Source of the DNA: Tetmemena sp. SeJ-2015
Lineage: Eukaryota; Ciliophora; Spirotrichea; Sporadotrichida; Oxytrichidae
DNA length: 64,000 nt
Assembly: GCA_027382625.1 (NCBI GenBank)
Contig: JAJKFJ010021798.1
Coordinates: forward strand, 36,286 to 100,285
Reading direction: 5' to 3'
Position 1 is the stretch's first letter; every line of letters starts with the position of its first letter. Shown here piece by piece: positions 1-64,000 of this stretch. The notes beneath the pieces were generated by a model that was not told the origin of the DNA, ran no database searches, and was given only the letters and a program-made list of their open reading frames with translations. Position numbers and translations under genes: made by a program.

Positions 1-1640
1 AAAAATTTTTCAAGGGAATTAAATTTCCTTTAAACAAATTTAAAGGGCTTTTTTCAATTCAAAGGACCTTGGCTAAGGTTTAATTTTTTGCTTAAATAAA
101 TTCCTTGAAGGGGTTTATTTTTTCTTTTTTCCTTTGGTGAACCCTTTTAGGAAGTTCGAGCAGATCCCTTACCCGTTTTTAATTTTGGGGGGGGTTTAGA
201 TTTTTTTTGGTCCCGGGGCTAAGGGTAATCCTTTTTTTCAAAAAAATTAAAACCCCCTTTTTTTTTTTTTTTAAATTTAATTTTCCCAAAATTTTTTCCC
301 CCCAATTAAAAAATTTTTTAAATTATAAATAAAATTTTTAATTTTAAAAAATTAAATTTTTTTTATTCCTTTTTCCAAAATTTCCCCTTTTTTGTTGGGG
401 TTTTTTTCCTTTTTTTAAATTTAAATTTTTTTTTTTAATTTTTTTTTTAAAAAAGGTTTTTTTAAAATTTTGTAAAATTTCTTTAAAAAAAGATTTTAAA
501 AACCCCCAACTAAAGTCCCCAAAAAATTTCCAAAGTTGGACTTAATTTAATCTCGGTCAACGGCCCTTTTAAATAATTTTTTAAAAAAAAATTAAATTAA
601 AAAAATTTTAAAATTTTAAAAGTTAAAAATTAAACTTTTTTTTCAAAAATGAAGTAAACCTTTTTATCCAACATCAATCTAAAAAAAAATTTATAATTTT
701 TCTTTTGGGTTTTTTTAGGTTAAAAAAAAAAATTTTTAAAATTATTTTAAAAAAAAAAAAATTTTAATTTTTGAAAAGGTTTAAAAATTTTTCCAAACTT
801 TAAAACCAATTTTTGGCTAATTTTTTTCAAAAAATTTAACTTAAACTTGGAAAATTTTTAACCCGTTTTTTTTAAATCCTTTTGGGGAAAATTTTACTCG
901 ATTTTTCTCCCTTTTTAATTTCTCCCTATAGTTCCCCAAAAAAATCTTTTCAATTAAAAATAAAAAAAATGGGGAAAAAAATTTTTTTTTTGCTAAACCC
1001 CTTTCCCTGGCCCAAGGTGATTTGTTAGCCCCGAAGTTAAAATTCCCCCCCCATCTAAAGGATTTCTATTTTCCAAAATATCTCCTTAGACCTTTAAATT
1101 GACAACAAAAATCCAGGTTATTTTTTTTTTAGAAAATTTTTTTTCGAGCCCAGTAAATTTCAATTAGAAGCTTCATTCTTTATTTTCCTTTTAAAGGATC
1201 TTGAAACTTAAAGTTAAATTAATTTGACCCCAAAAACAAGGTGCTTAAAGGCCAAAATCTTTCATAAGTTAGCCCCGGGTTTCCCCCCCAAAAGGGGGGA
1301 AAAAATGAAATTTCAATTTAAAGAAGGGAGGGAAAAAATTTTAATCTTCCCCCCTTTTAATTTTTTTTCCCAATACCCAAATTTACTGCCTTGCCCATTT
1401 TTCTTCCCATTAGGAAGATTGTTTTTTAAATTTAAAAAGGGTTTTTAATAAAAAAGGATTTAACCCGGGATCAATAAGGGCCCACAACTTTAAATAAATC
1501 AACGCTTTTCTCTAAATATTTTTAAAAATATTCTCTTTCTATTCTCCTCCCGCTTTCCTATCTCAAAATTGAATTAAAAAAAATTTTAAAAAAAGGGTTT
1601 TTTGTAGTTAATTAAAATTTTTCCCGAATTAAAGTGAATA
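1..1640. other. Homopolymer-inflated, low-quality AT-rich sequence
   Basis: The sequence is almost entirely runs of A, T, C and G of 3-14 b with no codon structure on either strand. The pattern stops abruptly near 1620, after which normal ciliate-like sequence resumes. I infer badly called or uncorrected sequence at a contig end rather than biology. No gene is supported here. Confidence 0.7.
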
Positions 1641-3282
1641 ACTTTATCTGTACTTACAGATGTCGTGAGGTAAGGAAGCATTTTAATAAGTTTGGGTAAA
1701 ATTTCCGGGATGCTTGACTTTACTGACTCGTTTATAGAATCGTTGGGCATGATGTCTGCAATAATTTTGCAAGCTTTAATGACCTTCTATAGTCTTTCAT
1801 CCTCATTCTTTTCAGATAACTATATAGGTTTAAAATAAGTAAAGGTAATTATTTTGTATCACTTGAAATATCCACTCTCTAATTGTTCTTGAATAATTAA
1901 CTCCAACTTCAACTTATAATGAGCAAAAATAGAAGCTAAGTCTAGGTAATAAAATTCTTAAGGAGTAGTTACTTACAGCGAAATGAAGAAAGATCTTTGC
2001 TTCGTTCATTAATTTTAGAGTTACAAATTGAAATTAAAAATTGTTATTTTTTCACATTTTCTTTGCAGATTCTAAATCGAAATTTATGGCGTCCATAAGT
2101 TAATCAACTTAAAATATAATCAATTTCCTCCATCGAACTTCGTGCCAATAGCAAAATTTACCTTAGAATTAGCAAATATAAAAAATGATAAGAATTTTTT
2201 TGGGCTGTTTTAAATTTACTTTAGTTTTTTTAGAATTCTTCTTTAATTAATTTAAGAGTCACTTTTTAATCTGGTTTTTTTTCTCTTCCCTTCTTTTAAA
2301 AGTTGATCATAATTATAAAATGTTTTATTTAAGAATGCTGCCACCCCCACTTAGACTATCATTTAGTCCTTGGATTATTTTGTTTCTCACATCCGTTGAT
2401 TCTTAAAAACCTAACTGTTTAGATTATGATTTTCTAGGGATTTAGAGTATTATTGGTTTGCTTTAAGGATATCCTAAATTTGCTTCTCTATCTGCCTTTT
2501 TCGTCTAAGTCACCTTAATCCTGGTTCTAAGGCTGCTTTTTTAATTTAAAATACAAAAATATGCTTAATGGAGAAAAGCGTTGAGGAGCTTTAAACACTA
2601 TCGGAATGAGTTTGGTTCACTTGCAAAAGCTTAATCTTGCTCTAGCGTGCTTTATTAGTGGTAGTCATATTACCCAAAGGATTGGTAACTCTAGTAGAGA
2701 TTGGTTGTTTCCAGACACATCAGCAAATAAGGAATTCAGATTGCTTGGTGAAGGTCTCTTAGGTTATTGCGTTGAAGACTAATTTAAAGAGAGTTGCAGA
2801 TTTAAAACACTATTTCTTTTGCCTTCTTATAGACTTATATCATTTTAAGAATGTCTTTAATACGAAAGGGATTTAAAATTTTATAATCTATGATTGGCCT
2901 CTGGTTTAATGATTCTAATCAGCTTGGGATTACTGCATCTTGAATTAGGGTACCTGCTGTCTTTAGACAGACGAAGTGTTCTAAATAAATTGTAAAAATA
3001 CATTGCTTCTTACATTTTAAACTGGAACAGGAGGGGCGTTTCTACTTGCAAGAGAAATTTAACTTTCCTTCCTACCAAACTAATCCACTGTTAAAAATAA
3101 AAATTGAATCCATTTAGATAAGACTTAGGGATGATCTTCCTCTTGCACTTTCAAACCCTTACATCTATCTACTCTACTAGGCAGTTAGCAAAATAATTAT
3201 TAATTTAATAATCTACTAATAACAAAATACCTGAGCTATTTAGTGGATCTTCCCCACCGAAACCGAGGGTATTTTTATTCAT
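1640..3282 (-). CDS. Hypothetical Asn/Ser/Gln-rich protein, 3' part lost in poor sequence
   Basis: I do not recognise the family. A plausible start ATG lies at 3282-3280 and opens with MNKNTLGFGGEDPLNSS, followed by a short intron-like break and Ser/Gln-rich sequence. Near 1640-1800 the minus strand encodes a helical stretch (KACKIIADIMPNDS, then EILPKLIKMLPYL) that could belong to a helical-repeat domain, but this is weak. Several frame changes between 1800 and 3000 suggest introns or IESs that I cannot delimit. The end is not visible because the sequence below about 1640 is unreliable. The coordinates join coding-looking pieces and could cover two genes. Confidence 0.35.
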
Positions 3283-3462
3283 AAGCAGCCCCTATCTCAT
3301 TTATGTCATTAGGGTACCTTGTCTATCTAATATTCACTAAATAAGATTAATGTTAATCTAAAGCACTTTTAGTAAGGCCTCCTCTTACTGAACCAGCCTT
3401 ACTACTCTTTGCTATGCTGCTAGTTGCGGTATACCTTCGAGGTAGAAACTGCATTATGTTTA

Positions 3463-6400
3463 TCAAGTTCTACTGCTAGAAAGAATTCTATTTTATCTAC
3501 ACCTCGAATTTTAGCTATTCTATGTCATCGAAAAGCTTGCGCTATTGATAAACTCATAATAACAAAAGATGAATTCTGATTCTCGAAACTTTTCGATTTA
3601 TTGCTTGGCCTTTTCAATGTCGAAGCTAATCTTTGGGAGTAGATTGGGTTAGTCTAAATCATCTGTCAATTATATAACTCCAGCTAGATCTTCATTGTTT
3701 ATCTAATTGGAATCCCTCTCTTTTAGAGGCGTGCTACCTCCTCGATAATTGCTTTCATCAATAGCCGCAGCTGAGCCAGACATCTTTTTACTTGTTAAGC
3801 CAAGAGAACTTCCTATTTCCTCGCCTTGATTTTTATCTATGCTCATTGAAGATGCTCTCTTTACCTAAGGCTGGTTAAAGTATTCAGATTGCTTCTCTTT
3901 GAAGCCCTGCATGTTCTCAACTGTCACCCCCTCTCTTTTTCTTAAAACCTCTTAGTCCAACTTTTGATCACTTCCTCTCCTAGTAAGAATACCTCCAGTC
4001 GCTCCTCTTTCCAGCTCTTCATTTATTTACGTGTAGTTGTAGTCATCAAACTCTAACAAGCGGGTTTAATAAATTTTTGATTCTTAAGTTTGGATGACTT
4101 CACCAGTTCTTATTGGCTTGTCATGATCCATGAGAGTGATGGCGCCTATCTACTCTTGTTCTTGCCGAATCAGGGTGGATAGATACTTCTTGAAATCCTC
4201 CAGATAAGTAACTCTCTTCCTTCCATTCATCTCAGTCTCTATTTTATGAACTCTCTGCTCATCTACCTCAACTTGAAGAGGAAAGTCCATAGACCCTGGA
4301 AGAGTCTTGAGGTTGGGATCTCTCGGGCATTCGAAGCCATTGTGGCCCAGAGACTTACAACACTATAACGATCAAGTTAGATGAAGCATCAATTCTTACA
4401 AAACACCTGATTTGATCTGAATTAGATGTAGTTTTAAATTCAATAATAAAATGAATGCTAACCAAGATTATCTTTGTCTTACTAATCTTAATCCTCATCT
4501 TCTTTGTTTAAGTGCTTTCCAAACTTACAGCCAGGGGCATCCTTGCTCTTCTAGCCACAGCACCACCACATCTCACCTCCATAGTCACTTTGATGTGTAC
4601 GACATGACCAGTTGTAGTTTTCAGTTTCCACAAATTCTTAGTTACAGAATTTGCAGATTTTCTAGTTCATAATCAAATTTGAATTAAAATAAGTTTAGCT
4701 TAATTTTTCTCACCTTGAGTCTTTTAATTCTTTTCTTTAGCACTGCAATTTCCTATATAGCCTTGTTAAGATTATTTTCGTTCACAAGCTCCAAGTTTTT
4801 AATAGATATGTAGCTTCAAAAATAAATGAAATCCGGTTTTTGTACTGTAATCATAAGGGCATTTAATGTTATTATAGGGTTTTGAAATTAATTTAAATTA
4901 TTTTAATTTAAAAATTTAAAATGATTTAAAAGCTGTCATGCATTTCTTTGAGATTTTGTTCTAGCTTGAATGATTTTTCTTTGAGCATTTTGATTGTTTA
5001 CTCTTTGGTAATTACAATTTCTTTGGAATGCTAAAATAGTAGTAATAATCACAGCTCTATGAGTCTTTTCATGTCAAGGTTTAGAGTATCATTTTTGTCT
5101 ATAAAGCTAATAATTTAACTCTCGGCTTCTCTCCTTTCAAAAGAAGCTTTCTCCAACTATTTCTGAAGCATCAGCAACTCCACACATAAAAAAAAAGATT
5201 TACAAATAAACCACCTCATGCTAATCTTGCAGCAGCTTATGCTTGGATAGTTCAGTCACGGACCCTAGTATCAAGGAGTATTCGTGCTTCAAGTAAACTC
5301 TTTTGTTGGTTAAATTTATTATCTGAAAAAATAGAGCGTATTTACCAAAACTGCATCTGAATGAGATGAAGCTCAGCTTTAAGGCACTTGCATTCATTAT
5401 CGGACTTATCTTTATCGCTCAATACTATTGATAGTTGCTAATTAACCTGTTTCCTTTTGTGTTCGAGAGTGTAAAAATATAATTAAAATATTAATACTTG
5501 AAGTGATGAGCAGATTCTAAAGACTGTCGTATTATTGCAAAAGATATTGCTCTCGCTATTTCTCGATCTCACTCTCTTGTACCATATTATTCACTCGCTT
5601 TTTAAGTAGCTTGTTTTATATTTCAAGCCTTGCGTTTTCCCTTCTGATATACTAGTACTGTCTCTCTTTAGTTATGAGGAGGTAGTTTGTTTCCTCCAAA
5701 TGCTCTTGTGTCTACTTTAGTGTATTTTAAGTGATGGTAAGTTTCTCATAGAGATCTTGATTTAGTTGTATTTCTGAAAATACTGTCTTTTTTGCACTTT
5801 AAGTTCCAGCAATCAAGCGACTGGAAGAGTCAGAGTAGCTCAGCATCTTAGTTTAAAATATTATAAGTTTGCTTTTTTGAAAGGGAATGGACTAGGTGTG
5901 GGTCTCTCACTTCATCCAAAGCTGAATCGTTAAAAGAACTTGATCTTTTCTGATTGAGGTCTCGTGAATACTCGGCAACTTTAATTTTGTTTGGATAATC
6001 TATAAAGGAATCTTAGAAATGAGTCATATATAAATTATTTGCTATATGTAAATAATTCTAACATTTGTTTGGGCCTTACATTTGCTGGCTCTACGGTTTA
6101 GGTCATTTCTTTTGTCAGTGAACATGGGAACAATATACTGCTTGACGATTTAAGCAGCAAGTTCTGGAGTGATCTAAATTTCCTATTGTTGAGAAGTCTA
6201 TTTTTGCTCGAAGATGGTTTTACTGCCCATCATGACCGATACTCTCCTGTTATCTTTGTTACGCGCAGAGGGTTAGAGTGAATTGGCAAATTAAAAGTTC
6301 TATCCTAGCACTATTGATGAGGTCTTATGCTACTTATAGCATAGGATCTAATCAAAGTAGAAGATGTGGAAGAAAAAACATATCTTATAATTAGACTAAT

Positions 6401-7242
6401 CGATTAAAAAAAAAGAATTTATAGATTAGGTCCTACAATGATAAAGCCAAGCTTAAACATAATTTAAATTCCCCCATATAGAATAAAGTAATAAAATTTA
6501 ATATGCCGAGCGAACTTAATTTTGTAGATGAAATTTATATAAATTTAAACTCCAATCTCCTTGGAATTTATACTTTTAGGTGGACTTTACATAATCTGAA
6601 GAATAAAAATTTAATTTTGACTCAAACTGTTAGTTTGACGTTTTGAAACAAAACTTTGTGCTCTATAAACTTTAAATGAAAGGGTTATTTTACATGACTG
6701 AATGCCTTTTATGGGAATAGTTAGCATCTTTGCTTTTCTAGATACTGAGATGATTTTGCTTTTAATATTGGGCATTCTACACTTAATAAGATAAAATGAG
6801 TTTTACCTAAGCAATAAAAGAGAGTCTGTGAGTCTGTATGTTGATTATGGGTGGCTAAAATTCCATATTTTTATTTTCCTCAGACTGCTGAAACTTAATG
6901 ACATCTGCATTTTTACCAAATATGTCTTATTGTAGATTTACAGATGTTACTTGCTTTGGTGCTTGCTTTTACTTTCCAGATTTGATAGAATCGTTCAAAT
7001 CTTGCTTTGCTGAGCTCTTCCTATACGCTTCATTTTCAAGTCCAAAACTCTTTCTATTTTTTTTATTTTCTCCCTGAATGCTTTGGTTTAACTTCTCTAC
7101 ACTTTAATAACTTAAATAAAAATTAAAGTAAGAAATAACTTTGGATGGATAGTTTGTGAGTTGATAATTAATTTTCTCCCAAAGAGTCATCATCATCCAC
7201 GTAACTTCTTTCATCTTCGATATCTCTTTTCTTTTATAGCAT
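3463..7242 (-). CDS. Coiled-coil protein with C-terminal zinc-binding motifs
   Basis: The start ATG at 7242-7240 opens an acidic N terminus (MLQKKRDIEDERSYVDDDDS), and the stop is TGA at 3465-3463. Order seen: low-complexity N-terminal part; a Gln/Ser-rich middle; a long charged heptad-like region (about 5000-5830, with runs such as NTLKQTQEHLEETNYLL) typical of coiled coil; a Cys/His cluster at about 4520-4672 (CRTH, WWCCG, PGCKFGKH); and a CCHC-like cluster at about 4330-4375 (CCKSLGHNGFECP). TAA and TAG are frequent in frame and read as Gln. Introns with GTAAG...TAG or GTGAG...AAG ends fit near 6001-6083 and 5857-5924. The WWCCG/GC..H arrangement is likely metal-binding; its function is unknown. 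The stretch 6400-6600 may contain an intron or IES. Confidence 0.6.
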
Positions 7243-7413
7243 TTATAAATAGTATATCCCATCATTTATTATAGCTTAGTTTTGATTTTTAAAAACCCTA
7301 AGATTATTAAAAAAATTTAATTAAGAAGAGGAGGTTGGCCATTAACATAGAAAAAAATAATTCAAAGATGAAAGTATTTGAAAATTTTATTTAATTATGC
7401 CCTTTGGCACTAT

Positions 7414-9416
7414 TCACCTCAAAATTTTAATGTTAAAATAGCTTATAACAGTGAACTGATTACCCAAAAAAATAATTCTTTCACCTATTAAAAATACTTT
7501 AAATATTTGTGTCCACCGAATAATATAATCATGATTTAAATAAGTGATTATAAACTAACCTTCCCTTTAATAAATTTAATTTATGATTTTAAAGTTTTTG
7601 AATTGATTCTGACCTATATTCTTTGACGGTTGTAGAGTGAGTAAATCAGTCTGGTGTCTTTGACTAGCTTTCTATTTGAGTCTTTTGTCTTCTAAGTCTT
7701 TACCTATTAAAAAGATAAATATCAGTCTTTCCTCGCGAAAGTGCTCGACTAACTCTTTTGAGTATTTTGTCTAAAATAGCCAGTGGTCTCTGCTATCTCA
7801 TTATGCCCTGATTAGTCAACTTAAAATTCGTCTATCGATTGCTACTTATTATATGTGTTATTATTGTGAGGGTCAACTACTTCGGTGATTATTATCCCAG
7901 GAGTGTAAAATAATCCAAATTACATGAGAGCTTTTAATTATATAATTGAGCGATAATCACTCAAGTCAAATATATGCCGATTCAATTACTTTAAAAAAGA
8001 AGTTTAAAGTCTTTTTTTCCCATATTTTAGTTCATTTTTTTAGATAAAAATAATTATCTTTTTTTAAATGTGTGATATTTTTGATGGGATGAAATCTTTC
8101 CTGCTGAACTTAGGTGCTTGCTTTTTATCAGCTGGTTTCGAAAAATTGATTACCTGCTTTTGTTCTAAAATAGGCTAGCTTTCTTCACTTACGCTCTTTA
8201 AACTTAGCATAAATTAAACTACTTAAACTTCTGCCGCTAATTACAAGCTCATCCTCTTAATAATTGAAGCTCGGTTTCTTCTGCTGTCTCCGTGGATTTA
8301 TTTTATCCTTGAAATCAGGAAATAAATAAGTATCTTTTATTTAATAAGGAGTTTTCTGATCGAGTTAAGGCACTATTTATTTGAAGCTAATATTTTTGAG
8401 ATCTTGCTGTATATTTTGAAAATTATAATAGTTATTCTTATTAGAAAAGCTGATCTCTAAATTTGTTTTATCAAGTGGTGGACTTTTCATAATCTAGTTG
8501 GCCTCTTGCAGGTAGGGCATTCTCATTTAAGCTATTAAATAGTTAGAAAAATTTAAACAGCTTGTTGCTCCTTATTAATTTTATTTAAGTTATCATGGTT
8601 CTAAGTATTTCGATCCTTATCCGAAGGAAGGTAGTTGTTGATTCTTTCTTGGGGATAGAGGGATGCTTGGTCCACACTGCCTCCCCGAATTCCTTGAAAC
8701 TTATGATAGCCTCCATAAGTTTACTAAAAAAATATAAAATTTCAATTCCATTTAAAGCAGTTCCTGCTCTTTGTTGTTGCTGGACTTAATTTTAAGGACT
8801 TCCCACACCATCAAACTATCATATCTTCTCTTCCAATGGCTCAATTGTTTAGTATCGATACTTTTGCTGTCTTTGGAAAAAGTAATCCCCATCTTGTTGC
8901 TAATATTTGTTCTCCAGGTAATTTCTATTAGCAAAGTCTACGCTTTGATTCAGATGAGCTCTCTAACCTTCCTATTTATTTAATTATATATACTTAATTA
9001 GTTCATGGGCTCTTAAGTTTAGGTGATAGTAGAGTTTTAGTCTAGACTTGATCTCAATCTTTGCTTCTTAAGTCTGGTTTTAAAGAATTACTGACCTTCA
9101 CCTAACTAGGAAGGAGTAGTACTACCGATTTAATAAGATGTGGAAATATAATTTAAAGTTAAGCTACAAAAGCGGAAATCGTTTGTGCAGTTGTTGTCCT
9201 GGGCTAATGTCTCTCATTCAAAAAGTTTGCATAATCGTTCTTGAGGTAGAATTGATGCATTTTAGCAGTGTCTAACTTAGTGAACTTTCCATTCTTGCTC
9301 TGCTTCATAAAGCTATTGCTCGCCTCTAAATGGATTAAGCAATTTGAAGAATGAGGAAAATTCAAAGCTTAATAATGTTTAGAATTGCTTACTTTTTCTT
9401 CGAGGACTTTCCGACA
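7414..9416 (-). CDS. Hypothetical protein, basic N terminus, intron-containing
   Basis: The start ATG at 9416-9414 gives MSESPRRK, then an intron of about 65 nt (GTAAGC...TTTAG), after which the frame continues as KASNSFMKQSKNGKFTKLD. Further open stretches lie at 8752-8934 and 8230-8590 (including SNYLIAQMRMPYLQEANQIM and later KDKINPRRQQKKPSFNYQED). The C-terminal part, below about 7900, changes frame more than once. The last TGA in a plausible frame is at 7416-7414, but the final 150 nt look AT-rich and may not be coding. I see no recognised domain. It shares a short start-to-start interval (9417-9580) with the plus-strand gene at 9581, so a bidirectional promoter is likely. Confidence 0.5.
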
Positions 9417-9580
9417 TTTAATCCTAATTTATGAATTACCTTTATGATTTCATAATTCATCTCATCTTCCAATTTGCAATAATTTCCTCATTATATTTTT
9501 ATAAAGATTAATTGTACTCATTTATTGAAATAGAATAAACAATTTCATCCAGTTAGTATTAATTATTTCAATCATATAAA
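9417..9580. promoter_or_regulatory. Head-to-head intergenic interval, probable bidirectional promoter
   Basis: This AT-rich interval of 164 bp separates two divergent start codons (minus strand at 9416, plus strand at 9581). No specific motif could be identified. The promoter role is inferred from geometry only. Confidence 0.4.
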
Positions 9581-10993
9581 ATGTTGCAAAAAATGTCAAG
9601 TACACATCCTAAAGAGATCAATCATCCTCTAATAAGCAGCAACTCCACTTCTTAATTCCATATAAAGCCATTCTACACAGAGTCAAACAACTATGCAGTA
9701 TACAGTAAAGAGATTATTTACTAATTACAATGAGCCTTCAAAAGAAGCATAGCTTTATAATAAGTAGAGAATGCAAAATTAATATGCTTCTATCAGTAAA
9801 ATTCAAACAATTTCATAAATTTTGTCATATTACAAAAGGAAGATAGCGACTTTGAGGCGATAACTTATTTGCCTCTCAGAGTTGCAGTTATTGTGATAGT
9901 GTATAAAAATAAAAACAATTGACAGTCTCAAAGTTTTTTTTCAGCTAATGATTCTCATAATCATATTAAATCAATTCATTACTAAAGTAGTAAGAATATA
10001 CAGTATGAGGTTCTTAATAATCCATTATTATTTTAAGACTCGTAGTCCTTTAAATCCATTTTAATTTATATCTTACTTAATTTTAAGTAAATTATATTAG
10101 AGCATCACACAGAGGTAAAAATATAATTACAAGGTCGTGGAATATCGTGAAGGAAGATATGATGCTGAGCTATACAGTTAGACCTGCTACTTATAAAGAG
10201 AAGGAAGATAGCTACTACGTCAACAGGAAGAATCATTTATTTATTTATAAAATTATTAAATTAATATAGAAATAATATCAAATACAATTAATTTACACAC
10301 AATTAAGAATTTATTTTTTATCATGCTTTTATCTCTAGACCCAATTAACTACTTCATGTTTCCACAAATCTTTAAGGACAGTTTGCAAGCCCGTATCATA
10401 CAAATCAATTTTAGTATAGTACTTTGTAGAACTCATTTTAATTCATTGCAATTTTCAATAATGCTATATATTAACGGAATGGTCCTATCTATAGTTTTGG
10501 ATTTTATATCAATTGAAACAACTAGATTGTTTATTAATTAAATTAGAATAAGTAGTTTAAACTAAGGAGACAATAGAGACTGAGGCCACCTAAAGAATTA
10601 ATAACGAGACTAAGCGCTCATTCGTTATGACTACCAAGAATATGGGTGAACTCCTATCGCTAGATGTCATCAATCCTTTTAAAGATGGAGACGATGAGGA
10701 AGGAACTTCATGTAGTATCAGTACAAAGAGGATGACGCCATCAAAATTCTCAAAATGCAGAAAGTTAGAATATTAATTTAAAGTTTCTATAATTGCTTAA
10801 AGTCCCTAATAATGGCGCCAAAGAGTATAAGTTCACCTATTGCGAAGTTCACAATGGAAATTAAATTCTCAATTCTGCCTCCTTCAACCTCTCTTACGGT
10901 GAAGTCATATAACTGCAGCAGCTAACAATACAAATGCAGCCTTATCTCTTAGGTTGGCACGTTTTTGGGAATCCCAGCTTAGTAGATTATTGA
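9581..10993 (+). CDS. Hypothetical protein interrupted by probable IESs
   Basis: The start ATG at 9581 gives MLQKMSSTHPKEINHPLISS. Coding-like pieces follow in changing frames. One near 10560-10690 includes KRSFVMTTKNMGELLSLDV. A last exon from about 10800 includes EYKFTYCEVHNGN and ends with LLGWHVFGNPSLVDY and TGA at 10991-10993. Between them, 9880-10130 and 10230-10550 are strongly AT-rich, with frame breaks expected of IESs. I do not recognise the family. The well-formed C terminus and the start near a divergent promoter argue for a real gene; the internal structure is uncertain. Confidence 0.45.
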
Positions 10994-11151
10994 AACCATC
11001 CTCTCTTAATTACTTGTCTAGCCACTTTTAAATCTTACTCCTCTTCTTTGAATTCAATTCATTTCCTCTCCTCTCATAGCGCGATCTTGTTTCTTGATAA
11101 ATGCATGACTTTCAAATCCAAAATATCTAATTCACTTTAAAATTCTCTCTC

Positions 11152-12059
11152 TCACTTCGCCCTCTGCTTCTTCTGAGGTTGCTCCTTTAGATTGACTTGG
11201 AGCAGCTCTTAGCAGTAGGCAAAGACCTCCTTCTCAATGACATCGATCTTGACTTAGAGTCTGTCATTTCCGTAATCTTCCACTGCTTCAGGTTACTTCT
11301 CGAGTAGGTAGTTCATCATCTGAGTGAGTCCCTCCTTCGAAGCTTTTTTCATCAGCTCAGCCAACTGAACCTTCTCTTCAAAGGGCACATACCTCTCAGG
11401 GTCAAATCCAAAGTCCTCATCCTCTTCATCTATATCCCATTCACATGAGACTTTTTAGAACCAGCTCCCTCTGCAGGCTCGCAATCTTCCATAGGCTGGC
11501 CATCCTCGTCGTTCTGATGAGCTTCTGCAGCTGTGTCGATGTTGAGGGAAACCTTGAGTTCTTTTACAAGTTTCTTAGCCTTGCGCTCCATAGTCTCAGC
11601 CAAGCGGAAGATGTCAGAGCCAGACACGTTGTAGGTCTTGCAGTTGGCCCAGATCTACTGAATGTCTGCAAACACCTGCTCCAAGTAATCATACTTGTTC
11701 TTGTCTAGATTTTTCTATAAGCTTATTAGAAATCTAAGAGTAAATGAGAAAGAGAAGATATCATAGCTTAGAGTAGAAAAATTATACTCACTCTAACTGT
11801 AGAAAGATCCATAGGCTTCTTGATCACTTGGGGGTAGTCGTGTAGTCCAAGAGCTAAAGAAATCAATTATCAATGATAACAAATTACCTTCCCAGTTTAC
11901 AGGTTCGAGGAAAACATAAGACTCAGGTTGTTTCTTCAGCTCGTTGATCAAGTTCCTGACAGGTTCTTTGTGAGACTCATCGATGGGGTTCTTGCTTGAG
12001 TTCCTATATTATGAAATCAGCTTCGTTGATTTTTTATGCTTATGATTAGATGAATTCAT
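11152..12059 (-). CDS. BET-type protein: one bromodomain plus NET domain
   Basis: The start ATG at 12059-12057 opens a basic leader (MNSSNHKHKKS). A bromodomain follows, with the diagnostic segments SYVFLEPVNW, DYPQVIKKPMDLSTVR (the PMDLSTV signature) and DIQQIWANCKTYN (acetyl-lysine-contacting Asn). A Glu/Asp-rich linker leads to a NET domain (RYVPFEEKVQLAELMKKAS...). The stop is TGA at 11154-11152. Two introns are clear: one of about 34 nt inside the VNWEA codons and one of about 76 nt after STVR. BET proteins bind acetylated histone tails in the nucleus; this one has a single bromodomain. The frame slips by one base near 11450 (AAAAAGTC), either a sequencing indel or a very small IES. In-frame TAA/TAG = Gln. 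Confidence 0.85.
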
Positions 12060-12121
12060 ATAAGAGTCAAGGAAGTTATTGTGCAAAACGCTAAGATTGA
12101 GTTGACTGATGATACTTGTCT

Positions 12122-12783
12122 TCAAATTGCTTGTGATGAGTTGATTGCACTTACATTTTGAGTTAGTTTGATTAATCTAATAATTATTTATACTTTTATA
12201 TTACTTTCCCGCATTTTAAAATCATCCTTATTTCTTCTTAATTATATTATTTCCTGACTGATTGGGAGAGCTTTTACGAAGAACATGGCGTGAGATAGTT
12301 TGTCAGCATCCTAATAATTTAAAGATATGTAAAATATTTACTGGTTGCTTGTCATGAGGCCATCCTATTTAGATAGTCTGCTAGTGCATAGAAGGAATAA
12401 AGCCACACTTAGGATTAATGAGGATTGGATAAGGAGCAGATGTGAAGATCTATAACCAGAAAGATTAATTTTCATGAATAGCTGAGAGGCGTTACAGATA
12501 GTACACCAAAGTTTAATAAGAGTGGGTGATAGAATTATTCAGCTTAAATTGTAGAAGCAAGCTGCTGGAAATTTGTTCTTACAAAAAATGCTACGTAAGC
12601 TTTGCTGGTGACATTCTTCACTGTCAACTAAGAAAGCAGAGTTCCCTCTCTGTTATAGAAAACGAGCTCGTTCTCTGGATCTATGTCAATGAAGTGAGAG
12701 CCGATATCAAGTGAGGACTTGAAAAGATGAGCGTGGGTTTGGAAATCATCATCGCTGCTCAAGTGGTCTTCGGAGTCTGACAT
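12122..12783 (-). CDS. MSP-domain (VAP-like) protein
   Basis: The start ATG is at 12783-12781 (MSDSEDHLSSDDD). The MSP fold is recognisable: IDIDPENELVFYNREG, then QLTVKNVTSKAYVAFF, an intron at 12451-12582 (GTAAGA...TATAG), then IFTSAPYPILINPKCGFIPS and, after another short intron, a DKLSHAMFFVKALPI strand. In VAP proteins this domain binds FFAT motifs at ER contact sites, and a C-terminal membrane anchor is usual. No clear transmembrane segment is visible here, so it may be a soluble MSP protein or may continue in an unseen exon. The TGA at 12124-12122 is the first stop in the last readable frame. It lies just upstream of the bromodomain gene on the same strand. Confidence 0.72.
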
Positions 12784-12905
12784 TGTTTTATTTTAATTAT
12801 TGAGGATAATTTGGATTATAATGAATTTAAAATTTAGAAATAAAGATAGATTAACTTCACAAGCTAATTTAAGAACTTCACTTTTGTTCACTTTATAATT
12901 AAATT

Positions 12906-15577
12906 TCATTCGAATACTGCCATAAATCTCAAAAATTCCTCATTGTTCAATCTATCTCTTGCCTCAGAATCAAATCTCAGTTTCAAGTAGCTTAATCTCT
13001 TTTATAAGCATTAAAATGCAAATAAACTCTTTTGATAATTTAGAATGCTATCAGTGGCCCTTGTCTTTATAAATTTCAGCAAATCTTTGAAAGCCAACTC
13101 TCTCTTGCCTTCTCTAATATAGCTTAGGACTCTCTTAATATAAAATTATTGGTTGATTTCTCGATGCAGCCTGGCCATGTCCCTAGCATTTGCTGAGTCT
13201 CTCAAAAGTCTTCCTTATCTCCTGATTTTAGAGGGTATTCATAACTAATCCTTTGAAGAACAATCTCAAATGCTCTTCCACTGAATTACTCACATCTTAG
13301 CTGGAGTTGGGAACTGGTTTGAAGAAAACAGAAAGCCTAAAATCATCTTAATGCGTTTTGCAAAACTCTGGGTTATTAATTTGATACTCCTCTTCTTGCA
13401 CTCTTTAATTGAATAACTCGCTAAATTCTTTGTTTTAAGGGAAGATTATACTCAAAAAGTCATCATAGCTTAGAGAAGATGAGCATTTTTAAAGAGAATT
13501 TGTTGAATGCAAAAGTTTCATCCATCTAATCATTAGTTCAACTTCGTCAACATTTACTGAGGGATCATTCAAGAATAAGTGTAAACTAAGTGAAGAAATT
13601 TTGACTTGGTCATCTGAAATTTCTGGATTCTACTTACTTAAAGGAGCCAAATAGGAATTAAAAGCCATATGAGGATAGAATTCTCTATTCCCTATGAGTT
13701 TTATCTTCAAATCCTCTAATTCGTCATCTAGGAGGAGCTACTCTTCTAAGAAATTTTTGAAGTTTTACATAAGTTTCTCATCTGAGATGTAACTAGATTA
13801 GTAACTCAGAGTTTTCTACATTATCACTCGGGAATCGTCAAATGAAACAAGGTTAGTCTTCTTACTTATAGATTTTTAGTAAGATATACCAGATTATTGA
13901 TTAGCTTTTACTAACCGAGACTCGTGAATATCTTTCTCATTTGTTTTAAAGCGACTAGATAACTTCCAGAATCACTTAAATTTTAAATTCTAGGTTGCTT
14001 CTTAGCTGACTAAGCTAATGAAAGTCGCTCTGTTAACTGCATTACAGATTTTTATATAGACTCTCTTTCTTTATTAAGATTACTGTTAGTGCAATCTTGC
14101 ATTGCTCCATACACAATAGTAAATCAACACTTTGATTAAATTTATAAATAGACTTAGATCCCTTTTTAGTAAAGAGCTGGCAAAATTAATCGAAGTTTAG
14201 TTCCTCCACATTAAGTAAGTGGCCCAATAGTAGACTGTTAATCCTATTTTCGCAAATACTAACTCCATTTACGATGAAAAATCTCTTTATATCAATTGCG
14301 TTTATGCCACTACAACTGTCACTATTTATTCCCGAAGATCTATTTGCTCTAGACCTAGTAAATGAGTGATCTTAGTTCACATGAGATTAGGCTTTAAAGA
14401 TTTTAAACATTCTCAATAAATCAAAGTCTTTCTACTGCTGAGTGATTATTAATTTTAAGCTTTCTTCATACTTCTTCATAGTCACTAATTCTGAAATTAG
14501 ATGGGCTACTCCTCTCTCCAAATTAAAATCTAATTTGTCAAATTACCTCACTACAGTATCATTTTAGACTTTCCTCTCAGAGAAGAATACACTTTAACCA
14601 ATGTCATGATCATGCCTATTCAGAAAAAGTACCTTCACAAATTTTTTATAGGAGATCTTCTCTTGAGATAACAAAAGTTTAGGTCGTCTTTGTTACAATT
14701 TTTTATGCCTTGCTCCTTTAGAAAAGTTAAGATTGTATCCTTGGTCAAGTAACCACTCTAGGCTCTATCAATTCTCTAGAACAAGTTCAACGGATTGAAA
14801 GATTTTAATAACAAAACATTTAATTTGCCAATATTATTCCATACTAACGATATCCCTTTTCATCTCTATTCTTTTTTCTTCATTATCTATCAGTAAGAGA
14901 AAGTATTCGCATACTAATTATTGCGTCTTCTCACTAATTATATTTGCAGTAAATGTTCTTTCAACTTTAATAGGATGTCTCAGAGTCTACTCTTTAAACT
15001 TACTATTTGTGTGAGTGTTGTTTAATATGCAGATCCATTCAGCTTATTTAAAACTATTACAATATGTATTGATAATTAATTATGATTTATTGTTTTCTCT
15101 CTCCTCTTTTTCTATTTTATTCTTCCTCCAATGCTTGTTCATACTAAAATTCAGTTTGTTATTGTTAAAGCTCTCTCCATCTGCATCTGTACGTGCGGAT
15201 TCTGACGGTGACTGAGGCAACTTAGACTGTTCTACAATGGACTAATTATGGTCTTCTTAGCTTTATGTCATTTTAAATTTATAATCCTGTCTCATACCAA
15301 CTCCAACCTTTTCATACTTTGATTTTTGTCCCTGCGAATCCGTCTTAACTTATTTATCATCAGTTTAGATCTGAAAATTTTGAGGAAGACTTGACCTATT
15401 TTCTGAAATGTATTCTTAATTTTTGCTTTAAAGATAGTTATTGGAGGTTCTAGGAGAGCCAAATGATGACTAAGTAAAGTGAAGGCCCGAAAGGTTGCCT
15501 GCATTAGCATCTCTAGAGGTTTAAGTTGGATGCTGAGGATTTATAACTGACTCTCTAAAGTTTAGTGAACTGTTCAT
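12906..15577 (-). CDS. Large Gln/Ser/Asn-rich hypothetical protein
   Basis: The start ATG at 15577-15575 (MNSSLNFRESVINPQHPTQT) opens a frame readable for more than 200 codons with many TAA/TAG = Gln. Low-complexity N-terminal sequence is followed by charged helical sequence. The C terminus, from about 13200, is strongly helical and basic (EINQQFYIKRVLSYIREGKR..., ending NNEEFLRFMAVFE) with TGA at 12908-12906. Length is close to 890 residues if uninterrupted; I have not proved the middle (13300-14800) to be one frame. No known domain was recognised. Confidence 0.6.
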
Positions 15578-15705
15578 TATTCGCAATTGTTTTATTTTTA
15601 TTAGTCTTATTAAAATTTATTTTAACGTATCCGAAACTTGGAATGCCAAGGATTTATTAGCATATTAAAAGAGAAAGATAATTAGATTTTATATACTCTA
15701 CTAGC

Positions 15706-18450
15706 TCAATGCTCTTCTGATTCATCTTCTATGTCATTAATGGATTGCCTAATTGCATCAGGCTTGTCAAGTTTATCGCTAGGCTTGTTTGCTCTGGTGG
15801 TAGATCTACCAGGGCCCTAAGTGCTTTAAGCTCCAGCTCCCATGGTGCTATTTCTATCAGCTTACTTGAACTCTTCTTCTTGGAATTTCTTTGTGGATTG
15901 GGGTGGCTATTGCTGCTGAGATTAGTACTGCTATTGCTGCTGCTGTAAAGCTTTCTGCTGATAAAACTGAACTGGATTCTGCTATCTGTAAATAAAAGGT
16001 TAGGTTTGAAAATCCAATGAATAATTGCTTGAACTTACTGATTCGCATTTAATCGAAAACTGGACTGGAGGTTGTACTTGCGTAATTCCTCCAATTATGG
16101 GCTTCATTGGCAGACCTAAGGCAACTCTGGACGGCAAGGCTGCTACTGTGAAAAGGATGTTCACGTTATAAGTGTTAAACACATCTGCCAAGTTCATGTT
16201 CATTTCTTGAACCTGCAAAAGTATGTCATTGAAATTTTAGCAAAAATTACATTCATTTCCTGAAGAAAACAAAAAGCTTACTGTAGATCAATAAGTATTA
16301 ATGTTGAAGGATCAATATATTTCTTGTTCTTAGTACAAATACTAAAAGAGCAACAAGCAACTTCAGAGATAGCTACATTATCAGCAAACTGACCGGTCTG
16401 ATATTGACTTCACTATCATAAATCCCAATCACTTGTATTATGGCTTTGCTGATTTTGCTAATTTTGCTAGTTTGAAGATTGATCCTCATTTGGCTAAGAG
16501 CTTTGGTTACTCGCTGATTAGTTGCTAAGATTATTATTGCTAAGCATTCCAAATCCGGCTCCTCCAAGGCCCAAGCCATAAGCATCCTGACCTGAACTTT
16601 AAGAAGAAACATTTTAACCTGTGTAATCTGCTGATATTGAAAATGAGCCAGAGGCATGATTCATTTGAGTTTAAATATGCTCTCTTCTTTCAACAGCCTC
16701 TCTGAGAGCAACTTCTCTCTCTTGAATTGCCTGAGTGCTTCTTCTTATGTTTTCGATTTATAAATAAGCGAAATAATGGATGGCCTCGCTCAGTCTGTTA
16801 ACTTGCTCTAGAGCCTGTTGAGTCCTCTACTAAGTACTCTAAATTTAGGATAGTTGTTCTCTCAGTCTAGGAGCCTCTTATGCGGGTGGCTATTAGCTCT
16901 ATCTGCTGGCACCTCCTCCAAAGCCAAAAATTGATCTGAAATTGCTGCCCAAAGAACTATGATTAGACTCTATTTAAGGGTTTGGGTTAGTGAGCAGGAA
17001 TTAAGCAGCATGCTCAAGATTAATACAAATGAAATATAAGGAGAGTCAATTGTTTGATGTTACTTTCAAGGCATAGATGCTTGCATCTCTCTCATACCCC
17101 ATTTCTTGAAGTGTTTACAGGAAATCCTGGTTGGGAACAAAGGATTAAGAGGTTGAGGCAGATGACTGAACTCTATTGCTAGCATTACCATCTTGAGTGG
17201 TGTTAAGAATAGCATCATTCTCAGCGGGAGTATTGATCATGTAATCCATAGCCATATTCAAATTATTCTTGAAGTGTTTTAAGACTCTTTTAGAACGTTC
17301 TTCTTCAAAGCCCATCTCAACTAAGTTCTAAACATAGGCAGGGTTAGGCTCAGACTGCTGAACTTATCTTCTTTGCTCTCTTCTTGCCTCTCTTTCTCTA
17401 TTCCTTTCCTACCTCTCTTTCCTGATTTCTGTGTTAAGATCCTTGATAGAAGATTTAATAAATAAGATTGAGCGGGGCTCTTGCATTTCCGAATCTCTGT
17501 CTCTATTTACCGCTTGTCTTAAATGCTGCATTAGAGCATTCGCTCCTCCTCTTTCCTACCCATGCCCTACTAGGATCTGTTGGAAGAAGTTCATCATTTC
17601 GTCCTCTTCTTCTTCCCTTCCACCTCTATAAGCTCTATACTTTGGAGCTTTCATGACTGATTGAGCATCAGTAACCTTCATAATTAGCTCTGGAGTAATT
17701 AGGTCTATCCTCTCTTCGGGTAAAGAGACAGACTCAGCTCTAAAGATTTTACTCTTATCGGCAGAGCCTCCATAATCAGAGCTCCCCTGAGAGTTATTCC
17801 CTCCTGCTGAGTTACTACCGCTGCTACTTTAATTTTGAGAAGCATTTGATCGAGGCCATTTCAAGAAATCTTTCCATGAGGGTTTGACAGGCTTTTCTTG
17901 TGGAGGTGAAACCTGTTCGATCTACTTCTTGGGAATAGATTTGGTGGCTGTGACATTTAGACTCGCTATGTTCTTTATGGGTTGGCTATGGTTAATGGTG
18001 CCATTTTTATGAACTTCGTCTTCCCGCATCTGCTTCATCTTTTCTGAGAAGTAATTAAACTTCAGATGGTTCAACACATAAACTGTATCCCCTGGCATCA
18101 ATCCTGACTCTTTAAAGCTAAAAACAATACTCAAATCAGCAATGAAATAAAAATTGGGATTGGTCATATTCAAGTTGGAAATCCTCATTTATTTTCAAGG
18201 ATCTCAAATCTTATCTTGCTTATCCGGTGTCTTCTCAGACAAACTCAGTAAACATGACTTACCTTAGCTCTCTCAAATTATTGAGAACTCTTCCTGAATG
18301 AAGGAGCTTTGTAGTTTCTAAGTTTGAGTTGCATTTCTCATGCACCTTCTCGAATAATTTCTCCACTCTTAGATCGTCTAGGTAGTTTATGGGAATTTTT
18401 TGCTCAGTATCCGATAAGAAAAGAGTTATATGTTGGAGGCCTTGAGACAT
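15706..18450 (-). CDS. Ubiquitin-like/UBA domain adaptor protein
   Basis: The start ATG at 18450 (MSQGLQHITLFLSDTEQKI) begins a ubiquitin-like fold that continues in the next exon (FSFKESGLMPGDTVYVLNH, matching the GL..GDTV turn of Ubl domains). A charged linker and then two UBA domains follow: YVQNLVEMGFEEERSKRVL at about 17250-17340 and FLQTLQEMGYERDASIYAL at about 17060-17130. The C-terminal third is Gln-rich, low complexity, ending near EDESEEH with TGA at 15708-15706. The Ubl plus UBA layout is that of proteasome shuttle or ubiquitin-ligase adaptor proteins (ubiquilin, NUB1 and KPC2 types); I cannot choose among them. The first ~390 bp and the promoter are duplicated just upstream. Confidence 0.7.
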
Positions 18451-18713
18451 CTTGGTTGCTTAAAATTGATTTAAAACTAAATTTTGCTCTGATAAGTGAG
18501 ACAATTTTCGACTATTTTATTATTAAATCTCAAATTTAGAAGAATCTACTCCACAAATTTAAAAAGATCTTTAAATGCATCACATATGAGTTTCTTGCTA
18601 ATTTTAATGTTGAATTCAAATGTTGCTGATATTCGAGACATGCGGGAATAAATTTTAAGGAGGATAAAAAGATTCTAAAATAGGATATACGAGCTGTGGA
18701 TTAATTATAAGTA
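18059..18713. repeat. Direct repeat, unit 1 (5' end of the Ubl/UBA gene plus upstream DNA)
   Basis: This 655-bp unit begins at acttcagatggttcaacac and ends at ttaattataagta. It contains the first coding segments of the Ubl/UBA gene and roughly 260 bp upstream of its start codon. A second unit lies at 18935-19567. Confidence 0.85.
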
Positions 18714-18934
18714 TAGGTAAAATACAATTAGGTGATTTGGTAAATGCACTTCATAAATATACAGATATACATAATTATTTGCGCTGACTCTTATTTTGTA
18801 TTCGCATTACTTTCGTCCTTAGACTAAATAGTGCTTTAATTTTTATTGCTTTTATTTCCTCTGTCTTATTGTCTTTGTTGCTCCTTCTCGCCTTTCAAAC
18901 CCTACAAACATTTAATTTATCTTTTCTAAAGAAT

Positions 18935-19567
18935 ACTTCAGATGGTTCAACACATAAACTGTATCCCCTGGCATCAATCCTGACTCTTTAAAGCTAAAAA
19001 CATACTCAAATCAGCAATGAAATAAAAATTGGGATTGGTCATATTCAAGTTGGAAATCCTCATTTATTTTCAAGGATCTCAAATCTTATCTTGCTTATCC
19101 GGTGTCTTCTCAGACAAACTCAGTAAACATGACTTACCTTAGCTCTCTCAAATTATTGAGAACTCTTCCTGAATGAAGAGCTTTGTAGTTTCTAAGTTCG
19201 AGTTGCATTTCTCATGCACCTTCTCGAATAATTTCTCCACTCTTAGATCGTCTAGGTAGTTTATGGGAATTTTTTGCTCAGTATCCGATAAGAAAAGAGT
19301 TATATGTTGGAGGCCTTGAGACATCTTGGTTGCTTAAAATTGATTTAAAACTAAATTTTGCTCTGATAAGTGAGACAATTTTCACTATGTTATTTTTTCA
19401 AATTTAGAGAATTTCCACAAATTAAATTATGCATCACATATGAGTTTCTTGCTAATGTTAATGTTGAATTCAAATGTTGTTGATATTCGAGACATGCGAG
19501 AATAAATTTTAAGGAGGATAAAAAGATTCTAAAATAGGATATACGAGCTGTGGATTAATTATAAGTA
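18935..19567 (-). pseudogene. Truncated tandem duplicate of the Ubl/UBA gene 5' end
   Basis: This unit repeats 18059-18713 nearly base for base but is about 22 bp shorter. The coding part carries single-base losses relative to the intact copy (aaaacaatac versus aaaacatac, and gaatgaaggagc versus gaatgaagagc), so the frame is broken. It stops within the ubiquitin-like region and has no downstream UBA part. The upstream (promoter-side) part has diverged more than the coding part. It is probably a dead fragment; an allelic or assembly duplication is an alternative. Confidence 0.75.
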
Positions 19568-20100
19568 ATAGGAGCTGCGCGTTTAATTACTAAGTAGTAT
19601 ATATGCCAGCGATTGGAGCTGCGGGTTATATTAGGGAAGACTCTTATTATAGCTGAGAATTTTATAAAAGAAAATTAAATTTTATATTAAATTAAAAAGG
19701 AAAAAATCAGTGGCAGTTAAAGCGTCTCTGATTTAAATAATTATAGGCCATTCGATTCAGCATGAAATTCTAAGAAATTTTTATCCTTATAATTTTTGTT
19801 TAGGAGAGCACTGTATAGAGTTATAAGCGACGACTAAATATAAATAAAGATGATGATGAGAATGAAGAAGAGTGCGTGAGTCATATCTCGTCTCTGAGAG
19901 AAGCTATGAAGATGATTAATGAAGAAACTCATATTATTATTTTACGAGCAATCTAACAAGCAGCTGATCACTGGGTGAATCTGCGATTTCAACTGTCACA
20001 GAGTTACAGTTTCCATTTATTATTTTAACCAATCACCAATTTTATTTAAAATTCCGACAATAAATAATCATTCTATTGAATATCTTAAACAAACACACTC
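19568..20100. other. AT-rich spacer before EF-2 copy A
   Basis: No coding sequence is supported. Two ggagctgcg motifs lie at about 19570 and 19615. The last ~50 bp presumably carry the EF-2 leader, because a related ctcgc...aactatg context precedes the start codon in copy B. Confidence 0.5.
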
Positions 20101-21251
20101 GCAAACTATGCCCAACTTATCTTATCAGATTAGGGAGATCATGTATATCCCCAATCAGATTAGAAACTATATGAGAGGGAATTATTGCCCACCAGTCTCA
20201 AGTAAACTGACTCTTTGATTGCCAAGGCCGGAATCATTTCCACTTTAATGGAGAGGCCATAGTTAAACTACGAGTCCGACATCGAAGGTGACAAGAAGCC
20301 CTACCTTATCAATCTTATCGACTCCCCAGGCCTACTCTCTATCTTCCTCTGAGGTCACTGCTGCCTTGAGAGTTACTGATGTAATACCCACAATCGATTA
20401 CGTCGAAGGTGTTTGCGTGTTTCTTAACTGTGCTCAGACAAGCACTTGGAGAGAAGATCAATCAGAACATAGCAACAAGATCGACAGAGGTATTCTTGAG
20501 CTCCAAGTCGAGGGAGAGCACATGTATCAGAACTTCCAGAGAGTTATTGAAAACGCCAACGTTATCATCTCCACTTACGAAGTTGAGGATATGGGAGAGG
20601 CTCAACAGGTTGACCCTACCAAGGGTACCGTCGCCTTCGGTTCCGCCCTTTTCGGCTGGGCCTTCACCCTCACTAGATTCGCCAAATTAAAGCATGCATT
20701 GTGCTCATGAGCGCAAGTTCAACGTTGACTTCGACAAGATAGTGTGCTAATATTTAAATAGCAAGCTTTGGGGTGATAACTACTTCGATGCCAAGGCCAA
20801 GAAGTGGAAGTTATTGTGCGATGATGAGTTATTATAAGAGATGCTTCGTGCAATTCATCATGGAGCCCATCGTGAGACTCTGCAGAAACATCATGGACAA
20901 CAACAGAGAAGCCGTGTGGAAGATGTGCAACACCCTTGAGGTAATTACTCAAGCCCGAGGATAAGGAGAAGCAAGGAAAGGATCTCCTCAAGGCTGTCTT
21001 CCAGAAATGGATCAACGCTGCTGATGCCTTTTTTTTAAAAAAAAAATAAGATTGCGAATTAATAAGTCTGGTGAGCACATTATCGCTGGTTTAAAGGTAT
21101 TCATTATTCTAAACATAATGGAAACCGTTAACGCAACCTCCAACCAAGTTTGCTAATTTAATCTAAAAAAAAAGACTCTACGTCGTTGCTCAGCCTCTTT
21201 AAATAGCACATGACAGTTTATTAAAGGCTCCAACCTTCTCGTTGATCAGAC
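20101..21251 (+). CDS. EF-2 copy A, scrambled block P
   Basis: EF-2 is the GTPase that drives ribosomal translocation. Block P holds the start codon (20108-20110) and mostly the odd-numbered segments, in 5'-to-3' order. They include REIM...[16 protein letters not shown] (20206-20241), [12 protein letters not shown] (20268-20332), [12 protein letters not shown] (20345-20381), [19 protein letters not shown] and a long segment, [16 protein letters not shown] through [10 protein letters not shown] (20474-20685). Then come [30 protein letters not shown] (20836-20940) and [20 protein letters not shown]. Isolated late pieces close the block: SGEHIIAG at 21066, [11 protein letters not shown] at 21119, LYVVAQPL at 21176 and SNLLVDQT at 21219-21251. 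Gaps between segments are only 5-30 bp, and each gap's missing codons are found in blocks Q, R1 or R2. Confidence 0.9.
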
Positions 21252-21300
21252 TTGAAATTATTTTGGAAAACATAATTTTTAAGATATTTAAAAATACTTA

Positions 21301-22586
21301 AGATTAGAAACATGTCAGTCATTGCCTATGAAATATATAAAATTCGCCAATCATTTCCGAGGCCAAGGCTGGAGAGGAAAATACAGCCCAGGCCACGTCG
21401 ACTTCTCCTCTGAAAGTTATCATTAATGATCCAAAGATAATACATTCGACAAGATGATGACCAAGCTTTTATAATGAAATTCAATATTGGAAGGTTGACG
21501 AAATTGCCGATGATGAGTGTATGAAGATTATGTGGTGATGCTGATGCCCTTCTTGAGATGATCGTGATGAAGCTGCCCTCTCCCGCCAGAGCCCAGCAAT
21601 ACAGAGCCGCCTATCTTTATGAGGGTCCCATCGATGACCCATGCGGACAAGCCATCAAGAACTGCGACCAGAAGGGACCCCTCATGGTCTTCATCTCCAA
21701 GATGGTCCCCACCAACGACAAGGGTAGATTCTACGCCTTCGGAAGAGTCTTCTCTGGAATCGTCGCCACTGGACAAAAGGTCAGAATCATGGGACCCAAC
21801 TATACCCCAGGATCCAAGAACGACCTCAACGTTAAGAACATTCAGAGAACCGTTCTCATGATGGGAGGAAAGGTCGAGGCTGTCCCCGACGTTCCTTGCG
21901 GTAACACTGTCGGTCTCGTCGTTATTAAAAACTTATCCTAAATATGTATTACTCCGTCTCCCCTGTCGTGAGAGTCGCCGTTGAGCCCAAGAACGCCTCA
22001 GATCTTCCCAAGTTTTTTAATTTACTCTTCTCTTAGAATAAAACAGATACATTTGAAATCTGCCTCAAGGACTTGGTTGATCCTTAATCTTATAATGATA
22101 GATTGATTGTAGCAATATTGAGCATAAGATTCAACATTATGGACGTTGCCCTCTACAAATGAATAAGGTAAAAATCCTGCTGAGCCCAGATTCGTGGAGC
22201 CCATCTTCTTGTGCGAAATCCAGGCCCCCGATGATGCCATGGGAGGTATCTATCAAACCCTTACCCAGAGAAGAGGTATCGTTATTGGTGAAGAGCCAGT
22301 CAACGGAACTCCTCTTATCATCGTCAAGGCTTATCTCCCCGTCGCTGAGTACACATATCCTTATTATAATTATAAGTTTAATGAGTCCTTCGGTTTCACC
22401 CAGCACTTGAGAGCCATGACCTCCGGAAGAGCCTTCCCTCAGTGCGTGTTCGACCATTGGGAAAGTATTGGTACCGATCCTCTTGAGGCCGGCTCCAAAT
22501 CTGCCACTCTCGTCGAGACCATCAGAAAGAGAAAGGGTCTTAAGGCTGGAATCCCCACCCTCGATAACTTCCTCGACAAGCTATGA
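21301..22586 (+). CDS. EF-2 copy A, scrambled block Q (holds the C terminus and stop)
   Basis: Block Q again runs 5'-to-3'. Small segments come first: RNMSVIA (21306-21327), IISEAKAGE (21343-21372), PGHVDFSSE (21387-21417), FDKMMTKL (21446-21472) and [10 protein letters not shown] (21487-21517). A long central segment follows from [20 protein letters not shown] to GNTVGLV (about 21540-21921). Then come [21 protein letters not shown] (21950-22012), EICLKDLVD (22056), RFNIMDVAL (22128-22158) and a long C-terminal segment from [16 protein letters not shown] to LDNFLDKL with TGA at 22584-22586. The LDNFLDKL end is typical of EF-2. One ordinary IES (22351-22386) interrupts the last segment. Codon use is strongly C-ending, as expected for a highly expressed gene. 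Confidence 0.9.
22351..22386. other. Conventional IES in EF-2 copy A, pointer TGAGT
   Basis: Between codons for PVAE and SFGF sits AT-rich sequence flanked by the direct repeat tgagt (22346-22350 and 22382-22386). Removing 36 nt including one repeat restores the conserved PVAESFGF reading. Confidence 0.85.
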
Positions 22587-22847
22587 GCAATAGAATCACG
22601 AGGAGATATACCAGATATCTTCCTCTTCAACAAGCAAGATTAACCATATCTCTGTTTAATCATACACTTAATTACTCAAAAATTAAACAAAAACTAACTC
22701 TTTTCATATATTCTCGCATTTCACATGTCCTTTCGATTAACTTCCCCCGATTCTATTCAGAGTAAAGCCATCAGAAAAGTATAAATTCATTTCAGCAACT
22801 CACCGATTCATCCTAATCAGCTGTTCTAGATTAAGATTAATAAGACA
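22587..22847. other. AT-rich spacer between blocks Q and R1
   Basis: About 260 bp with no EF-2 coding sequence that I can recognise. It is likely eliminated DNA between MDS blocks and perhaps includes the gene's 3' untranslated region just after the TGA. Confidence 0.5.
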
Positions 22848-23351
22848 TAGCCCAACTTCACCATCGATCAGATTAATGGAGCTAAATGGATGAGTTGCCC
22901 ACGTCGACCACGGAAAGTCCACTTTGACTGACTCTTAATTGAAAGTGTTAAGTTGATGAGAGGCCAGATTCACCGATACCAGAGCTGATGAGCAAGAGAG
23001 AGGTATCACCATCAAGTCCACTGGTGTCTCCCTTTACTACGAATCCTAATCATTTTTGTCTCTATTCGCCAAGATCTACGCTAACAAGTTCACTTGTATC
23101 TTAATCTTTTTAATTTGATGATGGATCTAACCTTAAGAGATGCTTTTCATTGTATAATTAAGAACTACTCTTAAATAATTTGATATAGATCTTCCCAAGC
23201 TCGTCGAAGGTCTAAAGTACATTAACAGCAGACCAGAAGGAGAGAAACAGACTTCAGTAGAATCTTATCTGACACTAAGGAAGCCGTCATTACTGATAAG
23301 TTAGGTTATAAATCAATGAAAGAAGAGTGTTCTACGCTGCTCAACTCATTT
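22848..23351 (+). CDS. EF-2 copy A, scrambled block R1
   Basis: Nine short segments are in gene order: NFTIDQI (22851-22876), [13 protein letters not shown] with the G1 P-loop (22896-22937), [20 protein letters not shown] through LYYES with the switch I region (22960-23046), FAKIYANKF (23066-23092), DDGSNLKRCF (23117-23142), DLPKLVEGL (23188-23213), DQKERNRL (about 23231-23256), TKEAVITE (about 23273-23297) and RRVFYAAQLT (23319-23350). Each fits between segments found in P, Q or R2. Examples: cccaactt is shared with P (20111-20118 and 22851-22858), and gatcttcccaag with Q (22001-22012 and 23188-23199). Confidence 0.88.
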
Positions 23352-23394
23352 TGAATTTTACAATTCATTTAATTTATACAGCATGTTTTTAAAG

Positions 23395-24440
23395 AACAGT
23401 TACTGATGGTGCTCTCGTCGTCGTCGATTATCTTTTATTTGCGTGCAAACCGAAACTGTGTCACCTAATATTCCTAAGATCAAGCCCGTCCTTTTCGTTA
23501 ACAAGATTGAGTTATCAATTATTACTGTGTTCTAAAACTTTATAATTCCCTTGAGGTCGCACTCAAGTCCTGTTTTATTACGATTACTGAAAAATCAATT
23601 CATAGTTATAATTGTGGTCTCGTCGGTGTCGATCAATACCTCATGAAGCAAGGTACCATCTCCGACCACGAAGATGCCCACAACATTAGAGTCATGAAGT
23701 ACTCCGTCTGATGCTATTGTTACATTTTTTATCTCCATTTTCTCATAGTGAAGGTCTCAAGAAGCTCTCCAAGTCTGACCCCTTAGTCCTCTGCTACACT
23801 GAGGAGTCTGGTTTCCTGATTCTCTGGTTGCGGAGAGCTCCACGTCGAAATCTGCTTCATCAAATTTTGTCTTGGTTGATGAGTACGCCAAGTGCGAGAT
23901 CAAGAAATCCGACCCCGTCGTCACCTACAAGGAAACCAGCTTTAGAATCAGGTTTGCCTCTCCAAGTCACCCAACAAGCACAACAGACTCACGAAATAGG
24001 TAGTAGCCTCTTGGTGATGAGCTCACTGACGCCATTGAGAAGGACACCATCTCATCCAAGCAAGACCAGAATAACTATTAACAGACTTCTCGCCGACAAG
24101 TACGATTGGGATATCAATGATGCCAAGAAGATCTGGTGCTTCGGTCCCGAGACCTCAGGCCCCAACTATTCATACTCTCTTGTTAGTTAGTTGATCAGAC
24201 CAAGGCCGTCCAGTACCTCAACGAAATCAAGGACTCCTGCGAAGCTGCCTTCCAATGGGCCACCAAGACTCTTGAACTGTCATGACTGAGGAGAACATGA
24301 GAGGTATTAGATTCAACATTAAAAAAAGTTGTAAAATTATGCCCTCCACGCCGACGCTATCCACAGAGGTGGTGGTCAAATCATCCCCACTGCCAGAAGA
24401 GTTAAATAACTCTGCTCAACTCACTGCTGAGCCTATATTC
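23395..24440 (+). CDS. EF-2 copy A, scrambled block R2
   Basis: The segments are again in gene order: TDGALVVVD (23399-23430), [18 protein letters not shown] (23477-23510), LEVALK (23551-23570), [20 protein letters not shown] through RVMKYSV (23616-23708), [21 protein letters not shown] (split here, about 23750-23812), [10 protein letters not shown] (23828-23856), [84 protein letters not shown] with AAFQWATK (24191-24272), [31 protein letters not shown] (24351-24402) and AQLTAEP (24413-24434). Pointers shared with other blocks include gttactgatg (20372-20381 and 23399-23408) and ggtctcgtcg (21912-21921 and 23616-23625). Confidence 0.88.
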
Positions 24441-24749
24441 TTACAATTCTCCATTCTAAAATTAAAGGGAATTTCTTATCTCTCTAATTCAAGACTTACT
24501 CAAACAATGAGAGCACAATTTAGAACTGGAAGCACTCTCTCTTGATGTTTGGCAATGGGCAAGATCTTTGCGTTTTCGATCGACCTGACGAGTCTTATGA
24601 TAACATTATCTCTATTCCAGATCCCTTCAACTCAACCAGAACACAACAAATCAAGTAATTTATAGAGAGTCAAATTAAGCATAAGTAACAATTATAATTA
24701 AGTAATTAGCAATATCTTCTAGTCTATTTGAATCTTTGTGAAAGAAAAA
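24441..24749. other. Spacer between EF-2 copy A and the next gene
   Basis: AT-rich, with no convincing coding sequence. It should contain the promoter of the gene starting at 24750, about which nothing specific can be said. Confidence 0.5.
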
Positions 24750-27700
24750 ATGTCCAACAACAATTAAAATCAACCCAAGCCTCAAACTACAGCTGCAGTA
24801 ACTACTACTACTAATCAAACTACACTTCCATAGGGAACTCAGCAAACTACTTAGCAAAAAACTCCAGCAACAAATTTAAATACTTCTGGCAATTTAACCA
24901 CCAGCCAAGGAGCTTTATCAGCAGGCACTTCTCTACAGGCAGTGCTACTCAAAATCCTCCAAAGGCTGCAACAATTCAAGCAGTATCAGGAGATAAAGCT
25001 TAAACAATTCAAGGTACTGCTCAAAATACCACCATAAATTCTTAAACAGCTCTCAATAAACCAGCAGCAAACTAAAATTTGGCTTCTGCGTCTGGATAAC
25101 AACAGCCACTCACGACATCAGCATCTTTAATTTAATTAAGATTGTATATTAATCTGGCACTCAGCTATTTGGATCTTCATAATTGAGTCATTTCCTTTAA
25201 TTATGTTAAAGATCTTAGAACTCGGCGACAAGTGGCGGTCTTTTTGGGCAACCTTCAATATAAGCAAACTCACAAAACTAGCCATAGTTAGCAGGAGCCA
25301 AAACCACAACTCCTCAAGTGAACCCATTGATATAGAGCAATTCTCAGACTAGTGGAGCCCCAAGTCTCTTTAATTCTTAGACATCTAACTAAACTTAAAG
25401 TGCAAACTAAGGAACATCATCATTTACAGCTTAAGGGAATGGACTTACTACATCTACTGGCTCTGGTGGTTTTGGCGGCAACTTAAATACATCCTCAACC
25501 ACAAATACCTAAAGCACTAATTTAAGCTAAAAGCCATCTGATGTGAAACAGTCAGCTCAAGTATCAACTACTCTAAATAATTAGGCTGCTTCTTCTGGAA
25601 CTAACACCTCTAATCAAACGCAACCAACAGCCACAACTTAGAACTAGGCTTCGAAGATTGGAGGAAATTAGACTAATCCCTAGAATTTAAGTCAAAATAC
25701 AACACAATAAGCGACTACTCTTTAGAGTAACACTGCTCAAGTACAAAATCCTTAAACTAATGCTGCTTAAAAGCCAGCATAAAAAGAAGAAGAGAAAAAG
25801 ACAACTACATAACCTTCTTCATAGTAAGCCTAAACTTTAAACAACAGCTCCACCTCAGCCTAGAATAAGCAATAGACTACTACAAATACTCTGACTAATC
25901 AGACAAAGTAACCTATTACCTAGCCTGCTCAAAATATTGGAAGTTTAAATAATTCTGGTTAAGCAATCAACCAAAAGCCAGCAACAACGACAACAACAAC
26001 TTCAGGCTAAAATGTTACCAATTAGCTTTAGAACTCTTAAAATTCAACAAAATCAGTAACCACAAACCCAGCAACTAATATCTAAGGATAAAATTAGAAG
26101 GTCCTTGGTTAAGATCAAACACTAATCTCGTCATAAAATAGCACTGGCTCTTTAAAGCCACAAGATAAAAACTTAACTCAGAATCTTAATTAATCATAGC
26201 AGCAAGTACAATCAAATTAGCAAAAGCAAGTTCCATAACCTACCAAGCCTATAGTGATTGAAAAGTGCTCTTTCTGTTAAAAGCAAGTAGATAACTAAAA
26301 TAGGTAAAAGATAGCCCTTGAATCCTGCTCTCATTTGATATGCCTTGAATGCTTTATGAAGAACTAAGTTCAAGACATTTAAAAGCTTCAATGCCCTATG
26401 TGCAACATTCAATATCTTATTTAGCCGCTTCATTGTTATTTTTTTGACCGTATTTATTGCAGTTAGGATTGGCAATAGAATCGTGAATCAAGAGCTTCCA
26501 AAGCTTATGGAGTAATCTCAAGCCAGTTTTATAGATTGCAGCCTTCACCCTGGAACTTAAATAGAGGAGTACTGTTTTGAAAGCAAGGAACTTGTTTGTG
26601 CAAATTGTGTGAAGCTTGGAACAATAGATGGATCTAGGCATCTTAATCATAAACATTAGAAAGGTGTTTAATGGAGCGATATATCCGCTTACTTGAAATA
26701 GAGTGGTGAAATCATCAACCAGAATAGGCCATTTTATCTTAAATTTATTTAATTAGGAAGCTTCTGTTGGCACTGAATGAGAAGATAAACTAATTCCAGC
26801 CACAAAGAACCAAAAACTTAAACTCTCAGGGCTTTAAGTATCTTCTATCTTAAATCTAGCTCGGACTTATGCAGCCTCTCGCAACAGAGGAGGACATATA
26901 ATTTCTTATCTAAAAAGCTAAAGCCACTCAATAGGAGTAAGTAAAGTTTTTATCTTTTTAGAGAATCAATTTTTAATTTATCAAATTCAATTTACAAAAG
27001 TAGGTAGCCGAGATAGAGAAAAGCTTCGTCTAAAATTGCACTTTCAATCCAGATATGAAGCACAACTTTAAAGAGCTCCTAAAGAATGTGGATGGGTCCG
27101 CATCTTTGATGAAGTTTATAGACTGTGAAAATTTATACTGGGGGAAGAGAGATGGCTTAACAGCTGAGAACTTTCATGCCAAACTTGTCTCATAGGCAGG
27201 TCCCTTAGTCTTCATAATTAAGACAGAGATGGGTGAAGTGTTTTTAATTAATGTTTGGAGCTTATAGATAGGAACCCATCAGAGCTACAGCTGGCATTGA
27301 AAATGTAAAAGATAGCAAGGCATTCACATAACTGCTTTTAAGATTATAAATTATTTCTTATTCACTTTCTCTCTGACTCAGAGAAAGATTTTCAAGACTT
27401 ACCTAATAAATATTGATAATGAGTTGTTAAATTTCATTGACAACAAATCAAGTTCAAGGCAACAGATATTGAGGTTTACAGAGTAAAGTTGAGCGACGTA
27501 GCTCCCTCATCTCACTAAAATGCGGGATAAATCTAAGACTAGAAAGTATTTGCAGCATCAGCACAGTCTCAGAAAGAAGTTGCTTAAGCTCAGATGGATT
27601 AACCTTAAGCTCCTAACCCATTCTCTATTTAAGATATTCTAAATATAACTTAAATAGCTATTGCAGCTTAAACTTAAAATACTAATACAAATGCCAATCC

Positions 27701-28046
27701 ATGGGGTACTTAAAACTCTGGACAGCCAACTACCAACCTATTTGGCTAAGGGACATAGTCCTTTGGGTAGACTTAAAATCAGCAATAGACTTCATTGTTT
27801 AGTGGAGCACAAGGTTCCACAGCTTTAGATCAGTCCCAAAAGAACGGCGGCTTGTTCTCTTCTTCTACAAATCCTTAAACTAACTAAGGATTATTTTCAG
27901 CTCCCTAATAGAACTTAGGATTTTAGCAGACTAATGGATCTACCAGCTTATTCGGAGCTCCAAATTAAGCTCAAAGTTAACAAGCAAATGTTTTTGGGAA
28001 TGGTTCCAACAATACTTCTTTTGTGACTCCTGTTAATAAGAAATGA
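24750..28046 (+). CDS. FG-repeat / RING / B-box / TLDc multidomain protein
   Basis: The start ATG is at 24750 (MSNNNQNQPKPQTTAAVTTT) and the stop TGA at 28044-28046. A long Gln/Thr/Ser/Asn-rich N-terminal half carries LFGQ-type and GGFGG motifs. A RING finger lies at about 26260-26410 (CSFCQKQ..., CSHLICLECF, CPMCN) and a B-box at about 26538-26655 (CSLHPGTQIEEYCFESKELV, CANC, HLNHKH). A helical segment follows, then a TLDc domain (about 27030-27480: GKRDGLTAENFHAKL, GPLVFIIKT, ending DIEVYRVK). The tail is FG-rich (NLFGQ, SFGQ, SLFSG, GLFSS, SLFGA, NVFGN). RING suggests E3 ubiquitin ligase activity; TLDc is linked to V-ATPase and oxidative stress; FG tails are nucleoporin-like. The middle of TLDc seems short. 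At least three small IESs are present. Confidence 0.75.
24928..24941. other. Micro-IES (14 nt), pointer CAGGCA
   Basis: The direct repeat caggca occurs at 24922-24927 and 24936-24941. Removing 14 nt repairs the reading frame, giving SAG|SATQNPPK and continuing the Gln-rich region. Confidence 0.65.
27244..27256. other. Micro-IES (13 nt), pointer TGTTT
   Basis: The repeat tgttt occurs at 27239-27243 and 27252-27256 around ttaattaa. Excision joins GEVF to GAYRQEPIRATAG, the expected TLDc reading. Confidence 0.8.
27328..27365. other. Small IES (38 nt), pointer ATTCAC
   Basis: The repeat attcac occurs at 27322-27327 and 27360-27365. Excision gives KAFTFSL, matching the conserved aFlFSL strand of TLDc domains. 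Confidence 0.75.
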
Positions 28047-28236
28047 GCTCTGATTCTTGCAGACTAAGACTTATTTTTCATTGATAAAAAACTTGTTAAT
28101 TTAATTAATCTAGAAATTTTAAACAATTTCATTCAAGTAACATTGAGTTTTAGCATCTAGGATAAGTGAAGTGAGAAATTTCCATACTCAAAATATACTT
28201 GGCTTTGGAATTATTTATAGAGTGAATTAAATTTAA

Positions 28237-30314
28237 ATGGGCAATTCAATCTGTTGCGAAGATAACAATGAAAACCAAGTCTCGGGACCTTGCATTAAAG
28301 CTGTAAGCAAAGTTATAAAATCAATGGCTTTCGCTCCAAAATTTGCTCTTCTTCTATTTTCCATTTACATTTATTTTGAGATATTGTAAAGTGTAATGCC
28401 TGAAGCCATCTTCATATTTCTTCTTCTAATTGATGTTTTCTTAAATATTTTTTAGCAACCTGATTTAAGAAAGGCTTTAAAGCTTCAGCTACGTATATTA
28501 GAGGAACATTAATTAACTAATCCTGGATCTCACTACGCAAAGGCACACATTCAAAGTCCTTTCGTGCTCAGTTCTCTCAGATCTCAAGGAAATGAATTGT
28601 CACTGACTCCTATAATGCAAGATAGTAGGGTCTCAAAGACACACAGGCATTTTTCGGTGATGGGTATGCCAACTTCTGGGGCTGCTCAAGGTTCAATATA
28701 ATGAACCCGTAAGAAATTAATCTAGAATATATTTCTTGGGTGGTACAGATTCTATTAAAGAATCTATTGCTGTTTCTAGAAATATTTACCTTCTCAAATA
28801 TTAATTCTTACTTTAGTTAGCTGTCATACTCGCCTCTAAATATGATAACTGAAGAGAACTAAAATAAGAAAAACTCCAGATTTTAAAGAGGACAGCTCTA
28901 ACATAGATAATCAGAAGTTATTAGTCTTTCATACACTTATTTTAATGATGAACAAATTAGAGTTGTGGGTGGGAAAGGAAAGTAAATGACTGGCCTTCTT
29001 ATTGACTCGAGTAGGCTTGACTCGACTCTCTCAGAGATTAAAGAGAGACAAGAACAAACTAGGAAAAAGTAGCAACAGCAGCAATAGCGGCATTAGAAGA
29101 ATAAAAGAGGGGCTCTTGACAGGTCCTTAGACTCTTTATTGAGTGGCAAACTGAATTAATTTTATCTTCATTATCGTACTTGTATATTTAGAATCAAAGT
29201 AGCGAGGATCCAGATGAAGAGGGCGACTTCTTTTATGATAGATAGGAGAATGGGGGTCTAAACTAGTCCACTGGCCAGGCCTTTAACACAAAAGGGGATG
29301 TTTAGCCCCATAAAAAGACACGCTCTAGACAATAAGAGCAATCGGGATAGAGTAGTAGAAGGAGCTCGCAAGGAAACTTAAGCTTCTGTAAGCTGATCCA
29401 TTTGGTAATTAAGTATAGGCACTGCATAGGATGATCAATCTCAGAAAGGAGAATCTTATGAGGATGACGAGGATGAGGAAGAAACTAAGGAAACTCAAAC
29501 TGACAGCTTAGGAATGGATGAGTCGCTAAACATGCCTTCGAATCTGATAAACGAGCACGAAAAGAATTATGTCTTCGTAAGAAATAGAGTATATTGAATA
29601 ATTTTAGACGAAACGGTTCCTCATTGAGATGATCGATGAAATTGAAACTGACATGAATGGATGGTAGAACAAACTAAGCACAGATTCAGTCAAGGTCTGG
29701 ACTAAAACAGGCTCAAAGTTTGACAAGTCTAACCCATTCATTAAATGCGAATGGATCTTTTAGGAAACCACAAACCCAAAGGACGTCTTTGATACTGTAA
29801 ATTCATAAGCACTTAAAATATTTAGTACATGGAATGTGAAGAGCGTTTAACTTGGGATGATGGAGTAGCCACCTATGAAGAAATATTGAGAGTGAGCCCT
29901 CATATCTAAGTGGTCTATGTGGTGAATAAGGCCCCCTTGAATTTTAAGAACAGAGATTTTCTGGACAAGAGAGTATACTTCAATCATCAAGGATGCTGGT
30001 ATATTTACATAACTTCTGTTCCAGATGAGGTAAGCAAAGGCTTCAATCCTAAATTTATTATTATTTTTCGATAGTTTATAAAATTTCTGTAGGTGAAACC
30101 TGTGACTAAACTAAACGAGCGCGGCAAATCAGTCGTTGGATGTTTCAAGATTGAGCCTTCAAAGGATGGATAGGGAGTGAGAATGATAGCTTGTCTCTAA
30201 ACAGATCTCAAAATTGGGTTTGGACTAAGTATGGTGGCTTCTCTCTTGCCCAAGTCCATGAATGAGTGGGGAGATAAAATAAGAAAGCATCTCTAATCTA
30301 AAAAGACAGCGTGA
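28237..30314 (+). CDS. START-domain lipid-binding protein with acylated N terminus
   Basis: The start ATG at 28237 gives MGNSICCED: Gly2 is a myristoylation site and the CC pair a likely palmitoylation site, so membrane attachment is expected. Intron 1 is 28303-28455 (GTAAGC...TTTAG). A Gln-rich, acidic linker with a polyglutamine run (about 29060-29100) and an Asp/Glu block (about 29440-29500) follows. The C-terminal START domain reads VKVWTKTGSKFDKSNPFIK, then DGVATYEEILRVS, KNRDFLDKRVYF, YIYITSV, and ends near MNEWGDKIRKHLQSKK with TGA at 30312-30314. START domains carry lipids between membranes. Short introns (31 nt at about 29578-29608, another at about 30030-30090) are clear. An in-frame TGA near 28701 implies an IES or intron there. 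Confidence 0.75.
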
Positions 30315-30892
30315 ACATAGTTTAAGCAAGCAGAGACAGCTACCTGATTATAAAACACTGCAAATAGTGATAAGAAAAAGCCAGAAGGCGATAATAAAAT
30401 TTAATCATTTATCAAACTGGACTCCCTTTATAGAGAGTCTTAACAATACCTTGTAATCATATCAAATTATATACAATTATTAAGGAACATTTCATTTTCG
30501 TTAAAAGAACAAGCAGTTTCAGAAATCAATTAGAACATTGTTCTAATTTTAGTGAGAATCATTTTAGATTTGTAACAAATAAAATGAGACTTTATAACAT
30601 CACTAATAATCGTCCACATACGGATTTAGGTTTCCATCAAGAGTCAAATAATCTCATGAAAAATCATCAAAGGGGTATACCATTTGTATTTAATTATTTT
30701 TTATTAAATTTAAATCTGTGTGAGATTCTTCTCATAAATAGCCAAGATAAGAACAAAGAAAGCTCATCATTTATTTTTGTCATATTTATAATTTGAAATT
30801 ACTTCAAATCATAAAATCCTCTAGTGCAAGATCTCTTCTTATTCCGTAGAGCAAAGAAGGTGGGCCACATAGCATAACTAAACGTTTTCATA
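30315..30892. other. AT-rich intergenic spacer
   Basis: No supported gene. A 70-codon plus-strand open frame at 30584-30796 shows no coding character. Confidence 0.5.
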
Positions 30893-33800
30893 ATGATTAG
30901 AAAAACTCAGTGGACAATTAGTAGTACCCCTAAATCAGAGGACTTCTGACTGCTGCCTAAAACTCAGGCTAATCATCTCTCTTCCAAACTAGCTAGATGA
31001 ATTCTCGACTTAAGAAAGGCCTTGGCAGCACGCACAATCTACAAGGAGGAGAGTTGTTTCAAATCAGTAAAACTTCCAACTCTAGTAGTGTCATGGCTTT
31101 ATAGCAAACTTGGAATTAATAGACTCTTAGATCAGTCTTTGATTCTAAAATCATGGGAGTTAAATTAACCCAATTAATCGGGTACTGAGATTTAGAATTT
31201 AAGAATATCCAACCGCCTCAAGGAGTTACTTACGAATCAGAATTCGGCAGAGAAGAAAATACCAAGCAGAGGACAAGGATCTCAAGAATAGAATCAAAGA
31301 AACCTCCGACAGCGGGTGGTTCAAATTTCCAGTCAATTATTGAGTCAGGAACGAGCAGCATTGGTAGAGTAGAAAGAGATAGACTTAAGATGAGTGCTAT
31401 CAATATAGGGCAGTTGAGAAAGTAATAGAATGAAGGAGTTGAGTCTATACTCTCTGCTCATATACTTTTAAGTAGATACAATATCTAATAATTTAAATTG
31501 CTCATAGTCAAAACAGAAAGACGATCAGAATCCCATCTGGTAATCAATCCCCAGCTTAGCCAAGGAGGACTAAGAATTATCTTGGGGAAGATATTCAAAG
31601 TGAAGAGAGGGAAGGAGAAGGAAGTGGCGAGTCCTTGACTTAAAATGAATCAGAGGGTTTTGAAAAAGAATAAACTATAGGTGCTTAAGAAAGCAAGAAG
31701 AATAGAAGGACTATAACTCAAAATATTGCTGGAAATAATAAAGACTAGAATCCATATTTATAAACTGATGCCACTAACTAAAGCAACTCTCTTATTTATG
31801 ACAGCTTTAACGTTATCCGACCTGTATAGAGATTTTAGAATCATTAGAATTCTTAGGATGAAATTAATTTACTCAAGTCTAGTTTAAACTCGGCCAATAT
31901 AAAGGATCAGTTGATTTTTAATTATAAGTAATTGGATTAATTCTATTTTAAATTGATGAATCTCTCGATTTAGAATCTTTAAGAGTCCAAAGGTGGAAGA
32001 AGGAGCATTTTGAGCAACAGAAACAGGAAAAGAAGTCCAGTAGCTTAAGAAAATTAAGAGGATAAAATAGCTAGATTTAAAATGGAAGATAGAAGTGATT
32101 CAGGAAGCGACAATAGAAAAGGCTAAAACAACCTTCTCGTACCGGATAAGTTCAGAAAAGGCGATCAAGAAATAAGAAAGATTATTATTTTTTTAATAAT
32201 AAATTTTATTTTAATTGAAAGAGTTTGTCTTCATTGAGATAGCTAAATGAGGACACAATACAAAAGCATTTCAGAAATAACTCCAGCCGAAGCGGAAATC
32301 GTAAAAGTTTCCTTAACAGAGATATCCCAGAGATTACGGGCGATAACAGTCCCAGAGAGAATTCAAAGAGCGTGAGTTAAGCTCTGCAAACAGAAAGATA
32401 GCCTACTGTTGACTATAACTCTCCAATCTTAGTTGCATAAATTAAATATTTCTTCACCTTACTTAAAATGAGATTCTTTCTCTTAATCTGAGCACGCTGT
32501 TCCCTAAGCATATGAATATAGATTTTTCCTTTTAAGTTTTTATTATAGTGGAATCACCTATTGTAGATAAGAATCTGAGCAAGAGATATTCGAATTTCAA
32601 GACAGGGACTCTCATAGAAAATAGTTTACTCATGATTACATAAGAGATAAAAGAGTATGATTAAAGTCCAAAAAGATCTTCTCCTCTTGGTCCCTTTAAG
32701 TTTATTTATTCTTTCTAAATAATTTAAAGCATAATCAAAGCGACTACTCTTTCAAATAAGGCTTGCATACTTCAAGCAAGCAAATAAGTATTTACCAAAA
32801 TAAAGGTGCATCTGCCCAAAATAAAGGCTCCAAGAATTTTACAGATAGACTTAAAAGCAGGCAAACCATATTTTCCAAAGTAAATCAACAGGCTAGCTTA
32901 CTTCAGCTTCATAGTACACATTTAATTATGTTTCTGATAGTGCATAGAATTCCAAAGATTTCTAAGCTTCTGGTCAAATTATTTATAGTTCGCTTGATTG
33001 TTAAAATATTATGGTCAGTATAATTTCAAAATTCGAAGTATGGCAAGAAACTCTTCTCTGCCTCATTTGCCTACTAGTAACTCCCACGTCTCTCATGCTT
33101 CAGTTGGTAGCACTTTGCCTATGGGAGGACAGGTAAATTGTTCCGCAGCCAAAGCTTAAAAACTGTAGGCCTAAATTTAAAAATGGAGAGAGGTTAAAGT
33201 TCATAGGTGAGTATTTTATATTCTTTAATAGAAGTTCAAAAGATGAACGAGAATACGCTTTCCTAACTGCAGCTGATTAACAATCTGAATTCAATGACCT
33301 CCACTCATTCTCTACAGCAGTACAGTTCTAACATCTCTACTGCAGCAATTGCTCAAACTTATAATGGTTAGTAGTCAACTAATAGAAATAAAATAGGGGC
33401 TGATGATAGGGCTTCGACTATGAAAGCTTATGATAACTATCATGAAAGTGTTCAAACCAAATTAAAACGATGCTGAGCATTAATATGGCTTAGAACCAGC
33501 ATCTTAGAGAAAAGTATACAGATAAGCAAAAACTAATTCCTAGATGTCTCCTATCAATGAATTATTACTTTTATTTGAACAGCAAATCGAGAATCTAGAT
33601 CATCTGTTCTTTTTAATCGTTATCTTTCAACTCTTATTTTAATCATAAGTAGGTAATGAACATAGCAATCAAGCTGAGGGAAAAGAAAATTCAATCTTCA
33701 TAGAGTCAAAGAACACTTTTCACCATGAATAGCTATAGATTAAGATCTCAAGGAAGTAGTTTTAAAAATAAAAACTAGAGCATCGTTGTTGCTCCACTCG

Positions 33801-34714
33801 GAAATACGATCCCTTTAAATCAAAGAATTTAAAATGCAACCGGCTAGAGTAAAGAAGCAATTGTAAAGAATTCAGCTGTAGTAGACGCTAAGTCTCTTTA
33901 CAGTTTTAAACCTCAACATCATCATCAAAAGATTTTACTCTCTGCTAAGTATACTTAAAGTAAGCTTGAATTGATATTTTCTACCTAAATTAAAAAATTC
34001 CCTATAGAAATCAAGGCCCACTAAGCTGTATTATTTTACAGTACTTAAATAATTTGTTGCTGCAGAAAGCCATATCAGCATCTAAGATTAGAATCAGAAC
34101 TAAATAGTTTAAGAAAATGTGAACAGAAGATAAAGTGTAGATTAGGGTAGAAGATTGAGCTAAGATTCTATGGAAGTTATTGACTAATAGTCCTAAGTAG
34201 ATTAAGAAACTTTGGTGAACGCATATATGAGAAATCTACATTAAAGGACTAAACTATTTTACTAACAGGCACTAGATTCCACCGTTATAATCAATATTTT
34301 CATTCCAATTTTAAGTATAAAGTATTTTTATTTTTCTATACAAGTGGTAGCTAGAGAGTGGGAAGCAGTTCCAGCAGCGGCCACAGTCCTCAGCATAAAG
34401 CTGGCGCCTATAACTCTCTAAATTCTTCGCCTTCAAGATTCCGACCAATTGCTGATTAACTTGCAGGATTTAAAAAGGCTTCCACTTAAATTCAACTGAC
34501 TTCAAAGAGCCCTTTGGCTAAATTCCTTCATCAAGCTTCTCTCGAAATTCTTGAGCAAGAGTTTGAAAAGCTGCAAGACAATCTCTCTTACAAGTAGTTG
34601 AAAACGATGGAGAGGAAGAAGAAAAGGCAAGAGCAGGTTTTCCGGTGGATTGATCCCTTCTTGCAGTCAGATAAAAAATTCCCCAAAAAGCCCCCCAAAA
34701 CAAATGAAAAGTGA
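30893..34714 (+). CDS. Low-complexity Ser/Asn/Gln-rich hypothetical protein
   Basis: A start at 30893 (MIRKTQWTISSTPKSEDF) hits TGA soon after, so either an IES follows or the true start is 30997 (MNSRLKKGLGSTHNLQGGEL). Long Gln-rich coding stretches in changing frames continue across 31080-34500, interrupted by AT-rich gaps at about 31450-31500, 32190-32230 and 32400-32520 that look like introns or IESs. The C terminus is charged and helical (KFLHQASLEILEQEFEKLQD, then MERKKKRQEQVFRW) with TGA at 34712-34714. The last ~50 bp lie where homopolymers look inflated, so the stop is uncertain. No known domain was found. Confidence 0.45.
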
Positions 34715-34931
34715 AAGAAATTAAGTAATGTTTGGTGTATATAATTAGAGCAGCTTAACTTTACGAGCAGGAATAAGATTTAGCCCGAGATCTTACGAGG
34801 CAGATCTTCTTCTGCGGGTTCAGATTCCCAAAAACCCGGATTGGAAAATTTTTTAGGAGGAGATGTTTAAAAAAGGTTTAAATTTTCTAAAAAAAAAGTA
34901 GAAAAACCCTTTTAAAAATTAAAAACCAAAA
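34660..34931. other. Short zone of inflated homopolymers
   Basis: Runs such as aaaaaattccccaaaaag and aaaaacccgg resemble the sequence at 1-1640. Base calls here, including the 3' end of the preceding gene, should not be trusted. Confidence 0.5.
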
Positions 34932-37898
34932 ATGGTTTAAAATAACATTAGCTTAAATAGCGCCATTGAAGGAAAAAATAATAATGTCACAAAGGAATAA
35001 ATCCACAAATAATCCCAGGAGTAGAGCCAAGATAAACAATGGTATAATAGATAAAAGACTGATGTTGATTAAACATTTGAAGAGGAAAAGGTAAATATGA
35101 TGGTCAATCAAATTGATGGCAGCATCAATTATCAAGAAATGATAGATTTACAAAACTAGGCATAAATTTAACATAACATTTGAAATTAATTGTTACTTAA
35201 ACTAGATGATGAATTCTTCAAATGAAAATATAAAAGATAGATAAGCTAATGATAAAATTTACACTAATATTTTACTTACTTAACTTGCTCTAATGTTCAA
35301 GTAATATTCTCGCAAACTTAAAGCAAAGGAATTAGTCCAAAGAACTCAATAACTGGAAATAAAGTATACTATAGATAACACCAGAATAATACTGGAGAGA
35401 AAACAAAGCTGGAGAAGTATATTCTATCTGAGGCAAAGTCAAAGGCCCTAGCTTAAATGTCTTCTCAACAAAGAGAGAGACTAAACTATCATAATAGGAG
35501 GAATAAGGAATTTGACAGAGATATGGATATGCTGCTTGTACAAAGCCATCACACATAAGAGTCTAGTATGCAGCCTCCAACTTTGCCCTATCCTTATCAT
35601 CACCAAAGATCAGTCAGCCAGGATTTCAATATATTTAAATAATTTTACTAAGTACAGTAAAAATATTATTTAGCTCATAAATTATCTTAGGTTATTTCAA
35701 AGAAAAATTTATGATAAGATAAATGCTTAATTAATTTGTTGTATTAATTAATTTTGTTCTCCCTCCTACTAAAAATATTTTGTAAAAATTTAGGCGTAAA
35801 GGCAATCTGAAAATGAAGTGGCTATAGATGATGATAGTTTTTGAGTTCCTGCTTCTCTCTCAAGAATGAGATATGTACATTGGAAACTGACTGCATTTAT
35901 ATGGCCTACTAGAAATTGTTTTAAGACTATCAAATAACTACAGCTGGCTCTCTGCCAAATTATCTAACTATATCGCTTCTAAAATTTATAATATAAATTT
36001 GTAAAATTAAAGAAAGGAATTAATTAAAAAATTTTCCATTCATTTTAAAAACTAAAAAAGGTATAAATATAGATAATTAATTTATTTTGATAAGGTTATT
36101 TTCTTAGACTAATGTTTTCATTAAAAAAAATCGAATTAATTTGTTAATCTGATTTCATTGGATCTAATGAGACAAAGCATCGTTTAAGGTCTTCAGATAA
36201 AAGAGATTCACCAAATAAGCCTAGAGATGGAGGCAAAGTGTTCTAGAGGCAAGGCAGTCCAGACTATATTTATAGGCTAAGTACTTTGCAAAGTGCTAAC
36301 AGCGGTGGCAACCCATCTTCTTCTATAGTTTCTCCCTACTTTGGGTATAAGCAGGCAAAAGAAGATTAATCAAGATCTCTAGTCAGTTTACGAGACTTCA
36401 CAGCGGTTAAATAGAAACTCTTCTCAAATTCATCAGTTATAAACAGCTATGCTCAAAGATGAAAAGTTTCTCCATCAGCATTATGAAACACTTGACAGTA
36501 AACAAAGCCAACATAATTCAAACAGACATATAAGAAATGAGTAGAAGCTGTAGACTTAATTTGAGAGTCTTTCTGTTTTAGATAAAGATTCACTTCAATA
36601 AACTGATGAGATGTTTAGTTCACCGTTTCAGGATCATAAACTAATGGCCTCTGGTGTCATTTAAGCACAAAATGAGCAGGCTTAAATTAATAATGGAAGT
36701 AAGAAAGAGATGACAATCATAGAACAGCAAAATAAGCATGTCTAAGGAGATTTGGGGCAACTATTTTTTATGCCTGTTGGTCATTTTTAAGAGAACAAAA
36801 TCTTTGATCTTAAAACAAACAGACCCAGCAGTCTATCATCTCAGCATAGGCAAGTAATGAAGGCTCATACGCCTTTTAAACTTGATCGCAAATTCTTGGA
36901 ATAGACCTCTTAGAATAGCATTTTATAAAGTTTGTTTCAATAGATTTCAGTACCGGAATAGCTAAAAATATCTGGATGAATAATATACCTACCTCCAACA
37001 GCCTCCTACTTAAAATGAGCAAGCCACTTAAGTATCCGAACAGCAAAGCCATTATAAACTTCCACTTTCTCACCTGCCCTCCATAGTAGAGCAAGCAAAA
37101 ATGAAAATCATTCATAAGATACAGACATCAGAAATAAAGGACTATAAGAAATAGCAAAAAATAATATCAAGTCACCTGAGGAAGAAAAGGGTTTAAATTT
37201 AATTTTATAAGATTTTAAGAAAAGAAGTGGAAAATAAGAAACTTAAAATTTTAGAAGAACCATGAGAAGTTGAATAAGATGTTTTACCAAGGAGATTCCA
37301 AAGCTATTAAGCAGGATTAGTATCTTAATATGCTTGCTGAGTTCATAATTTAAAGCTAATTGAAGATTATATAAATATTTTCAAAGTGACAGAACTTTAG
37401 AAAATTTAATTAGTCAAGTAGAGTAGAGATTTGAACCAATACCTGCTATAGTAAAAATTGAATTAAATACTCTGTATTGCTTTTGGTTTATGAGTTTTGC
37501 GTTCTGAAGAAAAGTTTGCAGCCTGCTTTGCAAGACAGCGACATTTTGCGATTTCAATAGGCAGCGATGGCTGACTTCAATAGCAGCATTTAAGATTTAT
37601 CAGTTAGTTCTAAAAATGAATAAGAGCTTGGAGCGAGCAGAAATGAAAGTTCTCGATTTAAATTTTTTTTAAATTGTATTAAATTTCGCAAAGTTTTAAT
37701 TAATCATAAAATGTGTATATATCTTTTATCTAATTATAATTTGGAGGAGAGCAAAATAATGGCAAGAAATAGCTAAGTTTTTAGTTGTCGAAGTAAATTA
37801 AAGTCGCTCCTAAAAAATCGCCCAGAAAACAGGAAAGATAAAAGAATTAGAGAAAAAGCAACTATCCCATAGATGAAATTCCAATTTTAAAATGGTGA
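34932..37898 (+). CDS. Gln/Asn/Ser-rich hypothetical protein, helical segments
   Basis: The start ATG at 34932 gives MVQNNISLNSAIEGKNNNVT, with many Gln codons of the TAA/TAG type. Coding pieces at 35385-35640 (KLEKYILSEAKSKALAQMSS) and 36150-37000 (HRLRSSDKRDSPNKPRDGGK; KEMTIIEQQNKHVQGDLGQL) alternate with AT-rich gaps at 35640-35760 and 35990-36140. The C terminus is basic (KVAPKKSPRKQERQK..., ending YPIDEIPILKW) with TGA at 37896-37898. Family unknown. It could be two genes, but no internal stop-plus-start arrangement proves that. It is the last gene before the foldback element. Confidence 0.45.
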
Positions 37899-38194
37899 GA
37901 TATTTTTATTTTTGTGTCATTTAATGATTATGGTTTTTGCAATATCAATTTTAAATATTACCCTCTATAAATGCTTACTTAAAATCTTTATAAAATTTAT
38001 AATTTGTCTATTCTAAGGCCATCTTAATTAGTTTTAAAAATACTTTTGAATAATCTTTTCTCTTAAGTTTTAATGAAGAGCTATGTACTTTAATTTAAAG
38101 TCTTAGAAGCTATTAAAAGCCTGAGGTATGCTCTGAACAGAATAGGAGAAATCAACTAAAAATTAGTTATGATAACGTCTAATTTTTAATCCAA

Positions 38195-38199
38195 AATAA
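38195..38199. repeat. Target-site duplication AATAA, left
   Basis: The 5-bp aataa immediately before the inverted repeat is repeated at 38817-38821 immediately after it. Confidence 0.6.
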
Positions 38200-38816
38200 T
38201 AGGATGATTAAGATTAGGTGATCACACAATTAATCTACATTTTTTCTCCATTCTTAAAAGAAGTTAAATGAATTTTGATATTTAATTAGATAATTATAAC
38301 GAATAATGTCTGCCGCTGTTGCCAGCCTCCACCATCTCTAAAAAAACGCGATTTTACAGAGTTGGCACGGGGGGTCGACCCAGCCGGTTTGGCCACGGTG
38401 GCTCCAGCATTGGAAGCGGGACTCAGCCGCCCCCCTCCTCAGCCCTCCTGCTTACCGACGAGAAAGCTGCCGTTCCAAGGATCCTCGGCCCTCTTTAACT
38501 CTCACCTCGGCAAGTCCGAGAGACCTCACCCAAGGTCAGTGAGAGAGCTTCCTCGTCGGGAAGCAGGAGGGCTGAGGAGGGGGGCGGCTGAGTGCCGCTT
38601 CCAATGCTGGAGCCACCGTGGCCAAACCGGCTGGGTCGACCCCCCGTGCCAACTCTGTAAAATCGCGTATTTTTTAGAGATGGTGGAGGCTGGCACCAGC
38701 GGCAGACATTATTCGTTATAATTATCTAATTAAATATCAAAATTCATTTAACTTCTTTTAAGAATGGAGAAAAGAATGTAGATTAATTGTGTGATCACCT
38801 AATCTTAATCATCCTA
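38200..38816. mobile_element. Foldback element: 617-bp inverted repeat with GC-rich core
   Basis: The two ends read taggatgattaag and its exact complement. The arms stay nearly perfectly complementary for about 270 bp each, leaving a loop of roughly 70-80 bp around 38470-38545. The outer ~90 bp of each arm are AT-rich like the host; the inner part (about 38310-38700) is strongly GC-rich. Flanking 5-bp duplications (aataa) indicate insertion. It encodes no recognisable protein: the 119-codon open frame across it is a by-product of the palindrome. It is best called a nonautonomous long-TIR/foldback transposon. An amplification hairpin artefact is an alternative, but the flanking duplication argues against it. 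Confidence 0.7.
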
Positions 38817-38821
38817 AATAA
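38817..38821. repeat. Target-site duplication AATAA, right
   Basis: Matches 38195-38199. Confidence 0.6.
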
Positions 38822-39390
38822 AGAAATATGTTGAAAACAAATACCTGATTTATCTAGTATCACTAAATTAAGTGCAACGGATATTGTTCAAAGATGCAAA
38901 TAAATTAAAATGGGTGATTGGTTAAAATAATAAATTAAGAGTTGCAAAATGTTGTCAGTTGAAATCTCTCAAATATCCTCTGATCTACAGTTGTCCTATA
39001 GCTTATCAAAAAATAATAAGTGGTTCTTCTCTAACAATTTTCCTCACACATGTCTCTTATTTCTTCTATTTTAATTTATAATATAATTTAATATTCCATT
39101 AAATTCTAAGCTATAATAAATTACTACTTTCTTCCTATAATTTTCAATAAAATAAACAATTTTTCATCCATCTATCGATTACTTCATTGAATAAAATATT
39201 ATAATACACCATACTTCATAATTTACATATTAGACCTCTCGATTTATATCTTGAAAAAAAGTGTAGTTATCTCTAGATTGTCATTTAATTTCTTCGAAGA
39301 AAAAATATTATTTAAAATACTGAGTGAGCGTAATTAATAATTTAAAACTATCTTGGAATATCTTTAGCAAAAATAATTTACTCGCGCACA
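38822..39390. other. AT-rich spacer before EF-2 copy B
   Basis: No coding sequence seen. The last bases before the start codon resemble the leader of copy A. Confidence 0.5.
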
Positions 39391-40522
39391 ACTATGCCCA
39401 ACTTATAAATTCATAATCAGGTTAGGGAGGTTATGAACACTCCTGAACAAATTAGAAACACTTTGACAATTTATTTAGTTATTGCCCTCTGAATTAATGG
39501 TTATGACTCTTTAATTGCAAAGGCTGGAATCATTTCTTTGAGAAATTTGAGAGGCCATTTACTTTGATACGAATCAGATATCAGCGGTGAAAACAAACCT
39601 TATCTCATTATCTTCGTTGATTCCCCAGGTCACTAATAGCTAAATCCTCTGAAGTCACAGTAGCTTTAAGGGTCACTGATTCTATATCTTATGTCGATTA
39701 TGTGGAAGGAGTTTGCATTAAATCAAGTTTAAAACTGTGCTAAGATAAGCTATCAATGAAAAGATCAATTTATAATAAGACAAGGTCGACAAAGGAATAA
39801 TAGATTCTTAAGTTGAAGCTGAATCTATTTATCAGAACTTCTAGAGAGTAATTTCAAGCGCTAACATAATCATCTCATCCATTGAACCTGAAGATATGGG
39901 AGACAGTTTACAATTTGACCCCTCTAAAGGCACTGTTGCGTTTGGTTCTGCTCTCTTTGGCTGGGCCTTTACCCTCACTAAATTCGCCAAATATTTTTAC
40001 AAGTTCAATATAGATTTCGAGACGATTAGTGAAAAATATTTATCAAGCTTTGGGGTGATAACTATTATGATTCTTCCGCTTAAAAATGGAAAACCTTTAA
40101 TTTCGATGATGGATATTTATTATAGGATGCTTCGTTCAATTCATCATGGAGCCAATCGTTAGACTGAGTCGAAACATCATGGAAAACAATAAAGAAGCTG
40201 TCTGGGAGATGTGTAGTTCCCTTGAAAATAATTTAATCACGCCTGAAGATAAAGATAAGGAAGGCAAAGATCTCCTAAAGACTATTTTCAAGAAGTGGAT
40301 AAATACTGCGGATGCCCTTCTTTTAATTGATGGAAAATATTTCATAAACTATTGGTCACTCCATAACAGGTTGCACACTTATAATAATGAAACAATTACT
40401 TCTCAATCTGACCAGGTTTGAATTATAGTTCAAATATTATATCAACAGACTTTACGTTACTGCTGAGCCTCAATTATTGCTCATTAAAAAATAGTGACTC
40501 CAACGTTCTTGTTGATCAGACT
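39391..40522 (+). CDS. EF-2 copy B, scrambled block P
   Basis: The same segment list in the same order as block P of copy A: start codon 39394-39396, [21 protein letters not shown] (39503-39541), YESDISGENKPYLIIF... to PGH (39569-39640), [37 protein letters not shown] sequence around 39910-39985, DFDKM-type pieces, LWGDNYYDSSA (40046-40085), [20 protein letters not shown] (split, 40126-40190) and EDKDKEGKDLLKTIFKKW (40243-40300). The same late fragments close the block: ETITSQSDQVC (40391-40422), LYVTAEPQL (40447-40475) and SNVLVDQT (40498-40522). Third positions are A/T-rich, unlike copy A. Confidence 0.82.
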
Positions 40523-40568
40523 CTTACTAAAAATGTATGAAAAAATTAATTTTAGGAATAAAAGATAA

Positions 40569-42703
40569 TTAGAAACATATCAGTCATTGCTTAGATATTA
40601 ACATTATAAATTCATTTATTCATTTCTGAAGACTAGGTTGGTGAGGCTAATCATAATTAGACTCAGGACACTCCGACTTCTCCTCTGAAAGCTACAAACT
40701 CACAATTTCTATTCGAGAAGATGATGACTAAGCTTTTATATTGAATGTAAAATGGAAGACCGACAATATTGCCGATGATGAGTGTATGAAGATTATGTTG
40801 TGCTGCTGATGCCCTTCTTGAGATGATCGTGATGAAGCTGCCCTCTCCCGCCAGAGCCCAGCAATACAGAGCCGCCTACTTATGAGGGTCCCATCGATGA
40901 CCCATGCGGACAAGCCATCAAGAACTGCGACCAGAAAGGACCCCTCATGGTCTTCATCTCCAAGATGGTCCCCACCAACGATAAGGGTAGATTCTACGCC
41001 TTCGGAAGAGTCTTCTCTGGAATCGTGCCACTGGACAAAAGGTCAGAATCTTAGGTCCAAACAGCAATGCTAAATCAAAATAGGAACTGTTTATCACCAA
41101 CATCGAAGGAACTGTTCTTATGATGGGAGATTAGGTAGAGGTTGTTTCTGAAGTTCCTTGTGGAAATATTGTTGGTCTCGTCATTATTTTATTATTCTAT
41201 ATCTTTATGAATTACTCTGTTTCTCCGATTGCTAGAGTCTAAGTAACTTCACACTTTGCCTAAGATCTTCCAATATCATTTCTGTTTTAGATAAAATTCC
41301 TATTATAGAAACCTGCCTCAAGGACTTAGCTGATGAGTATATCAACAGCAATAACGATTTTATATTAAAAATAGTTGTATAATTGTGAGAGTTATTTCAT
41401 TTGAAATTCAATATTATGGATGTTGAACTCCACTGTTATTTTGATGCACTAAAAATATAATTACTGAGCCTAGATTAGTATAGCCAATTTACTTGGGCGA
41501 AATCTTGACTCCAAATGATTGTCTTGGCAGTGTCTATCAAGTCCTTTCGCAAAGAAGAGGAATGATTTTGAGTGAAGAAGCAATTCCAGGCACTTAACTA
41601 ATAATTGTGAAGGTTTATTTCCCTGTTCTAGAATCTTATAAAATCATTTATCTAAATAGATTGAATCTTTTGGCTTCGAACAGCAAATCAAAGATATGAC
41701 CTCGGGAAGAGTCGTCAATCAAAGTATTTTTGATCATTCAAAACCCAAAAACTCTTAAAATATCATCAAATTGTTTTTTTAATTAATTCTTGACTGATAA
41801 AAAGCTCATAATATTTACGGAAGAGTTCTGAGCATTTTTAGAGAAAAGAAAAATGAGAATTTTAAAGCAAAACGAAATTACGAAATAATTTATGAAAGAG
41901 TTGGCACAAAAAGATTTGAAAGAAATAATTATGAAATCTCTTCATAATTCAATAAATAAGATTAAATAATTTAATGTTATTCGCAAACCATTAGAGCATT
42001 CATTTCCCGTCTCTTATTTTGTCAAATATTTTGCATTAATTAACAACTCTATAAAAAAGAATATAAATCTTAAATATATGATAATAGGAGTACAAAGGAG
42101 CTAAAATGTTTTTAATTTTCTCTAAACCAATAAAATGGCGCCTAAGATCTGATAGGGGGTCTTTTTTTATATATTATCTAAGAGAAGATTATTATGTTTA
42201 AAAAATTATACTTCATTCTTGCAAAAATGCATGCTAAAATTTTAATATCTAAATATTGAACCATTTTTATAATTCATCTCCTATTACTGTTAATAATGTG
42301 TGTGAGCGTGATGAGTTTAGTAAACCCCGAGCTATATTTATTTCTAATATAAATCACTCCTCAAGATAAGCTGAATATTGCAAATAAAGTTTCATCAGAA
42401 TATTAATTTTGCATGAATAAGTTTGAATTTTTAATTAATTCGCTCCTAAGCTTCTTATCATAAATTAAATAAGGAAAGATGTCAATTCTTATGGTAAATA
42501 ATTATTACTAAAAATATTGATTACTTGATGATTCGCAAATGAATTTTAAATTGATAGAATAATTGGGATTTGATTGGGAGATAATACAATAGGACCCTCT
42601 TGACAAAAACTCAATGGCTGGAGAATTAGTTCAAACTATCAGAAAGAGAAAAGGTATTTAGGTATTCATCCCTCCTGTCTCTGAATTTTTAGACAAGTTG
42701 TGA
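40569..42703 (+). CDS. EF-2 copy B, scrambled block Q (C terminus and stop)
   Basis: The segments match block Q of copy A: RNISVIA (40570-40592), ISEDQVGEA (40622-40648), GHSDFSSES (40666-40692), FEKMMTKL (40712-40737), [10 protein letters not shown] (40752-40781), the central [20 protein letters not shown] segment (40808 onward), the NIVGLV segment ending near 41180, [14 protein letters not shown] (about 41208), [10 protein letters not shown] (41310-41339), FNIMDVELH (41404-41433) and [20 protein letters not shown] onward (41463-41760). A break of about 830 bp precedes the last segment, [14 protein letters not shown] to VSEFLDKL, with TGA at 42701-42703. Single-base losses inside the central segment break the frame, so the gene may be dead or the read erroneous. 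Confidence 0.8.
40768..41050. other. Tract nearly identical to EF-2 copy A (21503-21788)
   Basis: Over about 285 bp the two copies differ at only a handful of positions, including the noncoding gap before ADALLEM. Immediately outside, nucleotide identity drops sharply and codon use changes from C-ending to A/T-ending. This is the pattern of recent gene conversion. Confidence 0.75.
41638..41669. other. Conventional IES in EF-2 copy B, pointer GAATCTT
   Basis: The repeat gaatctt occurs at 41631-41637 and 41663-41669. Excising 32 nt restores PVLESFGFE. It sits one codon from the homologous IES of copy A but uses a different pointer. Confidence 0.85.
41770..42590. other. Large IES-like insertion in EF-2 copy B block Q
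   Basis: About 820 bp of AT-rich sequence between the FDH segment and the DPLD segment. Copy A has no interruption at this point. No transposase-like frame is visible. Confidence 0.65.
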
Positions 42704-43513
42704 AGGCACATCCTTTGAGACAAGAAATATTATAGCTCTTGTTAAATTCAAAACTCCCCACCATATCTTATTAATTTAATAATTCTCTTCACTATATATT
42801 TTTGCGCCTAAGGGTTAAACTATCTAAATTATATTAAAAGCACTTAAATCATTCTTAAATCATTTATTCTTATCTATCGTTCTCAAAAAAATATGCTTAT
42901 CAAGATGAAACAATCAATTTTTTAGAATTAGAAAAACTTTTAGGTCTTTTGTGAAATGAATTCAAGCAAAAATGATCAATTATGTAATTGAATGAGACCG
43001 GTCTGTTTATTTAAGGCCAAGATTTAATGGATTTAAGAACTTTAAACAAAAGAGAGAGGTGAATTTCAAGAGCTCTTGCATAATTCTTACTTATACTTTG
43101 GACCAAGCTCTAAGTTGTAGAGCCGTAATCCTTCTCAAATTTTTAAGCTAAATTTTAGATAAAAAGACAATAATTAAATCCTAACTTTTTCAATAGTAGA
43201 GACCGAATTTATCCTAAGATTATCAAATTTAATTACTTAATTATGATATTATTTTACTTCAATATCAATACAAAGTGATTTCATTAAGTTATTTCCAATT
43301 GTAGATCATTATTTCAAGATTAGCCTGATAACTTTTTAAAAAAATATAATTTTATAAGGTTAAAATCTATCCCTCATATTTTTAAATCTCTCTCTGAGAC
43401 TATTAATAATTCTTACAGATCTAAGATGACTGAATGTCGGGGTCTTAGCAAGTTATATTTTATAATAAAAATACTAATTGATATCAATTAGCTTTTTGCT
43501 TTAATATGATTAT
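42704..43513. other. AT-rich spacer between blocks Q and R1 of copy B
   Basis: No EF-2 coding sequence or other gene recognised. It is the counterpart of 22587-22847 in copy A, about three times longer. Confidence 0.5.
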
Positions 43514-44010
43514 GATCAACTTCACAATCGATCAGATTAGTAGCATTATTGAATTATTTGCCCACCTCCACCATGGAAAATCCACCTTAACTGACTCTTA
43601 TATAAGCCAATAAGAGGCCAGATTCACTGACACCAGATCTGAAGAGAAAAAAAGAGGTATAACCATCAAGTCTACTGGTATTTCCCTTTACTACGAATCT
43701 ACTAAAAATTCATTATTTTATTCGCTAAAATCTATTCCTACAAGTTTAATTACAAAATTTTGAATTCGATGATGGAACTAATCTCTAGAGATGCTTCTCA
43801 ATTTGTTAATATTCAGCGATTTAATTCTTTTTTTAATGATTGTCCAAGATCTTCCCAAGCTGATTGAAGGTCTAATAAATATCAGAAGGCAAGAGCCTTG
43901 CAGCTTATAGATATTTACAATATTTTACTACCAAAGAAGGCATCTTGATTGAAATTATTTCAAATTCTTTCTCTCATTAAGAAGAGTCTTCTACGGTGCT
44001 CAACTCATTT
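43514..44010 (+). CDS. EF-2 copy B, scrambled block R1
   Basis: Same order as copy A block R1: NFTIDQI (43515-43536), [13 protein letters not shown] (43560-43601; the second residue pair of the HVDHGKS P-loop context is changed to HLHHGKS), [20 protein letters not shown] to LYYEST (43614-43700), FAKIYSYKF (43731-43750), DDGTNL-type piece (43767-43795), DLPKLIEGL (43849-43873), short intermediates, and [10 protein letters not shown] (43981-44010). Confidence 0.78.
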
Positions 44011-44767
44011 TATTAAAAAAAAAAATATTTCAGATTTGTCTAAATTATTTGATTAAAACAAATTATTGTTAATCAGAGAAATATCTTAAATAATAATATT
44101 CGATTATTAAATAAAAATGATAGTTTAAGATTTTAACTACTTGACATTATAGGTCAAATACGAATAGTTAATCGCGAATGTGGAAAGTTTAAAATGTAGC
44201 GACTCTTAATTGCAAGACAGAGTTTAATTAACTCAGTCTAATAAGTAAATTGGAAAGTAATAGTTATCAAAAGAAAAATACTATTAAAAAAAAAGCGCAT
44301 TGATACTTAGAAATTATTTTCCATTATAATAATCGAAGACTTGAAATATGACTCATCTTAAAATGATTCCATTTGCAGACGAAAGACATTACTGTACAAT
44401 GCACTCATTTCAGCCAATAAAATTTAAGAGTAGTGGTCATAAACTCGTATTTTGAAAAAGATAAATCTATATCACACTTTAATAGCTCTACACATATTCT
44501 CATAAATATATAAGCTCTGTTAAGCTAACTAAATTATCAAGAATTCACAGTTTGTAAAGGATACTGACTTATAATTAAATTTCTTGTACTCTTTCGTGCT
44601 TGTATTTGTGTATATTTGAAACTGCAATAATCTTATTATATTCATCCTATATTAAATCTAATTAGTTTTTGGAGGAAAAAATTAAATTGCCAGCATTTTA
44701 TATTCCCCTAAACTTTAATTTACTTAGTTAAATTATTTAAATTGAATTATATTGTCTTTATTGATTT
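44011..44767. other. Expanded spacer between R1 and R2 of copy B
   Basis: About 760 bp of AT-rich noncoding sequence. In copy A the equivalent gap (23352-23394) is about 43 bp. Confidence 0.6.
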
Positions 44768-46709
44768 GGAAACTGATGGCGCTGTTGTCGTAGTCGATAA
44801 AATTATTTTGCCTGCAAACTGAAACTGTGAAAATGATTTTAAAAGATCAAGCCGGTACTCTTTATTAACAAGATCGATAACTTAATTTTAAGATTTTTCA
44901 ATTATTAAATTCCCTTGAGCTTGAATTCACGCTTGAATATTCTCTATAAATATAAAGCCCATCATAAAGCAAGAATTATGCTGTTCTCGTCGGAGTAGAT
45001 CAGTTTCTGACAAAACAAGGTACTATCACTGACTAGGAAGACGCCCAAAAAATTAGGCCTATGAAGTACTCTACAATATTACAGAAATTAAAGATTAAAA
45101 GTAAAAAATCAATATACTAAGTTCATTATTTTAAATCTGATCTTCAAACAAAAAGAAAAAGCATTTATTAAATAGGAAATATAACAACTCATAATAAATT
45201 TATTTCGACTTTGATAAATAAGAATGAGAGGAATTGAAAGATTAATTATTTAAAATCCAAACATTTTTTTGTAAAGATTGGTAAAATAAGAGGAATGAAT
45301 TTCGTATTTCTTTAATAGAATAAAGAAAAATATGCTAAGAATTATTAATTTATATTTCTCATCCAAATTCTATTAGTATAAAGGTCTATGAAAAACTTAA
45401 ATATATATGTCATTAAATTGTCATTTTATAGAGAAAAAATTTATTTAACATATCTTATTTTACCATGGTCTTCACTTGACAGCCATTGTAGTTATATTGA
45501 GTATTAAAATCAATGGTATATAATTTATTACTATAAATACTAATTTTGCCTTTAAAAAATTTATAACAAAGATAAATATCTGAATAATCTATTTCTGTTT
45601 TTGAAGGTCTAAAAATGTTGTGCAAGTCAGATCCTTTAATTGAATGCTACTCTGATGAAAGTGGTAACTATATTTGAATTTAAGGTTGCGGAGAACTCCA
45701 CCTAGAAATCTGCTTTTTAAGTATTTGAGGATGGGAATTGATGAGTATTCTCAGATTGAGATTGACAAATCTGATATCTATGTGCCCCTTAAGGAAACTT
45801 TAAATCCTGATTATATACTGGTTTGCATGACTAAAACTGCAAACAAGCACAACATACTCATAATTATTAGCCTCTTTCTAACGAGTTAGTAGAAGCCATA
45901 GAAAAGGGAGATTTTCAAGCAAACTAAGATCAGAAGTAAAATTGATAGTGCAGCTTGTCAATAACTTCGACTGGGACTAAAGGGAAGCTAAGTAGATATG
46001 GTGTTTTGGCCCTGAAACTGTAAACACCAACTTAACTATAATCAGACCAAGATCAATTGAAAGAAGGTAAAAAATTAACGCCATATTGGATTAAATAAAA
46101 ATCATAGTCAAGTTCTCAAAATAAAGTAAGCCTTATTTTTTTATGAGAACATTAAATTTTAGAAAAACTTAAGAAGTTTCTTCCTTTATTAAAATTCTTC
46201 TACTATGAGTAAACTAAAATTCAGATGAAGACAAGTATCGTGATGACTGATATTGCAAACTTAGCTGATCTATCCAAAAAAAACTATTAAAATATGGTTT
46301 TTCTTTATACTTTGAACTTTAATTAGAAGGATAATCCTGCAGATTTATCTGGCATTCTATAGCATCTCCGTTCTTATTAATTTTATTAAAAACGATTTAA
46401 ATTAAATTATATGCTCTAATTATTGATCAGACTAAGGCTGTTTAATATCTTAATGAAATAAGGGACTCAGTTCAGAGTGCTTTCCAATGGGTTACCAAAG
46501 TTAAATATGAAGTTCTTATTTAACAATCTTGATTGAAGAGAACATGAGAGGTGTGAAATTCAATATTCCCCTATAAATAACGGTTTATTGTTCTTGATAT
46601 TTTAAATCCACTCGGATGCAATTCATAGGGGCGGTTCTCAACTCATTCCAGCCGCAAGAAAAGTTTTTAAGTTATTTATGCTCAACTCACTGCTGAGCCT
46701 AGATTTAAT
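44768..46709 (+). CDS. EF-2 copy B, scrambled block R2
   Basis: The segments follow the copy A R2 order: TDGAVVVVD (44773-44801), CLQTETV (44810-44830), KIKPVLFINKID (44845-44880), LELEFTL (44906-44930), VLVGVDQFLTKQGTIT (44980-45035), EGLKMLCKSDPLIECYSDES (split, 45604-45665), GCGELHLEICF (45682-45714), DEYSQIEIDKSDI-type piece, [32 protein letters not shown] (46426-46470), EENMRGVKFNI (46538-46570), HSDAIHRGGSQLIPAARKV (46607-46662) and AQLTAEPRF (46679-46705). A long insertion (about 45076-45603) separates two segments that are close together in copy A. Confidence 0.8.
45076..45603. other. Large insertion between R2 segments of copy B
   Basis: About 530 bp of AT-rich sequence with no gene; the copy A counterpart is about 40 bp (23709-23750). 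Confidence 0.6.
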
Positions 46710-47599
46710 AAATTCATATATCCGATTTATTTTTATGTCTCCTTTTAATTTGTATTGTTAAATTTTCAGCTTTCTTGTTTAAATATTTAACTTAATGTAA
46801 CTAAATTAATTATTTCCTAATCTTTAGCATTACTGATTTGTTTATCTTATATTGTCTTTTAATGTTAAATCTCAACATTAGATGATTCATTGGTAAATCT
46901 CAAACATAATATAGCATTATTTTATCATGATTTTTTGTCTCTTCTCACTTATAAATATGGAAATTTAATAACTATTTTATTTTAATTGTTCCTCCTCCAT
47001 CTCTCCTTTTTATATTGAGTTACTAAATTTAAATTTTGAATAATAAAATTTTGTTATTATCAGGATTAGAGTTGAACTAACTCTTGCTCTAGAAATTGTT
47101 TTAGAATCCCTATAACTGATTGAGTCCTTTGAAGGACCCTTGAGTTTAAAAGCCTCCCATCCTCACTTGACTAAGCTGGTATGAGGATAAAGGCTGGCTG
47201 TACAAATGTTGCTATTGCTGTTAGTTATTTGAGTTGATGATCATTGAACTCTATTGATCGTAGGAAAGTACAGAACTGGATTGAGGAGGGACAAAGATTG
47301 TTGCGAATTTAAAGAATACTGTTGCTGTTAATTCTACTAACTTGGAGGTGCATGGTTGGGGAGTCTTTGAGATTGATAAGCCTGAGATAAGTCTATCTTA
47401 TTATGATTTTGTTAGTCTTCCTCCATCTTAGAATCTGGCTAAGCATTTGATACTACATATATTTCTAAATATCTTTCGATGAGCTCGTCAATCCACTGCT
47501 CCTCAAAATTTACACATTTCCTAATATATTTTTATGCCATATTTCTTTGAATTATCAATTTTAATATTGTGTCAGCATTAAAAGAATCTAGAATTTTAG
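46710..47599. other. Mostly unassigned; coding-like pieces at 47060-47165 and 47310-47430
   Basis: 46710-47040 is AT-rich without features. On the plus strand 47060-47165 reads LALEIVLESLQLIESFEGPL, and 47310-47430 reads KNTVAVNSTNLEVHGWGVFE and continues to PSQNLAKHLI. Both look like protein sequence but cannot be joined or assigned. They may be exons of a gene broken by IESs or segments of a scrambled gene. Confidence 0.35.
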
Positions 47600-49335
47600 A
47601 TGATCTCGATGAGAGAAGATCTTCAATGATTCAAAGCTACAATTTATAAAAGCTATCAACTTCCTAAGACTCTATGAATAAGAATTCACCAACTCAAAAA
47701 GAAATTCCAAACTTTAAGGCTCAGTAAAGACCTTCAGAGAATTTTGGGATAACCAATTCTCCAGTTTATTTCAAGCTATCTCGCAGATTAAAAAGCAAGT
47801 CTTACACTTCACAGTTTTACAACAGCTTAAGATTAAACCAAGCCCTAATTTGTGATAAAGAGGAGGATTTATTAAATGAGAACAAGTTGCCTAAACATAA
47901 CTTGAATATAAAAGCTAATTACATCAAGAGATCTAGCTAAACTCCTCCCGTTTTAAGAATGAAGAGCAGAAAAGAAGGAGTTCACGATTTTTAAGAGGAT
48001 GAGATGCTCTCAAGTCCACTATTTTAAGTTGAGAAAGCGAGTAGCTTTTCAAGACGTTTAAGCCTTACTCCTTAAAGCATGAGAGATTTGAATGAAAGAG
48101 AAAGTATTGGCTCTTCTGAGAATTAGCTTGTGAAAAATCAAATGTATTTAAAAGAAATATCCATCTGTATTTGTGATAAATGATATTCAAAAATTCATTC
48201 AAGAATCAGGAATTAATGATGATGAAGATGACATTTAGCTTAGAGCCTTTGATCCAGAAATAGCAAACAGTTTATCAGTACTGAACGAAATAGACTAATC
48301 ATAATAAAAATGTCCTAGAATTGCTATGAGAAGTGAATTTACATAGATGAAATCTAAACCTAGCTAGGAGCCAACTGAAGATGATGAAATCTAAGTTTAA
48401 AGCAATGATAGAATAGGAATAATGAAATCTTATTCTAAAGACTTGCCTAAAATTCAATCTATTCCTACTTTTTCGAGCAGAAACGATAGTGTGAAGTTTT
48501 TATCAACTCCTAGATATCTTGATGAATAAAATGAAAACACCAACTAACAATTAATGAACTTATAGTATTCAAATAACTAAATGGTAAGCTAAGTCTGTAA
48601 AAGAAACAAAACTAGGACTCACTCGGGCATCATTTGCATTTAACCTATGTGAAGATGATTTATCTATAAACTCTTAATTTCATTCTCTTACTAAACTAAA
48701 ATATCTTTAATTAGATAAGCAACTTAATAACTGGCTCTCCCTTTGCGATTCATAATACTCCTCCATATGGGCATGGCAGAGTTACAAACTCTCCAGGATA
48801 AATTTTGTATCATAACGGACAGGCAATTTACATTGGAAACGTAGTAAATAGTCCTATGCAAATCTCTGGACCTGATCTAAATGGAAATGTTCTTAACCTC
48901 TTGCATGGAGGTGGAATCTCTCAAACACCTCTCATTACTTCCTCCAACAATATGTCAAGCAACTCTCCATTAATTATCACTTAGGGCTAATTTGCAAGCA
49001 ACATTAGTCAAGGCGCCATGCAGCAAACTGACTCTCCAGGCTAATTCATTGTTCACACCACGGGTCAAAGCATTATGCAATAAGCATAAACTCCCAACGT
49101 GATTGGTGGAAACTAATCAACAGTGACTCTCAACTTTACTCCTCCCCTCTCTGGGGGTGCGTCCTAGAATTCATTTAGCTCAAGTGCAAACAGTGTCTTC
49201 AAACCCCCTCAAAATTAGATCAGTCAGTTCAAAAAGCCTCAGACTCTAGCTCAAAATTCAGCTACTCAAGGACTCCTGATTTCTTCAAATGCTAACTCAA
49301 ATAATTCCTAAAATAACAACTCTAACAATCAATGA
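47600..49335 (+). CDS. Gln/Ser/Asn-rich hypothetical protein
   Basis: A continuous plus-strand frame from about 47573 contains LKESRILDDLDERRSSMIQS and NQALICDKEEDLLNENKLP. After a frame change near 48160 it continues as INDIQKFIQESGINDDEDD. A short AT-rich break (about 48585-48720) precedes a C-terminal region rich in Asn, Ser, Gly and Gln (PPYGHGRVTNSPGQI; ending SNNSQNNNSNNQ) with TGA at 49333-49335. No start codon precedes the first coding-like codons, so an upstream exon is likely. No known domain. Confidence 0.5.
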
Positions 49336-49644
49336 ATTACTACCTTGATACAGGAAAACTTTGAAAGAAGAATCAAATTATGCTTAATTTATTTATAAAG
49401 TTTATAAATCATCAGTGAAGAAATAAAAGGTTAAATTTCAGCATGATGAGGAGAAGAAGCAGATTCTGGGAGTTGAGGGTTCAGAATCTGACATTTGCAC
49501 ACTTCTAGAGCCGCCACATTTCTTCTTAAGAATCCATTAAAATCGGTCTTAATCATAAATTTATGGTACCTTCTGATATTTAACCTTTAATTTTGTTGCA
49601 TAAGTAGTCCCAAAAATTTAAATATAATTTATAGTTTTTGAAAT

Positions 49645-50382
49645 TCATAAATCTTCAATCTCATCTTTTATGAGTTCAAAAATAAGATACTCTAGACATG
49701 ATTTAATAAGTTCCGCAGCATCTCCTTTGGCTTTAGATTTTCTTCTCAAAAGCATGCTAAGTTTCCAGTGTAGTTCAGTCTCATGGAAATCGGAGTTCGC
49801 CTTGAGCTTGTTTATGAACAGCTCGAATACCTCATCTTTTGAAAAGGCCTTCATCAATCCTTTCACTACCACTTCACAGAGTAAATGTACACTATAATGA
49901 TATCTTTTATAAAGGATGATAGATTACTCTTCTTTGACTTGACTGATCTTTTTGTGATTATAGTCTTCTATTAAAAATCCAATATTTTACTCTGCCTCAT
50001 CCATCTTTCTGTAGTCATCTTAAGATAAATTTGAAAGCTCCTAAAAATCTGAATGCTCCTCAAATCCTCTGCTTGGAGTAGTAATTTGAGATTCCTCTTC
50101 AAGTGGAATAAGTTAATCATTTACTTGAAAAGACCTTGTACTTTCTTAATCTTGAAAAGATTATTATTCAGAATAATCATTTAGCAACTGTTAATGTGGA
50201 ATGTAGAGTGCTCCCTAAAAGTCATTTCTTGTTCTTTGTTCCTCACTTTTCTCAATCTCGTTAGCATAATCAAAAGAAGAAGCATAAAGCGAGCTTTAAT
50301 CGGAATCATTCGGTACAAGATAATCGCGATTATTCTCTTACCCTTGGAAGTGATTGAAAGAGAAATTGTTTAGACAATTCAT
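49645..50382 (-). CDS. Single-exon 245-residue hypothetical protein
   Basis: A complete uninterrupted frame runs from ATG 50382-50380 to TGA 49647-49645, exactly 246 codons, with more than a dozen in-frame TAA/TAG codons read as Gln. The N-terminal two thirds are acidic and Ser/Gln-rich; the C-terminal third is helical (VVKGLMKAFSKDEVFELFIN, then ELIKSCLEYLIFELIKDEIE). I do not recognise the family. It shows no intron or IES, which makes it the cleanest evidence in the window for the genetic code. Only 44 bp separate its start from the stop of the sulfotransferase gene upstream. Confidence 0.75.
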
Positions 50383-50426
50383 TAACTTTTATTAAAATTT
50401 TTAAGATTATAATTTTAGAACAAGAA

Positions 50427-53300
50427 TCAATAAATATTTTTAAGCAAGTACTCTAAACTGCTTATAGAGAGTAATTAATTAAGCTTCCTTAATCTCTCAA
50501 AGATCGTAATGTCACCCTTTTCTAAATTAAGGCTACTATCTGATTTGTTAATTATCTATTAAAGAAAGTGCTTTACTTTTTGTTGGTCTTCTTTCTAATC
50601 TCTAATTTTAATTTCCTAGTCTAGTAACTCTTAAGTTATGTTGAAACCTAAACCTTCCTGTATTTACTCCACAACTTGCTTTCTTTCTACTTTGTCCAAG
50701 AGCTTTTCATATTAGATAACTATGAATTTGGATTTCAAGTTTTCATTAGAGCAAATTTCTTTATTATAAAAGCTCTCACAAATCAACCATTCTATGGCTC
50801 CTCTCACAAACATATCTTATTCCTAGAGTAATGGCTTTAAATCAACTTCAATTTCTCCCTAAACTGATTCGCTCTTTTATTCTTCCTTTTGATCCTCATC
50901 AGTTTTTGAAACGTTTGAAAATATCGATTTGATGCTTTCATGTTTATAAGCAAAATCTAAGAGTGATTTCCATTTAGTATCTTAGTTCCCATACCAATTA
51001 AAATTTGTCTTAAATCTTTCAATGCTTTAAGCCACGTCTATCCAGCTACGTCTCATATAAATGAATCTAGCTTTTCCTTTAAATAACTGGCTAATTTGAT
51101 CAGCTCTAAGAATATGCTCTGGCATTTTCTCCAAATATATCAATTCATTTTTAGTTGAGATCTCTTCTCTCTAATCAGCAAAAATTTAAATGAGATAGTC
51201 CATGAACTTATCTTATTTCATTTAGAAATTATCTTATGTGCTTAGTTCTACTTGTGCTTTTTATGAGCTTTTGCCACTCCAAATATCAAAAGAGTCTCCA
51301 AAAGCATTCAAATACAGTTCTCTTGGCTCATTCAGAGACACTTAAACTTTATCTGTAATCCCTTATTTAACACCCTATTATGCCAAAGCTTAATAAAGAA
51401 GCCTAAACATAAGAGTAGTTCCAGATCTTCCACATCCAACTACAAAAATTGGCATTAAATTATCCACAAATTCTTCCTTCGTCTCTTTGCTTATACTATC
51501 TTTCACTTTCAATCTTTGAAACTATCCAGTTAAGAGAAAATTTTCGAAGTTTCGAGGAAGGAAAAAATTAGCATCATAGTTAAGTTCTTTGAATTGCTGA
51601 TTGCTATTAGATTTGTGTACATCTTCTGCATATATTGCCTCTTTTTGAGCTTGTGGTTTTCTAACTTTGTCATGATATTGCTTTTAACTTTATAGTCCTT
51701 ATCTTAATGAATTAAGTTAATCTAGGTCTTGATTTTAGGTATTCATGAACTAACTCATTATGCTTAGTAAACTTTCCATTTTAAGTGCACTTTTGCATTT
51801 TGAGCACGAGCACTCCTTTTAATGAGTATCCTCCATTTACAATTAAGATATTTTCTATAGAATAATCTAGATATCTGTGCTATGAAAATATGGATTTTAA
51901 ATTTTAATTATTCAAATCAAGATCAAATAACACATAGATGTTTGATAAGTGATACAATTCATATAAAGCTCTGCTTTTAAAAGCTGCTGTTCCCTCAGTT
52001 AGCTCCTCATATAATAAAATTCTTGCTTGATAAATCCTTTAAATGCAAATAAGGAATGAATCAAGCTGTGTCATCTTGTTAAATGATAAAAATTATACCA
52101 AAACCATCAGCTTTATATGATCAACTGAGAAATTCTTGAAAATTCTCTTTCACTGAGCCTTCTTTGGATTTATATTTATTCTACTTCTTTAATGCAAAGA
52201 AAGCGTAGAGCTTTAAATAAATGACTAGTTTCTCCTATTTGAAAGTCCTCTATGATTATCAGAAGTTAAAATGTTTTCTCTTTCTGGAATATTTTTTCCT
52301 CCAAAAGATTGCTAAATTCTTCTATTTGACAAATATCCCTGATTGCTTGCTTACACTTTAGAACCTAGATTTAAAGATTAGTCGCTCAGGTATATTTGAG
52401 GTATGAAACTGAATTTTTAATTCTCCTTTGGCTATTTCGACTGGCCCTATTGAAAAGAATTTCTTATAGTTTTCCTATAATCTCTAGTATCAAAGCTAAA
52501 TATTTTAAAACATAATGAAGCTTTTTGTGAAATTATTGTCTATCTTATTTCTTTAAAAACTTGCAGCTAATTATTTCAATTATTCACCTGGAAAATTTGT
52601 ATTACAGATCTATAAATATTTTATGATTATAAGTCACTGATCAAATTATATTTAATCTCAAATAAAAGAGAAATCTCAAAAGGAGTCTATGATTTAAAAA
52701 TTAATCAATTAGCTTAATAAAATTAGAGCCTATTTTGTTTTGAAGAAATCTCAATTATATTTAGATCTATTTATGTGATAATAGAAGGACTTCCCTCTGT
52801 CAAATTAGTTGAGTTTGTATTGAACTCTTTGATTTGAGGGGATCTCATTTGAATTTTGATGTTTAATTTATGTTTAGGCGTGATCTTAAGCGGCATAAAA
52901 CTGTTCCTAAAATTGATTTACTAGATATCATTCTGGCGATTTGATAATTTAGCAAGCAAAAAATAAATGCATTATAACTTAAATTTGAAGAATCAAAAGA
53001 GGTGAAAAAGTTCTTAGAAGGATTATTAAGCTTGATTTGTCCTACTTTAAATAGTGCGCCTAATTAGTTTGCTTGAATCTAATTTTAAATGTGAAAATGA
53101 TCAAGGTGTTCTTTATTTTTGCGCAGTCTGTCTTTGTGGTTTAAAACCATATGAGTATTTTTATCAGCTATAAAATTCTTGTGGGGCAAAAGCACTTTCA
53201 TCAGATTGTCATCACAGAGCGAGGACTCACCTGAAAGCACTTGCAATCACCGCTCGTTTGCTAGTCTATTAAATTATTAGAGTCTAAGAAGTCTGGATCA
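50427..53300 (-). CDS. Sulfotransferase-domain protein, N-terminal extent uncertain
   Basis: The C-terminal ~350 residues (51500-50427) form a sulfotransferase-like domain. MPIFVVGCGRSGTTLMFRLL is the 5'-phosphosulfate-binding loop at its N-terminal edge, and ARFIYMRRSWIDVAQSIERF is the R...S element of the 3'-phosphate-binding site. Both bind PAPS, the sulfate donor. TGA is at 50429-50427. Upstream coding is readable as AAFKSRALYELYHLSNIYVL, ILIVNGGYSLKGVLVLKMQ and, further up (53290-52900), LMKVLLPHKNFIADKNTHMV, joined by AT-rich gaps with introns or IESs. It could be one protein of 700 or more residues or two genes. Acceptor substrate unknown. Confidence 0.6.
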
Positions 53301-53469
53301 TCTGTTTGTTTAAGATTAAATAATGCAAAATAATAAATAGATTTGAAAGGTTTCGCAATAGCTAGTTTGAGAAAATGCTATTACCGTTTAAAATTAAGGG
53401 AATTAAATAATTCATTCAAATTTAAAGTTGAGAATGTAAAATAAGAAATACCCGAAAATGTAAATACTA

Positions 53470-55072
53470 AAAGTATAAAAACTAAAAAGAAATTAAAAAT
53501 GACTGATGAATCCAAAATTTCTTAAAAACAAGTCATCATCTCCACACATTAGAGTTTTATTTTAGCCTATTTTGATTTATTTATTACTGTTTTAATCTCT
53601 ATGAACCTTAGCTGAACGCGGAGTATCATACTCAGATTTCAATTTTTCTTTATAATACTGAGTTTTCCTTAGGGCTTGATTCATAGCCTCGTGCTTCTGA
53701 CATTTGCCAAAGCCTTAGTTTGATTCCTAACAGAAAATTTACTTTAATCTACTTTCATTTAAAAAAATATAAATTGTGATGCTGTCTTTTTGTATTTTCT
53801 GACAGATGGGAAAGTTTCAAATATGAGGTTATCGCGTTCACTAGATTTATTATTTGTGTTCCTTAGTATACTCAAGCTTTCATTCTTTGGTTTAATTTCT
53901 TAGAGAATACTCTCTAAAATAAAGCCAGATCCAATATCCTATCTCTATCGTCTAATCAAAAGACTTCATCTATTGCTCAATTGTTAAGGTTAATTTTTGC
54001 TATAAGAATCCTTCCTGAATTTGTTTATCACATTCACTGGATTCTAGTTTAAAAGGGATACCTAGGATTATTTATGAGACATTTAATCTGGCTTTTTTAA
54101 TTCTTGGAATATTGGGGACCCTATCTAACATTGGAAATCCTCATTTTGCTGATGAGTTCTTCTTAAAATATTTACATAAGAGTTTGAGAAATAAAATTAA
54201 TCTTATTACAAAATATTGATACTTGTGCTTATATTTATAGGAGGCGCATTCTAATCAGTAATATCAAGTTTCCTCTTTTAAGAGTTAGATTTCTCAAGCG
54301 ATTATTCTGTCAAAAACTGAAAATTGGTACTGTTAATTAAGTTATTCGAATTATCGTGTACATTAGAGTGCTAATCTACTTATTTTACCTAGAGTTTACT
54401 TTATTATGGTGGATTTATAAAATTTATTTTCGTATTTATCATGTCAGTATGATAGAAGTCATTTTAAAGCAAACAATATTTTAATTGGAAAATTATTTTG
54501 GTTAGCTGAATCTTCTTTTTGCTCAACCTAATTTTCTAATTCCCATTGTTTCTTGTGAGAATAAATTTACTGATTTAATTTAAATTAGAAATGACCTCGA
54601 AAGAACTCTGCTGCTATGAGAGTTTGTTTCTTCTAAAATTTTTGAGCAATAAATTAGAGAGTACAAATCTATAAAATAAATTCTAATTAAAAATTAATGT
54701 ATTAACATGTCTTCCTCATATATAATTTGAGGAAACTTTTATAATCTGCTCCTTTATTTTATCATTGGCTTTTAGCGCTTACTGCTGAGAATTATAGTCC
54801 TTATTTTCCTATAAAGAGTGTTTTCTCTTCGTTATGAAATTCTGCAGACGCAACATTATATACGCTAGAATGATTTCTTTCGTTGAGGAAACTATTTCTG
54901 AAATTACGCTCATGATAATGATGCTTTTATTAAGGAAAAATTGAGTCAATCTTTTCTTAATCATGAATATAACTAATTTAATTATAAATTTGATTTGAAT
55001 TCGCTCATTTTGGGGGAGCTTTGAATTATAATCTTCATCCCAGCTGGCTTGGTTCCTTCTATGTTTTCCCAA
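53470..55072 (-). CDS. Hypothetical basic protein (could be the 5' part of the sulfotransferase gene)
   Basis: A candidate start at 55072 gives MGKHRRNQASWDEDYNSKLP. Coding-like stretches follow at 54840-54705 (RKIRTIILSSKRQKPMIKQ) and 53725-53500 (GFGKCQKHEAMNQALRKTQY; KLKSEYDTPRSAKVHRDQN). The intervening 53770-54700 is AT-rich with frequent frame changes. No domain recognised. Orientation and spacing allow it to be the beginning of the sulfotransferase gene. Confidence 0.35.
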
Positions 55073-55492
55073 CAGACTTCTTTAACTTAGAGGATAAGTA
55101 AAATTTAAAGTTATAATCTAGATTGGTGGGAGTTTAAGTGTCGTAGTATTTTGAATTAATTAGTGGGCTTTAGAAAGTGTTTACTTTCAATACTTGCAAG
55201 TTTCTTCTGCTGGTACGAATGTTCTTAATTTTTTATTCTTCCATTTTAAGTTACTTAAAAATAGATGTACTTTTCTAAATGTGAATGCTCAATTATTCAA
55301 TCATAAGTTTCATGACAAAATTCTCATCACAGATTTTGATTTATTTAATCTTGTTTGGATAGTATATAATTTTACTATAAGTTTAAAATAGGAGCAAAGA
55401 TATGTAGTAATGTATTTACTAAGTTAATAATTTCATAGACAAAAGCAAATCTTAAAGTAGTTTTTTTTCATAGTTCGTTATATTGTTTGTAG
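55073..55492. other. AT-rich spacer
   Basis: No gene supported. A 65-codon plus-strand frame at 55194-55391 has no coding character. Confidence 0.5.
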
Positions 55493-56600
55493 TCAGTCGT
55501 CTTCATCGCTGCTCTTCCTCCTCTCATCTTCGTCTGAATCCTCTTCTTGGATCATATTATTCTTTTTCTTTCCCTTTTCTAGATCACCCTTACCAGATTT
55601 CTAACCCTTGCCTCCTTTTCCTTTGCCATTCTTGGATCCTTTGTCAGCTGCTGCCTCAAGTTCTGAGAACTTAACAAATTTAAGAACTAATAAGCAAGAT
55701 ACCCAAAGCAAATAAAAAGCCATCACTACAAAAATTATGCTCCCGAAGATTGACAGCTGCTTGTCTATGAAAAATTGGAGAACTGAATTCAGATAGGATA
55801 ATTGCAAGTAGCTTTGACCAACCTTAAGCACCAGAAGAATTTCTAGAACTCTATAAATGGTAGATTAAGATAAATTTTCGTTGAAATAATGCAAATTACA
55901 TTTAAGCGAACCAGTTCAGAGTGAGAAATTATAGTACTAGAAAATATTTAAGATTATTCCTAGGATAAGTTTGAGTGTGTACTTTAGTGGCTCAACCTTT
56001 TAGCTGTAGTTGGCTTCCATCTCTAATTATTTGTACTCTTTCTCAGCTAAGATGGAGCGTGATTCATAGATTCTCACTTTTTTATTAAATGCTCTTCTAT
56101 TTTCTCATATTTAGTATTCATAACATCCTTCCAGTGTATACCCCACTCTCTTTTTCAGACTTAGATAAAGTTATTCCCAACTGCTCTTATTAAGAAATCT
56201 TATAGGGATTTCAAACTATAAAACTATGCTAAAGAAATGGCAAAATTACATCTCCTAGAAAGAAGTAGGAGGCACCTATATATTTTTAGAAACTTCATAG
56301 CTCTTTTACACTTTTTTCTCTAAAAAGGATTATTTTTAGCCTTCTAATCTTGATCTGAACCTTACTAGATCATCTTGCTCATGAGATTCATAGAATACGA
56401 TACTGATTGGAAACAAAATCCACACACAGCTTGCCTGAATAATCAGAAAGATAAACCATAAGAGCTCCATGTTTAGTCCTCCATCAGTCTAAGAATTAGA
56501 CACATCTAGTGGAACTAACAAGATGCAAGCATAACTTATAGTGAATCCAAACACCTAAAATCAATAAATTTAAATTTCTCTCTCCTGTAAAGAAATAATC
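55493..56600 (-). CDS. LMBR1-like multi-pass membrane protein
   Basis: The N-terminal part reads VFGFTISYACILLVPLDVSN, then GGLNMELLWFIFLIIQASCV and PISIVFYESHEQDD, matching the conserved first membrane segments of LMBR1/LMBD proteins (VPLDV, then N..LLW, then the F.YE motif). A central region at 56100-56340 and a last membrane segment (IFGSIIFVVMAFYLLWVSCL at about 55730) follow. The tail is charged (KGSKNGKGKGGKGQKSGKGD; EEDSDEDERRKSSDEDD) with TGA at 55495-55493. The start exon is not certain and must lie near 56570-56620. Shorter than usual for the family (500 residues or more), so exons may be missing. Confidence 0.6.
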
Positions 56601-56635
56601 ACTTTAACATAAATTTAATACAAAAAGCTTGTAAT

Positions 56636-57689
56636 TCAGCTTCTGAGAGACGATTGAGTATTAATCATTTGCTTTTTAACAGCGAGAGCAGTTTAAATTT
56701 TCTAATTTTTGACTTCTCTGAGGATATCTGCTAATTCTTGATAAGGATTGAAGACCATTGAAATATCTCTGCTGTCGTCGTCATCATTTGCATTCACATC
56801 TATGATTTAATATTTTTCATCTTCATTTATATATCATAAATTGGAAGGGCTGTTGTTGTCATCTTCACTTAAATAGTCATCATCAGAATCCATATCATCC
56901 ATCGAATCATCTTCAGGTTCTTCATCTGGATTGCCTCTTCCCTCCTCATTTTGATCCTCATGAGTAGATTGATAAGTCCCCATCGGCTGCACTCCTTTTC
57001 TGTTGTGAGAGGTACTTTACTGTGACTGTCTCCCCGGGCTCAACCTTCCATTATTGGTTTTGCCCCTTTAAGCAGACTCTTAAATATTTTGAAACTTATT
57101 TAGTAATCTTACTTCCATTATTGCCAGCAGGTACTGAAGACTAGGTATGATTCCACCCATTTCATTCCCACTATCTTCGTAATCACTTCCCATTTCAAGC
57201 CTCTTCTTCATTTTCTCTAGTTTCATGGCTGCTCTTCTAGCTGAAGAATTCTTCTTTTCGATTGCAGCCCAATACTTTTCCAGCTCACCATTTTTATGGA
57301 TTAATGTTATGAACTTTAGAATGAAGTTAAGCATATGAAATTTAATTACCTAAGAGAGAGCTTGTCTGACATCTGGGTATACGTGCCTCTCCATGAGATT
57401 GATAACCTTCTTGTTTCTAATTCCTCCTTTTACGGTTATCTTAGTCATTGCTTATTGGTCTCTCTAGTTTTGAGCCTGAGCAAGTTGCGTTTGCTTATTT
57501 TGTAGCTCTTGCTACTTCTGCTGCTAAGTTAAAGAAAAATATCATGATATAAGTTTGGAGATTGGCAGTTGAGCCGATAGCACTCGCTCTGGCTTAATCC
57601 TCTGAGAATCTCTTTTGAGCTATACTCTAAATAGGGAGGTTAAACTTTGGTTGTTGCTAAACATTTTGTGAAACTCTTGGTTCAGACAT
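56636..57689 (-). CDS. Hypothetical protein: Gln-rich N terminus, helical core, acidic C terminus
   Basis: The start ATG at 57689 gives MSEPRVSQNVQQQPKFNLPI. A Gln-rich segment is followed by RNKKVINLMERHVYPDVRQA, an intron-like break (GTAATT...CTAAAG), then HKNGELEKYWAAIEKKNSSA and a Lys/Glu helix. The acidic C-terminal region (EEPEDDSMDDMDSDDDYLS) is interrupted by one TGA near 56830 that probably marks a small IES or a read error. It then ends VKKQMINTQSSLRS with TGA at 56638-56636. The helical core resembles short dimerisation helices, but no family can be named. Confidence 0.5.
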
Positions 57690-58667
57690 TTTGAATAACT
57701 ATTTATTTTTATCTTGTTCTTTATTTATAACAAGAGTGATTGGATATTGAATAAACTATATAAGTCTATGTCTGCAGTTCAAACTCTATCCAAAATTATT
57801 CGAGAAGTGGACAAGAGAATAAAAGAGACTGAGGATATAGAAAATACATTTGATTAAATAAGTCTTTGATAAGCGTAATAAAATTGATCGCCCATTCTTT
57901 GCCCTTGGTGGCTCCTGCTACTGATATATTTCGAAGCAGGTTGTAAAATGCGTATAGTCCATTAGCATTAAATTCAACCATCTAGGCGATCTCACAAAGT
58001 TAGTAGATGTACATATTAAGTCTTTCTAATTTGGACTGGGAGTTTCCCATCATCCCATTTCCGTACATTCCAATTTTTAAAGACTCTAAAATATAAATAT
58101 AGTATTCCTCCACCATACATGCCCCTTCCATACATACCACCTCCATACATACCCCGCCACCATACATTCCTCCACCTCCATACATTCCACCTCCACCATA
58201 CATTCTCAAATTCCTCTTGCACATATCTAATAATTATAAACATTCCTGAAGAATAAGGACTGCTCCCATACATGCCACTAGTGCCACCAAATCCAGTTCC
58301 AGACCCTAGAGCACTCGTGCCATTACTATTAATTGAAGATCCATCTGTGCCTCCTTGATTAGAGATGGCATTTGAAAGAGAAGCTGCAATTTGCTTAGTT
58401 TAATCATTTCCTGAGGAAATAGGTATGTCAACTCCTTAAGGTGATGACGATTGTCCACCTGGACTGACGCCTAAAATTTGAGCTGGAGTTTAAGGTAAAC
58501 CACTTTAGCCTTAAGAACTAAAATTTTGATAAACTTTATTATAGTTAGAGATCTTACGGAATAGCGCTTTAACCTGTAAGAACAGTATTAGATGGGGCTA
58601 TAATTTGCTCTGGAGCGGATGAGTTAAGTGTAGTCTTTGCTCTCTCCCAAGGCTTAGGTGCTGACAT
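57682..58667 (-). CDS. Pex13-like peroxisomal membrane protein
   Basis: The start ATG at 58667 gives MSAPKPWERAKTTLN; the PKPWE opening is typical of Pex13. A Gly/Ser/Gln-rich region leads to a MYGGGGMYGGGGMYGG repeat tract (58085-58270), like the Tyr/Gly-rich N-terminal region of Pex13. The helical segment ERLNMYIYQLCEIAQMVEFN, then LYAFYNLLRNISVAGATKG, corresponds in position to the conserved Pex13 core. Pex13 docks cargo receptors at the peroxisomal membrane. No SH3 domain is visible. A one-base slip occurs inside the Gly repeat (ggcggggta). The TGA at 57684-57682 overlaps the start codon of the next gene, so the true end may be earlier. Confidence 0.5.
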
Positions 58668-58689
58668 GAAATTATCTATTATAATTATA

Positions 58690-59175
58690 ACTCTACCCTA
58701 TAATTTCAATATCACCTTTTCTTAGCACTCTTATTGCGAGCTCTTGATTCTTTTCAAAATTAAAGAGGAACTCTAGAAATCGAATGAGTATATAGATAGC
58801 TCCATCAACCAACTATACTTCCTCCTCTTTAATTAGTTAGGTTAACTTTTTACCTGCGCCTAAAGGTTTGTAGTCACCCTTAGCAGCAAAAAGCTGTAAA
58901 ATTTGAATAGCCCCTTGCACTAATACTTTCATATGCTCTGAGAAATCTCTTTCTTACTTGTTTGCAAATTCCTCTAATGCAGGAACTCTTTAATCTTCAT
59001 CATTCAATTTCTCATTTAGACTCTTCTCGTTTTATGAGACAGAACTTTTTTAAGAATCTATTTCCTTATGTTGAGAACGCTGCTTCTGCTGTATCTCTTA
59101 TAAGTTTTGATTTTGATCTGGGAATAGAAGGATTTTATTATTTTAAGCAACCTAAGAAGAAGCAGATGAGCCCAT
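58690..59175 (-). CDS. Hypothetical helical protein with MGSSAS N terminus
   Basis: The start ATG at 59175 gives MGSSASSQVAQNN; Gly2 followed by Ser is a possible myristoylation site. A Gln-rich stretch precedes a well-formed helical region (HMKVLVQGAIQILQLFAAKG; KLTQLIKEEEVQLVDGAIYI; RFLEFLFNFEKNQELAIRVL). No TGA is seen in this frame before the Pex13-like start at 58667, so the end is estimated. It starts head-to-head with the plus-strand gene at 59283. Confidence 0.5.
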
Positions 59176-59282
59176 TTTTCTCTTTAAACTGGTTAATTTT
59201 TACAGGAATCCTCCTGAGCTCCCTCTTCCAGTTTACTAAGTCTAAATTAATCCCTCAGCAATATTTTTCTTCTTGGGACTGA

Positions 59283-59820
59283 ATGAGCTTAGTTAGAATG
59301 GATGACGATTTGGTGAATCTGGAACAGCAAGCTCATTTATTTGATTAATTTGCTGTGGAGAGAGGAATAATTACTTAAGAGTCTGATCATCAATGGATTA
59401 CATATGAAATATGAAAACTAGATGATAAATTTTATGATTCTATAAGCTTAAATGCAGTTACAGAAGTAAGTACTTTGCAAAATACCTTATTTTCTATCAT
59501 TATTTTCTTGAATGAAATCCCTAACTCATTTGTTTTCAACTTCTCACTATTTTTTAGATTAACACTATTTTCTAGAGATTAATTAAACTTATTCAGGTTT
59601 CTCCTGCTCATCTTGAGCTTATTCAGAACTTTAGAACTATAAGTTTTAGATAAGTAAGACAAGTTCAGGCTCAGTAAGCTGAAAATACTCTTGGAATGCA
59701 GCATTCAATGCCTTTGCTTTCTTTGCATTTTTGCCAACGAGTTATGGAATTATGCTTATAGTGCCACCCATTGAGTTTAACAATTATCGGAATTTATATA
59801 TCTAAAAAGTCTTAAATAAT
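59283..59820 (+). CDS. Hypothetical protein
   Basis: ATG at 59283 gives MSLVRMDDDLVNLEQQAHLF. An in-frame TGA near 59409 interrupts it (small IES, read error or true stop), then DDKFYDSISLNAVTE and an intron with GTAAGT...TTTAG ends (about 59467-59559). The next exon reads QRLIKLIQVSPAHLELIQNF and RVMELCLQCHPLSLTIIGIY. The end is not determined. No domain recognised. Confidence 0.4.
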
Positions 59821-59999
59821 TAATAAGAGATATATTCTCTTTTCAAAATTACTACTCAATTTTCATTTATAGACTGACTATAACTCTAAGTTCAATTGAG
59901 ATATATATAGATAATTTCCTGATCTGCTCCTAAATATATTTTGTGGTGGTTAAGAGTTTATAAATTTGTGCGATCATAAAAATTTTTTAATTAAAGTTG

Positions 60000-60400
60000 A
60001 TGAGTGTGGAGTCATTAAGAAGGCTAAAGAGTGTCTCGTGGGTGGACGAAAGCAACCACAAAAAGAATGAGTATGGGCCTCCTAATTTTGACGAAAAGAA
60101 GAAGAATTACTACTTCAGAATATTCAGACGAGGCTTTTCTTGGGGTAAGAATATCGTCTTAAATTTGGCTGTTTTCAAGCAGATCCATTATTATCGTTTT
60201 TAGGATTTATTCTATCTGGAACTGTACTGCTTCAATTTTAATACATGGCATATATTTTGAAACCTGGAACAATCACCATACCTATGCTTGTAGTACAGCC
60301 TCTATTGATGAGTGCTGTAATTGGATCAGCGTTTGGAGTTTTTGAATGTTTCTCCCATCCTCTTTTAACATAATAAATACTAATTTGTATCCTCCTATGA
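60000..60400 (+). CDS. Small membrane protein, two exons
   Basis: ATG at 60000 gives MSVESLRRLKSVSWVDESNH, then RIFRRGFSW. A 35-nt intron (GTAAGA...TTCAAG, about 60144-60178) joins in phase to ADPLLSFLGFILSGTVLLQF. Two further hydrophobic segments follow (ITIPMLVVQPLLMSAVIG and AFGVFECF). TGA is at 60398-60400. About 120 residues with a charged N-terminal half and two or three membrane spans. Family not recognised. Confidence 0.55.
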
Positions 60401-60638
60401 ACTACCAAGATTCTAAACTTATATTTTAAAAGAAAAGGAAGCAGAAAAGTAAATGAGATTAATGAGATCACTTCAAAGAAATCAAGTTCTCTCTAAGGAA
60501 GATGTGTAGAAGAGCAAATAGGCCGATGGATAGTCCTCTCTTTCCAAACTATTAACACCTAATGTGATAACAAAGGAAGACAGAATATAGATTTTGATTA
60601 ATTCATTAAAATAATTATTTGAGTTCTTAAAAACAATT

Positions 60639-61456
60639 GGGGGGGGGCCTTTCCTCGTCATCCACTTTTTTTCATCAAAATACAAAAAATCACTATCTGG
60701 CCTAAAATCAGCTAAAAACATCGATTCTTTAGTCCAAATTCAAATCAAGAGGGCCTATCCTGCTCATATTTTTTTATTTAACAAATGAGCTAAAATTTTC
60801 GAAAAATAAGTACTAAAAATTATTTTTAAGGTATTTTAAAGGCTACTTGATGCTATGTTTAATTTATTTTTATTAAATAAGGCCATTCTCTTTCAATAAA
60901 TTAGTTATTAAATAAAGATAATGATTTTCTTAAATAAATTAATGTGTAGGGTATTCCAAGAAAAACTCTATAAATAATTTAAGAGTTGAGGCTATTATAT
61001 TCAATTATGAAATATTCGGAATAGAAATAGAATAAATAGGATTCTATTATTTATAATCCATAAAAGGAACAAAATTATTTAAATAAATATAAATAGACTT
61101 AGTTATTAATTTTAAGATTATCTTAATTTAATGAGAGCTCTAAATAATAAAGAAGACTCGAAATCTATGATAATATTTATTAAGAGATCCATGAATTAAT
61201 TATTACCTAAAATATCTTTTACTTATTAAAGCTTCGATATTTTGTAGTTAAATTACTATTCTTTTACAATTTAAATTTTTAAAATAAATTTTCTTTGAAG
61301 ATATTCCAAAAATATTTTAATAAAAAAATATGAGCAGGATAGGCCCTCTGGATTTAATTTTGGACAAAAGATACGGTGTTTTTAGCTTATTTTAAGCCAG
61401 ATAGTGATTTTTCGTATTTCATGAAAAAAGTGGATGACGAGGAAAGGCCCCCCCCC
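60639..61456. mobile_element. 818-bp element with ~135-bp imperfect terminal inverted repeats
   Basis: The left end is nine G followed by cctttcctcgtcatccac; the right end is the complement followed by nine C. The arms (60639-60778 and about 61322-61456) match with scattered mismatches, including gggcctatcctgctcatat near the inner edge. The middle (60780-61320) is AT-rich with no protein-coding frame. It is a nonautonomous, MITE-like DNA transposon. I could not find a target-site duplication. Confidence 0.75.
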
Positions 61457-61604
61457 AAACTATTATTTAACATCTCAAAGTTTTATCTAATTTAAATGCA
61501 TTATTTTATAAAGTAAAACTAAACATAAAATTAGAGGTCGATTTTTAGATTATGTCTTTAATTTAAATTAATATAAAATTAAATAATTATGATGAATATT
61601 AGCA

Positions 61605-61898
61605 ATGAAGGATGTGATAATTGAGGGAGAATCGCGCAAAAGAATGATGGATCCAACTTTTGAAATAGAATAGCCCCCTGCTTAAAAGCAAGTAAATAAT
61701 GATTAGCAGATTGATTCTTAAAGCTAAATAAAAGGAGACTTGAACTAAAACACAAAAGCTCCCACTGATGTTGATTAGATAATCGCTAGCGAACTTTAAA
61801 AGTAACAAAGCTTAAGCGAACACGAAGATATCACAAATTAATAAAGCAATATGCAAGATAGAGAGAAAGTTCCTTAATAGAAGCCTTATCAAGTGTGA
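61605..61898 (+). CDS. Small Gln-rich protein (97 residues) or terminal exon
   Basis: An intact frame from ATG 61605 (MKDVIIEGESRKRMMDPTFE) to TGA 61896-61898 carries about 20 Gln, mostly TAA/TAG. It may be a separate small gene or the last exon of a gene to the left that was split by the inverted-repeat element. No domain. Confidence 0.45.
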
Positions 61899-61919
61899 AT
61901 TTACATTTTTAAGATGATA

Positions 61920-63500
61920 TTTTTTTTTTAATTTAATTTAAATAAAAATAATCATCATAATTCGGGAGAAGTTCTCCCAAAACTCAGTTTAAATTTAACG
62001 TCATTTAGTACTCTTTTTCCCGTACAACTTTTTTCCCCTTTAGCTGCTCGGGATCAGGGGGGTTTGGGAATCAAGCTAAAAGACTGTTAACAAATATAAA
62101 ACACCTGCACTATGCTTGCCTCTCCGACACTGTGTCTCAAAATACTCCATTCCATACTTGCGAGAAATCCGGGGTTCACCATCAGATTGTTTAATTCTTT
62201 TTTTTGTCATAGCTTGACTTTTTATTCCCCAAAGAATTTTGATGGGAATGTCGCATTTCCGCAGTCATTAATCCATTGCTCAGCCTTCTCAAAGGAATTT
62301 CTCTTAGTTGTGTCGAAAAGGAAGAGAATGGCTGTTGATCCATTCACATACTTGTGAAGTATTTGTGATGACTTCTTTCCCTGGCTATCGAAGTATACTA
62401 TTTTTATTGGTACGCATCGTCTATGTAGAATTAGCTATAAAAATTGAGAACTAATTTTTAAAAGGGAAAATCAAAAAAAGAAAAAGAGAAGTTACAGCAT
62501 TTAAAATAATAGAAGGTCGATGAAATCGGAAACTGACCTTGATGTGAAGTGGAGGATTGCTCATTCTCAACCATGAGCCTAATGTTGAAGAAAATAGACC
62601 CAAGAAAGTGCTTTTTCCAACTCCTGAATCTCCTACGATAGATATCTTTAACTTAAAATGATAATCATCAAGCTCTTGTTGCCTTGTCCTCCTGCAAAGC
62701 TGCGTTCATTTTAATTTTAAATTTTTAAAAATCTCTAGCGTTTTAAATTTTTTCCCCCTTAATGGTGTATAAATTCCAATTTATACATCCCCCTGACTGT
62801 TGATCCAATTAGCATAGTCTAAATTTTACTGCTTGCAAATGTAAGTTTAATGTTGCTCTTTTTAAGCGATTTCTTTATGTCTACTTTTATAAGCAGGGGC
62901 AATCTTCATCCTCGAGTTCTATTGGCAAGCTTTTAAAAAATTTAAGTTCCTGAGTTTGCATCCTAAGAGCTAAAAGAATAAACAAACCCTTTTTTAGACT
63001 TTTTGAGGACTTTAAACCAAAAGTGTGACTCAACCTCCAAATCGGGGCTGCAGGAGTTAAATATATTCAAATCTAAAAGAAGTGTAGATTGTCTGATCTT
63101 CTTTGTTTAAGGGGAAGAGATGTGTAGGGCCCTTTTTTTTCTGATAGAGGACAATATTCTTTGCTTGTTTGGGGGTTTGATGTAGGGGTATGTTGGCACC
63201 CCCTTCCAGTACTATATCTGTTTTGCTGAAATCTAGTACTCTTCTTCTGTTGTTTAATTTATCAGGCTTTGTGCTAATTTTCTTTACAGAAACTGAGAAT
63301 CCAAAATCAAATTATCCGCAATAGCACTCATGAGAGTAAAAGTCTGTATCATAAAAATTTGTTTAAACCCGAGAGTTGGAATTTTATGATGGGGGTAAGT
63401 ATGTGAAAAATCTGCTTTTTAGTTTTCTCATTTGATTTAAAATTAATAAAAACCCCCAAATTTCCCCAAGGGGAGTGATTGAGTTAAGGTATGAGAAATT
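61920..63500. other. Zone with intermittent inflated homopolymers
   Basis: Runs such as tttttttttt, cccccttt and ggggggtttggg recur between stretches of normal sequence. Frames read through this zone, including the GTPase gene, are less reliable. Confidence 0.45.
62050..62690 (-). CDS. Rab-like small GTPase with degenerate nucleotide-binding motifs
   Basis: The exon at about 62675-62530 reads LKISIVGDSGVGKSTFLGLF, an intact P-loop. After an intron (GTCAGT... to about 62440) the frame gives KIVYFDSQGKKSSQILHKYV, where WDTAGQ is replaced by FDSQGK, and AILFLFDTTKRNSFEKAEQW, the usual Rab strand. The G4 region reads ILWGIKSQAM instead of GNKSDL, and G5 reads YFETQCRRG instead of ETSAK. Overall order and spacing are Rab-like. 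The changed G3-G5 motifs suggest altered nucleotide binding or decay. The N-terminal exon and the end are not clear. Confidence 0.6.
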
Positions 63501-63510
63501 TCAGATTTAA

Positions 63511-64000
63511 TTACACGTGAAAATGATCAATAGAGTCGTTTGACCTGATCCCTCTATCCAAGCCAGATCTGAAAAATGGCGAGCTCCACTCTGATGGAAC
63601 CATTGATCCCCATCTTATCTCTATGTTCTCTCTGCTTTTTCGCTCTTCGCCATCCCAATTGCTTTTACTCTCAATTTCTATCGTCAGGTCCCGCATTGAC
63701 TGACCTGACAGGGCTCCTCCCTGATGTGAAGTAGTTGATGCATGCCGAGAGCGTAATAGCATTCTTGGTTGTGAATGAGCGATAGCCATATTTGCCGAGC
63801 CTCCCCTTATATTATTAACTTATATAATTATAATGTCTAATTCAAACGGGTTGGCATGAAAGCAGAGAGAGATATATAAGAGATGCGATATGGTTTCCAT
63901 CTTAAGAGCTCGACCCATCCAGATCTGTAGTTCTCGAGGATAGAGAAGATGCATGATCAAAGGAACTCCGCTGATGGATTTTCTTTTCTCTTCCAACTCA
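63511..64000 (-). CDS. Partial gene, Ser/Arg-rich N-terminal part, cut by window end
   Basis: A minus-strand frame from 63789 (MAIAHSQPRMLLRSRHASTT) to 63511 is open and uses balanced codons (DLTIEIESKSNWDGEERKS). Upstream, 63960-63850 reads SSFDHASSLSSRTTDLDGSS, so the gene probably begins beyond 64000. No domain recognised. The TGA-free frame may run on below 63511 into AT-rich, homopolymer-damaged sequence. Confidence 0.4.

Follow-up and report, generated by a model that had tools for sequence, protein, structure and literature searches.

A Tetmemena EF-2 gene is scrambled over four same-strand blocks, in a segment map that a diverged paralog shares

A stretch of 64,000 nucleotides from Tetmemena sp. 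SeJ-2015, hereafter the window, carries an EF-2 gene whose coding segments lie out of gene order in germline DNA, as in a scrambled micronuclear gene. An alignment that allows jumps rebuilds the protein completely (835 amino acids) from positions 20108-24425, and the frame of 835 codons has no stop inside and lacks no codon. This gene, which we call copy 1, is divided into 51 segments that lie on a single strand in four blocks, with strict gene order inside each. It is very probable, in our judgment, that the locus is a micronuclear EF-2 precursor joined at pointers, that its blocks are remnants of a multiplied EF-2, and that the map predates a duplication of the locus. The blocks of copy 1 are given here with the place of each segment in gene order in parentheses.

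20108-21240, plus strand: block P, 16 segments: 20108-20113 (1), 20126-20158 (3), 20206-20232 (6), 20269-20325 (9), 20345-20371 (11), 20396-20413 (13), 20427-20453 (15), 20474-20677 (17), 20715-20729 (19), 20763-20804 (21), 20836-20934 (24), 20948-21019 (26), 21067-21087 (32), 21121-21147 (36), 21173-21193 (38), 21232-21240 (42)
21303-22586, plus strand: block Q, 11 segments: 21303-21323 (4), 21350-21373 (7), 21388-21405 (10), 21445-21462 (20), 21488-21508 (22), 21540-21911 (27), 21950-22000 (29), 22055-22072 (34), 22127-22147 (46), 22179-22346 (50), 22383-22583 (51), directly followed by the stop codon TGA at 22584-22586
22854-23338, plus strand: block R1, 9 segments: 22854-22868 (2), 22897-22926 (5), 22960-23037 (8), 23065-23085 (18), 23117-23134 (23), 23188-23205 (30), 23231-23245 (40), 23280-23285 (44), 23321-23338 (48)
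23399-24425, plus strand: block R2, 15 segments: 23399-23425 (12), 23440-23454 (14), 23476-23499 (16), 23550-23561 (25), 23616-23699 (28), 23750-23806 (31), 23826-23846 (33), 23872-23931 (35), 23952-23984 (37), 24007-24063 (39), 24080-24163 (41), 24190-24267 (43), 24279-24308 (45), 24341-24394 (47), 24414-24425 (49)

Segment cuts were set at codon boundaries within pointers, that of segment 44 being placed by hand. The count of 51 excludes one micro-segment of P that the alignment had found, and a spurious one-codon piece at 24199-24201 was dropped. Each of the four same-strand blocks covers 72-98% of the gene span (9-16 segments and 485-1281 nt per block). For 51 segments in random order, the probability of four or fewer ascending runs is 3e-36; four are observed, all on one strand. 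An earlier note on this DNA had proposed four consecutive same-strand blocks, each increasing in gene order, with about 50 segments, and had listed the blocks of the even segments as R1, Q, R1, Q, R1, Q, R2, R2, R2, R1, Q, Q, R1, R2, Q, a list that matches our map exactly. Its claim that the blocks interleave into one complete EF-2 also holds, but the few codons that it took to be missing are all present, since R1 23280-23285 fills the last gap. Block P does hold most odd segments, as the note had it, up to segment 26; beyond that R2 takes the odd role.

Chance matches are ruled out by the strength of the alignment. With a profile of human and own-genome EF-2 and no pointer bonus, the jump alignment scored 2387, far above five base-shuffled controls (678-720) and the reverse strand (719). 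A profile of hypotrich EF-2 proteins raised the score to 3433 with the bonus still off, and in that run 29 of 43 junctions already had at least 5 nt in common. Aligning ciliate EF-2 protein to the window, the check that the note had suggested, recovers the segment order, the pointers and the block membership. In the final map, which was made with the bonus, short direct repeats link the end of segment n to the start of segment n+1, as in scrambled genes generally. These pointers are 3-13 nt long (median 8), and 49 of the 50 junctions have 5-13 nt, in good agreement with the predicted 5-12 nt; only 0.65% of slid controls reach 5 nt or more.

The same architecture appears in the other haplotype, whose contig C3976 is collinear with window positions 6827-34825 at 96-98% identity. 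Differences between the two avoid the segments (Fisher 2.7e-6): there are 4 in 2505 segment bases with no indels, and 20 in 1421 eliminated bases with 8 indel events. Three of the four differences in copy 1 segments are silent. One pointer of 3 nt in the window is CACCAAG, 7 nt, in C3976. Only one draft assembly underlies the map, which might raise the concern that the weave is an artefact of assembly or of chance matching. The recurrence of the architecture in two haplotype contigs and in a diverged paralog rules out assembly error, the alignment score is well beyond those of shuffles, and we consider the chance of such an artefact to be negligible.

Three lines of evidence favor the view that the woven gene is functional. 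First, the rebuilt protein is full-length; its identity is 96.3% to P0001, from a relative, 93.3% to the EF-2 of Stylonychia lemnae and 65% to the human protein. It contains NKID, DSPGHVDF and a 14-letter motif, which we take to be GTPase motifs and the diphthamide-histidine loop. In the relatives, the EF-2 frames lie whole on contigs of 2.7-3.0 kb (P0001-P0005). Second, the gene has a GC3 of 0.66 and uses TAA or TAG for none of its 35 glutamine codons. Third, its segments carry the four allelic differences described above, and no indel or stop. It is nevertheless conceivable that this locus is a relic without function and that the cell relies on another EF-2, since contig C3085 carries a collinear, mostly complete contiguous gene. 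With an identity of just 68.7% to the woven protein, the product of C3085 does not come from the unscrambled copy that the note's own condition for refutation would call for. Moreover, the woven protein is 93-96% identical to the EF-2 of other hypotrichs, compared with 68-70% for C3085. We saw only three EF-2 loci in the genome, with none encoding the woven protein in one contiguous piece, and we regard the relic reading as very improbable.

A second EF-2 weave, which the note had not reported, lies at 39394-46694 in the same window and encodes a protein about 70% identical to that of copy 1. This weave, copy 2 in what follows, repeats the four blocks of copy 1, their order and the block string.

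39394-40513, plus strand: block P of copy 2, 16 segments at the gene positions of copy 1
40568-42700, plus strand: block Q of copy 2, 12 segments, the 11 of copy 1 with the last split by an extra eliminated stretch at 41738-42574
43518-43997, plus strand: block R1 of copy 2, 9 segments
44772-46694, plus strand: block R2 of copy 2, 15 segments
40768-41058, plus strand: near-identical tract in block Q of copy 2, matching copy 1 at about 21503-21797, the rest being about 70% identical

Junction intervals overlap or touch between the copies at all 50 junctions, 48 by search and 2 by hand placement. Two eliminated stretches in R2 of copy 2 are enlarged, to 536 and 396 nt. We took the copy 2 map from the run with J0 15 because the run with J0 13 broke into 82 mostly spurious pieces; three alignment pieces were merged into segment 27, segment 32 of P (40354-40371) was placed by hand with a left pointer of only 1 nt, and the pointer-conservation test covers blocks P, Q and R1.

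Copy 2 is under purifying selection. Its dN/dS is 0.13, and outside the near-identical tract it has no TGA codon, although about 6 should occur in the absence of selection; both observations rule out a plain pseudogene. The frames of both copies end in TGA, and copy 2 uses TAA or TAG for 19 of its 47 glutamine codons, consistent with a ciliate code in which TAA and TAG specify glutamine and TGA is the stop. Silent sites between the copies are saturated. The near-identical tract reaches into eliminated DNA upstream of segment 27, and mis-polishing by macronuclear reads is thus ruled out; gene conversion is the better reading. The tract also has two indels, of 2 nt and 1 nt, which shift the frame over about 49 codons and could be consensus errors. 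A tree did not date copy 2, which sits on a long branch among open forks, and a clade of copies 1 and 2 was not rejected (p-AU 0.37). No orthologue of copy 2 was found among the best 120 matches listed from the protein database, the nearest of which, one long plant entry aside, were those already nearest to copy 1.

The weave is asymmetric, with P dominant first and R2 dominant thereafter. In copy 1, 23 of the first 26 junctions involve P and 21 of the 22 that follow involve R2. None of 3000 random four-block orders reaches both counts, for a boundary between the P and R2 halves that was chosen after the map was seen. In the note's view, the weave fits tandem duplication in two rounds, after which the copies decayed in complementary fashion. 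If this meant the symmetric decay of four equal copies after exactly two rounds, one would expect four collinear blocks with one or few copies kept at each gene position, as is seen. Neither the strong local dominance of P and then R2 nor the unequal block sizes fit such symmetry, and we found no residual similarity by which blocks might be dated or paired, so that this version appears unlikely.

In both paralogs, block P contains a third copy of the joint, 7-11 nt long, for each of the three Q-to-R1 junctions in the 5' half. These sequences are likely micro-segments, or relics of them.

20184-20192, plus strand: ATTGCCCAC, likely micro-segment or relic in P, third copy of joint 4/5; copy 2 equivalent near 39481-39487
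20249-20259, plus strand: TGGAGAGGCCA, likely micro-segment or relic in P, third copy of joint 7/8; copy 2 equivalent near 39551-39557
20819-20826, plus strand: CGATGATG, likely micro-segment or relic in P, third copy of joint 22/23; copy 2 equivalent near 40104-40113

Only 3 of 78 third-block tests were significant, not above the number that the 5% level allows, and the weight of these copies lies in which three junctions they occupy and in their recurrence in copy 2, not in their number. Counting them would likely give 54 segments, with P alternating strictly. When repeat and return words are removed from the pointer word, the 51-segment map leaves 6 pointers (6-16 over 200 random orders) and the 54-segment map leaves none, a result that random four-block orders reach in 15 of 500 cases. 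With subsets of the micro-segments the remainder is 0 (that of joint 4, that of 7, or both), 7 (22 alone), 4 (4 and 22) or 3 (7 and 22). The segment map, and the word reduction if the micro-segments are counted, support the note's description of a scrambled ciliate EF-2 with odd-even logic spread over four blocks.

We favor an origin by local duplication and decay, although the evidence is divided. The model of Gao et al. 2015, as summarised in PMC9797194, predicts that an eliminated stretch has the length of the MDS in whose place it stands. Across the 22 single-segment gaps of copy 1, the median ratio of gap to segment length is 0.98 (Spearman 0.57, p 0.006). Copy 2 shows no significant match (ratio 1.11, Spearman 0.09, p 0.68), nor does copy 1 when pointers are trimmed off and only the interiors of skips of at most 40 nt are compared (Spearman 0.31, p 0.17). 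A competing proposal is the gradual model of Landweber and Chang, also as summarised in PMC9797194, wherein coding segments would have recombined stepwise with AT-rich eliminated DNA at short repeats, with no full-length duplicates. This possibility, which we consider doubtful but worth keeping in view, gains from the absence of a length match in copy 2, from long skipped stretches whose counterparts in the block measure just tens of nt, and from eliminated DNA that has no overall similarity to the skipped gene parts (394 versus 399 expected, sd 12, p 0.69, 47 gaps). Scattered exchanges are not expected to leave four same-strand blocks in full order over 72-98% of the gene, nor do they readily account for the copy 1 length match, the small similarity excess just past exact pointers in both copies, or the third joint copies in P. 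The same observations support the duplication and decay that the note had in mind; the lack of overall similarity, the copy 2 lengths and the asymmetry count against its specific form, and the number and order of duplications are not fixed.

Under duplication and decay, the following scheme is the best reading. Four head-to-tail, same-strand blocks would be what was left of a locally multiplied EF-2 locus, with the main strand running through P over the first gene half and R2 over the second. Lesions in this strand would have been bridged by small segments from other copies, the unused parts of which shrank, and the arrangement would have been complete before duplication of the whole locus gave the second weave, and kept since. 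The order of these evolutionary events is put forward more weakly than the rest. In macronuclear development, 51 coding segments (54 with micro-segments of 8-11 nt) would be joined at the 3-13 nt pointers, and the short AT-rich stretches between them would be eliminated during joining. In hypotrichs, RNA templates derived from the old macronucleus guide descrambling, and it is from this established knowledge that we infer such joining by the cell here. Roughly even chances attach to the full proposal: a main strand of P and then R2 with patches from still-good copies, down to paralog-conserved micro-segments of 8-11 nt made of two overlapping pointers, in a map older than the duplication that has lost or swapped no segment since. 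Because the map would have stayed unchanged since the duplication despite saturated silent sites, a scrambled map may be able to freeze rather than ratchet on.

Odd-even scrambled hypotrich genes have two clusters of alternating MDSs, as presented in PMC5940158 and PMC9797194. The EF-2 weave resembles them in its alternating segments from separate blocks, its short pointers and the conventional removal of intervening DNA. It differs in that odd and even segments do not form two clusters: four same-strand blocks each extend over most of the gene, even segments are spread over three blocks, already in the 5' half, and R2 takes over the odd role from P. Oxytricha trifallax has 22 highly scrambled atypical loci with at least 4 irreducible pointers (Table 3 of PMC5940158), and its Contig6325.0.0 has 61 MDSs and 59 scrambled pointers (PMC5940158). 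EF-2 is in a similar size class, and its word without micro-segments also leaves 6 pointers; unlike those loci, it reduces to nothing with the three micro-segments. The main text of PMC5940158, on which this comparison is based, does not describe the atypical loci as collinear blocks. That source also reports a 77 kb tandem duplication in Oxytricha with paralogous scrambled chromosomes, Contig20275.0.1 and Contig5288.0, about 75% similar and with seven MDSs scrambled. There too, two paralogs have one scrambled pattern after duplication of a germline locus; the EF-2 pair has every one of the 50 junctions of its 51-segment weave in common. As in the model of Gao et al. 2015, segments would be woven from local copies. 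The EF-2 locus departs from that model in having four blocks where two are envisaged, in a dominant block that the rest would patch, and in the lack of residual similarity in sequence.

These findings bear on how massively scrambled genes originate and whether scrambling keeps growing. Two paralogs of one essential gene, with about 70% protein identity and one 51-segment, four-block map, represent a natural experiment. A very complex map can evidently pass intact through duplication of its gene, gene conversion and the saturation of silent sites, contrary to the simple expectation of rising scrambling. The duplication-decay model can be held to concrete predictions drawn from the dominant-block asymmetry and the copy 1 length match, and the three micro-segments would test the smallest segment that the descrambling machinery can use. 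Finally, a highly expressed housekeeping gene can, it appears, rely on some 50 precise joins.

EF-2 at 20108-24425 (copy 1) was reconstructed with a custom alignment that lets a reference protein move to any position on the DNA, each jump carrying a fixed cost. The genome is a 146.2 Mb draft of 5213 contigs, within which the window is C2863:36286-100285. Translating TAA and TAG as glutamine shows many short, out-of-order EF-2 fragments in the 20.1-24.4 kb region. A first profile, combining human EF-2 with the genome's own collinear EF-2, scored 2387, compared to 678-720 in five shuffles and 719 on the reverse strand. Querying a protein database with the draft sequence identified contiguous hypotrich EF-2 proteins, including that of Stylonychia lemnae (S. 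lemnae), on contigs of 2.7-3.0 kb. Using a profile of six hypotrich proteins (P0001-P0006) and no bonus for pointers, the short repeats common to the end of one segment and the start of the next, the whole protein was rebuilt from 44 pieces with a score of 3433, and 29 of the 43 junctions share at least 5 nt. Once shared pointers earn a bonus, 51 segments are resolved together with ambiguous micro-pieces, close to the earlier note's estimate of about 50. The joined frame of 835 codons carries no stops, and its product shares 96.3% identity with P0001, 93.3% with S. lemnae EF-2 and 65% with human EF-2.

The segments occupy four side-by-side blocks, in the germline order P (16 segments), Q (11), R1 (9) and R2 (15), which span 77, 98, 85 and 72% of the protein, respectively. 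All four blocks are on the plus strand and gene order rises within each, exactly as had been claimed from the sequence. In gene order the blocks read P1PQ1PQ1PQP2P2P2P1PQPQ1P2PQ2Q12P2Q2P2P212P212Q212QQ (1, R1; 2, R2), and this string contains precisely the series predicted for the even segments (R1, Q, R1, Q, R1, Q, R2, R2, R2, R1, Q, Q, R1, R2, Q). Segments measure 6-372 nt (median 27) and pointers 3-13 nt (median 8), in keeping with the anticipated 5-12 nt; the sole pointer below 5 nt is AAG between segments 43 and 44, where the other haplotype reads CACCAAG. The only conventional junction, 50-51, lies inside Q. In its anatomy the locus is a scrambled gene of the micronucleus. Pfam matches were obtained for four of the 20 window frames examined:

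11352-12125, minus strand, open frame with a bromodomain
17046-18188, minus strand, open frame with a UBA domain
25183-26580, plus strand, open frame with a RING finger
50427-51842, minus strand, sulfotransferase open frame

A DNA search of the genome revealed a match on the same contig, 70% identical and in pieces, and the same mapping procedure resolved a second EF-2 weave at 39394-46694 (copy 2), with the block order and block string of copy 1 and one additional conventional junction in Q. Junction intervals of the two copies overlap or touch in 50 of 50 cases, with 48 copy 2 junctions coming from the search itself and the two flanking segment 32 of P placed by hand. The proteins are 69.8% identical over 785 positions (dN 0.21, dS 1.55, ratio 0.13; 747 codons). 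Outside the near-identical tract described below, the frame of copy 2 has no TGA codons, compared to an average of six in a selection-free simulation in which zero occurred at least once in 500 runs. It is AT-rich (GC3 0.40 versus 0.66 in copy 1) and encodes 19 of its 47 glutamines by TAA or TAG, versus none of 35. In trees copy 2 forms a long branch; the first tree groups it with P0001-P0003, S. lemnae and copy 1, and the second gives it no firm position.

In a test covering P, Q and R1 and counting each pointer at both its places, the two copies agree at 455 of 542 pointer bases versus 819 of 1183 other segment bases (84% versus 69%; p 4e-11). Between species, by contrast, PMC9797194 reports that pointer positions are conserved while their sequences have mostly changed. 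Three eliminated stretches have grown or been inserted in copy 2 only: 41738-42574 (838 nt), 45067-45602 (536 nt) and 46029-46424 (396 nt). Short inverted matches of 70-79% join the upstream flanks (19644-19710 with 39119-39056, and 19908-20047 with 39042-38903), indicating that part of the flank is flipped between the weaves.

About 290 nt of copy 2 (40768-41058) are nearly identical to copy 1 (21503-21797), and the near-identity extends into eliminated DNA ahead of segment 27. Such a tract might reflect gene conversion between the scrambled paralogs or a problem in the consensus; because the identity includes eliminated DNA, the sequence favours an exchange between loci of the germline and argues against polishing by macronuclear reads as the cause. 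Two indels, which may be real or consensus errors, place approximately 49 codons of the tract out of frame.

The other haplotype, on contig C3976, is collinear with window positions 6827-34825 at 96-98% identity. With segment cuts taken from the window, the aligned allele shows 4 differences in 2505 segment bases (three silent, one amino-acid change) and no indels, 20 differences and eight indel events in 1421 eliminated bases (Fisher 2.7e-6 versus segments), and 2 differences and three indel events in the 392 bases between blocks.

At each of 78 copy 1 sites, where an eliminated stretch in one block faces a junction formed by two others, the longest words common to stretch and junction were compared with those for random gene windows. 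Three reached p ≤0.05. All lie in P, and they are the three joints from Q to R1 in the 5' half: ATTGCCCAC at 20184-20192 for segments 4/5 (0 of up to 400 windows), TGGAGAGGCCA at 20249-20259 for 7/8 (0 of up to 400) and CGATGATG at 20819-20826 for 22/23 (p 0.021). A count of three in 78 does not in itself exceed expectation. These third copies carry weight because they are all the sites where P faces the junction of two neighbouring non-P segments and also flanks that pair on either side, and because the same three sites alone reach p ≤0.05 among 69 tests in copy 2 (0.031, 0.008 and 0 of up to 400), where eliminated DNA elsewhere is 52% identical to that of copy 1. All three are also present in the allele. 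We read them as micro-segments of two overlapping pointers each, or at the minimum as remnants of the copy that belonged to P.

The 51-segment word has 49 scrambled pointers, of which six survive when repeat and return words are removed, longest first; 200 random orders leave 6-16, and 22 processed loci of O. trifallax leave at least four (PMC5940158). When the three micro-segments are included, P supplies all odd-numbered segments from 1 through 29, and none of the 52 scrambled pointers remains. The third micro-segment alone leaves seven, and some pairs leave three or four. Since 15 of 500 random four-block orders with the same block sizes and 2.8% of random insert triples also reduce to none, this complete reducibility is suggestive, not strong.

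Gap lengths were measured cut to cut with pointer ends included. In copy 1, the 22 gaps that skip a single segment nearly match it in length (ratio 0.98; Spearman 0.57, p 0.006), and the 24 that skip more have shrunk (ratio 0.28). With pointers removed, the correlation is 0.31 (p 0.17) for skips of ≤40 nt and 0.50 (p 0.01) for ≤60 nt. Copy 2 gives similar ratios (1.11 for single-segment and 0.20 for longer gaps), with no correlation between gap and segment length. Eliminated DNA in 47 gaps resembles the skipped gene part no more than random parts (394 versus 399, sd 12); the first three bases past exact pointers match slightly above expectation in copy 1 (0.33 versus 0.25, p 0.001) and copy 2 (0.40 versus 0.27, 0 of 1000). 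Local duplication with decay, the model of Gao et al. (2015) as summarised in PMC9797194, best fits the collinear same-strand blocks, the copy 1 length match and the third copies; construction of the weave by gradual recombination is possible. Of the earlier proposal of two rounds of tandem duplication followed by complementary decay, local duplication and decay are the favoured part, and two rounds is one possible number. The weave is asymmetric: among the first 26 junctions P is a partner in 23, and among the following 22 R2 is a partner in 21, values jointly reached by none of 3000 random orders (the split point was picked after the map was seen). This suggests one main strand patched from the others in place of an even complementary decay.

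Junction numbers near 200 (195 in Oxytricha, 204 in Tetmemena) are described in PMC9797194, and PMC5940158 describes loci of 61 segments and 59 scrambled pointers as well as paralogs with a small common scrambled pattern. In the open-licence literature searched, neither a scrambled EF-2 nor an arrangement of four collinear full-span blocks came up. A third EF-2 in the genome (C3085:216175-219553) consists of long collinear pieces, with a few short jumping pieces at weakly conserved spots, and is only 68.7% identical to copy 1. Elsewhere, C1762:32394-38158 carries adjoining EF-Tu and EF-G-like genes in long frames with one TGA and is probably a bacterial contig, and several consecutive GTP_EFTU-domain matches at C3322:29298-40364 are possibly a tandem family. 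A contiguous form of the copy 1 protein, which bears on the contrary evidence named in the earlier note, was not found in genome searches with the EFG_IV domain and with S. lemnae EF-2 (72 candidates, of which 54 were scored), and the weave is thus the only source of hypotrich-type EF-2 in the assembly. By extension from Oxytricha, for which RNA-templated joining of segments in development is established (PMC9797194), the copy 1 segments would be joined during development under the guidance of template RNA.
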